Source of the DNA: Sthenelais limicola | Taxonomy: Eukaryota; Annelida; Polychaeta; Phyllodocida; Sigalionidae | Assembly: GCA_942159475.1 (NCBI GenBank) | Contig: OW804098.1 | Coordinates: forward strand, 118,321,374-118,385,373 | Direction: 5' to 3' | DNA length: 64,000 nt | Part shown: in pieces, positions 1 through 64,000 of the stretch | Layout: each line of letters opens with the position of its first letter | Numbering within the stretch: the first letter of the stretch is position 1 | The notes under the pieces: model-generated | The model's input: only the letters and a program-made list of their open reading frames with translations | Database searches by the model: none | What the model was told of the DNA's origin: nothing | Made by a program: the position numbers and the translations under genes

Positions 1-237
1 TTGAACGCCGAAGGAGCACTGTTCTTTTCCTGTGTCTACCAATAAAAGAAAGTCATCCAGGACATATGGTAGTGTGATAGGTGATGGGGAATTATTCCAA
101 TCCCGTTTGAAATGTCTGACTTTGCCATGACTTGTTGTACTAAGGTCATTGCGTAGTGGATGTTAGAGAAAGTGACAGAAGAGTCGTTGTCAGAGAGGTT
201 ATAGTTGATGGAGTGATCATCATATGGAAATGATAGG

Positions 238-325
238 TACTGGCCTTGTCCACTAAGCCGATTCTCATGCAATTTTGCGCCACAAAGGACTCCTCTCATG
301 AGAATCGGCTTAGTGGACTAGGCCC
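238..325. repeat. Hairpin element (AGTCCACTAAGCCGATTCTCATG arms), copy 1
   Basis: The left arm around 247-270 and the right arm around 297-321 are inverted and contain CACTAAGCCGATTCTCATG. The loop contains AATTTTGCGCCACAAAGGAC. A second copy lies at 36642-36733. Confidence 0.72.
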
Positions 326-1370
326 TGTAGAAGTCTAAAGTTGCCAGGGGTTTATTTCGCCCCTATGACCAGAGAGGATTATTTGAAATTGGGAAAGGAA
401 GGGTTTGGGAAAGGGCCAGCAATATGCATTCAAGCATTATCTGTTTTTTTCCATTAACTTGTCAAGGCTGAGTACAGCAGAGAGGGATTCTCCAGATGTG
501 AGTGGAAATTCTAAGCCCATAATTTTCATATCAAAGCCATTCGTGAAACCATCAACCAGGAATTAGGGGTGTTCATACATTCATTTTCTTTGGATTGGCT
601 TGAGTTGCAGTTTGGCCTGGAAGGGTTTCTGAGGATGGAGTGGAGCAATGCGATTGGTTGGTTACATTGGGCCCCATGGGGGTATTAAGTGGACAGATTA
701 ATCTATTTGTGTTTCCAAATGCGTTTTGTCAGCTTTTGGGAGATGCTATGTGAACTAGGCTGGCTCCTTGACATAATTGTGTGCTTGCATTTTACAGCCA
801 TGTTGAACTCACTCACCTCAGAGTCAGAATCTGACTCAGAGGCACTTGAAGAGTTGTTTGAGCCTGGGTGAGAGAGCTCCCCATCTATCTATGGAGAACC
901 CTGTGTAGTTGTGGTCTAGCTTGGGCTAGTAAGGTGACTATCTTCTTTAGACATTCAATTTCAGCTTTGAGAATGGCTGTTTCAAGATAGTCCAATGTGA
1001 AGGAGGATAGGGCCACATTGTTGGTTGTCATGCTTTGTCCATGGATTGTAGTCGCAGCCGAACTGTTACTATAATGTGCAGTTCCTTTGGCAGCTTGCAT
1101 AGGTCTGGTAGTTGAATTCCAGGTATGTGCTGTTTCGGTCAGGGTTGCTGAAAATAGATAACATAGGAATTATGGGAATGAAGGAGGCATGTGTTATGAA
1201 AACATTTATTACATACGTACATGATTTAGGGAGCCTGATTTGGGGGTGCGATTAGAAATCTCGTATCGCATACGTATGTGATTACAACCGAACTACTTTC
1301 GGGCATCACATGACTTGATCTGACCAATGAGAAGCCAGAATTAAAATTGTCTGCTTGACCCGCTTTTTCA

Positions 1371-1918
1371 ATGCCGGCACGGCCATATGTTCGCTAGTTC
1401 AAGTGACCAGCAACAAACATAAAGATAAAGATGTGTATTTGCCGGAGCTAACATCAGCGGTGGAAGTTTTATTCTCCATGTTGAGAAGAAATTTGAGAAA
1501 TATGATATGTATTGCTTATTTAATGTCTAAATAAAGATGAAAGGTATGGTTTGTTGACATTTTTTGTGAACGTATCATGACTTGGTAACCAGGGAGAGAA
1601 AAAGTAGTCACCCGTCTGAAGAATTTCAAGCGATATATCAAGATCAAACCAAATACATGTATACGTTTAATGTCCAGTTTGAGTTATATTATTCCGAAGA
1701 AATCAAAAGTAGAAACATTATATTAAAGAAAAATCGAGCGCGTATGACACAATGAAGTCATGGTAGTGAAAAGTCTGTGCGCGCAATGATTTAAACTACT
1801 TCCGCCATCATGGCTTCCACTGTCATGTTCGTTCAAGACCGATGTCCGCAAACTCGATGGAAACCAAGGTAAAATGTCATTAAAATCGTCTTTCTCTTGT
1901 TGATTTAGTATGAAATAA
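1371..1918. repeat. Dispersed repeat related to 61536-61707
   Basis: It shares CCGGCACGGCCAT, TTTGTTGACATT, GACCGATGTCCGCAAACTCG and ATGAAATAAATATTAAATAG with the second copy. This copy has extra sequence and a 7-bp net difference after ATGGCTTCCACT. It leads directly into the hairpin at 1919. Confidence 0.6.
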
Positions 1919-2050
1919 ATATTAAATAGCCTGATGTCGATGTCAAAGCGATCCAGACGTCGGGTCAAAGCGCACTCCACCTCTTTGGGGTGTTGTGCGC
2001 TTTGACCCGACGTCTCGATCGATTTGACATCGACATCGGGCTATTTAATA
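1919..2050. repeat. Hairpin element, copy 1 (GACGTCGGGTCAAA arms)
   Basis: Arms of about 60 nt run from TATTAAATAGCC to GGCTATTTAATA. Imperfect pairing surrounds a loop with CACCTCTTTGGGGTG. The upstream 100-150 bp also match the copy near 61.6 kb. Confidence 0.75.
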
Positions 2051-2422
2051 TAAGTAAAACACATGAATATTGGCAGATATTGAAGAGAAAGAAAGTAAGA
2101 AAGAGATGGGTGAAAAAGGAGAGGAAGAGCAGGGAATATTTTTTTCAGGAATATATATTGAATGTATCCAGGTATATGTGTGATGTGTTACAGGAAAATA
2201 GAATTATTATATATCGATATTTTCAAAGTAATTTATTTACAAGATCTCTTTGTTGGAATGTTCCATTTTTTGGAGAGTTTATTCCTCTTGGTAATATAAA
2301 TATGCGTACTAAATCTCAAGACATTGCATTGAATATATCCCTGCGTTTTGAAGGTTTTTGCATCTAGTACATTTAGTTACTTTATTAGTAATTGTCCACC
2401 GAGAGATATTGCAAACATAAAT

Positions 2423-2752
2423 ATGGTCGATTCTCATGAAAGGGTTCCAAATGGGTATTTTTGGAAGGATCTTTGGAATGAAATGAAATGCCTAGTATAG
2501 GTGCTCTATATCATACTCATCTAAACCCTAAAACTGCGCATCTTAGGTATGAAAACTGTTGGAAATTTACTCTCAAATACAAGATATTCATCGTAGGTAT
2601 GGTAAAGTGGGTACGCATTTGTTCAGAATATAGGGTCCAATATCATGGAACCATTAATTATGAGGCAGGACCACATAGAAAAGATCTAATTGAAGAAAAC
2701 TAGCAAAAAATGATATTTTCCCATTTGGAACCATTTCATGAGAATCGACCAT
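2423..2752. mobile_element. TIR miniature element (ATGGTCGATTCTCATGAAA ends)
   Basis: Inverted arms of about 33 nt lie at 2423-2455 and 2720-2752. They start ATGGTCGATTCTCATGAAAG and differ at few positions. The short plus-strand ORF inside (2488-2703) has no recognisable domain. Confidence 0.72.
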
Positions 2753-3219
2753 TATATCAATTATGGAATATAGAATAATGAAATAATTCGATTTAATTTC
2801 TGGTAGAATATACTTCCTCACCATACACCTCTATTTCATGTAACAATGCTACAAGGGATATGGATTCATATTCGCACCTAGTTATATATATAGCTATGTA
2901 GAGAAAGCCTTATGGGAGGTGTTAGTTAAGACAATAGTAGGCAAGCATTTCCTTTTGTGGGCGCTTGACTGATATCCTAATCCCCGCATTGCGTTATCCC
3001 AATGCCTGCTACCGCATAGAATTATATCATATTATAATTACGCGATACACATGACTCACTATACGCTATTAACTACTAGATCTAGGGACTTTTCTTAGCG
3101 TGTTGGTCTTTTTTCCAGAAAGACATGAAAATTGAGTAAGGAATAGAATAAAAAGAAAACGACTTGAATCAATGGTAATACAACCACTTAGTGCGACTGA
3201 TGAGAAGTAGTGTTCATTG

Positions 3220-3439
3220 AATGTATAATAGTAGGTTGAGACGTCGCCATGGTGGTGGGTGTGGCAGTCGCAACCATGGGTGACGTCATAGTGGGCAAAG
3301 GAGGACGCCTCTCTGGCCAAATATATATATATGCATTGAATGCATATATATATTCACCCATGGTCACCCATATAGTCACCCATGGTTGCGACTGCCACAC
3401 CCACCACCATGGCGACGTCTCAACCTACTATTATACATT
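3220..3439. repeat. Long palindrome with perfect 65-nt arms
   Basis: The arms at 3220-3284 and 3375-3439 are exact reverse complements by eye; they start AATGTATAATAGTAGGTTGA. The spacer has its own small palindrome ATATATATGCATTGAATGCATATATATAT-like around 3327-3356. Several CCCATGGT/ACCATGGG motifs recur. It lies just downstream of gene C exon 3. Confidence 0.85.
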
Positions 3440-3514
3440 GGGGGATCGATTGTTGAAATAAATATAATGCCAGATAATGATGTGATGTAAAGACTGATTA
3501 GGATTTTGACTTAC

Positions 3515-4556
3515 ACTCTCTTCGTTTCTCTTGCTGTTGTTGGCGTTGGACAACCCAATCGTGGGTCAGGCACAGCGGGTCGATACCCAGTTGTCTTATG
3601 ATATGGTCTTGGTGGTGGTCTTTGAGGGATCTGAGGAAACCAGTGAAGCGCATCATATCTCCACGTTGGAGGTGATCGAGCAATGACCTAGCTTTGAGGA
3701 ACTCAATCTGAGGGGCCTGCAGAAAGGATTGTGTTGGTTAGTTAGGATACAAAGTAAATGAGGCCAATACACACATTCACAAAAAGAACTTAGGAAGAAT
3801 TGAGTTTAAGAAGTTATAACTAATAAGAAACATTGGTCCGATATTGTAGTGCATCCACTATGAGAACGGTGGATGTCTTACCAATCCGAAATATATTTGT
3901 AAATCAAGCTTTTATTGCAGAGATGTGTTAATTATGTCACTTCACTATAATATATATATTTCTCTCCTCGCACCATGGCTTTGAACCACTGGGAAGCTTA
4001 GGGGAATACTAATTGTTGGACGACTTAAATTCATTTTCAAATGTCATAAATCATTGTATGTGAGAATAAGAATGTTATTTGACAAACATATGGAAACATG
4101 GATGTTTAGGATATTAGGTTTATTATGGCAAGTGGTGCTTTACCACCGCCTCCTACCTCTATGATCTGCTGGTCTAGGGATGATACAACCCAATACTTTC
4201 TGAGCGAGCTCATCAGTTGCGTCACATTTAAACATTCTTCCAACACAGGTCCAACACAGGTAAGAATTTGAGAGAATTCCGTATCTCTCAGTAGTGCATG
4301 ATCTGTAATGTACGTCAATTGTTGTTACAGTGTTATTTCTACGATATTGATGAACCATGACGTGACTCAAAGGACTGTATTGTGATTAGAGTCATTCATA
4401 ATGCATTCTGTTAATTCATAATATATACATACCAATAAGAACATTTAAAATAGAATAAAAAATGTAAGCAGTGAACTCACCATCGTATATGTCCATCAGG
4501 GTAGGGCTATTTGGCCTTTTGGCACTGCCCCCTCCCTCGACCCCACCAGTTGACAT
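3515..4556 (-). CDS. Gene C (partial): three CARD exons of a third paralogue
   Basis: Exon 1 is 4556-4481 (76 nt, starting MSTGGVEGGGSAKRPNSP), exon 2 is 4302-4157 (146 nt) and exon 3 is 3716-3515 (202 nt). Phases are 1,0,1 as in genes A and B, and all three exons are open. Together they encode a CARD with LMSSLRKYWVVSSLDQQIIE and SLLDHLQRGDMMRFTGFLRS. The exon 2 donor is GTAGGA, weaker than in the paralogues. I found no linker, NACHT or repeat exon between the left edge and 3515, so the gene either continues beyond the window or is a 5' remnant. The short introns (178 and 440 bp) differ from genes A and B. Confidence 0.65.
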
Positions 4557-4559
4557 TCT

Positions 4560-5400
4560 ATGTATAGAAAATATATTGTTAAGAATTATTAAATGGTAGA
4601 GACGCTATTTATTATCGTTATAAGTATAAACATACCTTTCCAACAAAGTATTTTATTTATATCCTTCTCAATATGGCTAAAGATGAAAATAAGTCTTATT
4701 TCAAAATAACGGTTCTTCTAAGGAATATCGTTGCATGAAGTCTATTTCAAAGGGTTTAATTCCGATTTATTCAAATAAACTAGGTACTTCATTAACTTAC
4801 CTTTGACAAAGGTATCCACTGGGTGAAGTTCATCCTCCCAAGGCAGGACCAAAACTCCGCTGGTCCCTAGCCCTATAGGGTGGCTGACGTCTGGAACACC
4901 ACTATACAGAATCCTCACTGGGAAGGAGGGAGTAGACGGGAAGAGGGCAGGGAGTGAGTGTGGGGAAAGGTGTTATTTGTACTTGCTTTGGATTAAGTGG
5001 TTCCTTCTCTGACCTTGGGTGTGAACCTTCACCCCCTGCCTTAAAGGTAGACTGAGGGGAACCAGCGCTCAATACTGAACTAGAAATAATACAAATCTAG
5101 AGGCCACCCATGGGTATATAATGCAGGCTTGAATTTGAAGAGAAACTAGTGGTAGCGCCGGTGAAGAGCTCTCCCTGATATGACATGTGTATGCACCTGT
5201 TGCCTTCTGGTATATCATGTATAACTTGCTTTTACAAATTATTGGCCGAGATTTATCAGATTAAAGAGGTCAGAGGATGAACGGCGTCCCAACTGAACAA
5301 TGTTCAACGATATCCTTCCTATCGAGATTCAGATAACATTGAAGAACACAAGTAGATACTCATGGCCTACGTGTAAGTCAGGAGATATGTTTGGAACAGG
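4560..5400. other. Region upstream of gene C, no gene seen
   Basis: This should hold the gene C promoter. GC-rich patches near 4825-4930 and 5030-5060 are present, but I see no clear TATA or CCAAT arrangement and no ORF. Confidence 0.4.
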
Positions 5401-5404
5401 AAAA

Positions 5405-5637
5405 GGGTCAGACTTTTTTAAAATGTACAATTGGCTGCTCTACTAATTTAGGAAATCGTGATAAATTAGACTGAAAAATGATGAATACCGGCTAAATCTG
5501 AGTATTTGGTGTTGCGTTGATTTAAAGTATCTGTTTTGCTATGTTAAACTGCATTTTGAAGCTCATTTCTGTTTTGAATGTGGGTTATTTGAGAGGATTA
5601 GTGAGGGCGAGTTGTACATTTTCCAAGGATCTGACAC
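5405..5637. mobile_element. GGGTCAG-family TIR miniature element
   Basis: It starts GGGTCAGACTTTTTTAAAAT and ends CAAGGATCTGACAC. The interior matches other copies (for example CTAATTTAGGAAATCGTG and GGGTTATTTGAGAGGATTAG). The right end is decayed and the duplication is unclear. Confidence 0.7.
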
Positions 5638-5874
5638 ATAACGTCCTTGATCTCCACTATGTGTGTGTTCGTTGGGACGAGGGTGGGGGGTATCTAAGTA
5701 TTAACTCTTGGTAGATCAAGTTATAATTCTAACTGAGGAAAACATTTACGATCACCTCAATCACATGTTACTTTTTGGGAGATTATATCAGCAGCCGACC
5801 GTTACCCACTAAGACTAACCTTAGAGGATTGAATTTAGGTCCTAAATACAGCCTGGGAATGTCCAGCGATGTTT

Positions 5875-6104
5875 GGGTCAAGTCTTCATAAAATGTACAA
5901 TTGACCTTCACCAATCCCCTCAAATAACCCAAATTTAAGACGAAAATCAGGTTCAAAATACATTTCAACGTAGCCATTTATTGAATGAATATAAGTACAG
6001 AGTACACCCAAAGATACTCAGTATTTATCATTTTTCACTCTAATTTAGCAGAATTTGAGAAATGTGTAGAACTGTATATTGTGCATTTTCTGACAATCTG
6101 ACCC
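5875..6104. mobile_element. GGGTCAG-family TIR miniature element
   Basis: This copy runs in the opposite orientation to its neighbour at 5405. It starts GGGTCAAGTCTTCATAAAAT and ends CTGACAATCTGACCC. GTTT at 5871-5874 and 6105-6108 is a clean 4-bp target duplication. Confidence 0.8.
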
Positions 6105-6728
6105 GTTTGATTGTTTGATAATTATTTTTGTCCTTTTCATGCGCATCATCAAAGGCACAAACTTGTGATAAACGTGTGTTGCTATACTCCAGTTATTAAT
6201 GTTTTTATATACACAATCCACAATGAATACGTATCATTTCAATGTGAATAATGTAACTAACTTGACGATGAATCTCTTGGACAGTGCTATAGACACATTG
6301 AAAAAGGGTTAGCTCATATTTTATTCAGAGCCATCATATCAATCAATCAGAGTTCAATATCTTTAAATTCTGACACTTCTCCAATCATTTCATCACAAGG
6401 TTTGGAAATATATACAGGACATGATCAGTAGAATCATTTTGTAAGTTTTAGAATTGCTTGCCCACCCAGTTTTCTACAGGCAGAAATAATGGATATAAAT
6501 TGCATTATACATCCAATGCATTAAAACATTGCATAATATTAAATACCAACGATTCGCATTGATACTGATTTGGTTGGTTTAAGTAGAATATCATCATTGC
6601 TCTTTGAACAAATGTTCGATGACCGAGCCATGAAAAGATAATACAAATAATATTGATGTGTTGATACTGATTGACTTCATGTGCTAAAATGTGCTAAATA
6701 TGCTACCATGGTGTATCATCATGTATAC

Positions 6729-9700
6729 GGGTCATTTTTCCTGGGCGTGTACAAATGCTAAATTCCTGACTTGTGTCTGTTCTCCTGCTCATTGCAGCCG
6801 CAATTTTGCATTTATATGTATGTGATGTATACCATCATAACAAGGGGAAAACAAGCTTTCTAGAAATATATACTTGAATATGCCTATGATGAAGACATCA
6901 TATCCTTCTTGAGGGTTGAAATGAAAAAACCCTGCAACTTACATGTTCTTCTCATAATTTAAGAAGTTTGATTTCATATTTAAACATGTATTTGACCATT
7001 TATCTTACTTTATGTTGCCTTTCCAAGTAGATTTATGGTGTTCAATTTTATGAAATGGGGTGGTAGGGCCTAGGTCTCAAGGGTAAATTATTGGGGGCCA
7101 TGAGAAATTTTAACCATTTTTAAACAAACGCCCATCATCATATATATCTGAAATTCTAGAAAAATCAACATAATATTTCCAATACTAGAGAGTTCTTGAA
7201 TGTAATAAGCATCTTTTTGTAAACAGAATTAAAAAAAAGAAACAGCTCCACCCCCATTTGTTATGAAATGACAACACATCCACAAAAGCATTCTCAGTTT
7301 ATACAAATTATGCTGATGGACGTTTGCTGGACTGGCTATGACAAGAAACGTCTTATCCAGGCATCGCAAAACATTTCAAACTCGCTCTAATGGTGATATT
7401 CATGATTAATATGCCAAAGTCATCATGAAAAACACTGAATCCTAATTTCAGAGGGATTTTGGATGAATTTACAGCAAGATTTTCAACAAAGCAAACGTCC
7501 GCTATGAAAATAATGCCCGTCATTGAAATTCTCTGCTGAGCTAGTTCTGTTCAGTGTGTTTAGCTGTTTGTAGAGCCATCTTTAGTTGGAAACATACAGT
7601 GCTAAGTACCAGACCTTTAGAGCACAAATCATACTTAATTTTGTCAAAAATAACATGAAATACCGAAAGTGACATTCTTATAATGTGAGGGATATTGATT
7701 GCTACATTGTAGGATGAACTGAAATGGTCAGACAGTTTCTAAACCTTGTGTACTTTGTGCTAATTGTGTTTAGAGGTCAATGGCTGAAAGATTTTTATCA
7801 TTGCACAGAGCCAGATTGGTTTACTCATCTATCAGAACTGCAAATGTTTGGTGTAAATCAGGCAAAACGCCCATCATGGTAATGATTACAGTACAGATTT
7901 GTTTCTCAAGGAGCTAATAATCAGTGTAACTATCATATTTTTGTGTTTCTAATGTTGTATGAGTTGTTTTGGTATGAGAGAAATACTTCCTATGGTTGAT
8001 CTATGCCTAAAGGCTAGTCTGTTTGAAGCACAATAAGTGAACATTTGCTACATGACCAACGCCCATCATCTAAATGAAAAATAAATCAGTAAATTTGGTT
8101 TATTGTCTTTACTTATAACATGGAAACATGCCCCTGTATGTATGTCATTGAATGAAATCATTTTAACATGTTCTTTATATTCTACTTTGTCATATTCGGT
8201 AGACTTTGTGATGTACAGTGTTGGCATTGATTTCCATGATGGGCGTTTGTGAAAATATTAAATTATATAGTGTGGGTCTAGCATCGGCCCTACACATTTG
8301 TTGATGCCCTTCTTTTGATATTATGTTTCATAAGCCACTGTTCAATCATATGTAAAGGGTTAAGGGGGAAAGTATTACTATATTTTAGTACAAGGGGCAC
8401 AATTTCCATGATGGGCGTTATCCCAAGTAATGTTCACCCTCTACAACCCATGTAGGGTTCTTTCAACCACCACCAAATTTAAACCATGAATGCATGATTT
8501 TATGCTCTATAAAACGGCATAAAAATCTTCTTCTTTTTTTATAAATATTTTTTCCCATTTATAGGGGGGGGGGGCTATGGTTTTATATTTAACTCATGAA
8601 TTCTCAGATCAACATGGTATAAAACGTGCAGCTGAGTCGTCTATAGGCTCTACTGGAGAAGGAAGGTAGCCACCAGCCAGACCTAGAAATCCCTCAACAA
8701 TGAGTGGAAGAGGAAATAATATTTGAAAGTTAAAAATATAGATTTAATCCAAAATAATATTATCCGACTTGCAATAACCACCATACATGCATAATATACA
8801 ACATACAGATGGAACATCAATTTCATAATGAAATTAACTTGTTTATGGTCGACCACCATCATTCAGTAAGTTGCATTTTCAAGACTCCATAGGTGATGTG
8901 TTTCAGAAAAATGGGTCACAAGTCACAAAAATGATATTTTACTAAATGTCTTTATTGCAAGAAATCCTGCAAAGAATATTTTCATTTTCTGACAGTATAA
9001 TATTTGTAGTAGTAGTAGTCATAAATGTTCTGTGACTGTGCTAAATGTATCTGTGCAATTCTGAAGTCATCCTGACCAATATCTAAAGATAAGAGAGTGT
9101 CTGAAGGAAACAAATTCATTTAGGCAAGAAGCAACATGAGGCATGGACAAGTTGCTGATTACTTTTTAAAATGTCAGGAGTGAAGAAAAACATGTTTGGC
9201 ATGTTTTCTGAAAGCATTGCCCATGTCTGGCTAGTATTAGATTCCTTTAGATGATGTTTGATATCTAATATACATGCACAAACGCCCATCATGGAAAACC
9301 CAACGCCCATCATATAAAGTCTTTTGTAAGGCCAGCTTGAATATTATATACTCTGTTTTTGATGATTTAGATATGCCAATTGTACTGACAGGTGTCACTA
9401 CTTCTCTGTTAGACATTTTGGACAGGAAAGTCTGATTTTTAGTACATTGAAGTCATGTGTAGCCATTGTTATAATCCTCAATAGAATAAAGGTTGCTTTT
9501 TTGTATATAAGTTAATTGAAATACACTTGTCTGGTTTCATCTACAGTGGCTTATGCATATTGAGCAATATTGAACTGTTTCAGGTTCATTCATAAAAGAA
9601 AATGACAGATTATGGGCTTTTATTTCATTATGTATTATTGGTTTTTATGACAAACGCCCATCAGTGAAATAGAGTATCTTTGGGATGGAGTAATCTTAAC

Positions 9701-10225
9701 ACAACTATGTCTAAGGTCCTATAGCTCCGGGAAGCATTAGCAAATGTATCTCTTATTACCCAGATGCAATATTAAGGTTCAAGCCCTTCCACTTTTTTTT
9801 CACAAGCATTTGAAACAAAGGTATGGGAAAAAATAGATAATGGGGATTTTGAGGAAATAGGGCCCATGCAATCAGCTCAATTCTGTCAGGAAATTATACT
9901 TCTTGGTTATAATTTTTTTTAGGTCAGGTTTATTGCCATGTTGTTTTACTGTGATGTACTTTAAGGCTTTAGATAGTAATATAATTTACCATAAGGTGTG
10001 TGTTTCACCTTAAATGAGTTATGATGATGGGCGTTTGCCAATTTCTTACAACCAAATTTTGACTTACCATAAAAACTGAACCACTGGGAGGAAATGCGTA
10101 TAATGGGTATTGATAGAAACCTCTAAACCTGGACTAAAGATATATGTAGGTTTTGAATTGATCTGGAGAACCTTTTGAAATTTCATAGTTCTGACTGAAT
10201 TGTACACGCCCAGGAAAAATGACCC
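6729..10225. mobile_element. 3.5-kb non-coding TIR element with internal ACGCCCATCAT motifs
   Basis: Perfect 26-nt inverted ends lie at 6729-6754 (starting GGGTCATTTTTCCTGG) and 10200-10225. ATAC flanks both sides (6725-6728 and 10226-10229), a 4-bp target duplication. The interior has no ORF above about 65 codons. The 11-mer ACGCCCATCAT occurs exactly eight times: plus at 7128, 7867, 8059, 9282 and 9303; minus at 8236, 8408 and 10024. A one-base variant is at 9654. The element is therefore non-autonomous. It shares the GGGTCA start, TGTACAA core and 4-bp duplication with the shorter family in this window. Confidence 0.82.
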
Positions 10226-10229
10226 ATAC

Positions 10230-11760
10230 ACTGGAGAAGTACACACTCAAACATGAGTCAACTCCATCACGGAAAGAAGAAGATGTGAAAACCACAACTC
10301 GGTCGAAACACGTAGGATAAAGCTTATTTATGGGACAGTTCTCTCTAGCGGCCGTAACGTCTGGATCCGACATCCACAAGATGGCGGCGATCCGCGATGC
10401 GTTCCAGCGCTCCCAAGGTCACCTGCATTTCCCTCTGGTAGTAGTATATGGAAATGTGTCCATATACCCGGCATTACATATGGTATATTGGTGGTATGCG
10501 TAATGCAACGAACTGACCTGTGATTGCTCATTATATATGAATATATTAGGGAAAGATGTTTTAAGTTTAAGGTAGCAAATGCTTCTCTTGAGTACTAACC
10601 TATACAAGGCATTACCCCCCCCCCCCCCGCCAACAAATATAATACATTGTGAGCCCCCTATTAAAATGCTACTAAACTGCCATTTTAAATGGCTGAAATT
10701 AATCATTAAGATATCGTCTATTTTTATATTATTCAACTTCGTGGAAGCTCCCGAAAGTGATGGTGCGGTAAAGACTAAAATAGTTTGTAGATTGTGATAT
10801 TTCCCATGTGTATTCACAATCCTTATAGGCGGCACCTATTAGAAACACATTGGCTGTATATGTAATGCTATGCAACTGAATGCAGCTGCTCATTCCTCAT
10901 GAAGACCATTGAATATTGTTTTCCACTCTAGAAAGCCGATAGCCCATACTTCAAATACTATTTGAAGATAAGAATAACAAATACTTAAATATTCTCTTTA
11001 ATAAGGGTAATGCTACGAAATGCATACATATTCTGGAATATTCTGACACAATCAAACATTTCCGATTGTTTCTTTCAGGTAGCGTTGCATTGAAATATAC
11101 TTTTCGAAAATAGACAAATTAAGCTCTAACATGAAGAATAAGTTGAGAGGAAAAAAATGTCATTACACTTGTATTAAATAAGTGATAAATAATTGAAACT
11201 CAACACGGGTTTAGGTTTGATAGAAGCAGTACTGTCTTCCCCTTTAACAATGGCGTTTAAGGCGTCATTGTCTAAAAGCCCGCGCACATAAAACACTGAT
11301 TTAAAAAAAAGCCCGATTTGAGGTGCACCAACGAATCGGTGCTGAAATCCTAGGAATTGTCTAATGAAATTGGGCGTATTGAATCCCGATTATACTATTG
11401 TGTGTCCCGACCTCTCTCCAAACTAAAATCGGCTCTACTCAGCCGATTTGGGGCCGATTCTGTAGGCCCCTTTTCGACTATGATGATGCTTCAAAATCCG
11501 TTGGATATCATGCTTGACCTTTATTTTGTAGGCAGCTCATTCTCATTTAGAATTCTACTTCAGCAAACCCATTATTTTGATTCCTCAAAGAACAATTACA
11601 GCTACCCATAGAAATGACAAGAATTATCCTCACATTTCCAAAAAATATTTTATATTTAGATATTTTCAGTGAATTATTGGGGTCTTGATAACCCTTGATG
11701 CTTGCGTGCCAAAGCTATAAAATGCCTTGTGTCTATGACAAATGGCCTCCGTTTGGCTGG
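10230..11760. other. Intergenic region; YY1-like site at its left
   Basis: At 10375-10389 the plus strand reads CACAAGATGGCGGCG in a small CpG cluster, matching the YY1-type AAGATGGCGGC. The ATG opens about 40 codons without a recognisable domain. A run of 13 C lies near 10615. No gene is supported. Confidence 0.4.
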
Positions 11761-11765
11761 TTTAT

Positions 11766-11998
11766 GGGTCAGATTTTCAGAAAATGTACAATTCAATCCG
11801 CCAATCTTCGGAAATAACCCACATTTCAGACGAAAATAAGTTCAAAATACAGTTCAATCTAACCAAACAAATTGCTAGGACCAATGCAATGCTGAATATA
11901 CTTGAATTTACCTAGTATTGACCAAATTGCAGCTTCATTTTGCAGAATTTACTAAATGTGTGCAGCTGTCAATTGTACAATTTCTGAAAATCTGACCC
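11766..11998. mobile_element. GGGTCAG-family TIR miniature element
   Basis: The ends are GGGTCAGATTTTCAGAAAAT and its near-complement at 11979-11998. The TTAT duplication is at 11762-11765 and 11999-12002. It is a well-preserved reference copy of 233 bp. Confidence 0.82.
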
Positions 11999-12500
11999 TT
12001 ATGCAGGCCACATTAGCCAGTGTCTATAAAAGGTGTTCGGGTTTGAGTTAGTTACCTGCCAAATACCGTCAAGATAGCATCACCTTTATTATTATTCCAT
12101 GATTTGGCCGTGAGCGAATATTCTTGCTATAATACACCTGTTCCAGGAATAAATACATCTTTAAACTACAATTACTTTGTTACCTTTTGTGGTACACAGT
12201 GTAACAATATGAAGTGGCAGTTCTTCTGACGAGAATGATCTTTGATAACTATGATATTAAATAATTTCACTATATCACGCCTCAAGTGTTACCCTCCTAT
12301 TGAAAAAAAAATCATATTGCAGGTGGTGATAGGGCTCATGACCAATGTGACATAAATAACAACTAGCGAGAGAAGAACAAATAGAGACCTTAAAATGATG
12401 TAAAACTCAAAAAAGATTACACCAAGGTTCTCAAATTAAGCAACACAAACACAAACTGTTATACAATGTTCAATTTTTCTTTCGATGAAGGTAGACCAAA

Positions 12501-12912
12501 TGTGCTGTGTTTCAGGAAAATGAGTCATAAGTCGCAAAATTGATATTTTTCAAAGTGTTTTTTTCATAAGATTTCTTTATTGAAATGTTCTGATTTTTAG
12601 TGAGTGTAGCACTTATAGTCATATAAATCCATGTATCAAATTTCAGGACATTGTATTAAATATATTGATGCGTTTTGAAGGCCTTCATATGGAGTATATT
12701 TAGTTACTTTACTGGTTTACCAAGCCAGAAACATTGAAAACTTTTCTTTTTCAAAAATAAAAATATCAAACATAGAATATAGAAATACATGTTAGGTACC
12801 CTAGTGTTTACTATCATTAGAATCGGCTTGATCTCCTCTTTTCAAATATGGTCTTATCTCAAAATCCATATTTTCCGACTTATGACTCATTTTCCTAAAA
12901 CGGATCACAAAT
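12501..12912. mobile_element. TIR element, AAAATGAGTCATAAGTCG family
   Basis: The ends TTCAGGAAAATGAGTCATAA and its complement (TTATGACTCATTTTCCTAAA) are inverted. The interior has no coding capacity. A close relative in inverse orientation lies at 37764-38128. Confidence 0.7.
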
Positions 12913-13254
12913 GTGTCCAACCTGCTTAAATTCCCGTCATATATTTTATACATGTATAATCACTTGTATTTTCTTCCAGGAGAATCCTCGAGATGACAAA
13001 TTTAGCATTGTAGAAGCCCAGAAGGCAGGTCAAAGAAAATAAAGATTTTTAAATAACAAAATAAAATAACAACTAGCTATTTTAACCTAAAAACTCTGAG
13101 AAATTAAACCTCAATAACATTGTTAGCAAGGAGAGAGTGAGGAAGAGTGCCCGTTTTTACCACTTTTGATGTGTTTTCCTAATCATGCGATTTAAAATAA
13201 GGTAGAAATTTGACTGAGAACAAAATGAGTACGCACCCTGGCAATGTCTGATAG

Positions 13255-13455
13255 CTCCGTCATGTCGGGCCAAGTGGCAGCGCTCCCTTAGTGGCGCCAC
13301 GTGGAGACAATATGGCGTCATTTGCTTCAATCTGATTGGCCGATGCGTCATAGGGGACGCGGCCCGCGATCGGCCAAATTGACATGACGTAACGTTGTCT
13401 GTCGCTAAGCAGCACTGACATTGACACACCATCCCTGGGTGGAGCGCACAAAGTT
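13255..13455. promoter_or_regulatory. CpG-rich promoter-like segment
   Basis: A GC- and CpG-rich island stands out in AT-rich DNA. It has CCAAT-type ATTGGCC (13342), a CRE-like TGACGTAA (13385), CACGTGG (13308), GCGCC and GATCGGCC. No gene start is apparent beside it; the nearest gene (B) ends 1.9 kb to the right and points away. It may be an old promoter or part of a transposon. Confidence 0.35.
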
Positions 13456-13963
13456 TTGCCCCTCAAAATAAGTGGAAAACTGTATCTTAGTTCCCTCTGA
13501 TTGTAAAAATAGTGAATTGGAGCATTGTTTTGTTGTATATTAAGAAGGAATTGTGTTTTAAAACACTTTTATTGATTGTCAGCCTCTGCTGCTACTTACG
13601 CAAGTTACGGCAGGCCTACACAGGCCTAGGCCCAATGCATTACGTTCTATCAGCGACTCGCTTATTGTCCATTTCAACACTGACTATGATCTATTTCAAT
13701 GGATGTCCTGAGTTGATTTTTACTGCCAGTCAGTCAGATTGTTTAATATAAACTTAGGAAAATATGGATTTTACCATTGTAGGTTCACTGACCTCTTGCC
13801 CATGAGGATTAAATCACTTAAATTCATGTGGCATCACCCTCTCACTGATCGTGCTCCACAATGAGGAAACTGACTGTGTTGCATTCAAATGCAACCCACT
13901 AAATGCAACCCTCTTAACCCAATTCTAACACAACCCTTATCCCTTTCTTTCCAAGATTTCATT

Positions 13964-14437
13964 ACCGTATATACCCGTGTATAAGCCCCGGCTTATATTA
14001 ATTTCAAATGGTGAATTGACCCGGCTTATAATCGGGCTGGGCTTATATTCGGGGCCCGGCTTATATTGCAATAATTGAAAACCAGTAGAAACTCAAACTC
14101 ATGTTTGTTATTATCTTCATTCATTACTCTGGTTTTCATGTTTTAAATTCGAATTTAAGGCAGAAAAAAACGTACCAGAATTGTTGTGAGCTCACAATCG
14201 ACCAACAAGAACTGAGTTCTATATTCAAACTATCATTCATGATCTATTAAAAGCTCATTCTGGACGATTTCTTCAGCATTTTACATTAATTAGCTCTATT
14301 ATTGGAACATGACAGTACAGGCACCCGGCTTATAAACGGGACCCGGCTTATATTAATGTTATGACGTGCTGAACCCCCGGCTTATAAACGGGGTGGGCTA
14401 ATACTCGGGGTCCGGCTTATACACGGGTATATACGGT
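13964..14437. mobile_element. 474-bp TIR miniature element (ACCGTATATACCCGTG ends)
   Basis: Inverted ends of about 24 nt begin ACCGTATATACCCGTGTATA. CGGCTTATA motifs recur through the interior in both orientations (for example 13989, 14026, 14057, 14328, 14344, 14378 and 14412). ATT at 13961-13963 and 14438-14440 suggests a 3-bp duplication. There is no coding capacity. Confidence 0.78.
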
Positions 14438-15041
14438 ATTTATTATTATGATACCTCAAAACGCATGTTTCGCAACTATTTTTCTAGTGACACATATGGT
14501 ACAAATTGAGGTAGAATTGATTACGTAGCCAATCATATGGAGTCCGGTTGAAGCTTTTTCGTAAATAAAAACAGCACACACTACCACGTTTCCCCTTAAA
14601 ATCCATTTATTTCAAGCTGAATTCCAAAACCTGAATAAAATTGCATGGATTGAAATTGTCTTTTATTTTGAAGATTTTATTTACACTGTGTCAGCATTAT
14701 CCCAGTTGCCCAGGCTCTTTCAATGCGCCCAGTTTACAAAGGATAATAATAAAGAGTATATATATGTGTAATAGTATCAAGTGTTGGAGTTACAGTTAGT
14801 ATTAACAGTAGTTGAATAGCGTAGACCTAATAGATGGATATTTGATCATAAGGACTAGAATGTCCACTATTGACTTCGGAGAGTCACTAACAAGGGGTGT
14901 GGCCCAAAAAGAAAGTAAGCAACAAATAGAGGCTATACAACTCAAAGGAGGTATAACCAATATACAGACATTTGGAATAACTGAAGTTGGATAGTCTTAG
15001 TCGTATCACATTGGCCTTGCAAACATAGTGTTCCCAAGCAG

Positions 15042-15055
15042 TTTATTTCTTTATT
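15042..15055 (-). terminator. Putative polyadenylation signals for gene B
   Basis: Two AATAAA hexamers on the minus strand (15047-15042 and 15055-15050) lie about 330 bp after the gene B stop. No other strong signal is nearer, but the choice is tentative. Confidence 0.4.
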
Positions 15056-15381
15056 GGAATGCTAAATTTGGTATCAAAGATGGTAACAAATGGGTTTCAG
15101 TATTACATTAGAATTCTGGCCACATACAAATAGATGCATTGGTATTTCCAATATTACACATGATTAGACAGTATGTATGTATTACAAATGATAATTTCTC
15201 AGGGCAGTTTTTGTTTTAACTAGCAAGGTAATACCTCTAGGTGAGCATAATTACCAACTTCATTGTTTGAGAAATAACTGAGACATAATTGGAAATAATT
15301 AAGAAATAAAATACATGACAATGAAAGGTTCACACATGACAACTGGAACCTGTGCAATCCAGGCCCCTAATATTAAAGAGG

Positions 15382-17989
15382 TCAATAATATGTACAATAA
15401 ATAGGAAAGCCTTCAGCCATGTGTCTTATTGATAACATTATGAAGTACATTAGCGGGCTCCAATCGGTAGGTTCACGGATCTTCTCCCCATGTGGAGTAA
15501 ACCATATACATTTACTTAGCATCACCCTCTCCTTGATCTGGTTCCAAGGTGAGAAAAAAGACTGTGATACATCCATGACCACATGCATCCTCCATAACAC
15601 AACCGTTACCCCTTTTTTCTTGAGCTTCACAAGCCCATCTCGAAGGCGTTCTGAGACTAAGTCTGAAATAAGCAGATAACCATTAGATACCTCAACCGTC
15701 TTCAGATGTTCACTCTCCTGCAGCACATGTGAGGAGCTGATGGCTTGTAGCAGAGGCATTACATCCAGGCAACTACCTTGTGGATGTTCATCAACAGGAA
15801 TAGTTGGCTCACCAAGACACACATGTAAAATCTTACATGGTGGTATCTGTTGTAATGCAGCCCGATGTTGTTGTGAAGAGAATGCCTCTACAGGCAAAGT
15901 ATTAGATGATGAATGTTGTGTCTTATAATCCAAGATAAGGTTCAGCTCTTGATATTGGTCTTTTAGAGGTGCATGGGGAGAAACCTTCCACCGTTCTAGT
16001 GTATGAGCTGCATCACCAGGGCAGGAGGCTACCACTTTGTACTTTCTATCCTCCATCTGCTCTACTTGTCCGTACCTGTCTGTACCTGGAATCAGGAACC
16101 TGTTGAACTCTTCTCCCTCATGAGTGAACCATCTAAATTCATCTGGTTTCACCTTCACCCTCTCATTGATCTTGCTCCACTGCGAGGAAACTGACTGTCC
16201 TGCATTCACATGCAGATGTGTCGCATCTAACTCAACCCTTACCCCTTTTTTCTTCAGCTCTACCAGCCCTTCTCCAAGACTGTCTGAGACTAAGTCCAAA
16301 AGATGCAGATAACCATAAGATACCACAAACCTATCCAGATGTTTACTGTTCAGCAGCACATGTGAGGAGCTGATGGCTTGTAGCAGAGCCATTACATCCA
16401 GACATTTAGCTTGTGGATGTTCATCAACAGGAATAGTTGACTCACCAAGAAACACATGTAAAGTCCTACATGGTGGTATCTGTTGTAATACAGACTGATG
16501 TAGTTGTGAAGAGAATGCCTCTACAGGCAAAGTAAGAGATAATGAATGTTGTGTCTTATAATCCAAGATAAGGTTCAGCTCTTGATATTGGTCTTTTAGA
16601 GGTGCATGGGGAGAAACCTTCCACTGTTCTAGTGTATGAGCTGCATCACCAGGGCAGGAGGCTACCACTTTGTACTTTCTATCCTCCATCTGCTCTACTT
16701 GTCCGTACCTGTCTGTACCTGGAATCAGGAACCTATTGAATTCTTCTCCCTCATGAGTGAACCATCTACATGTATCTAGCATCACCCTCTCACTGATTTT
16801 GCCCCACAGTGAGGAAACTGACTGTGCTGCATTCACATACAGATGTGTATTATTTATCACAACATTAACACCTTTCATCCTGCACTCTACAAGTCCTTCT
16901 CGAAGGCTGTCTGAGACTAAGTCTGAAACATGCAGATAACCATTAGATACCATAACCATCTTCAGATATTTACTGCCCAGCAGTACATGTGAGGAGCTGA
17001 TGGCTTGTAGCAGCGGCATGGCATCCAGGCATTTACCTTGTGGATGTTCATCAACAAGAATAGTTGGCTCACCAAGACACACATGTAAAATCTTGCATAG
17101 TGGTATCTGTTTTAATGCAGACTGATGTTGCTTTGAAGAGAATGCCTCTACAGGCAAGGTAAGAGATGATGAATCCCTTGACTCATAAAACAATATCAGA
17201 CTTTGCTCTATTAAGGTTGCAAGAGGTGGGTAGCGACCAGCCCTCCATTGCCCTAGTACCTCTGCCATATCATCAGGACCAGTGGCTACTACAACACAGC
17301 TTGTAGCCCCTACAGACAATATCTTCCCATGTCGGTCTGTGCCAGGTATCTGGTATCTATTGCAAACTTCTCCATCAGGAGTGAACCAGCCACATCTTTT
17401 AAGCTTCAACCTTTCCTTGACCCTGTCCTTTAACGCAAGATTTGGCCCTTCTGTATCGACAACAATTTTTGTATCATGGAGTGTCATAGCAATGCCATTG
17501 CTCCCGCCATTTGTGAGTCCCTCCTCTTTTTTAACAGAGAGTAACTTAGATACTAACAAATAACCATGGTGCACATTCACTTTCCTCACACCTTTATCAT
17601 AAAGGTGTGTGTAAGTGGAGAATATTGACTGAACAATAGGCAATGCATCCCAACGCTTATCCTTTGGATGCATCTTAATTGGAATTTGTACCTGGTTGAG
17701 ATGTATGTCTAAAACTTCACATGGGGGTATTTTATGTAAGACTGCCAAATGTCCGTCTGTGGCAAATCTGTTCAATGATTCTGATTGATATTGATAACTG
17801 TGAAATGTATAATGCAACTGTACTTCCTGAGTAGTCATCCCATTATATGGACCTGACATCCACTGTTTGAAACCATTTGTCACATCATTTGGAGCACATG
17901 CTTGTATGCTACACAACTGGCCTTCCTGCATAAGGTGTATCCATCTGCATGTGTTGTGCACACTGTAGTATGCTCCGAATACGTCCTCC
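15382..17989 (-). CDS. Gene B exon 7: four copies of an unrecognised ~210-residue repeat
   Basis: The terminal exon follows TTGTTACAG, completes a Lys codon split across the intron, and runs 869 codons to the stop. It holds about four tandem units. Landmarks per unit are C-x-WFT-x-EGEEFNR, GTDRYG, CPGD followed by a W, PLKDQYQEL, a PVEAFSS block, IPPCKxLHVxLGE, PVDEHP, LLQAISSSHVL, GYLhhSDLVSD, LKKKGV and a closing W-x-KI-x-ERV. Units 3 and 4 repeat at 633 bp (211 residues) and are very similar; unit 1 is the most diverged. There is no leucine-rich, ankyrin, WD40 or TPR periodicity. The mixed pattern suggests an alpha/beta domain. Confidence 0.82.
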
Positions 17990-20900
17990 CTGTAACAACA
18001 ATTTTAATTTAAATAATGACAAATGCTGCTGAGTAGTAGGCATGTTTTATCGATTCATGTAAGTTGCTTCCTTAAACATACTTGGCGAGATAAATTTAAA
18101 CAAGCCATCTAAAAGTGAACAGAACCTCTCCTCTTTCATCCAAAATATCTTCTCTAGAAGTTCCAGAACATAGCAAACACTTTATTGGTGAGAAATTGGT
18201 GAGACGGATGCAAGCTGTATTTCTTATTGTAGTCTATTGCTGTTCTATATCTGAGATTTTTCATTTTTTTAACATTTAGAATGTAATATAAGAGTACATG
18301 CACGTTCATACTTATGGCACTATATCTCATTCTAATATTCTACTGGAGCTAAAGAATAAAAAAGTAATTATGCAATACTATCAGATGGTAATTCTCTTCA
18401 AACAGAAAGCATGGTAATAATCCGTCCAATTACACAATGAAATAAAAAAAAACATCTCCCACCAATATATCCCAGCTTACACCTCTCCCACTACATATGC
18501 ATTTGTGTGCAACATATAGCTGACCGGAAGCCACTCATGGCAGAATCGGTGTAGTTAAAGAGGAAGTTAATTACACCTAATGCCATCCCAAGGAGTACCA
18601 ATTTCACATGGATCTATGCATTACTCACATGACTTTTATGGGCTTGTTTCTCTGCTTTGACTGGGAGTTAATGAATATTCCAAAACCCATCGAGGAATTA
18701 TCTGAGGTAGGCATATGTTACATTAGCATAAATCAATACAAATAATGGACTATTTACCATCTTCCTAATGCATCTTGTATCAAAGTACTCTTTTCCAAAT
18801 GATAATGTCATGTACCTATTCTCAAACCCATTATCCTTTGGATATCAGCTCATAATTCTAACCATTATCTCTCAGATTCATGATATGGTATGAAGCAATG
18901 CACCAATCTGAAGTTGTAAAGCTAATGTCGGAATAATAAGATCCATATCAACATCCAAGCAGGAGAGGCGTTTAATTGACCCCAAAGATTTAGCTATTAT
19001 CAGTGATCGACACAGACACTTAAATTTATTCTCAACATGGTTGAATGAAACTTACCTGCTCTCCCCAAAGCAGCGCAATACATGGTTATGATGAACTTAC
19101 TTTGAGTAATGACATGGCATCATTTGACCTAACGTCTGTTGGAACACTGACTCCCGTACTTGCTCGTCTAGGACAGAGAGACATTCAGTAATGCGACGTC
19201 CAAGGTTCCCATCCTGTACCTCTGTTAATATTTTCCAGGCATCGTTTTTGTCTGAGTGATTACCGCTAAATATTTTGTGAATTTCTGTCACTAGTTTATT
19301 GAATTCCGGTAGCAATCCCTCATTTCTAATGGTTTGGGATTGTATGATCAGCAGCAGTGCATCACCTGATTCCAACTCAGCAGCAACTTTCTCAATTAGT
19401 TCATCATACATTATTCTGATCTTGTTGTAGATTGATTCTATTGAGAGCATTTCATCTCGTTTGGCCTGTGATATAAGCATCAGTCCTATGATGAACACAA
19501 ACTGAGAGACTTTTTCATCGTTTCTCTTAGTTTCCTTTGAGAGAGCCTGAAAGATGAGAAGTTGCAAATCCATCCAAACGTCTTTCGAGCAAAGGTACAT
19601 CAATATCAATTGCTGTATGTCTCCTCGGAGAGATATAACGCCCTCTGCTGCCCAAAAGTCAAGAAAGGACTTGTGATATGGCTGGTAAATCCATGTTTGG
19701 TTCATTGTGGTTGGGTCTTCATGGTCTTTCACCAGGAGCTGTACCAGAGGGAAATCCAGACATAGGCTAAACTTCTCAAACAACTTCTCTGTGATGCCAT
19801 CTTCCTCCTTGATGATATAGTACAACATCATTCGATGGAATGTTATGGCTGTGGCTTCGTTCCAAGGCTCTCTGCTACTGCTTAGATGTTCCCGTTTTGC
19901 TTCAAACCTCTCCATTTCATGGTAAAGGTCATAGGTGGTCATTTCCCCAATAGAACAGACTGTGATGGAATTCATCAGCACAAGGTGGCAGATAATCGTT
20001 AATCGTAAAGGGTTACTTAATATCGCTACAATCATTTCATTTTCAGAATATTTGTCATGGAAGTAACATTCTAACTCTTTGAGTCCAACATTGTCTTCAT
20101 GGTTTGCAATGTATTTCCTGATGTATTCAAGGCCTTGCATTACACTAAATCCATGAGTTTCAAGCTGCCTATCAAACAAGCTGTTATCAACCCCGGCTTT
20201 GTTGTCTCTTGAAGAAACAAGAATTAATGGATTCCCATCCTTACGGCTTTTTTCAACAAAGTCTTGTATTGACTTTCTGGCATTGTCGTCCACTAATTCA
20301 TCCATACCGTCTATCACAACTTTTAGCACTAATATCTCACTTTGTCTTGCTTCTTCATATAGCAGTTGACGATGTTTCCCCAAGATTTGCTCTTGAATTG
20401 CCCTCCAAACATCACCTTCCTTTATTTCTTTCGCTTTTAAGAAGACATGAAGGTCACTTGATGATATCTGAGTGTCCTTACAAGCCTCATGTACCATACT
20501 TCGCAGGAAAGTACTTTTCCCAGTCCCAGCTGGGCCTGACAAAAGTACAGATGTAGGAGCTGGTAATATCTCTGGTTCGGGAGAGGTATCGGATGAGTTT
20601 TCAGCTGTCTTGTGTCCAGCAAAGCTTTTGGATGTCTGTGGGTCAGTGATGATTCTTGATGTCTGAAACATTTTGAATTTCTGGTCTTCAGCAAGGCCTT
20701 CAGATATTGGGTAATCAGCAAAGATTTCAGTCTTTGCTATTTGATGTCTTTTGCTGGAAAAAGAATTTAGATGCAAGTGACTCATTTTATTCAGGGAATT
20801 GTAAATTACAATGTACCATACATATCTACAATATTGTACCAAACATTGTTACATTTCTTTCTGTGTACCAAATTTCTTTTTCCACCTTCTTTTCTCTGTA

Positions 20901-23900
20901 TCCTCTATGAATATAACAGTCCGGCCACTGTTGACAGAATCGTTGGAGAAGCATTGGCGATGAGATAGTCAATAAGAATTTTGTGAAAGTTTCATCAACT
21001 ACCCCTTCATAGACTTTTCATCACCACACCTTCAGCAAAACAAGCGATGACTGGTGATGAGTGGGCGCTGTGAAAATTGCATCGACAAGGGTATCGATGA
21101 ACAATAAACATGTTTGATATTTCCCGTTGATATGATTTTGCATTGTCAATGGAGGTAATGTCCATAGCAATACATTGGTGATGTGTAGTAGATGTGATTA
21201 GATATGTAAAAGCAAGAGAATTAGTTCTATAGTTGCCAATCTTATTCTGGTTGTCAATGCAAAGACAATGCAGCTACCAATAAGCCTCTTTATTGAAGTG
21301 CATCATCGGAAACTAAATCAACTGTGTATCAACTTTGCATCAGCTTGGTTTTGTCAACAGTGGCTGGCCTCTTATGTTGTGATTTTGGGATTTTAAAATT
21401 CTACAAGCATTTGGAGTCGAGAGAGTTATACACTTAACTAAAATTCAATTTTCACTTCTAAGGACAATTATGCAAGTAATAACATTTTAAATAGCACCAG
21501 TGTTCATCACTGAAGAAGACTGAAAAACATGTGCCTTTCTCTTATATCCAGTATATTCTCATCAGATAATTATGTGTGGTTTACCTTTTTGGTCCTTGTC
21601 TTCGGTTTATCAGAATGTCAACCTGGATGTAGTTTGCCCTAAGGTCGAACACTTGTGTTTGAAAGATATCCTGGACAGAAACCTGCATGATCTGTGTAGA
21701 TAGAAGCTTGTTATGGGCCTTAATTCCTGCATTGAAAGAAGGAAATGAGGGATTATATCACTTCAATGCCATCAGCAGTGGCCTGTTGCTCCATCTTCTC
21801 ACTAATCTTTTCTCCATGCACGTCAAATAGGGAAATAGTAGGCTTGAAAACAGAGCAATAGGCCCCTGTCACGGTTTGACTGAGAAATCAGTTTCATTAA
21901 ACGATATATTACCAACCAAGGTATATGTATTTGACACACCTCCTGAGGCCTGTTCTATAAGCTAAAGGCGGGAGCACACTAGCCGCGATGAGCCTCGCAA
22001 TAGGCTTTGCGACAGGCCTCTGCAATAGAAATGAAAATATTCGATCTTGGTGTGCACTGTATCGCAGACATGTGGGCGTCTGTGCAACAGCCTCTGCAAT
22101 AGCCTTTGCAACAGGCCTCACGATAAGAAATGCGTCGCCGTCTATCGCAGACAAATTAGACATGTTTAATATTTGTTTGCGATAAACTTTACATCGCAGA
22201 CGACACCATGCTATTGCGATTAATTGCTAAGCTTTGTTGCAAAGGTGTGGCGACGTTTGCAACAGGCCTTCCCGATAAGCCTCTGCAATAGCAAAACCTA
22301 TCGGGAAGGCCTGTTGCGAAGCCTATTGCGAGGCCTATTGCGGCTAGTGTGGCGCTGGCTTAAGGAAGACATTTTTTGTGGGAATTCTTCCACCTGATGG
22401 TAGTGAAAGCATCCTTTCTTTATGCTTTCCTCATGCAGGCCAGGAATCCACACATACAATCTTCCTTTCCTTAGCTTAGCCCCTATGGATTTAGGGCAAA
22501 GTATTCCAAAAGCAGGACCGTCGGAGCTAGAGCAATATACACAAATTTCTTACATGATTTCTGCTCTGTTAAGAAGTAAATAGCTACTGCTTTGACCTCT
22601 GCCCCAAAGCTATCAATCTTATTATTTCATGGTCTTATTAGTTCAACCCCTCTGGCTTCCATATAAATGAATTAATATAATAACTTTACTTTAAATGACT
22701 TTGATATAAAAAGTGTCAGAATATTTGCAGAGCTATGCATTTGACGCAACCAAATTACAATAATTATAATGTTGTGTGGAATGGACACAATAACTATTTC
22801 ATTTATCTGTCGTATCCTTGAAGCAATTTTTAAAAAATATATAGCCTTGCACCGTCTTTCAATCGAAATGGTTAGTATCTTAATAATTATAGCATAGACC
22901 TAATTTCGCAAAGATTTTGCTGTAAAAACAAATATGTAAATTTAATTCATAACTGTAAACTAATTCCTAAATATGTATCAATATATGCTGCTATAAACCA
23001 TAATAATATTATTATAATGAATGTATTTCTCCACTCACCTTCTTTTACTTTTTGTTGCCTCTGTTCTTTAGATGCGTTTTGGCGAAATTTCCTTGGTTCC
23101 GAAACAACTATAAAACACAATACATTGCCGATTAATCTTGGGCATAGTTGTGGAACCTCTTTAGTTAGATGAGTATGTTTGGTTGTATGAATTCATTGAT
23201 AGAAACAATAACTATGCTGTACCCATTGCACAAGTAGAACTACAGCGCTGGATGGGCAGCACATGTTTCAAATGCGTAATTCACCCCGGCGTATACCTAC
23301 ACTTGTCCCGTAGCTGGTCCCGCCGTAGGCAGGGGAGGTGTAATTGCTGGATGCGTAGCTCAGATCACACTACATAACAAGTACTGTATGGAAAAAAAAA
23401 GCTGTGAGGCCACCCGAGATTCGAGCCCTCAACTCCCGCTCTCAAGGCCAGCATGCTAACCACTACACCACAAATACATATTTATGCTACATATACCCGC
23501 TTTATTTTTACTATTTTGAAAGGTAACCCTGCAGTCTGCGACAAATCCCTGCTGAATGCACTATAAACAGCTATATTATACATTAAATATCAAATATCAA
23601 TAGTATCCTGTACATCGTTCATGATTTTGTATTAAATCATCAACAGTAGCAACAATATCTAAATCAGGCATGTAAGACTTGTAGAGAGTAGGTTGTAAGG
23701 AAAAAATATATTGATGAATTAGAAAGAATACTATGAGAAAGAGTAACTCTTTGGTTACTAGATGTTGTATTAAAAGAGGGGACAGGGTGATTATAACGGA
23801 CATGTTTAGAATCAATTTAAACTTGTGCAATGTTATGTTAAGGTTATGGACTTAAGTAACTTATGTTTTGATTAATTAATATGTGTAAAGTGTGTAAACA

Positions 23901-26887
23901 AGAACAGATCTTGATGTTAAAAACGTTCAGATAAGCAGCTAAATAAGTAAAATAATGTCTTACAAATACCAAACAAGAGCTTAACAAAGGAAGGCCTAGG
24001 TTCTCAAAGAAAGAGACAGACCTTTTTCCATATATTACATGTAACTGTAATACAGATAAGAAATACTTATATTATACATATATATGATTCTGCCAGTTTT
24101 AGTAGAACAGCAGAATTAATTGGGGGTTCCAAGCTTGTCCCGTTACATTGGAAATGGTAGCTCATGGCATATGCAATGTTTTCACACCTAGCTTTCTCAG
24201 TTATAAGCTTGTGTTACAAAGCCAAGGCAAAATACACTTGTTTTGATGGTGCGCCGCCATAGTTCTACGCTTTTTCAGCACAGTGTACATACAGGTCATG
24301 AACTAGGTAAAAACAAATTGGTTGCCATGACTACTATAAATAAATCACTAGTGACATATGCACTGTGCATAACTCACTCTAGATAGTTGCAATGAATATA
24401 TAATAAAGGTTGGAACGTATTCAACAATGAGCGTCAATGCCAATAGTCCTTCAACTAGATCAAGCCTTAAGCGGTTCGGCCACTGTCAACAAAATCATAG
24501 GTGATGCATTGGCAATGAGGTAGTCGATAAGAGTTTTGTGAAATTTATTGCATATTCTTTGCAAGGACTTGTCATCGGTATACTTTTGACAAAGGCCAGC
24601 AATGACCGGCAATGAGTGGGCGATGTGAAAATAGCATTGGTAAGGGTAGTGATGATCATCAAACGTCCATATAATATTCGGGTAGAGCAATTTCTACAAA
24701 AAGAGGTAGAAAAGCAACAAGGAATTTCCTAGCACTGTGTCATGTGAGAGTCCCTAGCAATAGGAGAGAGAGATCAGAGGGGGTGTGGGCGGAGGGGGGA
24801 AGCGGGAGAGTGAGGGAAAAGAGAGTTAGGTGAGGGGAGAGATTAGAGATCAGAGGCGTGATGCATTGGTGATGTCCAGTCGATGAGATTGCATATGTAA
24901 AAACAAGAAAATTAATTCTATAGTTGCTGATCTTTTTTTCCTTGTCGATGCCAAATCGATGCCACCACCGATAACCCTCCTCATCCATGTGCATAGCCGG
25001 CAATTACATCGTCTTTGCATCAACTTTGCATTGGCACCATTTCCTCGACATAACAGTGGCCAGACCGCTTCACTCTAATATGACCCTAAAAATTTCTCTT
25101 CCTCTTGGCATCAGTTTCTAGGTTTGGGTTTGTTTAGTTTTACGAAAGATATTTATCCAGTTATAAATTCATTGCATATATTTGATTTGACCTCTGAAGA
25201 AAAGAAATTCATTCTAATTGCACTTACACTCTCGATTGTTTTCTTGCTGCTGACGTCGCACAGCCCAATCATGGGTCAGGTGCTGTGGTTCAATACCCAG
25301 TTGTCTTATAATATGATCTTCATGGTGGTCCTTGAGGGATCTGAGAAAACCAACCAAGCGCTTCATATCTCCACAATTAAGATGTTTAAGAAGACTCCTT
25401 GCTTTGAGGTGGTCTTGGCTCTGTGCCTGGAATCGTTGTTGATTGTTATATTAAATAGTTGTGAATAATCTCTTTTAATAGACTGTATTTTGACTGCGTC
25501 ACATAAAAGAAGACATACAATTCATTGATTATAGCTGAAACATTTATACAATTAATATTTATACCATGTTTGTATGCTTGCATACTAACTAAGGGCTAAA
25601 AGTAGGTGATGATGGCCTCAATCTTATACTAAGTCACTATATTTAACTAACCCCTTCAGGGGAAGTAAACTCTTTTGTTTATTAACTTGTATTTAATTCT
25701 TTATCCTTAATATTAGATACTCTAAACTCTACTAGATTATAGTTCTACCATCACCTGTACGGTAACAGCTAGAACACCTGGTAATTATTCTAGAAGCTCC
25801 CATTTGTGATGTTTTCCAGGTAAAATGAGTCATGCGTGGCAAAATTGCTATTTTTCAAAGTGTTTCTTTGTTGAAACGTTTTTTGCATGCTTGCTAATAA
25901 AGAAGTATTGCTTTAACTTTTTATTCATGAATGACAAAATATAGAAGCACTTAATAGACTGCTTACCACTATAATATTGGTATCCACTTGATCTCACCTT
26001 CTCACCTTTGCAGTCATAATGATGTCTCTGCTTTTTTTTGTTTGCGACTATGACTCACTTTACTGTAAGACATTTTGTAAATGCTCTCCACATTATTATA
26101 TACATGTACTATTTTGACAAATAAAGTATTTTCATATCATATCAATGAGGATTGATAATTGAGGCACACTATTGTGGACACATACCTCTATGGTCTCCTC
26201 GTCAAGGTCAGACACAACATCATACTGTTTAAGTGAGCTCATGAGTGATGTCACCTGTAATATCTTTTCTAAAGTAGGTCTGCGGTCCTTCAGAATCTCA
26301 GCGAATTTTGTCTCTACTACTAGCTCATGGTCTGTAATATAGAGCAAGCATTAGTAAACTTATTAAGGGCTACTTTTAACAGGATTGCCAGAGCAAGAAT
26401 AAGAACTGATTGGAGAAGGTGAGTAGAATTATGTATGTTATTCTCATCAGAAAACATATGAAGAATTGTGAAATGGTACAATTGCATGTGTTAAGGGAAA
26501 GGTCAGATCAAATGTTAAGACACAGATACTGATGAGGACATGAATCCATTCCAAAACATGTACCGGATGTTTTAAAATATAGGTTATCGAATCAAATCAA
26601 ATGTATGAAACTGAACATATATGTAGTGGAAACATACACAAACTATGATAAATTTGGATGAGCTGAAGAATGGAGCTACCATTCTTCAACTCTTCTCAAC
26701 ATGATTATAAACCTCCATTGTTCCATTTGGTATAATAAGTCAATGATAAATGTAAATGTATTTATCAAACTATTAATGCAGACTACTGCTATATTTAAGG
26801 CACAAACTCACCATGGTACATGTCAATCAGGCTTGTGCCCTCCAGTCTAGAGCCGCTGCCCCATCCTGGTGCTCCCCCTGTTGCCAT
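15382..26887 (-). CDS. Gene B: CARD-NACHT-tandem-repeat protein (NLR-like), complete model
   Basis: Seven exons join in frame: 26887-26812, 26331-26186, 25426-25228, 23107-23039, 21726-21585, 20753-19101 and 17989-15382. They total 4893 nt, or 1630 codons plus stop. Every junction is AG/GT and phases match (1,0,1,1,2,2). Order of parts: short Gly/Ser-rich leader, CARD (about residues 26-125), charged linker, pre-NACHT segment, NACHT ATPase (P-loop near 284-292, Walker B near 355-364), then about four ~210-residue repeats (762-1630). This is the layout of an NLR receptor with the usual C-terminal repeats replaced by an unrecognised repeat. A cytosolic sensor or scaffold role is inferred from the CARD and NACHT families. 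AATAAA signals on the minus strand lie at 15042-15055, about 330 bp past the stop. The start is chosen because the same first exon occurs in two paralogues. The exon chain was read by eye. Confidence 0.8.
19101..20753 (-). CDS. Gene B exon 6: NACHT NTPase domain
   Basis: A single 1653-nt exon runs from a TTTTTCCAG acceptor to a GTAAGT donor. It encodes a STAND-class NACHT ATPase. The P-loop is GPAGTGKST. Walker B is LKVVIDGMDEL, with the D-G-x-D-E form typical of NACHT. A sensor-1-like LILVSSRD follows, and the C-terminal part is helical. The family binds ATP or GTP and oligomerises to build signalling platforms. The P-loop Lys and acidic Walker B residues are present, so the domain looks catalytically competent. 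Reading through the donor would end after one lysine, so splicing into the repeat exon is needed for the full protein; an unspliced form would be CARD-NACHT only. Confidence 0.88.
20921..21372. mobile_element. TIR miniature element (GGCCACTGTTGACA ends)
   Basis: The left end CCGGCCACTGTTGACAGAAT is inverted at TTTTGTCAACAGTGGCTGG. It lies in gene B intron 5, just outside the NACHT exon. A second family member is at 24469-25071. Confidence 0.7.
21585..21726 (-). CDS. Gene B exon 5: pre-NACHT segment
   Basis: The exon opens after CTTTCAATGCAG and closes at AAAAAG before GTAAAC (142 nt, phase 1 in, phase 2 out). It is the only piece seen that bridges the phase-1 end of exon 4 and the phase-2 start of the NACHT exon. 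It encodes a segment with VQDIFQTQVFDLRANYIQVD, then a basic RRQGPK. A short block before the P-loop is usual in NACHT proteins, but I do not recognise a named domain. Confidence 0.6.
21948..22480. mobile_element. Host TIR-type element carrying the nested insertion
   Basis: The left part GGCCTGTTCTATAAGCTAA and the right part with TCCTTTCCTTAGCTTAG resemble the inverted ends of the element at 41103-41450. It lies in gene B intron 4 and is interrupted by the 395-bp insertion. Confidence 0.5.
21966..22360. mobile_element. TIR element with TAA duplication (PIF/Harbinger-like), nested
   Basis: The ends AGGCGGGAGCACACTAGCCG and AGCCAGCGCCACACTAGCCG (as read inward) are inverted, and TAA flanks both sides (21963-21965 and 22361-22363). 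A 3-bp TWA duplication is typical of PIF/Harbinger. The interior is packed with GCAATAGCC and AGGCCTGTTGC motifs in both orientations. Removing it restores CTATAAGCTAAGGAAG, which matches another element at 41110. Confidence 0.72.
23039..23107 (-). CDS. Gene B exon 4: short charged linker
   Basis: This 69-nt exon lies between TTTTATAG and GTGAGTGG (phase 1 in, phase 1 out). It encodes a basic, glutamine-rich stretch that includes SKEQRQQKVKEG. The matching exon of gene A (57300-57377) encodes SSRELRQQEIAKGERD, so both length class and R-Q-Q core are shared. It is probably a flexible or helical spacer between CARD and NACHT. Because it is short, its support comes mainly from phase agreement and the paralogue. 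Confidence 0.6.
23403..23477 (-). ncRNA. tRNA-like Pol III unit (degenerate tRNA or SINE head)
   Basis: On the minus strand, TGGTGTAGTGGTTAGCATG fits an A box/D arm and GGGCTCGAATCTC fits a B box/T arm at normal spacing. A run of nine T follows within a few bases, as a Pol III terminator. The acceptor and anticodon stems pair poorly, so it is probably a tRNA-derived pseudogene or SINE. It lies in gene B intron 3. Confidence 0.45.
24469..25071. mobile_element. TIR element (AAGCGGTTCGGCCACTGT ends)
   Basis: The 18-nt ends AAGCGGTTCGGCCACTGT and ACAGTGGCCAGACCGCTT are inverted with two mismatches. The interior shares ATGAGGTAGTCGATAAGAGT and other strings with 20921-21372. It lies in gene B intron 3, close to the second CARD exon. 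Confidence 0.7.
25228..25426 (-). CDS. Gene B exon 3: second half of CARD
   Basis: The exon starts after a GATTCCAG acceptor and ends GAGT before GTAAGTG (199 nt, phase 0 in, phase 1 out). It encodes ARSLLKHLNCGD, VGFLRSLKDHHEDHIIRQLG and a Gln/Arg-rich tail. The R-x-LL-x-hL...F-x2-FL-x-SL...H-hh-x-L pattern is the classic helix 4-6 signature of CARDs. It is one codon shorter than the 202-nt exon of genes A and C. No in-frame stop is present. Confidence 0.78.
25805..26092. mobile_element. TIR element, AAAATGAGTCATAAGTCG family, in gene B intron 2
   Basis: It starts TGATGTTTTCCAGGTAAAAT followed by GAGTCATGCG, and ends near GCGACTATGACTCACTTTAC. It sits between the two CARD exons of gene B. 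Related, more decayed pieces start near 8894, 30555 and 35760. Confidence 0.55.
26186..26887 (-). CDS. Gene B exons 1-2: start codon and first half of CARD
   Basis: Exon 1 (26887-26812, 76 nt) starts ATG and encodes about 25 residues beginning MATGGAPGWGSG, ending at a GTGAGT donor in phase 1. Exon 2 (26331-26186, 146 nt) follows a TATTACAG acceptor and ends at GTATGT in phase 0. It holds the amphipathic helices around KFAEILKDRRPTLEKIL and LMSSLKQYDVVSDLDEETIE. The pattern of an L-x3-L core, a short helix and then D-x2-E fits the first half of a CARD. Exon lengths equal those of genes A and C. Confidence 0.75.
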
Positions 26888-27339
26888 TCTATAAACAGGA
26901 AAGTCAATGTTAAAGCAAAATGCTCATCTCCATAAAAAAAATGAAATTGTCTATTGTGTGGTATATTAATTTCAGACCAATGGTCATCTAGATAGATTAT
27001 TAACAGTTTGACCCGTTCTTCTTGGTGCAAAATTCTGTTATCTCCCAAGATTATTATTTAGAGGACCCACTGAAATCTCACTTTTCTTTCTGAGTCTATA
27101 TCATGTCTTAAACATTGGGAATTCTTTTGAGATCGAAAATGTAAGGACAACACTGGTTGGATAGGATATATGAAGAAGCCAATTAATTGCACTGTTAATG
27201 GTCCTATTAATCCCATTTGATCCAGTTTGGCATTTTGACCATATTTGTGTGTACTCTGGAAACAAATATCTCTGTTTAGGAAATAGGTATTGTAAAAGAT
27301 GTGTTATAAAGGCAGAATAACAATGATACAATAATACAC

Positions 27340-30300
27340 AATTACTTTACTCTACATGCGATCTATATAGACATAAATTCATCCCGAAATATACAAATTA
27401 TCATTTTAGATTTTCTGAATCATTTTGTTTATGTCCCACTACTAAAATTAAATACCTTGAAGCTATCAGCATAAGAGATAAAACCACAAAGTATACCGTC
27501 ACTATTTACCAGTTGGATGAGATAAGTCAAGTGAGATTTTCATCTTACTTATAGATGATCTTGGTAGATAGCACAGTGAACCGATCGGAGTTAGACATAA
27601 TAATAACACTCAAGCAATAATCACCACAGTGTTGCCTTCATGTAGGTTTTCATATCTGCCTATTTTTGTGCCTTTATGTGTGGCAGGAGCTTATCCCACA
27701 TAGAAGGGCCTTGGAATTGGGGAGATTTAGCTATTTTATCTGTATTAGCATTTAAACAGATAAGGTTTGGACCTTCAGCTAATGGTGAGACATTAGTTGT
27801 AAAAAGTCTTGCTCGTTGGCCTTATTAGATATTAGACATGGAATGGCAATTTTACCTCTTATATCTAGATCTTTGATATTTATTTTTCCTTTTATTTTGT
27901 TGTACATAAAGAGGCCATAATCCGCTAGAGGCAATATATGTGATTTGACAATGATTTTTGATATATTGTCATCTACATAATACCTTAGCAAATTAGCAAA
28001 TTAGTTAACTTACCTCAGTTACGTGTGAATGCACTGGCTGCCACCAGAATACCAATATGGATAAATTTGTCTGTGTTGGGGAGAGTTGACTTGGGGGAGG
28101 GGGGCAGAACACTAGGACGAAAGCCCCAATGTTGCCTCACCAGTAGGAATTTGCATCCTGCCCCCCCAGGTTTTAGATTGTAGAAAACTAACAATAAATC
28201 ATGCTGGTCTAGAGGTACAGAATTAAGAAGAAACCTTGAAATTGCCCAGGGAAATGTAGTGAAGTGAAGTAATTTGAGATAAAAGAGTTCCTGCTACTCC
28301 GACCAGCGCTATCCACATTATGCCTGGTGTATGATTCTTATTGGAGATACATATCACTTATTATCCTGCCTTAGCAATCAATAGTTTACAGTTTTATCAG
28401 CTTTGGGAGGTCTCAAGAGGAATTCTTGATCATCTCATGATTGTTTTTGTTATCTATGATTTAGACGCACTTGCATATTATCAAAATTTTGCTTCAGGTA
28501 AAAACATAATGAAACAAATAACTCCAAAAATGGGATACAAATTTTAATGTATATCAATATCAAATAGTGGTAATAAAATGCATTCGACAATTATGTTGTG
28601 TATATCTTTCGGGTTCAAATAATTGTATTTTCCTAGTAATTTTTTCTGTAATACCTTTTCTTCTCACCTTTATTGGTTATTTTCAATAGGAATGATTGTA
28701 AAACAATAACACAGGATTGGCTGATAATATCGTTTCACGGAATAAAACAAATATTAAATCAAAAATCAGAGTTTGTTTTTTATTCTCCTAGAACTAGAGG
28801 CACAACCCTTTCTTCTACTCCTTCAAGCAGAATATTAGCACTAGCTATCAATCTTAACAAACTCTCAGTCAGGATATAATCCTCATCATCAATGTTTTTT
28901 ATTATTATGTTTCAATATCACGTTCTTCTTCTCCGGATAAATGTTTCATCAAATGTCTCATATCTCTTGTTCAACACCTAGTCTTCCACCACAGTCAATA
29001 TTCTTATCACCTACTGATATATGTTACCAACTTATTGTGTTGATCATTTCATGATATTTAACAATTAAACCTGGTAATATATCAAATACGTAAATTATAT
29101 TTAATAGTCATAGGATATGACACTAAGGTTCCATGTACAGGTTAGATCTCTTTACAAATGAACTGTTATGGTTTCCTCACATCATATAGTTTCTGTGTAG
29201 AGACACATGCTTTTATATCTATGTATCTATGTACAGTACTCGTCAGTTTATATATTTTGGAATCCTAAAAATAAATATTTCCAAAGACAGAACACTCTGC
29301 ACACTGTCACCCCCATTTTATGTTAACTTACTACCTCATTTTGGTTGCTTATATTATCACTATGAATTAGCATAATTATTAATATTCAGTATTGTATTTA
29401 ATCATAACCATAACCATATATACGTATAAATGTTACATTAATAAAGGTCTACATATCAAGTAATACCATGCTCGTTATATGTTATATTATTGTTTCAGGA
29501 TTGACTGCTTATTGATCTATCTTTCAAACAATATTTTAATAAAACATAATATTGGTCAGTTGCTTCCAATATGACTATCATCAAACATAACGTCACGTTT
29601 ACTTGAGCAATGAAAGTTTAGTCCAAAAGGTAAATGGATATTACTTCATAAGTATGGCCTTTTGATGCGCAGAATGAGTCATGATTACAGACAGAAGGGA
29701 GCACTTAATGAAAAAAACATGACAGTGACATGTTTATCTTGATACTGAATTATTTGACAACTTTTGCTAGCACATAATGTGTAAGTTAGTTAGACTTTAA
29801 ACCTTATACAGTGTGAATGTATTGATCTATGCTATTGTATATGACCCGAGCGGGGAATTTCCAAGCGTGATAACGTTGCCTCTCAGAGATTACATAGAGA
29901 TTTGTTGTGAGTGGGGTGTGTACCTTTAAGAGTTTAAATATTAACGAAGTCTTAGAGTAGTGCATTGGTCAATTAAGCACAAAGTATAATCTAATGTGAA
30001 TAGGCACTAGGATGCCTTGCAGACTCCCCAATTATTGGCATAAATCAGAAAAAACTAGATGATTACCGTGTATTCATACTTGCAATTCACTCAAATCGTT
30101 TATGTGTCACATGAATAATGATATTTGTTATCAAAGTCGCCAAAAACTTAGCGATATTTGAATATTAGAAACGCAACGATGTATGCAATACCAATGCAGT
30201 CCTAACATTGAACATATACGTACATAAAACAAGTATGATAACATCTCTACAAAGAAATATAATGGAAACATTATTGAATAATATCTATCTAGCGACTTTA

Positions 30301-32360
30301 GACTACGTTTCACTAATGTATTATATCCAATGTGTATAGTGATTTACAGTCTTTGTTATAACCTGTGAGTGGTCCTCAAGTTCTCGCCAAAATCACTTAT
30401 TGCCGATCCTCACATTTTAGGGGCGATTAGCACTTTTAGTCTATAGATATATCAACCATGTTTCAAAACTGTACTGAATATATGCGTTTCTAAGGTCATC
30501 TGAAAGGTGATTATACTATACTATCATCACTGATATTAATCACATATATGTGCCACAGAGAAATGAGTCCCAAGTCACAAACAACATTTATTTCAATGTT
30601 AACTCACAGAATAAATACCTTTGGCCAGTGTTATAGCTGGATGGAATACATTTAAGTACAAGGCACTCTCTGAAAAGATTTTAACGACAAATATATTTAT
30701 GTCTAGATTATCTAACAACAGTGTATCTATGTCTAGATTATTCAATGTCATCAATTACTTTGTATACCTACAATTCATTGGATACACATAGCATTGTTTA
30801 ACCAGCGATTATATGAATACCTCGTTAGGTTGATCATTTGTATGCGCTGACCTGAGGTAGGGGGGCGCATATTGATTTTCTAAAAAGTGCCCGGAATCGA
30901 GCGATTTTGACCAAATGGAGAAAACTCCTTCCACCTCAGGTTGTCGTTCAAGAGTACTGAGAAAAGGACCTAGGCCAAAATTGGAGACTTTACGCGAACG
31001 TTGGTTTTCAACCGTGTTCACTCTTGATATATTCTGTGATATAATCCTGGACGCCTCCAGGGTAGGGAGCTAGATTTCTTGTTAATATTTTTATTTTTTT
31101 TTAAACATTTTTTATTTCTCTATCCTGCCATCTTATCTCGGCATTTACATTTCTAAGACTTGGTTCCGTTTCGACGATATTTTTCCTGAAAGAGAAAATA
31201 TACAAGAAACCTGCTACAAATGACAGATATATAACTACCTATGTTGTCGGATATTTCCACGACCATTGGATTTGTATGAAGGCTTATTTTAAGACATTGT
31301 CTTGTTAATATTAATCGTGGCAGCTCTGATGGTCACATCACACCTACATTTCAGATCCTACATGAGGTGAGAAAGAGTTAACTGTCCCTTGTGGAAGAGC
31401 TTCTGCCTGTGAATAAACAATTTCGTATTAATACACAGTTTAATTCGATACATCTATTCATGATACCAGCTATGGTGCTATGGTGGGACCTCAAAATTCA
31501 TTCTTTGCAACTTAAGATGCATTTCTCTTTAACACATCACATATATGTGCAATGTTCAGGGAATTGCGATATCTGTTCATATAATAGGTATGTATGTAGG
31601 TGGGCTTTCTTAACCAGGTTTGGATTTATTAATTCAAAGATTGTTTCAAAGGATTTCTCAATGCATCAGACACAAAATGAACATATCTACACTTGACATT
31701 TAATATTTATTGGCCATTTATTTACAATTACAAAAGATACATAACTATCACAAGTACTTGTCTTCATGCATCGCCACTCTAAGAAATATATAATACTCCA
31801 AATCCATACATACACAACTGTTATCGGACTAAAGTTACTACAAATTATCCTTTGTACACACATGTCAAGTTCTCTGCTCTGCATTCCTCCTACATACAAA
31901 CAATACATGTTTGTTTTCAATGGTTGGAGACAATACCATATATTTCATCGTGTTCATGTCCAGTCTTATCACCACAAACCACCTTCAACAAAATACAGGC
32001 ATTTAAAGGAGTATCTATTTATATATGATAAGGTTTTCTTCATTTAAAAGCATGAAATAGATTGTATTTCATTATGCTTTCCTTGATTGAAAGTCCAATG
32101 TCCAATATGTTAGTTCAGGTCACACTATGAACAATTTAACATTGGTTCAATAACGGCCATTGTAGCTTACATATGTCTCACGTAATCAGGTTAACTTCAA
32201 GGTGTTTGTTTAAAAGTGCAATACTGCTCGGTGTTAACCATAGACAACAGCCAATGATGTTTACGAATACTGATCGACAATCACTTCTGAGATAAAGTTT
32301 ATCTTCGCTATTCGCTTGGTGGTTTAAAGTTAATAACAGTGTTCATAAAACGGAGCGTGT
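27340..32360. other. Intergenic region without convincing genes
   Basis: AT-rich sequence with only short frames. A minus-strand frame at 27779-27991 with HILPLADYGLFMYNKIKG may be a decayed element piece. A homopolymer-rich patch (CCCCCC) lies near 28165. A small piece of the GAGTCATAAGTCG family begins near 30555. I see nothing else that can be named. Confidence 0.5.
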
Positions 32361-32364
32361 TTTT

Positions 32365-32394
32365 GTTTTCTCAGCTATTTATAGCTGAGAAAAC
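32365..32394. repeat. Short hairpin, 14-bp stem
   Basis: GTTTTCTCAGCTAT pairs perfectly with ATAGCTGAGAAAAC across a 2-nt loop. No gene lies nearby. Confidence 0.6.
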
Positions 32395-32569
32395 ATATGA
32401 GTCACTATTAAAAGTGCCAATCACTGATACTGCATCTACATCTTGATAACTTGGTTAACTGTCTGTGAGGTGTTTAAGCTTAGATGTGACATCAGGCGAG
32501 GATGCCATATCTAATCCTTTCAATCAGTCAACCAACTACTATTTAGCCATTTAGCCAACTATTTAGCCA

Positions 32570-32825
32570 TTTAGCTTACTACTTTTTTTCCCAACCAACT
32601 TTTTTTTCCAACAATTTTTTCCGACCAACTATTTTTTAGCGACCAACTTTCAACCGACTTTTTCCGACCAACTTTTTTTTAACGAGTTCTTTTCCGACCA
32701 ACTATTTTTTAACGACAATTTTTTTTTCCGACCCACCTTTTTTCAACTAACTTTTTACCACCAACTTTTTTCCCGACCAACTTTAATCAACGACAATTTT
32801 TTCCGACCCAATTATTTTTTAACAG
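32570..32825. repeat. Degenerate tandem repeat, (CCGACCAACTTTTTT)-like
   Basis: About a dozen copies of an 18-22-bp unit of the form TTTCCGACCAACTATTTTTT are seen with variable T-run length. It is low-complexity and non-coding. Confidence 0.7.
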
Positions 32826-33093
32826 CCCTGGCTATTGCAGAGTTATTCATTATTGGTTACAGTTACTGAAGTGGAAATAAAAGTCAAGTGTATATAAACC
32901 CTAGTCTAGTTGACATTAGTATGTCTTTGGTGCCATATTAGATTTTACCTTCTGGTCTGTGAGGACTAGTTGAAACTCAGGAGGACTAGTGGATCTTATT
33001 TCTACGTAGGTATTTCCCTAAGTTTATCATTTTTCTCCCTTTCTCTACATGTTTCAGAGTTCATGATTTCAATGGTCCTCAGTGACTGGTCAT

Positions 33094-33200
33094 AAATTCA
33101 ATTCAATTCAATTCAAGAATTCTTTATTGCAATTGATGTTGTTTACAATGAGGTGGTCCAGCATTCTAAATAGACAGGTGTCTAGGTAGGTCTTCCGCCT
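33094..33200 (-). mobile_element. 3' end fragment of a non-LTR retrotransposon
   Basis: On the minus strand the sequence ends with AATAAAGAATT followed by GAATT pentamers (33095-33117). A related fragment lies at 39124-39240. This tail style matches the full-length element at 41898. Confidence 0.55.
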
Positions 33201-33550
33201 GACATCGGACATAAGTAATTGAGCCTGAGACATTGTTTCCATTGGAAACGCCAGGTATATAAATTAAGTTGACACTAATTGTAATATTAAATAGATAAAC
33301 CAAACTTAACTTGATAATTTCTTAACTTAGTACTTGTTTCAATAACAAAATGTATCTGAGAAAGTATATTCAATATATTCTAGGTTGTTGTCTAAGCAAG
33401 TTTAGCATGGGACTAGTTATAAGATATGCCTGTAACTAAACATGGCATATTGAACCATTGTTGATCTATGAGTTCTAATATACACAAATACATGGACGTA
33501 GTTTAACGATATCAGACTGACTGATAAGAACACTTGTGTCTATGTCCCAG

Positions 33551-33680
33551 AATAGAGATAGAGAGAGAGAGCGAGCGAGCAGGAGAATGAGTGATATTCG
33601 GGGAAAAGTGAGACGGAAAAAGAGTGAGAGACAGAAAGATGGAGACAGAGACAGAAAGAGAGACAGTGGAGCAATGGAGG
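33551..33680. repeat. GA-rich simple-sequence tract
   Basis: GAGAGA, GAGACAGA and GAGCGAGCGAG runs form an imperfect purine tract. The minus-strand Ser/Leu-rich frame over it is compositional. Confidence 0.75.
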
Positions 33681-33749
33681 AAAAGAGACAGTAATCGGGC
33701 GCTAGGAAGAGATCCTGGAAATGACAAGTGAAAGCATGGAAAGGTCATT

Positions 33750-36640
33750 ATTTAACAAGATCATTTATAATTCCTGAATTGGCGCTTTTCATTCCTGTCG
33801 TAGGGGGCACCACATGCTAACTACAGTTACTGGAGTGCATCCATTACAGCCTCAACCCCTTACTACAGGATTAACGACTCATATTGAGGTCCTGCTGGTG
33901 CACTGTTTGGTGTATAATCTCGAAGTGGAGTCCCTGGATTACACACACAGTGTACCACCGGGATAGAGGTTATTAATCATTGTAGTCACCATCTCCAAAG
34001 GTTGTTATAGCCCCTGGAAGGTTCAATCTTGCCTAAATCATCCTAACTGGCATCAACTGAGCGGAAGGGCCTTAAGAAGTCAGCTCTGTCGGCCACATCT
34101 CTAGGGTCTAAGTAATTGTGCACTGCTTGAAAGGGGTATAGTTTGAAATGAATGTTCTCCCAGTATTTGTTAACCTAATATGTCTTTATGAAATGATGTA
34201 TTTTTCGCTTAAAAAAGTATCTGATATGCTATTTTAGAACTGCCATAAGTTCATATGTGGTTTTCCAAAACAATACTCAGTCATAGTGCGGATCACCTAT
34301 AGTTGTTCGGTTGGTAACAGTCTAAGTTGTGATATAATTAAATAATTAAGTTAAAGTTAAATAAGTTAAATTGAGTTGCCTAAAGGCAAGATATTAAGAG
34401 ATCACAGTTTTTTTCGATTATTTAAAATAATTAAATAATATCAATGCGTATTTAGACGCAATCATCGTCATCATACGTTGTTAATCATTCATATAGTTCC
34501 TCATAACCCTCACCACAAAGGGATAAAGATATGTTTGATAACATTTCTGAGAACTTGTTTGAATTGTTATTATTCCAGAACATTACCATAATGTCTGCCA
34601 AAGTGTTTCCATAACGTTCGAAAAATATGAATATGTTTGCTCAGAGTCTACATATATATATACCCCTTACTTTGTAAATTCAAAGTTTTCCATTCAAAGA
34701 CTTATGGTTCTCTTTGTAGTGTCAGTAAAGAAAGCTAACAAGCTTCCTGAAGTGGTGCCAAAGTAAAGGACAATCAAACAAAGGAGAAATAGACGGGGGG
34801 ACAACAGAAGAACACAACTATTTGCATCTTAAAGATACAGACTTACAGAAAACGCACAATCCATAGTTTTACACATCTCCGAAATTCTGCTAAATTAGAG
34901 TGAAAAATGATCGAGTGTATTCTGTATTGCATTCATTCAATACATCTGGATAGTTATGTTGAACGGTATTTGGGACCTGATTTTCGTCTTAATTTGGCCT
35001 ATTTGAGGGGATTGGTGAAGGTCAATTGTACATTTTCTAAAGACTTGACCCTATAGAACTCATGTCTCCTCATTCTTCCGCAGTGATTCAAGCTTCTCCA
35101 ACTTTCTCATCTTGGTCTTCTTCTTGGTCACAGTCATAAACTCCAGCCTCCAACGATTGACCGTGTTGTACATTCTATTCACCATCAGCAAAACTCATAT
35201 GTAAGTGATTTGTCTTGAACAACATATAATCATATACAACAGCAGCAGAATATTGATAACTGCAGCCCTGTACGTCTATATGAGTACATTTGGCGAAATT
35301 CAGTTTGTCGTAATAACTGAGAATGCCGCAATAATTACAACAATTGAAAACAACATATTGTTCAAATTATCTCCCGGATTTCCCCATTCTTCCATGAGTT
35401 ATACATGTAATTCACCTTAATGACTTTATTTCATCGACAATAGATTAGTCTTAACAGTATACTATTCAAGTTCATTTGATAGCTGATAATATATTATAAA
35501 TCGTAATGCCTATTAAGTAAAATTTAAATCGAACGTGGCCATTGTTTCAAGCAAGTTGAACTAAATAATATACCAATAGCATCTGTTTCCTTAAACTTTC
35601 CAACTGATATAAGTTGTAAATTTGTGTAATCATAAACATATATCTGAGGGATCTCTTTCAGGAATTATATCCACAGCTGTCACCGGCGACTTCCGACAGC
35701 CGCTTCGCTGACAAATACAATGGAACAAGCTCTGCCTTCACGCCCCTAAGTGAGTTGATGGGAAATGAGTCACAAGACGCGCAAAAAATTGGTATTTTTG
35801 AAATATCTTTATAACTTGAACTCCTTGTAGGAAAGATTTCATTTGTTGATGGATTAGTGGTCGGAGTAGTAGACTACCAAATTCCAAGACTGTGCTAAAT
35901 GTAACTTTCAGTTTCTGCGGTCATCCTGACCAGTGTATTTAACTAATTTACTAAGGGTTGACCCTTTCTTTGTGTCTTGCATACAATAGTATAGATGTAC
36001 TATGCCCGTAATATTTACTAGGCTATAATTGGAATCCTGTCAAATTATACGAGTGAGTCGTCGATTCTTCTGCAAGCAGACCTTTGTTGTTTGGCACCAT
36101 AGGTATTATAATTATAAACTTGTCCGACATGATAACAGGTATTTGCTTTTTTATATCGACAAAGACATAATCAAAGTCAATATTCTTGTATCCGTTATCG
36201 TATGTTACTGGCTTGGCGACTTGAGTTCTCGTCTGACTGCCTGACAAACCGCTAGTCAGTGCCGCCACCTGGAGTCCTTTAACTGCATTCATTTATAATC
36301 ACATCACATGCTCAGAGACATATTTATAAACCAGAGCAGAAGATTGATAAGTACAGGTATCTAACGAGTTGGTTGAAGGAGCCTTTATATTTCACTAATT
36401 GATGCGCAACTCTTGCAATATTCTAAGCAACTGCATGAGATCAACGAAAGAAGAAAGTAGAACAATGTATATTTTGTAGAAATATCATCAATGTGTTACC
36501 TTATGTGACATTTTCCACATAATCGTGCTATCTGTTTAGGCCTACCTGTGTGATTATGGCTACGTCCGCTGGGAGGGAAAACCAGTCGGGAAAGATTTCC
36601 TATTCAAGTTAAGTCCCTTTCACAGCCTTAAACTAATCCA
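33750..36640. other. Intergenic region with repeat remnants
   Basis: It holds a truncated GGGTCAG-family copy near 34855, a decayed GAGTCAC-family piece at 35757-35950 (similar to 8894-9090), and no gene-like frame with splice or domain support. Confidence 0.5.
34855..35051. mobile_element. GGGTCAG-family TIR element, one end lost
   Basis: The interior (TTCTGCTAAATTAGAGTGAA) and the right end (CAATTGTACATTTTCTAAAG, then TTGACCC) match the family. The left terminus is truncated. Confidence 0.6.
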
Positions 36641-36641
36641 C

Positions 36642-36733
36642 CAAGCCGATTCTCATGCGATTTTGCGCTGCAGAGGACTCTTTTGCACTACATTCTGTGA
36701 GAATCGCACGAGAATCGGCTTAGTGGACTGACC
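36642..36733. repeat. Hairpin element, copy 2
   Basis: The left arm contains CCACCAAGCCGATTCTCATG and the right arm GAGAATCGGCTTAGTGGACT. The interior GATTTTGCGCTGCAGAGGAC matches the copy at 238-325. Confidence 0.7.
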
Positions 36734-37763
36734 CTTACCTCTTGTTAAAACAAAACTAATACTTTTACAAAGGTAGACTTGAATAATTATGAAAGATGTT
36801 TAGTGTATTTCTTGCATTTGTAGGCAAATTGAAAGTTAAGTTGAAATTGTTTAAATCAATCCAATCACAAATCCCTCAAATTGAGTGCTTCACTAGGTAC
36901 TAATATACAACATTAATTCATGTTTCCCCTCGTTTAGGCACTATATACAGAGTAGATATACTTTGATAATATTACTGTTGCTGTTAATACATTGTTTATT
37001 AAATCTGTTGGACATTGTTTATAAGAATTGAATCGTTGAATGGGGTGATGATCATTGTACAAAAATCATAGAGAGAAGGATAAGGATAAGGGATAATCAC
37101 TTACTTAATTGAGTGTGCTCCCAGGGTTGGAGATGCCATACCTCAAGGATTTGATACAGTATCATGTTAAGTTGGTTAAGTTAGTTATATAAATCGTATG
37201 GGGCCAATGTTTACAGCAAATACTATACGTTTTGCTAAAAAATATACCACACTCATAATGACAAATGTTAATTTGCTCGAATTTGATTGTATACTGAGCA
37301 GCCACCAATGAATTTGTTGTTTTAGCTATGTAATACCATAAACAACATTTTGAACAAATTCATATGATGTTCAGTAGGATGGCCCACAAGACCCGAAGAG
37401 TAAATATAATTTCATGAGAGCTCCATCCTGGTTTTTCTAATATATACTTTTTGTTCCCGAGCTGAGAAGTATCGCATACCTTTATATCTGTATAGGAGAT
37501 GAGACCTATCACATTGTGAAAATCTGCCTAATGAAATTGTTTTCTTTTAAAAAATCGCACATATGCAATTTAAAACCTGAGTTTTCTGGGAAACAATCCA
37601 TTAGTTTATTACAATGTTGTTTACGTTGTAAGAGAGATGGATAGGAGGGAGCGCTCCTAGGCTTAAAAGTGGGTCACACAAGTATGATGGCTGCTTTGGT
37701 TGGTGCACAACCTAAGATATAAGGCAGGGCTCACCAGACCGCTGTGCTTATATTGCGGCAAAT

Positions 37764-38128
37764 ATGAGATCCGTTTTAGGAAAATAAGTCATAAGTCGGA
37801 AAATATGGATTCTAAGATATCACCATATATGAAAAGAGGAGATCAAGCTGATTCCAATGATGGTAAATAGTAGGACACCTATTAAGTATTTCTATATTTT
37901 ATGTTTGGTAATTTTATTTTTGAAAAGTTTTTAATGTTTCTAGATGAGTAATTACCAGTAAAATAATTAAATATACTCCATCCGAAATGTGTTACATGGA
38001 TTCATATGACTATGAGTGCTAGAGCCTCTAAAAGTCGGAACATTTCAATAAAGAGATCTTGTGAAAAAAACACTTAGAAAAATATCAATTTTACGACTCG
38101 TGACTCAGTTTCCTGGAACACATCACAT
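37764..38128. mobile_element. TIR element, AAAATGAGTCATAAGTCG family, inverse copy
   Basis: It starts CCGTTTTAGGAAAATAAGTC and ends GACTCAGTTTCCTGGAACAC. The interior matches the complement of 12501-12912, including the ATCAAGCTGATTCCAATGAT region. Confidence 0.68.
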
Positions 38129-38132
38129 ATAT

Positions 38133-38363
38133 AGGTCAGATTTTCGGAAAATGTACAATTCAACTTCGCCAATCTTCTTAAATAACCCAAATCTCAGTTG
38201 AAAATAAAGTTCAAAATACAATTCAACCCAGCAAAACAGATTACTATAATCAATGCAATGCCGGATATACTCAAATATACCTACTATTGATCACATTGTA
38301 GCCTAATTTAGCAGAATTTATTAAATGTGTACAGCTGCCAATTGTACATTTTCTGAAAAGTCT
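38133..38363. mobile_element. GGGTCAG-family TIR miniature element, end degraded
   Basis: It starts AGGTCAGATTTTCGGAAAAT and ends with TTGTACATTTTCTGAAAAGT, lacking the terminal GACCC. It abuts the AATGAGTCATAAGTCG-family element that ends just before it. Confidence 0.65.
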
Positions 38364-39123
38364 AGAGGCAGATGGTGTAGATGCAGTCCAGCACACTGGA
38401 AATATCAGGACATTTTCATTGCAGTTCCAAGGTTTTGGGCAACATACATCCTTTAATGAGGACTATTATAAAGAACCTATATTGCACAATCTATCAAGAC
38501 TATCCTTTCACCAGCTCAATTTATATTATATTTAGATGGAGAACGACGCACTGCATAATTCAAGCACACCAACCTCAGAGAGAAAACACGTCCGTGGAGT
38601 CCAGCCTTTAGACTTAGCGGCGGTGACGGCACAGCACACATGTAATAGCATCTGCCAGGTACACATCATTACAGAATCTGGTTTCCCAGGGTGAGAACTA
38701 TCATTGGTGTTCCTGGTTGTCATCTTACCTCTTTATTCATATCTTTTTTAATTATTTTTTTTGCACATCGATTTTATTCAGAGACTATTCTGCCTTCTGG
38801 GCTCATACAATGCTAAGTATCTGCAATGAAAAACATTCAAACAGATGCTCTTCTTCCGCTAAACACTCCCATAGGCATTATTGCATTGCGGACAAGAGGT
38901 AGGAGCAGCAGAGATGTAACCACAAGCAGGGGGGGGGGGTATTCCTATTTTTAGATACATGTTATTCATGTTTTTAGATACACCTGACCCCGGTCTGATG
39001 TTCGCTACCTATTTGTACAAATAACAGATAAAGGAATATTTAAATTTAATCTTATTTAATCTATTTGTTTTCACTATTTATTCAGCTCCCGATGCTTTTC
39101 ATTCATTCAGATCCTATTGACGC

Positions 39124-39240
39124 TTCAATTCAATCAAATTCAAGAATACTTAATTGCTGTTGTTTTTACAATAAGCTGGTCCAACAATCTAAATAAACAA
39201 TTAAATGTTTCCGTCTTCCGTCGAGTGCCTAATTCTTGCT
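39124..39240 (-). mobile_element. 3' end fragment of a non-LTR retrotransposon
   Basis: It is similar to 33094-33200: the plus strand reads CAATTCAATCAAATTCAAGA, then ACAATAAGCTGGTCCAACAA. It is a truncated 5' insertion remnant on the minus strand. Confidence 0.5.
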
Positions 39241-39564
39241 TTGATCTTTAACTATGTTACAGAGTTTCAATAACGTGAACATGAAATAAATTATAATTTT
39301 CATAACAAGAGATAATTGTACTTTTATGAAATGGTAAGATCGGAAATTCAGCACTTCTAAGTCTTATTGAGTTATTTAAATGTTCGGTTTAATCACTTGC
39401 TTCGAAATCAATTATAATGTATTTACATTTGTGCCGATATATTGGACATTATGCACAATACCTTGGCACATGTTGGCGTGTAGACTATGAAACGTGTAAC
39501 GTGGCTCCAATAATTTAAATCCATTTATTTAAGAAATATTACTTTAAATAAGGTATACTATATA

Positions 39565-39728
39565 CAGTACAACCTCTCTATTAAAACCAGGCTTGGGACT
39601 GAATGATTGTTGGTCTCATCTCATTAGAGGGCTCTAAATCTAATAAGAGGGAATCATTGGGTATTGGGACAACTTAATAGAGGGGTGGTCTCTATAATGA
39701 CGTGGTCGTTATGTGAGCTTCCACTGTA
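39565..39728. mobile_element. Short miniature element (pogo/Tc-like ends)
   Basis: The ends CAGTACAACCTCTCTATT and CGTTATGTGAGCTTCCACTG are imperfectly inverted and flanked by TA. The interior has GGTCTC and AGAGGG motifs in both orientations. The CAGT start and TA flanks recall pogo-related elements. Confidence 0.45.
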
Positions 39729-39887
39729 TGTGTATGTTATATCGTTGAATGACTGTATTGCTACCTAAACCTCAGATCTATTCACATTGGTTACTAGGGG
39801 AACTCCCGCCAGTTGGCCACCACTGACCGCCTCAGTGGACAGTGGTGATTCTCTGTTCTCTCAATTCGATTTTGATTTTGGTTCCAT

Positions 39888-40197
39888 ATGGGTGTTTGTA
39901 CAGCCTGCGGTCTCAACCATTCCCATCCAGGCACGACCTACTGTCATTACAAGAAGAAGGTCCAACACAAATGCATTGAAGCTGGGGATGAGAAACATAA
40001 CTATAGTGTGACTACATGAATGATCTCTCTGTCTCTTAAGGAGGTACCTGAGGACGATCTGAGGGCTGCTAAGGCTTCAGCTGATTCCTGGTCAAAGCTC
40101 CTTGCTTTTGCTACATCCCAACAGCAGCAGTTAACATCTGTGATTGCCAGCCAACCTGCCGATACAGTTACCACGGCCTGTTTGGATCGTATCTAAC
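39888..40197 (+). pseudogene. Possible gag-like or exon remnant with a Cys-rich motif
   Basis: An ATG at 39888 opens a frame with MGVCTACGLNHSHPGTTYCH, a C-x2-C...H...C pattern. One in-frame TGA near 40009 separates it from a second stretch with EVPEDDLRAAKASADSWSKL and TSQQQQLTSVIASQP, ending at about 40196. It could be a decayed retroelement gag or an old gene exon. A further short frame with LLAKDTNNERMETVATSRKI starts after a TTTTGCAG at 41619. Confidence 0.3.
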
Positions 40198-41102
40198 TTC
40201 AATGAACAGCAACTTCAATGGAATAAGATATGCGTTTTTATATTTGGAGGAGCTGAAATAAGTCGTCATTGAATAGGCAAAGGTCAAATATCCAAGAATG
40301 ACAGTTGAAGAGAAAACAGCCCTTTTTCTGGTATATTATTATCCCCATATTACTCTATATTATGTGCGGGTGGATGGGAGGCGACCTTCTTCAGGGACAT
40401 TTACCCTCTTTGATTGTTCAACGTAGTTAGACCATAATACTTCAAATATCCATTCCCAATCAAAAGTAACCCATATTTTCATTCTAAAGATGCGTTTTCT
40501 TGGAAATTAACATGGGCTAGTGTTTATCGTTTTAATTATTATAAAGACATGACAAAAACAAATCTAAGGGCGATTTCTGCCTATTTTTGTATTATCAATG
40601 TGTATCCAAAAATACTAGGCTTAAAGCCCTATACAAATTTGGACCACATTAAGGACCAGACCAGTGATACTTGATTCGGGCGAGTACCTCCCAAGCCCAC
40701 TTGTCCGTCAAGTTGAGTAATTCCCGTTTTCGGCCCTGTGCATAACAGCAGCAACAAATGCAATATTTTGACATTGATTCTTTTATTTTATCCTTGATAA
40801 TTAAATGATATAGTTAGTGCAATATAGTTTTCATGTGCATGATAATTGTTGTAATACTTCATAACTTTGATGTTATTATCTTTATCTCATCCAATTATTC
40901 TATAATTAAATCCTATGTTTGTATGCTTATAATATAGATGGTTAACGTCCGGCTTTGGGAAAATTAAGAGAAATAATATTTCATATGATTTGTATCCCTA
41001 ATGCTATGTATACGGCGTAGTATAACCATTGTGAAATAGTATTATATGGTCAACTAGACAGTGGCTCCACCTGAGTAATTTACCACAAACTGATTCGCTG
41101 CA

Positions 41103-41450
41103 CAGTCCTGTTGTATAAGCTAAGGAAGGAGTTGTTTCTGTGTGTACTTTTCCCTCCCTACATCTATTCCTACATGGCATTCCCGGCTCTTAGGAATATT
41201 CATTGCTGTATAGGTGTGGGTCAGAAGGTAAAGTCGTAGGAAAATTCCCACAGAAACATAACTGAAACTGTATGGGACTGAAGGAAATCCCCCATGAGCA
41301 GCTATTTGTCTTGGTTAGGAAGGTTTAAGGGAAGGAATATCCTATATATATACACTATACATTTACCGTAGGAATCTCCCACCGAAGTAAAGAAAACAAA
41401 TGTAGGAATTCCGACAAAAAACCTTCCCTTAGCTTGTACAACAGGGCCCT
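41103..41450. mobile_element. TIR miniature element (CCTGTTGTATAAGCTAAGG ends)
   Basis: The left end CCTGTTGTATAAGCTAAGGA pairs with the right end CTTAGCTTGTACAACAGGGC. Interior pieces such as AAATTCCCACAGAAAC and GGAATCTCCCACCG also occur in both orientations. It has no ORF. Confidence 0.65.
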
Positions 41451-42177
41451 GATCGGTTTCTACCCACCTCTTCTGAGAGACAGACGTTATTTCTTTCTTT
41501 GTTAACCTCTAATATAGGGTGACTTACTTGACCTCACTGTCTTGTGTTATTTCTGCTCGACTACTTTTATCTAAATAGAATGAGGCACTTGTTCATTAGA
41601 CTAATTTAATTTTGCAGTTACTTGCCAAAGACACCAATAATGAACGAATGGAGACAGTTGCCACATCTAGGAAAATTGTCGACCATATTGCAGACGGATC
41701 CTACAAAACACCTGTGTTCTTGAGAACCCGATAGCAGACTGATGCCAAAATTAATTATGTATTAAACAGGGAGTGGGATTGTTGTATATGGGTCAGATTG
41801 TCAGAAAATGTACAATTGGCAGCTGTACACATTAAATTTTAGTAAATTCTGCTAAATTAGGCTGAACAATGATGAATACCACCTAATACCGGGTATAGAA
41901 TAGAATAGAATAGAATAGAAAAACATTTTATTCAGTCTTTTAGACTGCTCTCAAGGGGAGATCTCCGGCAGATGGGAGGTATTCTGGCCCTCGGGCATAA
42001 TACACATTCAGTAAAGTAGAGAACATGACCAGAGCGTTCAATGAAGGCTAAGGCTCTCTACTGTTGGTTTTCACTTTTAATGTTCTATTACAATTTTGTT
42101 AAAGAATATGGTCTTGCTTTTACAATGGTCTGAATAACCTCGACAATACAATTCTGTAAAGATAACAAAATAATATA

Positions 42178-45140
42178 TCAGTGCTGGATAAAATAATCAT
42201 CATTCCATATTAGGGTGGACCTGGCTAAATTCTTAAACCTTTGCTTATCTAGTTCCAAATGGGCCATAGTTGGTAGCCGATTCCACGAGTAAGGAATTGT
42301 ATTAAGAGTTGATCTTCTTATTTGCTCGTTTTTGGGCGGGGGATGTTTTAAGATTTTCCTACCCTCAATGAAGTTTCTTGTGTTAATAAGTCGCAGATCT
42401 ATGTTTTGGGGGTTCTGTGCTTGCCTATGGCCCATTTGGAGTAGATGCAGTCTCCTTCGGTATTTTAGAGGGAGGAGTCTCTTTTCGATATGCAAATCTT
42501 TGACACTATCTCGATTTGGTATACGATAGATAATCTTTAATACCCTGTTCTGCAGTATCTGCAGTCTATGTAGGTCTGCCACGGAGTGGGATTCAATAAA
42601 AATGTCAGATTGGTCTAGAGTTGGTAGCACCATAACTTTATATATCATAAGCATTGTTGCTTTCGGTATCTTATCTTTCAACTTTGAGAATTGCCAACAT
42701 TTGTAGTTAAGAGTGCTTGTCATTTTGGTTACTTGTTCTTTAAATTTTAGGGACGCATCAACTATCGTACCTAAATACTTATATGTATCTACATCTTCCA
42801 ATTCTGCATTTCCCAACTTGATGACATGTTCTGGTAGTGCAGGAAGATTTTGGGTTTTCCATCTCGACCTAAGGATAGGCCTTGGGAATATGGTCTGGAC
42901 TTTGGATTTATTGTAATTAAGTGAAATCTTATACTTTTGACACCAGTGACTCAATGAGTTTAGGTCGGCTTGCAGCTTGTTTGTTGCTTCATGGGGGCTT
43001 TGGCCAAAACTATAAATTATCGTGTCATCCGCAAACATTTGAATTTTGCAGTTTTCAATGAAATTTGGTAGGTCGTTGATATATAGGTTAAATAATACCG
43101 GTCCAAGGGTTGTCCCCTGGGGGACTCCACATGTAACCGGAAGCTGCTTTGATGTTATCTTATTTACGTTTACTTGTTGTTGCCTATTGTGGAGGTAGTC
43201 ACAGAACCATTTGTGTTCTTTCCCTTTGACACCGAATGTCTTGAGTTTATTCAGGAGATATTGGTGGTTTACTGTATAAAGGCCTTCCTTAGGTCGAGAT
43301 AGGCTGCCCTTACAACATTTCCGTTATTGATTTGGGTATACACTTCATTTAGATATGTCAATAAGGCATCTTGGGTTGACCTGCCGGATCTAAATCCAAA
43401 CTGGTGTTCAAATAACATGCTATTGTCATCTAAATATTCTATGAGTTGGCTATATATTACTTTTTCAAGGATCTTGGCGGGCAATTGTATGGTGGAAATA
43501 GGTCGGTAGTTTCCTGGGTCGGTGTGCTCTCCAGCCTTATAAATAGGAGTAACTTTAGTTTGTTTCCAGATGTCAGGGATGGTTGATGTATTTTGGGAGA
43601 GATTTAGTAGTTTTTTGAATTCTGGTAGTAATATTAGTAGGGCTTGCTTAAGTATTCTGGTTGGCATATTTTCAATGCCTGATGCCTTCGATGAAGGCAT
43701 GAGCTTTATGATTTTTCTTAGCTCCTGGCTTTCAACAGGTGCGAATTGGAAAGTATTATCTCGTTCTTGTGGTCTATCTCGAGCATTCATACTTTCTTCA
43801 TCTTGTTCTGTCAATGGGGGAATTATGTTGGCTAAATTGTTTCCAATAGAGGCAAAATATTCATTGAATTTGTCAGGGACTTCGTTGTTGGGAGTTGGTT
43901 GGCCATTAGTTTCTAGTGTAATATTTTCATGGCTTTTTTGTTTTTTGTTGTTTATTAGCGGGCTAAGTAGCTTCCAAAACTTTTTGGGATTTTTTGTATT
44001 ATTTTCGATTTGCTCTTTTATATAGTTATTTTTCAGATTTCTTGCTTGGTGATTAATTCTGTGCCTGAGTTGTTTTGCTCGGGACATCATATGTGGGTCT
44101 TTTAGTTTTTTTGCATCTTTAAACAGCTTGTCTCTAGCCTTCATTTGTGCTAGTAGATCACCTGTGATCCAGGGTTTCTTTGCTTTCACGTTTTTGTAGT
44201 TGCGTATTGGACATAATTGATTGGTTGCATCTAGGATTTTATTAATCATTGTGTTCCAGTATTTGTTTGGGTCAGCAGTACTTAATAACTGGTTCCAGTT
44301 GTAATTTCGAAGTAAGTGGGTGAACTGTTCTTCGGTGAAGTTAGCATATGATCGGCAGGTAAAGCTAATTCTTGGGTAAATTTCTTTTTGTTTTTTTAAC
44401 ACTATTAGGGTTGGGAAATGGTCACTAATATTAACTTCCAATACACCTACTGTTTTTACTATCTTCGAGTTGGTATAGACAAGATCTATGCATGTCTCAG
44501 AGATGGTCGTGGTTCTGGTGGGGATATCAATATATTGTCTTAGTGAGGCACTATGTTCAAGTGCTAGTAGTAGGGATTTGGCTCTTGATGGTATCATATA
44601 ATTAACATTAAAATCTCCCAACATAACTATTTCCTCGTCCTCATCGTTTTGAGAGAGGACTTGTTGGGCGAGTTGTATAGCTGCTGGGAGATCCCCATCT
44701 GGAGGGCGATAGATATTGTGGACTTTTATTTTTTTGAACTCATTTATCTTTATTTTTAGTGTTTGTATTTCTAAGTCTGCAGTGGAGAAGTTTTGTGCAT
44801 CACCGACCCAGGTTGCCTCTAGGTTGTCTTTGACATATATTGCTAAACCTCCTCCTCTCAATTTACCACTTTTCCTGTCAAGTCTTAGTATTTTGTATCC
44901 TTCTACGTCTACCAAATTGTCATAAACTTTGTCGTTCAGCCAGGTCTCACCCACACACACAATATCAAATTGAATCTTTTGCATTATTGTTTCCAGCTCA
45001 CTTACTTTGTTGAGTAAACTTCTGATGTTTATGCTCATTATCTTGATACCTTTAAGTTCTTTAAAAAAGTCATCTTGGTCGAGCGTTACTTTTACATTTC
45101 TTATTGGATTTTGGTTGATTTCGCTCGTGCCTCTTGCTTA
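42178..45140 (-). pseudogene. Retrotransposon endonuclease-reverse transcriptase, broken by a 1-base loss
   Basis: The first ATG is at 45038, with open frame back to a stop near 45140. The endonuclease (APE type) shows SINIRSLLNK, VCVGETWLND, GGGLAIYV, YRPP, LGDFNVNY and SDHFPT. The reverse transcriptase begins near VTPIYKAGEHTDPGNYRPIS and shows HQFGFRSGRSTQDAL, then AAYLDLRKAF. Just after this the frame stops at about 43269, where one base appears to be missing at the codon for the first catalytic aspartate. The next frame stays open from there to 42178, with VPQGTTLGPVLFNLYINDL, the FADDT box and the thumb/C-terminal region. Otherwise it is intact, so the break is recent or an assembly error. 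Confidence 0.85.
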
Positions 45141-46074
45141 TAATGTGAGAGGCTTGCTGGGCTTATTGCCCAGGTCATTTAAATGGGAAATATAATGGGG
45201 TGTATTTTCAAGTTATAGGTTTGTAAAATATACTCATGATTCATATTACTAGGTCGAGAATGTAACAAGTACAGCAAGTTTATTTTCCATGGACGGAATG
45301 ATACTCTGCTATAAACATATGTACAACAGCGATGGGTTATTTGCACAGTGTGCGTCATTATAACATTACATCACTATATCTTTGCAGTATTTTCTGCATT
45401 ATTATAACTTAATCACTACATCATTACAGCATTTTGCTGTATTCACTCATATTTTACCTTGCTACGTGGCAGTTGGCTAGGTTAATATGTACGTTAGTAA
45501 GCGTAACATGGATTCATAACAGGGTGAGATAACCCCGCTTGGACTTATTTTGTTTGTAAACACAGACATAGACAATATATGATAGTTGCATAGTCTTACA
45601 CTGGTTACTGGAGACAGTAATTACCGGTGTTTAGATGATCAGCTAGACTGGCTAGAACATGAACATAAAGAATAAACAGTAGACAGTCAACTGGGTATTA
45701 TGTAATACATGGTGTTGTTTACATTTGGCATTGGGATGTTCAGTAATCATAAGGTCGGTAGGTCAAGCACACAATTGACAGAGACAACCAGTGGGACAAT
45801 ACATGTTATAAGGTGTTATTTGACATCAGGTCATTTGAGTTGTTCGATATTAGGCCTATTGGGTTATGGGAGACATATATAAGTATAGATCTAGACATGA
45901 ACATAAATTATAATTCAATGAGTGGTTAAGGTATATGTAAGTGTAATTAAGTGTAATTAATATAATTAAGTAGGTGGTAGGCACCTTCAATGAAGGTAAC
46001 CCACTAGTAAAAGTGAGTACTTATCAGTCTGTTGCTTTTGCTATTGTGTCCCATATGGTCTTTTGAACATAAAT
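45141..46074 (-). other. Non-coding spacer inside the retrotransposon
   Basis: About 930 bp separate the SGNH ORF stop from the open EN-RT frame. I see no ORF of note on either strand. AT-rich stretches such as repeated GTGTAATTAA occur near 45945-45970. It may hold a leader for the second ORF or be a decayed insertion. Confidence 0.45.
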
Positions 46075-46722
46075 TCAATTGTCAATGCGGTTGATGTGCT
46101 TGGCAATTTGACGGGCCCATCTTTTGAGTCCTTCGTCAGTGAGGTGGCATCCGTCTATGTCTAGTTTCCAATAGTGGTTCGTCTTGTATCCCTTGTTATT
46201 GTGGTGGATATGGTCGTGTAGTGGCGGTGTTGCGAAGCCATTCGAGTCGTTCTTTGCTACTATATGCCGGTTAACTTGCAAGATAGTGGCGTCGAGTTGT
46301 GGTTGGGTACCTTCCCTGGCTGCAGGATTCCTGGTATTGTACCAGGAAAGGTCCATACCGGTCTGCGAGCAGAAGATAACGTTGGTACTGAACGGGTATA
46401 CGGTGTGGTCTACTTGGTTCTGCACCCAATCCATGTCTTCAATGAAGACAGAGGAAGCTAGCTCAGCGGTCTGGTGTGCTAGTCGAACTATTCCCTGCTC
46501 CTTTTTTGTGATGGTACACAAACCAGCAGTAAAATAGATTGTGGTTGGCTTGAGGGTAAAAATGTCATTGGCAGCTAGGTGTGTTGACATTTTTAAGGAC
46601 GCTCCAGAGTACGACTTAACAATGGTGTTACAGTACTGGCTGTGAGACAGGTACGGCTGGAGGTAGGGTGCGAGAGATTTCACCCTCGAGTCGCCAATTA
46701 TCATTATAGGTTGTGTTGTCAT
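46075..46722 (-). CDS. Retrotransposon SGNH/GDSL-like hydrolase ORF
   Basis: The 215-residue frame begins about 100 bp after the ORF1 stop. Near the N-terminus, IMIIGDSRVK resembles SGNH block I (G-D-S). Near the C-terminus, DIDGCHLTDEGLKRWA resembles block V (D-x-x-H followed by a helix). YFTAGLCTI sits where the G-x-N block III is expected, but the Asn is not obvious. Esterase domains are known from ORF1 proteins of CR1-like non-LTR elements; here the domain is a separate ORF. Catalytic competence is uncertain. Confidence 0.65.
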   Translation of the reverse strand: MTTQPIMIIGDSRVKSLAPYLQPYLSHSQYCNTIVKSYSGASLKMSTHLAANDIFTLKPTTIYFTAGLCTITKKEQGIVRLAHQTAELASSVFIEDMDWVQNQVDHTVYPFSTNVIFCSQTGMDLSWYNTRNPAAREGTQPQLDATILQVNRHIVAKNDSNGFATPPLHDHIHHNNKGYKTNHYWKLDIDGCHLTDEGLKRWARQIAKHINRIDN

Positions 46723-46822
46723 TTTTGCTTAAGTCAAGTAAGCGATTGGTAGTACGATGAGTAGGTTTGTTGTTAGGCCTGCAAATATATGAGTGACATG
46801 ATATAGTTTATAAGGTTTTTAT

Positions 46823-48685
46823 TTAAGTCGAGAAGTGTTTTTTAAGTTCAGACAGAATCTCGCCGAACTGGTTTTTCCCCGGAATGTGGACCGCCGGGTT
46901 AAAAGTTAGGTCGCCCAGCTTGTGGCCAGTGCCCCACTTCTTATCCGCGGTCATTTCATAGAAATGTTCGTAGTTTGAATCTGTCAACTTCTTACGAAGG
47001 TCATGGTGTTGTTCAAATTTAAACCCTGTTATTTCCTTTAAAGTTTGTCTCTCACCTTTGTACCACTCGGGACCGGGTTCTATCAAGGCAGCTTTCTTTT
47101 TGATTTCGTATGGGTTAGTCAGGGACATAATGTCGGTCGCTAGTTTGGTATTTTTTGGCGTGTCGGATGATAATGCTTTTGCATGTTGAAAAGCCTGTTC
47201 AACAGAACAATATTGGGTATCATTGTACTCGAATTTACAGGGGTAGAAATTAGAGAGATATACTAGGTCGCCTTGAAATCCGATTCCCTTTGTGCCTGGG
47301 AATTCTTTTAGTTTCGCACTCGAGGGCCTAGCTCCGGCTGGCAAGCTTTCTAGGTCATTGACCCCGTAGGTTGCACCTTTATAGATCAATGACGTCATAC
47401 GCACGGTTGGGGGGTTTTCCTTGTCTAGGGCTGCTAGGAGTTTCCCACTCTTCCTGATTTTCGCGCTCTGTTTCTGGAGCGTTTCAGGTACATCGCGGTT
47501 TATCCAGAGATTGGCATTGTTGGCGTTTCGCTTGATTTCAGGTGCTCTACGTAGTATTTTGTCTTTCATTGAAATGTTGAGGAGTGAAACTAGAATGGGG
47601 CGCGGCTTCCTAGGGTTCGGTTTTCCCAGTCTGTATGCAACATCGATATCATCGGCGTCGAAGTTATCAATAGCCGTTCCAAAAAGGTCGGCTAGCTTTT
47701 GGCATAAGTGCTCATTCTGGACCTCTGGGATTCCGTCTACTGTTAGGTTCAGCTTTCTAGTTTTTAAATCCAAGAATTCGCAGCGCTCAGTTACACGATC
47801 GAGTTGTTCTTGCATTTTTTTCCGCTCCTGTTTTGATTGTTCTAACTCTTTTTCAAGTTGGTTCTGCTTGTCTGACATCACATGTGCGTCGCCAATGTCT
47901 TCAAATCCCTGGATGGCAGGCGCGGCTTGCGGCTGTGGTTGGGGAATTTGGGCTATTATGTCATTTTTTAGTTGCGGTTGCACTTTATCTTTAAATAAAT
48001 TGATTAGACTTTTTTCGTCTATTTTTCCTTCTACCTCAGTTACCCTTTTCTGGATAGCTTCAATCTCTCGTTTATTTGATTTCTTGTAGAGTTCAAATCC
48101 GTCGTTTAGGGATTTAATTTCGGCTTTTATTGTGGCTGTCTGTTGGGCCATGGCATTTTCGTTGTGCTTTTTCAAATCATCAAGGTAGGTAGTGAGTGTA
48201 ATAGAATTTTGTTCTTTCATGGAAGTCAAATGGTTATTAAGCATTAACTGCAGGCTTGTTGTATTTGAGTCTTGGTTATTGACTCTAGGGTCATTATTGT
48301 CAGCTGTCAGATCTTTTTCTTGGCCTAATGTTTGCATGGGATCTGGGGCAGTGGCGGTCACTGGGGCAGCCGGTGACTCGCTTTCTTGGCCTTTGTGTGG
48401 GGCGGACATGCTTGGATTGTTACGTTTGTCACGGTCTGGTGCCTCGGCGCCCAGCGACCTTGACCTTGGGTTAGCAAAAGTATTGTTATTATCAATGACA
48501 ATATTCAAAGAATCAGATTTACTATTGCTACGAGATGCTCTTTTGGTATGGGTGGTATCAATATTATGAATGTTTGGCTCACTGAGGGTCCATTTTAGCT
48601 TATTTTGGAGTCGTTGTAGGGCTGGTTTTGCTACCGGCGTCTTTGCGGCGTCCCTGGACAATAATGGAAGTTGTGATGTATTCAT
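46823..48685 (-). CDS. Retrotransposon ORF1 protein with C-terminal NADAR domain
   Basis: This is an intact 620-residue frame. The N-terminal ~130 residues are low-complexity and polar. Coiled-coil segments follow at about 140-230 and 270-320 (for example LEKELEQSKQERKKMQEQL). A region with DVAYRLGKPNPRKPRPILVS and a basic helix at about 330-440 resembles the RRM and C-terminal domain of L1-type ORF1 RNA-binding proteins. Residues 469-620 match the NADAR/YbiA pattern: LSNFYPCKF, SVEQAFQHAKA, a central EWYKGER, LRKKLTDS, ADKKWGTGHKLGD and PGKNQFGEIL. NADAR enzymes act on ADP-ribose-linked substrates, including ADP-ribosylated guanine. Retention of the WG-x-G and GKN-x-hG motifs suggests a functional fold. 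No stop or frameshift is seen. Confidence 0.85.
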   Translation of the reverse strand: MNTSQLPLLSRDAAKTPVAKPALQRLQNKLKWTLSEPNIHNIDTTHTKRASRSNSKSDSLNIVIDNNNTFANPRSRSLGAEAPDRDKRNNPSMSAPHKGQESESPAAPVTATAPDPMQTLGQEKDLTADNNDPRVNNQDSNTTSLQLMLNNHLTSMKEQNSITLTTYLDDLKKHNENAMAQQTATIKAEIKSLNDGFELYKKSNKREIEAIQKRVTEVEGKIDEKSLINLFKDKVQPQLKNDIIAQIPQPQPQAAPAIQGFEDIGDAHVMSDKQNQLEKELEQSKQERKKMQEQLDRVTERCEFLDLKTRKLNLTVDGIPEVQNEHLCQKLADLFGTAIDNFDADDIDVAYRLGKPNPRKPRPILVSLLNISMKDKILRRAPEIKRNANNANLWINRDVPETLQKQSAKIRKSGKLLAALDKENPPTVRMTSLIYKGATYGVNDLESLPAGARPSSAKLKEFPGTKGIGFQGDLVYLSNFYPCKFEYNDTQYCSVEQAFQHAKALSSDTPKNTKLATDIMSLTNPYEIKKKAALIEPGPEWYKGERQTLKEITGFKFEQHHDLRKKLTDSNYEHFYEMTADKKWGTGHKLGDLTFNPAVHIPGKNQFGEILSELKKHFST

Positions 48686-49034
48686 TGACTATTTTTCGGT
48701 TACAATTCCTTTTTGGTATGTCCGATGGTGTCCTCAATTGTTCACAACGTTCTCGACTGTTAGATTATTGTCACACTCCAATATTTAAGTTTGTGGCATA
48801 TTCCAGTAGTTAGTCCTGGGCAATGTTGTAGCTCACCTACTCACATACGTCGGCGACGAGCGGCGCCATATTCGATAACTAACTGGGTATATCTGAGTAT
48901 ATTTGGTATCGCATTGATTTAAAGTATCAGTTCTGTTATGTTAAACTGCATATTGAAGCTGATTTTTGTCTTAAATGTGGGTTATTTGAGAGGATTGGTG
49001 AAAGCGAATTATACATTTTCTGAAAATCTGACCC

Positions 49035-50397
49035 ATACATACGAATCGGCCGCTAGATAACTCATTCAGACAATAGCTAAAAGAGGTGTTGTTGATAGTC
49101 TTTTATTTCCACAAGCTTTCAGGTGTTGTTCCCTTCCTATATTTCTGACAGAACTGAATTTCCGTGCGTCGACTCAAGCTATACCTGTCTGTTCATTAAA
49201 TTGTTAATTATATATTATCCTACTATAATGGGTCAGATCATCAAATGGAACTTAATGGACAACTATACAAAATATATATGATTATTAATGGTTATATGTA
49301 AGAGCACGGCGTCGATAAAACTGTATTATGTATTTATGTTTTTAATTCAACTCCCAAAAACAATGCTTGCACATTGTCAGTGAGTTGGACATGTTTTTAT
49401 TCGTAATGTGAGTATCTGTAAAACCTTGTATCTAAAGATAACTGAGATAGTTTGACGTATTATAGTTTGTTGATGTTTAAATAATTATGTAATATCCGAT
49501 AATAATAACATCTAGAACTATGTAAAACTTTTTGTATCATTTAAATCAGGCTGTCCTGAGAATATTCGTACTATATGTGTGACAATGTTCAAACGTCCTG
49601 AATAAAATACTTTTAAATCAAATCAAATAATATACAATCCGTAGCCCTATGAATTTACTAAATTCTGGTAACTTGCTGACCTATATACCGATTGATTCCA
49701 ACGCATTGAGATTTGCGAATGACATAGAGAACACATTTTCTAAAGGTCTGTACAGATTCAGGGTCAATGTAGGAGTGAATTGCACTGTGGGTAGGCATTG
49801 TGAACATCCCATGCACTATCCAGTGCTTAAAGTCATCAATGTCCACATTCGAACCTCAAGATAAGATGGACTGCCGAAGAAATGTATTGAAATTTATTGC
49901 AAAAAAGGCTGCAGTCTTTATAGCAACGGGGAATCGACGATAGATTGTACCCGAGCATATGGATATTACATCGTTGCATCTACATGTCAGTAAATGTTGG
50001 AAATAAACCAGTGTAGGCCCCCCCCCCCTACACAAAAATAATAAAAAATGTAATAAAAGATATTATACACGCATTTTATATGAGACGTGCTATAAGTGGG
50101 TGCTATAAAAATATTCATATAGGACGTGTCCTATATGAAATGTAGTTGTCTAAAAATAGCTCTGTTGTTATGCTTCGCGGAGCTTTGGCTCTCCGCAGAG
50201 CATGTAAACAAATCCCCGAGATCGGTAATCCACCTGTGATTCTGGTACTATGATTATAGAAATACATAATAAAAACCGTATAATTAAATAGAGCATTAAA
50301 TTCTCTATCCAATGATATATGTTTTATTAATTTAGCTCAAGAAATGGCCACAATATCAACGTTTTAAGTTAACAATATAAATAGGCCTATACTAACG
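49035..50397. other. Intergenic region with a retrotransposon-like tail
   Basis: AATAAAATACTTTTAAATCAAATCAAAT at about 49601-49628 looks like a plus-strand retrotransposon 3' tail. A small palindrome TTCATATAGGACGTGTCCTATATGAA is near 50113-50140. No gene is supported. Confidence 0.45.
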
Positions 50398-50450
50398 AGG
50401 CTGTCAGCGGGGCTGTCAGTGGGGCTGTCAGCGGGGCAGCGGGGCTCTCT
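50398..50450. repeat. GGGGCTGTCAGC short tandem repeat
   Basis: Four imperfect copies of a 12-bp unit, GGGGCTGTCAGC, end in GGGGCAGCGGGGCTC. Confidence 0.7.
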
Positions 50451-50530
50451 GTGCTTCTTTAATATTTTTTCACTGATATTTGATGACATATGATCAAATT
50501 TCATGCACATAATTATAATAAATATAAAAT

Positions 50531-50657
50531 GGAACTCGCCGGCAATATTCGAAAATATATAGGACTTGATTCATCCACATAAGCACTCTGCCTATGGCAT
50601 CGTGCTTATGTGGACGAATCTCGTCCTATAAATTTTTGATTATTGCCGGCTCGTCCC
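50531..50657. repeat. Hairpin element (CCACATAAGCAC stem)
   Basis: Arms pair from GGAACTCGCCGGCAATA to ATTGCCGGCTCGTCC. The inner stem is CATCCACATAAGCAC with GTGCTTATGTGGACG. The right arm again includes GAATCTCGTCC, like the other hairpins. Confidence 0.7.
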
Positions 50658-50787
50658 ATTCTCTCTATGTAGGTGTTTCTCCGCTGCCTGTTGCCAGCAC
50701 TCTCACCGTGTCTTTACATTACATAGGAGAACACATAAATCCATACAGTATTAATCCCTGTTATGAACTATATAAGTAGCCTTATAT

Positions 50788-51041
50788 GGGTCAGATTTTC
50801 AGAAAATGTACAATTTGCAGCTGTACACATTTAGTAAAGTTTGCTAATTTAGGCTGTAATTTGGTCATACTAGGTAAATTCGAGTATATTTGGCATTGCA
50901 TTGACTCTAGCAATCTGTTTGGTTAGGTTAAACTGTATTTTAAACTTTATTTTCGAAATTTGGGTTATTTCAGAAGATTGACCTATATATATACCGATTG
51001 ATTCCAACAGTTAAATTGTACATTTTCTGAAAATCTGACCT
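50788..51041. mobile_element. GGGTCAG-family TIR miniature element
   Basis: It starts GGGTCAGATTTTCAGAAAAT and ends TCTGAAAATCTGACCT. ATAT lies at 50784-50787 and 51042-51045. A short segment containing ATACCGATTGATTCCAAC interrupts the right part; the same string occurs at 49687. Confidence 0.78.
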
Positions 51042-51555
51042 ATATACTGTTGTCACCGTTTCTGTTATCTACTGATTTGTTGAATAAACTGAATGCCATT
51101 CTTGTGTTTGTCTCAGCTGGCTTCCTCTATTCGTCTGATATTTTAGTGTAGGTGTGAGTAACTTGTTATCATCAATTTATATTAATATTTCGGGGGGTTT
51201 GGGGGAACAAATAATAAGAGGCTATATCCTTCTTGGTGTGGGGATCACACCACCCAAGGGCTCTGTGGATTTAATGTTACTGACTTGAGTTGGTTGGGGA
51301 TGAATGCCCAGCAGGGCTGCACAAATAGCGGTTATCTCTCCGAAGAATAACAATGTAAAGTACTTTGAGCGACCTTGCTTCCTTTATTAATCAATGTTGT
51401 TCTTATATATTAGGAGCTCTACTACCAACCCTGCCTGGGCACCAACTGCCCTTACCCCATATCCCACCCTTATTTATAGTCCCTCCCCCCATGGTCCCGT
51501 CTCCACTCACAGTGTGGAACCCTAGTGCCCCGAGCGGGCGACAAACATACCATAT

Positions 51556-51790
51556 GGGTCAGATCGTCAGAAAATGTACAATTCGCCTTCACTAATCCTC
51601 GCAAATAACCCACATTTAAGACAATAATCAGGTTCAAAATACAGTTCAACATGACCAGACAGATTGTTTGAATCAAGGTAATATTAAATATACTCAGATA
51701 AACCTAGTATTGACGATTTTTCGGTCTAGTTTAGCCGAATTTCCTAAATGTGTTGATCTGCAAATTGTGCATTTTCTGAAAATCTGACTC
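51556..51790. mobile_element. GGGTCAG-family TIR miniature element
   Basis: It starts GGGTCAGATCGTCAGAAAAT and ends TCTGAAAATCTGACTC. The ATAT duplication is at 51552-51555 and 51791-51794. Confidence 0.8.
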
Positions 51791-51794
51791 ATAT

Positions 51795-52790
51795 ACATCA
51801 TTCATCCACCGCTCCCTGATCCCTCTACTACAATAGATACAGTACAAGTTCCTCAAATATAACATAACCCTCTATCAGGACCCTCTACCGTGCAAGAGGT
51901 GATGCTGGAAAAGGAATGCCTAAAGGAGGACTAATTCATGTTGAAGTGCACAAATGCTGAAACAGTTAGAATCATATTTAATATATAGTTATACAATATT
52001 AGAGTTAATGTTCCACTCGTTCAAATACAGTTTAAATTGAATTCGCATTTACAATGTGGACATTTATAAATCGCAACCAATCACATGACAGTTTACACTA
52101 GTTATGGTTTCCATGACGACACAATTTCCATAGATTCAGTTATCATATATTAACGGCCTGAAAAGAGGAACAACGTTGTCCTATTAATAAATCGGAAAAA
52201 CTATATCATAGACAATCCTATACAATTACACATTTTTGATATACCTACAAAGTCATACAATCATATTCATTCCCTGAAGAAGGGCAATTCAGTCCAAAAT
52301 GTCGAAATCACTAAACACCAACTTTCATCTCTATGTGTTTCTTCAGAATAAAACATCATAAATGAAATCCATAGAAGTCTGGTGGTGAAGTAAAACTCTT
52401 ATTATTAATTAAAATAATTCTTTTCTAAATTCATAAAGTGTTCATAAATGTATGGAGAAGAGAAACATTACATTTGGGGTGAATAGGAATATACATGTCA
52501 TTTCACAGTAAATACTTCTAATATACATATTATAAGGCAATACTCAGCATGCATGGTGTGGGCCTTTGGAGAAGATTATACTAAATTAGCTGAGCATATT
52601 AACTAATATTAACTGATAATCAACAGATAATGCACATGAGATAAATTAAAACCTCGTTGAATGTAGGTTTCTTGCTGAACTTGTTTTGTAGTTAGACATA
52701 ATTTCAGATTCATTAGAAACATAATTACTCATATGATTAAATGTTATATTAGGGCATTTATCTTGCTACAGCACCTTGAAAGTAAGATAA
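51795..52790. other. Region downstream of gene A, no gene seen
   Basis: AT-rich sequence beyond the gene A stop. No clear minus-strand AATAAA was found in the first 450 bp. No ORF of note is present. Confidence 0.4.
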
Positions 52791-55700
52791 TTATAATATC
52801 TGACACTTTACACACATTAGATCAGGTGGTGCACTAACTTCCTTGCCATTAGGAGAGAACCACTTACATGTTTTTAGTGACACCCTCTTATCAATGTTCT
52901 TACACAGGGAGGAATGTGTTTCTGCCACATCCTTAACAAGTTTTGCCCATTGTAACTTGATATCTATTCCCTTCTTTTTAATCTCCAACAGTTTCATCTT
53001 AACACAGTCTGACAGCAGATCAGATACCAAAATATAACCATTTATGACATATGCTTGGGTAATATGCTTGGCACAGAGTAAGTCATGTGAGGAGCACATC
53101 ACCTGTAATACAGGCATTACACTCAAATGCCTGTCCTCATTAAGTATGTCGGTGGGAATCTTGGCCTCAGCAAGAACAAGCACTAAAGTCTTGCATGGAG
53201 GAATGTTGTGTAAAATATTCTCATAGTGTTGTAAGGAGAATTTCTCCACAGGAAGAGTAGCAGTGGATGAATCTCCTGCCTCAGTCCTCAGGTACAACCT
53301 GAGCTCTTCATGCTGAGTGTGTAGTGGTGCATGAGGACCTGACCTCCACTGATGTAAGACCTCTGCCATATCACTCGGACACTGGGCTCTAATCACATAG
53401 CTAGTAGGCCCAATTAGCTCTACATGTCCATACCGGTCTGTACCCTGTATGTGGTATCGGTTGAACTCGTCTCCCTCTAGGGTAAACCACCTACATTTAT
53501 TTAGTACAAATCTTGCATTTATATTCTCCCACAGGGAGGAATCTGATGCTGTCACATCCATGACAATCTTTGTCCTTTCTAAAATAGGTTTTATTCCTGC
53601 CCTTTTAATCTCAACCGGCTTCTTCTTCATACAGTCTGACAGCAGTTCAGATACCAAGAGGTGACCATTTAGAATACGGAGCCGGCTAACATGCTTGCTA
53701 CGCAACACCTCATGTGAAGAGCAGATAGCATGTACAAAAGGCAGTACACTCAAATGTCTCTTCTCCCTAAGTATGTCACTGGGAATCTTGGCCTCAGCAA
53801 GATCCAGCGCTAAAGTCTTGCATGGAGGAATGTGATGTAAAATGTTCTCATAGTGCTGTAAGGAGAATTTCTCCGCAGGAAGAGTAGCAGTGGATGAATC
53901 TCCTGCCTCAGTCATCAGCTCCAACCTGAGCTCCTTATACAGAGTGTCTAGTGGTGCATGAGGACCCGACCTCCACTGATGTAAGACCTCTGCCATATCA
54001 CCCGGACACTGGGCTCTAATCTCATAGCTAGTAGGCCCAGTTGGCTCTACATATCCATACCTGTCTGTATGCTGTATGTGGTATCGGTTGAACTCTTCTC
54101 CCTCTGGGGTAAACCACCTACATTTTTTTAGTGCAAATCTTGCATTTATATTCTCCCACAGGGCGGAACCTGTTGCTGTCACATCCATGACAATCTTTGT
54201 CCTTTCTAAAATAGGTTTTATTCCTTCCCTTTTAATCTCAACCGGCTTCTTCTTTATACAGTCTGACAGCAGTTCAGATACCAAGAGGTGACCATTTAGA
54301 ATACGGAGGCGGCTAACATGCTTGCTACGCAACACCTCATGTGAAGAGCAGATAGCATGTACAAAAGGCAGTACACTCATATGGCACTTCTCACTATGTA
54401 TGTCACTGGGAATCTTGGCCTCAGCAAGATCCAGCGCTAAAGTCTTGCATGGAGGAATGTGATGTAAAATGTTCTCATAGTGCTGTAAGGAGAATTTCTC
54501 CACAGGAAGAGTAGCAGTGGATGAATCTCCTGCCTCAGTCATCAGCTCCAACCTGAGCTCCTTATACAAAGTGTTTAGTGGTGCATGAGGACCCAACCTC
54601 CACTGATGTAAGACCTCTGCCATATCACCTGGACACTGGGCTCTAATCACATAGCTAGTAGGCCCAATTAGCTTTACATGTCCATACCGGTCTGTCCCTT
54701 GTATGTGGTATCGGTTGAACTCTTCCCCCTCTGGGGTAAACCATCTACATTCATTTTGTGCAAATCTTGCATTTATATTCTCCCACAGGGAGGATTCTGA
54801 TGCTGTCACATCCATGACAATCTTTGTCCATTGTAAAGTAGGTTTTATTCCTTCCCTTTTAATCTCAACTGGCTCGTTCTTCATACGGTCTGACAGCAGT
54901 TCAGATACTAAGAGGTAACCATTTAGAATACCGAGTTGGCTCACATGCTTGCTATGCAACACCTCATGTGAAGAGCAGAGAGCATGTAATAAAGGTATTA
55001 CACTCATATGGCACTTCTCACTAGGTATGTCACTGGGAATCTTGGCCTCAGCAAGATCCAGCGCTAAAGTCTTGCATGGAGGAATGTTGTGTAAAATGGT
55101 CTCATAGTGTTGTAAAGAGAATCTCTCTACAGGAAAAGTAGCAGTGGACGAATCTCCTACCTCAGTCATCAGCTCCAACCTGAGCTCCTCATGCTGAGTG
55201 TGTAGTGGTGCATGAGGACCTGACCTCCACTGATGTAAGACCTCTGCCATATCACCCGGACACTGGGCTCTAATCACATAGCTAGTAGGCCCAATTAGCT
55301 TTACATGTCCATACCGGTCTGTACCCTGTATGTGGTATCGGTTGAACTCTTCCCCCTCTGGGGTAAACCATCTACATTCATTTTGTGCAAATCTTGCATT
55401 TATATTCTCCCACAGGGAGGAATTTGATGCTGTCACATCCATGACAATCTTTGTCCTTTCTAAAATAGGTTTTATTCCTTCCCTTTTAATCTCAACTAGC
55501 TTCTTCTTCATACGGTCTGACAGCAGTTCAGATACCAACAGGAAACCATGTACAATACCGAGTTTGCTCACATGCTTGCTATGCAACACCTCATGTGAAG
55601 AGCAGATAGCATGTACAAAAGGCAGTACACTCAAATGGCTCTCCTCACTAAGTATGTCACTGGGAATCTTGGCCTCAGCAAGATCCAGCGCTAAAGTCTT

Positions 55701-57169
55701 GCATGGAGGGATGTGATGTAAAATGTTCTCATAGTCCTGTAAGGAGAATTTCTCCGCAGGAAGAGTAGCAGTGGATGAATCTCCTACCTCAGTCATCAGG
55801 GACAACCTGAGCAACTCATACAGAGTGTTAAGTGGTGCATGAGGGCCTGACCTCCACAGCTGTAAGACTTCCGCCATATCACCCGGACACTGGGCTCTAA
55901 TCTCACAGCTAGTAGGCCCAATTAGCTCTACATATCCATACCTGTCTGTACCCTCTATGTGGTATCGGTTGAACTCTTCTCCCTCTGGGGTAAACCAACT
56001 ACATATATTTAGTGCAAACGTTGCATTCATATTCTCCCACAGGGCGGAACCTGTTGCTGTCACATCCATGACAATCTTTGTCCCATATAAATTAGGTTTT
56101 ATTCCTTCCTTTTTAATCTCAACCAGCTTCTTCTTCATACAGTCTGACAGCAGTTCAGATACCAAGAGGTGACCATGTAGAATACTGAGTTGGCTGACAT
56201 GCTTGCTACACAACACCTCATGTGAAGAGCAGATAGCATGCAACAAAGGCATTACACTCGTATGGCTCTTCTCACTAAGCTTGTCAATGGGAATCTTGGC
56301 CTCACCAAGAACCAGCCGTAAAACCTTGCATTGAGGAATGTGGTGTAAAATGTTTTCATATTGCTTTAAGGAGAATTTCTCTTCAAGAAGAGTAGCAGTG
56401 GATGAATCTCCTCCCTCACTCATTAGCTTCAAAGTGAGTTTCTCATGCTGAGTGTCTAGTGGTGTATGAGGACCTGACCTCCACTGCAGTAAGACCTCTG
56501 CCATATCACCTGGACACTGGGCTCTAATCATATAGCTTGTAGGCCCAGTTGGCTCTACATATCCAGATCTGTCTGTACCTTGTATGTGGTATTTCCTGAA
56601 CTCTTCTCCCTCTAGAGTAAACCACCTAGGTTCAATTAGTGCAAACCTTGCATTTATATTCTCCCACAGGGAGGTGTCCATTGCTGTCACATCCATGACA
56701 ATCTTTGTCCATTGTAAAATAGGTTTTATTCCTTCCCTTTTAATCTCAACCAGCTTCTTCTTCATACGGTCTGACCGCAGTTCAGATACCAACAGGTAAC
56801 CATGTACAATACCGAGCTGGCTCACATGCTTGCTACGCAACACCTCATGTAAAGAGCAGATAGCATTTACAAAAGGCAGTACACTGAAATGGCTCTTCTC
56901 ACTAAGTATGTCACTGGGAATCTTGGCCTCAGCAAGAACCAGCTGTAAAATCTTGCATTGTGGAATGTTGTGTAAAATGCTTTCATATTGCTTTAAGGAG
57001 AATTTCTCTACAGGAAGAGTAAGAGTGGATGAATCTCCTGCCTCAGTCATCAGCTCCAACCTGAGCTCCTCATGCTGAGTGTCTAGTGGTGCATGAGGAC
57101 CTGATCTCCACTGATGTAAAACCTCTGCCATATCACCCGGACACTGTGCTCTAATCTTGTCTTCCTCGT
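52791..57169 (-). CDS. Gene A exon 5: seven tandem 209-residue repeats
   Basis: A 4379-nt terminal exon follows CATTTTTAG. It encodes seven units at a constant 627-bp spacing; equivalent positions fall at 53449, 54076, 54703, 55330, 55957 and 56584. Each unit carries CRWFTPEGEEFNRYHIQGTD, then RAQCPGDMAEVLHQWRSGPH, PVEKFSLQHYENILHHIP, an LAEAKIPSD block, HAICSSHEVL, GHLLVSELLSD, EIKREGIKP, TKIVMDVTA and LWENINARF. The first unit enters at the CPGDM motif and the last ends in a diverged cap with CKWFSPNGKE. The fold is unknown to me. The constant spacing with scattered substitutions implies recent duplication or gene conversion. Confidence 0.85.
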
Positions 57170-60100
57170 CTAAAAATGAGAGAAAGGAAGAAAATCATGA
57201 GGACTAAGCAATTCTAGTTCAAGTTTGAACTTTTTTTTTTGAATACACATTGTGGGTATCTTGTACTAGTAGTATTGAAAGTAGAACTGTGGGACCCACC
57301 TAAGACATCTCGCTCACCTTTGGCTATCTCCTGTTGCCTCAGCTCTCTAGAAGAGTCTCCGACATTCCTGCTGATACCTAAATTTAAATTAAATGAATCA
57401 ATTGCATTGCATGGCTCGAACCTCATGAATTGTCATAGCTGGTATATATTTTTTTTTTCTATTTTTTTTTATTTCAATTAAAGGCCAGACATTTAACAAC
57501 GAACAATTCAAATGTAAAGACGTATTGTCCTCCATGGACATACTTCATACGTTGCCTAATATATATGCTTATAGCACAATTAAAATGGCACTTTTATAGA
57601 TTATAGTGTAAAGCTTTGAATCATTGATGTTTGTAAATTTCCTATTTTGTTGCTATTTTGTGTTGTTACTATGTCATATATTATTCTGTTTTCCACTGTC
57701 CTTAAAAATTCACTTTTACGACCAATTGACAAAATCGGTATATATCGAAATATTGAGATCATAATGATACATTTGGCAGATTAACGTCTGTCATGGTTTC
57801 ATAGTTTGCTAGATAACATACATATGAATGTGTAAATGCAGGAAAGTCTAAAATCTGTGTATGTTCAATATCTACAGCAACAAAAATGTAGGTTACCATT
57901 TGATCAAATATATAATTGTTTCCATTTCATTTAATGTTCAATGTAGGTTTTCCTGTTTTTCTTATATTCAATGAAACGTCTTTATTTGCTTTAAATAATT
58001 AGATAGTTTAAATACTGACACATAAAGAATTTACTTAATTAGCTTGGGAGAGCAGTGGCTGGACTTTCTCTGCTAGAAAAACACATGTAAACGAGCTTTG
58101 TTAACATGGCAGTTTGCCCAGTGTGTAAACAGATGCATAAATGGCCTGGCAAGCTTTCTTGTTGTTATCAGAATAGGCCATGGAGCTAGCAATTTCTAAG
58201 GGAAGTAGTGCTGCCGACTGGAAATTATATATTGATGATATTGATTTGGAAGAAAACCCTGGCGGCGAAGGGGATGACTCCCATGCTATTAAACCAGAAC
58301 CTATGGGTGTTGGCTTGCAGGGTGGGACATCAGGGACTACGGCTATCATGCAATTACGCCTCTCCCCTAAGAAGTTGGATGAACTGCGACATGAATTGTC
58401 ATTGTTAAAGGGCCCAGGACGTGCATCCATTAGACAGATCAGAGGCCTCTGGGAAGTGATTGCTCACTGTGTTAAAGTAGTTCACAGTGGTAGAACTTTT
58501 TCTCAACGCCTTATCTCCCTGCTAAAAGAAAAGAGCATGACAGTCATTCACTGGATTTCATCTGGATTTAGATTGGTGGTGGAACTATGCCAGTACTTTC
58601 AACGGTCAAGCCTCTATCATACGCTACAATTTCGGCAATGGTCCGTGTTTTTACACTGACGCTTCTACATATGGCTTTGAGGCTTGGTGTGATGATCATT
58701 AGTTGGCTGGATGGTTCAATAGCAGTGACTTACCTGTCTTCCCAGACTTGCATGACCACTGGTTGAATTACAGATTTCCACCTGAGAGCTCCTTCAATAA
58801 TATCAATCTTCGGTCTTGCTGTCAACAGATGGGCCCCGCTGTTTAGTGTGCTAAACCGACAATATGCAGGCTATATCAATGGTAAACAAAGGTTTTGGAA
58901 CAAACCCCTTCTGTATGGACTTGTTGAGGAGCCTCTTTTGGACATCTGTCTCACATTACGATTTTGTTACAGCCAAATACGTCAGGGGGTTGTACAATAA
59001 TCTGGCAGATACCCTTTCTCGCTTGACGGTGACCAACATATGTGTAGAACTCTCAGCCTTGCCTTTGTGCTGTGTGCCTAATACCCCTTTATCGGACTGA
59101 TTGTTGATTCTCTTTACAGTGGTGCAGGATCTAGACACTCAGTTGTCTGCTACTATTCCGTCAGCCTATGCTCCAACTATGCAAGCTGTCAGGAAAAGTC
59201 AGTGGAAAAAGTGTTTTTGGCTTCTGCCCTATGATTGAGGCTGTCCCCATTTGTGCCTCTGACATGACTGTCGCCAGGTACTTGATCTACCTGTCTCAAA
59301 CTTGCAGCTACTCCACCATTAACAATTACCTGTCTGGCAATGATCAAAACTTCAGAGAGGTCTATTTAATTGAGCTCACCCTAGCTGGTTTGGGTTGTCT
59401 GCTAGGTACTGCTACGAAGCAGTAGATACCTCTTTCACTTGATCAGCTGATGAGAATATATATTCCTTGCTACCTTCGGACCCATTGGTAAAAGCAACTT
59501 GCTGCCTGTGTCTCTGACTGATGCAGGTCCCTGCCTACTGAGAAGTGATATTGAATTTGCTACTGACCATATCATTGTGATTGTTAGGTCTTCTAAGACC
59601 ATTAAACATAAGGACAGGTTGTTGACCTTACCAGTCTTTCCTACTAATAACTGGATTTTTATGCTTTTTGAAGGTTCAAGGAGCATGTGTCACTTTACCT
59701 TGCCCCAGATGATAGCCCTTTATTTCTCAAACCTTGTCGTGGCCCAGTCATGTATCGGGAGCTTCTAGACTTCTTAAAATCTTCTCTGTCACTCATTGGT
59801 CTTAACCCGAAGGATACTGGGCAACATTCTCTATGCAGAAGTAGAGCAACGCACCTTCACAGTATTGCAGTGCCATTGGACGATATCAGGACCATTGGAG
59901 ACTGGCTTTACTACACAGTTCTCTTATACCTCGCTACACCTTGGGAGAGGAAAACAACACTTGAACGATCTGTGGCCGCTTCTTTCAGTGAGATTTAATT
60001 GGAAGGTTTTGGCCGTTGAGATCGCTGGTGCCCCGCCACTCCCATGTGAGAGTTTATTTATTCCACACATCAGAAGAAGGCTATGTGTAATATAAATGGC

Positions 60101-63100
60101 ACATATATATTAATATAGTCGGCGCCACTGCTGCTACCCTCAGTCCCAGGTCCCAGCTATATATCCATTCATTCACCTCCGCACATACCCAGTGCAACTG
60201 TTAGTTTTTTTCCTTTTTTAATAAACCCTAGGGCGGTCGAGATCGCCAGCGCCTTGCCACTCCTGTGTCAGAGTCAGAATCAGAAGACGACTATATTTAA
60301 TGTTCAATGCACGTTTTCCTGTTTTTCTTATATTCAATGAAATGCCTTTATTAGCTTTAAATAATTAGATAGTTTAAATACTGACACCTAAAGAATTTAC
60401 TTAACTAGGTAGGGAGCTGTGCCTGGAACTTTCTCTGCTAGAAAAACTATGTAAACCAGTGTATATCAGTGAGATTTCCTTTTTTTTTTTTCTTTCTTTC
60501 TTTCTTTCTTTCTTTCTGTCAATGTCCTTCTATAGTTTAAATTATAGAGCAAATTACATCTGCTTGCAGACCCAAGACCTATCACCAATGGCTTCTTGTA
60601 TATTGTATCGTGTACATCACCAAATAATCATATCCTACTCAAGTTAGGATCCAAAAGCTGCGCCATTGCTGTATTACACCCCTGATATATTCACTTTTGC
60701 AACATTCATTAGGAAACATATTCATCAAATAGGGGTCACCATTTATTTGTAACCCATAGTGTGTCCGGACGGTTCTGAAATCCTCCTTTTATTGAAGGAG
60801 TTACACCCTTTGATCTGACCTTAATACATGGCAATAAAGATTACAACAACAACAACAACACTTTCACTTACACTCTCTACGCTTTTCTAGATGCTTTTGA
60901 TGTTGTTCAACCCATGATTGGGTTAGGCACTGTGGGTCGATACCCAGTTTTCTTATAATATGGTCTTCGCGGTGGTCCTTGAGGGATCTGAGGAAACCAG
61001 TGAAGCGGTGTACATCTCCACATTGGAGGTGATCGAGCAATTTCCTAGCGTTATGGAAACTGATGACATTTTCCTGAAGGAAATATAACATAGTTCATTA
61101 ATTCAGATACAATGCAAGTGAGGCCAGTTACTATGTTGTTTTTTTTACCTTTTTAAAAATATCCAATCAAATTTAATAAACCACCTTCTCTAAATAGTGT
61201 TACAAAAGAATTAACTAGTGATGTATTGACTTTCCTTAGATATGAAAGAACTGTGTCTGTGTTAGAAATTATAAGTATCTTTTTTAATTCAAATTTCTGC
61301 AATCATAACTTCACGTTCAAGATATTCAGATGATTATTACATATGTGTGCAATTTCGTATGCTATTCGGACCAACCTACTTTTGCCGACTAGATTGACCT
61401 AGAATCATATCGTCTGCTTTGACCCGGTTTAAAATGTATTTTGACGACAATATGCAAGATTTTGTATTGCCCCAGGTTGCAAAGAATATAATTTGTCAAA
61501 ATGAAGCATTTAATCGGGAATTTGAACGTTTACCGGCACGGCCATGTGTTCACTAGCTTAGAGTTTGTTGACATTGTTTGTGAACGGTCTCATGACATCC
61601 GCATGATGGCTTCCACTCAGTTCAAGACCGATGTCCGCAAACTCGATGGAAACCAAGGTGAAATGTCATTAAAATAGTCTTCTCTTGTTGATTATGTATG
61701 AAATAAATATTAAATAGCCCTCTGTCGATGTAAAATCGATCTCGACGTCGGGTCAAATCGCACTCCACCCCTTCGGGGTGTCGGGCGATTTGACCCTCCG
61801 TCTCGATTAATTTGACATCGACATCGGGCTATTTAATATAAGAATGTCAGCTAATATAACAATTTAATCAATTAAACAGATTTGAATAACATCAGTTAAT
61901 CTCAATTAAAAATAGGAAAAGAAGTTTATACTAAAACAAGAGATAAACAAGATACAGAAAAAATACAGAAAAGCTCATTTGTGTATGTAATCCCAACTAA
62001 GAACATCTTGAATGAGTTAATTTGTGTGCTAGTGGTCGTGAAACGTTACACACACAACAAGCCATTTATTCAATTCATCACTTAATACTTTGTCAATTTA
62101 CTAAAGTAACTCATATCTTAATGGCCAATAGAAGTTATATGGCGTTGTGAGTATTTTCGAATAATTAAAAAGGAGTTAGTTGGTTTATTTAAGGCATTCT
62201 GTGAATGCGTTACGGGTATCACCGTCCCACCTGTGATGGTCAAGTGCAATAGACTAGCACCGCCACTTACCTCTATGATCTGCTGGTCTAGGATTGTTAA
62301 AACGTCATACTTTTTGAGCGAGCTCATCAGTTGCGTCACATTTAAACATTCATCCAACACAGGTCCACAGTCTATCAGAATTTGAGAGAATTCCGTCTCT
62401 CTCAGTAGTACATGATCTGTAATGTAAGTTAATTGTGCTTGAGTCCGTCTTTGAGAGACATATATTATATAGGGAAATGAAATATATAAACTATGTTGGG
62501 ACAATTTCATTTATTATTACACACGTGAGCAGTTAGAAAGGTGCAGTTTGGGGGTCCAGTTCGGTTGATCCGAATCGTTAACGTGAACAGTTTGGCCAAA
62601 GACGCAATCTCATTGGCGGAGTGTAGGCCAGATGACGTCGTCCCGACCGCATAACTAGGCCTACAAATTGCAGTGAATCAAGCCTTCTCGAGCTAAACTA
62701 TAGGCTAAACAAGTTAAATTTACTTTTTAATATCCAAATAGAGTGTGTAATAAATAGCAAATGGCACTCTGTTTGGGTTCAAACTGATCTCGACCCCTCA
62801 GAAAACGGGAACTCACCCCTTTGGAGTTCGTCCCGTTTTCTGAGGGGTCTCGATCAGTTTGAACCCTCCATCGTACCATTTGCTATAATTACCCAGAGTA
62901 TCTTCAAAATGTAATATTTATCTAAAGATGAAACTTCAGGTCTGTAAATGCGTTCATGAAATCATAGAAGTCGGACAGAAATATTCGGTTAAATAAAGTT
63001 TCTAGCATAGATATGTTCCAGCTACCTTCAGGATTTATATATACTTTATTTCAATCATTCTGAACATTTTACCATAGGAATAATGGTATGTCACCAGGCT

Positions 63101-63822
63101 AGCGTCTCAATTAAGTATTACATATTTAAAGGAAGAACGTTGGACTAGTCTGTAGCACATTTCGAAAAATCCTATGGTAATGTCAACACTCTTCCATATG
63201 GCTGAAATCACCAGAAATTGTAGAATTCAACTTCACTAATTCACTCAAATAACCCAAATGAAATGTAAAACAGAAATCAGGTTCAAAATACAATTCCACA
63301 TGACCAAACAGACTGCGTAAATCAAGGCAATACTAAATATATACAGATTTATTATATACGCATTGCTCTGAAAACAACGTATCTAGAGTTATTTACGTAT
63401 ATCACTAGTGATTTACGTGGGGTTGTCTTTGCAACCAATCTGGGTTTTTTTGCTAAGATTACCGGTAAAATTCAAATTTATGACTCGATGTTTTTCTATT
63501 TTCATGATTGAAAGCATGTATAAAGAATGTCTTAAGTAACTTGTTAGTTAACCTGTATATATCTAGTGTTGACGATTCTTCAGTCTAATTTAGCAGAATG
63601 ATATTGTACTAAATGTCTTGATATGTATCTGCCAATTGTACATTTTCTGAAAATCTGACCCATATAGGCCATGTGGTAACTCATAGGATTGCAGTCTGTA
63701 TAGTGTCTTCAAGGCATAATGCATGATAAATAAGCAGTCAACTCACCGTCATACTTGTCAATCGGGCTAGGGCTATGGGGCCCTGAGGCACTGCCCCCTC
63801 CCTCAGCTCCACCAGTCGCCAT
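52791..63822 (-). CDS. Gene A: CARD-tandem-repeat protein without NACHT, complete model
   Basis: Five exons join in frame: 63822-63747, 62416-62271, 61073-60872, 57377-57300 and 57169-52791. They total 4881 nt, or 1626 codons plus stop. The phases 1,0,1,1 match the first four junctions of gene B. The product has a Gly-rich leader, a CARD (about 26-125), a short charged linker, and seven 209-residue repeats (about 168-1626). The NACHT and pre-NACHT exons of gene B have no counterpart here. It could be an adaptor, decoy or regulator paired with the NACHT-bearing paralogue; that is inference. Intron 3 carries a decayed tyrosine-recombinase element, and intron 1 carries several inverted-repeat elements. 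Confidence 0.8.
57300..57377 (-). CDS. Gene A exon 4: short charged linker
   Basis: This 78-nt exon lies between AATTTAG and GTGGGT (phase 1 in, phase 1 out). It encodes ISRNVGDSSRELRQQEIAKG and a few more residues. It corresponds to gene B exon 4 in phase and in the R-Q-Q core. It joins the CARD to the repeat exon. Confidence 0.6.
58180..59100 (+). pseudogene. RT-connection/RNase H remnant of the Ngaro/DIRS element
   Basis: A frame from 58180 to 58659 carries LRLSPKKLDELRHELSLLKG, as seen at the polymerase-RNase H junction of DIRS-like elements. In another frame near 58636-58690, FYTDASTYGFEAWCDD is the RNase H T-D-A-S motif. AGWFNSSDLPVFPDLHDHW follows. Near 58985, RGLYNNLADTLSRL is the usual RNase H end. 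Several frame changes are needed, so it is inactive. The palm domain with the YxDD box is not found. Confidence 0.65.
59120..59998 (+). pseudogene. Tyrosine recombinase remnant of the Ngaro/DIRS element
   Basis: The core-binding part shows SAYAPTMQAVRKSQWKKCFW and TVARYLIYLSQTCSYSTINN. The catalytic part shows GPCLLRSDIEFATDHIIVIV (first Arg region), GQHSLCRSRATHLHSI, LDDIRTIGDW and LLYLATPWERK. The expected H-x-x-R motif reads H-S-L-C, so the second catalytic Arg is Cys, and several frameshifts break the gene. The downstream phrase with LERSVAASFSEI matches the family C-terminus. Confidence 0.7.
60478..60517. repeat. Poly-T and (TTTC)n microsatellite
   Basis: A T-run of about 13 is followed by seven CTTT units. 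It borders the right end of the Ngaro/DIRS-type element. Confidence 0.8.
60720..60861 (+). mobile_element. Retrotransposon 3'-tail remnant beside gene A exon 3
   Basis: It ends GCAATAAAGATTA then (CAA)n at 60842-60860. Its upstream part includes TGACCTTAATACATGGCAAT. It abuts the intron side of the exon 3 donor (60871). Confidence 0.5.
60872..61073 (-). CDS. Gene A exon 3: second half of CARD
   Basis: This 202-nt exon runs from a TTCCTTCAG acceptor to GAGT before GTAAGTG. It encodes ARKLLDHLQCGDVHRFTGFL followed by SLKDHREDHIIRKLGID and a basic tail. This is the helix 4-6 signature of a CARD. A (CAA)n tail of a retrotransposon remnant ends only about 3 bp into the intron side of the donor hexamer. 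Confidence 0.8.
61536..61707. repeat. Dispersed repeat leading into hairpin copy 2
   Basis: This is the shorter copy of the 1371-1918 module. At 61606 an ATG opens a short frame MASTQFKTDVRKLDGNQ that soon ends. The frame is shifted in the other copy, so coding use is doubtful. Confidence 0.55.
61708..61840. repeat. Hairpin element, copy 2, in gene A intron 2
   Basis: It has the same design as 1919-2050: AATATTAAATAGCC arm ends, GACGTCGGGTCAAATCG inside and a CACCCCTTCGGGGTG loop. The right arm carries CGTCTCGATTAA, an asymmetry seen in the other copies. Confidence 0.75.
62271..63822 (-). CDS. Gene A exons 1-2: start and first half of CARD
   Basis: Exon 1 (63822-63747, 76 nt) begins ATGGCGACTGGTGG and ends at GTGAGT. 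It encodes a leader rich in Gly, Ser and Pro. Exon 2 (62416-62271, 146 nt) follows CATTACAG and ends at GTAAGT. It encodes the first CARD helices, including TEFSQILIDCGPVLDECL and LMSSLKKYDVLTILDQQIIE. Both exon lengths are identical in genes B and C, and exon 2 is much closer to gene C than to gene B. Confidence 0.75.
62752..62890. repeat. Hairpin element, copy 3, in gene A intron 1
   Basis: Arms run from AATAGCAAATGGCACTCTGT to ACCATTTGCTATAATT, with CCCCTCAGAAAACGGGA in the stem and loop CACCCCTTTGGAG. The arm sequence differs from copies 1 and 2, but the layout and the internal GATCTCGA/TCTCGATC asymmetry are the same. Confidence 0.7.
63200..63661. mobile_element. GGGTCAG-family TIR element with a nested insertion, in gene A intron 1
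   Basis: The left end is diverged (GGCTGAAATCACCAGAAATT) and the right end is intact (TCTGAAAATCTGACCC). ATAT flanks both sides (63196-63199 and 63662-63665). The element is about 230 bp longer than its relatives because of an unrelated insertion at roughly 63345-63555. It ends only 85 bp from the end of gene A exon 1. Confidence 0.7.
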
Positions 63823-64000
63823 TCTACGTATAGAAATGATTAATCAATATAAAGGAAACAAACAATAACAATACACGGTTAATATGTTGCCAGTCATTAT
63901 CATTATAAACATATAGATATCTATTTTCAAGAGAGTTTTTTTTTTCTATTCTTCTCTATGATGCTATAAAGGACAATATCGTGAGTTTGATTTTAGAATT

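Follow-up and report, generated by a model that had tools for sequence, protein, structure and literature searches.

How an animal without antibodies diversifies its intracellular recognition is the question raised by this locus, and annelid NLRs have been little described. The locus lies in the genome of Sthenelais limicola (1.13 Gb, 161 contigs), in a stretch of 64,000 nucleotides (C5:118321374-118385373), here called the window. A preliminary description had read one of its genes, gene 1, as an NLR-like receptor in which a repeat of a new kind, here called X, stands in place of leucine-rich repeats (LRRs). Genome searches scored only the best candidates, and all copy counts given below are therefore lower bounds.

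Gene 1 (minus strand, 26887-15382) consists of seven exons that join in frame into a coding sequence of 4893 nt (1630 amino acids), in the predicted order CARD, linker, NACHT, and four X units of ~208 residues. The features of the gene, in window coordinates, were as follows.

26812..26887, minus strand: exon 1, with the start codon (MATGG...) and the donor GTGAGT, kept in the tandem paralog
26186..26331, minus strand: exon 2, first half of the CARD; the PF00619 match crosses into exon 3, and the splice sites are conserved
25228..25426, minus strand: exon 3, second half of the CARD, with 18 related exons in the genome among the matches listed
23039..23107, minus strand: exon 4, linker, in phase, with splice sites kept in the paralog and a counterpart exon in gene 2
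21585..21726, minus strand: exon 5, linker preceding the NACHT, in phase, with splice sites kept in the paralog
19101..20753, minus strand: exon 6, NACHT (PF05729) and the following helical/winged-helix region
15382..17989, minus strand: exon 7, four X units and the stop codon, an open frame with the acceptor TTGTTGTTACAG and HMM units
17296..17907, minus strand: X unit 1, HMM match, residues 33-236 of the open reading frame (ORF)
16672..17292, minus strand: X unit 2, HMM match, ORF residues 238-444
16039..16668, minus strand: X unit 3, HMM match, ORF residues 446-655
15475..16035, minus strand: X unit 4, HMM match, ORF residues 657-843

Each of the six introns begins with GT and ends with AG. 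A tandem paralog at C5:118300732-118289576, whose start lies ~47 kb from that of gene 1, preserves all twelve splice sites. The seven exons of this paralog are also joined in frame, with a stop at the end only. Identity between the two genes is 92-95% over exons 1 to 6 with 30-base flanks and 85% over the aligned part of exon 7, and the number of X units differs, with four in gene 1 and six in the paralog. The dN/dS ratio of the pair was 0.16 in both the CARD exons and the linker and 0.28 in the NACHT exon. Because exon 7 holds an open frame of 873 amino acids, dN/dS against the paralog is low in these exons, and the same exon phases recur in gene 2 (described below), gene 1 is more than a chance assembly of frames. 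These results confirmed gene 1 as a joined seven-exon CARD-NACHT-X4 gene with predicted splicing. The preliminary description was right both that seven exons join in phase and that exon 7 carries four tandem repeats of ~210 residues, as the HMM also gave four units there.

Both domains of the proposed CARD-NACHT chassis exceeded their Pfam cut-offs. The CARD (PF00619) of gene 1 scored 24.6 bits against a cut-off of 23.9 over residues 37-113, a match that spans the splice junction after residue 74, and the NACHT (PF05729) scored 44.4 bits against 26.7. In 12 aligned NACHT exons, residues G73, G76, G78, K79, D148, G149, D151, E152, R182, P248, and H360 were invariant; we take these to represent the P-loop (G73-K79), the Walker B motif (DGxDE, D148-E152), a sensor, and the winged-helix His. 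The closest PDB entries to the NACHT profile were NLRP5 (E 4.1e-5) and NLRP14. The NACHT exon of gene 1 had at least 79 matches in its own genome, and a protein database searched with the NACHT gave no relative among 7995 candidates scored. A PADLOC match of this exon to mad8 (1.4e-6 over 30 P-loop residues) was judged to be chance or a generic P-loop. Gene 1 thus has an N-terminal death-fold signaling domain, as does gene 2 (CARD, 27.0 bits), and a NACHT whose P-loop and Walker B motif are intact. The C-terminal LRRs of an NLR in the strict sense were not detected, since none of 66 X units matched a Pfam LRR family at an E of ≤0.1, and gene 1 is therefore NLR-like in the broad sense only.

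Next, we examined whether X belongs to a known family. Searches of Pfam, NCBIfam, PADLOC, PDB sequences, and the protein database gave no credible match, which bears out the earlier claim that the repeat resembles no known motif. The protein database yielded no relative among 7996 and 1886 candidates scored; it is seemingly poor in animal genes, so this absence does not confine X to this worm. Several weak hits were rejected. PF10370 (0.058, exon 7 frame), PF02992 (6.5e-4 in 1 of 66 X units), and Maf1 (0.016 in 2 of 66) were judged to be chance matches, the best NCBIfam hit (0.0017 in 2 of 66 units) was not credible, and the PADLOC match "Effector" on exon 7 (0.0027) was judged chance or generic. 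WD, ANK, and TPR repeats were likewise absent from the Pfam matches of the 66 units at an E of ≤0.1, except for one unit that matched the WDR3 propeller at 0.059. In the literature covered, mainly titles and abstracts and mostly outside subscription papers, neither such a module nor an annelid CARD-NACHT protein carrying it was found.

X could instead be a very diverged LRR, in which case gene 1 would be an ordinary CARD-NACHT-LRR receptor that escapes the models. The best PDB profile match of X was F-box/LRR protein 2, which aligned in strand register with a nonsignificant E of 0.72 (66 units, A2) and 0.078 (A4, 24 more diverse units), and the best LRR-like window of the unit, columns 111-121, reads as LxxLxLxxNxL-like. 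Against this reading stand the Pfam result on the 66 units, an hhalign probability of 0.1 between X and 20 classical LRR rows of the same genome, a p of 0.06 for the LRR consensus in a four-window permutation test, and an i-E of 10 for the single stretch underlying the match at 0.078. We regard this reading as a substantial possibility that falls short of being probable. The claim that the repeat stands in place of LRRs may hold: no LRR model matched, and neither hhalign nor the consensus test spoke for LRRs. To judge from its strand pattern and its weak F-box/LRR match, X may equally be a far-diverged LRR-like solenoid.

The distribution of X was then determined across the genome. An HMM built from the window's X units gave 71 hits, counting part-units, spread over 14 frames of the fetched loci (four in gene 1 and seven in gene 2); 66 of these were retained as full units, and 61 units in eight arrays were used for the selection tests on arrays. 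In many paralogs X occurs alone, its exon coding for about 210-390 residues, and these single-copy exons give the natural bounds of the module, with a start near YxLPGTxRWGHV and an end near WxxPDG. The copies per gene ranged from 1 to about 13, and arrays contained 4 to 13 units; units of the same array had a mean identity of 48% for gene 1 and 76% for gene 2. Two genome searches (at least 98 and at least 48 matches), when merged, gave at least 51 X clusters. Among the matches listed, 42 of the 51 were preceded on their own strand by a NACHT exon at most 20 kb away, one had a NACHT exon downstream, none had one on the opposite strand, and eight had no listed NACHT. A 43rd cluster with an upstream NACHT, that of gene 2, was spurious, since that NACHT lies beyond the CARD exons of gene 2 itself. 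Conversely, 42 to 43 of the 79 listed NACHT exons were followed by X, which is a lower bound. By sequence, this genome has a large NACHT family in which X is the predicted usual tail domain, mostly single and in tandem in a subset. It also contains genes in which a NACHT and, after it, classical LRRs share a single exon (loci L062, L063, L001, L004, and L005). The repeat had been described as a new module of one receptor; it is indeed uncatalogued, but it recurs across a NACHT family and on a CARD without NACHT. By sequence, then, this is a whole family whose tail module is uncatalogued and diversifying, rather than one odd gene.

To examine selection on X, we compared gene 1 with its tandem paralog. 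With one-to-one pairing, dN/dS was 0.90 for X unit 1 and 0.76 for unit 2, and the nonsynonymous excess over the NACHT of the same pair was significant for both (Fisher, 0.0015 and 0.0044, respectively). In the eight arrays, parsimony counts gave an overall dN/dS ratio of about 0.72; at a p of <0.01, 71 of 208 columns were conserved and 11 were fast, where about 2 would be expected, and the column patterns of different arrays correlated at 0.15 to 0.62. A likelihood test on the 208 columns found beta>alpha in 14 and beta<alpha in 33 (p<0.05); columns 43, 117, 149, 174, and 175 survived at a q of <0.05, with column 43 outside the strands. Ten of the 14 positive columns lie in four segments in which strictly hydrophobic positions (70/72/74, 114/116, 145/147, and 171/173) alternate with variable ones. 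When columns between two hydrophobic ones were chosen by a rule blind to rate, 5 of 12 were positive, compared with 9 of 194 others (Fisher, 4e-4). The secondary-structure propensity guess for X is noisy and was used only for the hydrophobic alternation. Site-specific diversifying selection was thus found in the tandem repeats, to be read together with the results from single-copy genes.

Every strand has one hydrophobic and one variable face, which would favor an open-faced sheet, as in a solenoid or a two-layer fold, over a central sheet buried on both sides. An open-faced beta-alpha structure is probable for each X, and a far-diverged LRR-like solenoid is possible. In plant NLRs, the fast sites of the LRRs fall at the exposed x of L-x-L-x-x strands while the switch is conserved. 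The X family resembles them in its fast exposed strand positions and conserved switch, and the fit of the fast positions to this scheme adds to the case for a diverged LRR; it differs from them in that the Pfam, hhalign, and consensus tests showed no homology of X to LRRs.

In ten genes with a single X, dN/dS was higher for X than for the NACHT in 45 of 45 pairs, which share genes and are not independent, with means of 0.99 for X and 0.27 for the NACHT. The two pairs with the lowest dS gave X ratios of 2.93 (62N/7S, p 0.006) and 2.92 (64N/7S, p 0.004), against 0.29 and 0.26 for the NACHT. Across five disjoint pairs, X as a whole was not above neutral (454N/151S, p 0.88), and a per-column test on the ten genes, which are few sequences, found 7 of 213 columns at a p of <0.05 and none of the 20 sandwiched columns. 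A set of outward positions was taken from the array results and then tested on the single-copy genes; it omits column 32, which could not be mapped, and the hot columns outside strands (132, and FEL columns 43, 50, 156, and 200). The pN/pS ratio was 1.76 at outward positions and 0.81 at the rest (Fisher, 2.4e-4), with a p of 0.055 for the outward set against neutrality, and it fell to 0.59 and 0.64 when the set was shifted by one column either way. Entropy was 1.33 at outward, 0.27 at inward, and 0.52 at the remaining positions, and the column correlation in the single-copy analysis was 0.37 (rho), compared with -0.14 to 0.15 at neighboring offsets. In the youngest pairs (L052/L066, L047/L067, and others), dS was lower for X than for the NACHT, for example 0.048 versus 0.133, which suggests that X exons have been exchanged between genes. 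Such exchange, whether among units or among genes, can bias selection tests of this kind.

The high ratios might also reflect relaxation, with X weakly constrained or partly decaying. Whole-unit dN/dS of about 0.6-0.9 within arrays and about 1 among single-copy genes would fit, as would two broken relatives, probably decaying copies, with two TGA codons in a NACHT match (C8:9123426-9124325) and one TAG codon in an X unit (C3:142078006-142078626). However, open frames of 873, 1467, 2110, and 2688 residues persist, 71 of the 208 array columns are conserved, the inward strand positions are nearly fixed, and the excess is position specific, disappearing one column to either side. Relaxation is an unlikely explanation of the pattern.

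A conserved switch, a tail that changes fast on one face, and a variable number of units are what is expected of a recognition module. Gene 1 thus reads, with good probability, as a cytoplasmic NLR-like switch with a diversifying X recognition module, and its fast outward face suggests the part that recognizes invaders. The sensor role earlier attributed to the repeat is likely from the selection pattern on X, with fast outward positions beside a conserved NACHT. In this receptor, the CARD would provide signal output, the NACHT and helical region nucleotide-controlled oligomerization, and the X array recognition. At rest, the NACHT would hold ADP and the protein would be monomeric. A ligand would make contact with one or several X modules on their variable face, the NACHT would exchange its ADP for ATP, the NACHTs would oligomerize, and the clustered CARDs would recruit a partner with a CARD, for example a caspase. 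This order of ligand binding, nucleotide exchange, oligomerization, and CARD recruitment is general to NLRs. Tandem duplication and loss would alter the number of X units.

The window contains a second gene of this kind. Gene 2 (minus strand, 63822-52791) joins in frame over 4863 nt into a CARD, a linker, and seven X units, with exon phases identical to those of gene 1.

63747..63822, minus strand: exon 1
62271..62416, minus strand: exon 2, first half of the CARD (27.0 bits, cut-off 23.9)
60872..61073, minus strand: exon 3, second half of the CARD
57318..57377, minus strand: exon 4, linker
52791..57169, minus strand: exon 5, seven X units straight after the linker
52833..57155, minus strand: X units 1 to 7, HMM matches at ORF residues 14-221, 223-430, 432-639, 641-848, 850-1057, 1059-1266, and 1268-1454

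The first X unit of gene 2 lacks the opening strand region. No NACHT was found in the gene: among the 79 listed matches to the NACHT exon of gene 1, the only one in the window was gene 1 itself, and the minus strand has no frame of ≥150 residues between exons 3 and 4. As far as can be seen from the predicted frames, gene 2 is a NACHT-free CARD-X7 gene, and without a NACHT it is not classed among the NLR or NACHT STAND receptors. Its product could be a NACHT-free partner, a decoy, or a scaffold clustered by ligand.

The same gene would also suit a different role for X, as a module for oligomerization, autoinhibition, or spacing whose fast change reflects coevolution among X units. Such a role fits the NACHT-free CARD-X7 arrangement and the very different array lengths (4 to 13). 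In contrast, single-copy X is common and has the same variable positions, and self-assembly surfaces are usually conserved. We consider this role unlikely.

A bolder form of the recognition reading, which we offer tentatively and hold rather doubtful, is that X is new and that its arrays form a shuffled, multisite recognition strip on two chassis, CARD-NACHT-X and CARD-X7. Each of the 1 to about 13 units would show its own fast-evolving strand face, and the number of units would change quickly (gene 1, 4; tandem paralog, 6; gene 2, 7). CARD-X7 could fire by ligand-driven CARD clustering alone. If true, an animal would have, on the basis of an uncatalogued module, its own counterpart to the fungal NLRs that shuffle repeats.

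The preferred recognition reading was compared with known systems. NLRC-type receptors of animals (CARD-NACHT-LRR), annelids among them, share with the gene 1 family a CARD, a NACHT, and a C-terminal recognition region, but the gene 1 family has no detectable LRR and carries 1 to about 13 X copies instead. The NLR-C genes of zebrafish form a large, recently expanded NACHT family with an added C-terminal B30.2 tail. The X family is similarly an expanded animal NACHT family with a tail domain, although X is not B30.2/SPRY by Pfam. Fungal NLRs of the Podospora HET-D/E/R type, with highly conserved WD, ANK, or TPR repeats, resemble the X arrays in having tandem repeats of varying number behind a NACHT, whereas the X unit has ~208 residues and is not WD, ANK, or TPR by Pfam, the host is an animal, and a CARD is present. 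Positive selection at exposed positions, a further shared feature, is reported for the fungal repeats in PMC4986451, and the identity within the arrays of genes 1 and 2 is below the 85% criterion of that study. For annelids, a tubeworm study (PMC8476170) gives NLR counts of 20, 68, and 2 in three species and none in the others compared; in S. limicola, a single NACHT exon has at least 79 matches. In the X family, single, tandem, and NACHT-free forms stand side by side with their variable positions mapped, so that simple constructs could test ligand recognition, the effect of unit number, and whether the nucleotide switch is needed.

Further members of the cluster were observed on the minus strand. 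CARD exons 3 and 2 at positions 3522-3704 and 4157-4303 of the window belong to a third gene, and no NACHT or X was found from this gene to the tandem paralog among the matches listed from the genome searches. Just to the right of the window, at C5:118392505-118397816, another member has CARD exons 3 and 2 lying upstream of a partial NACHT match (43%, residues 47-285). An Rfam scan of the window gave no match. A LINE-type element at 42178-48688 (minus strand) has endonuclease and reverse transcriptase frames, and at the expected place of its ORF1 lies a 621-amino-acid frame ending in NADAR (PF08719, 6.7e-17).
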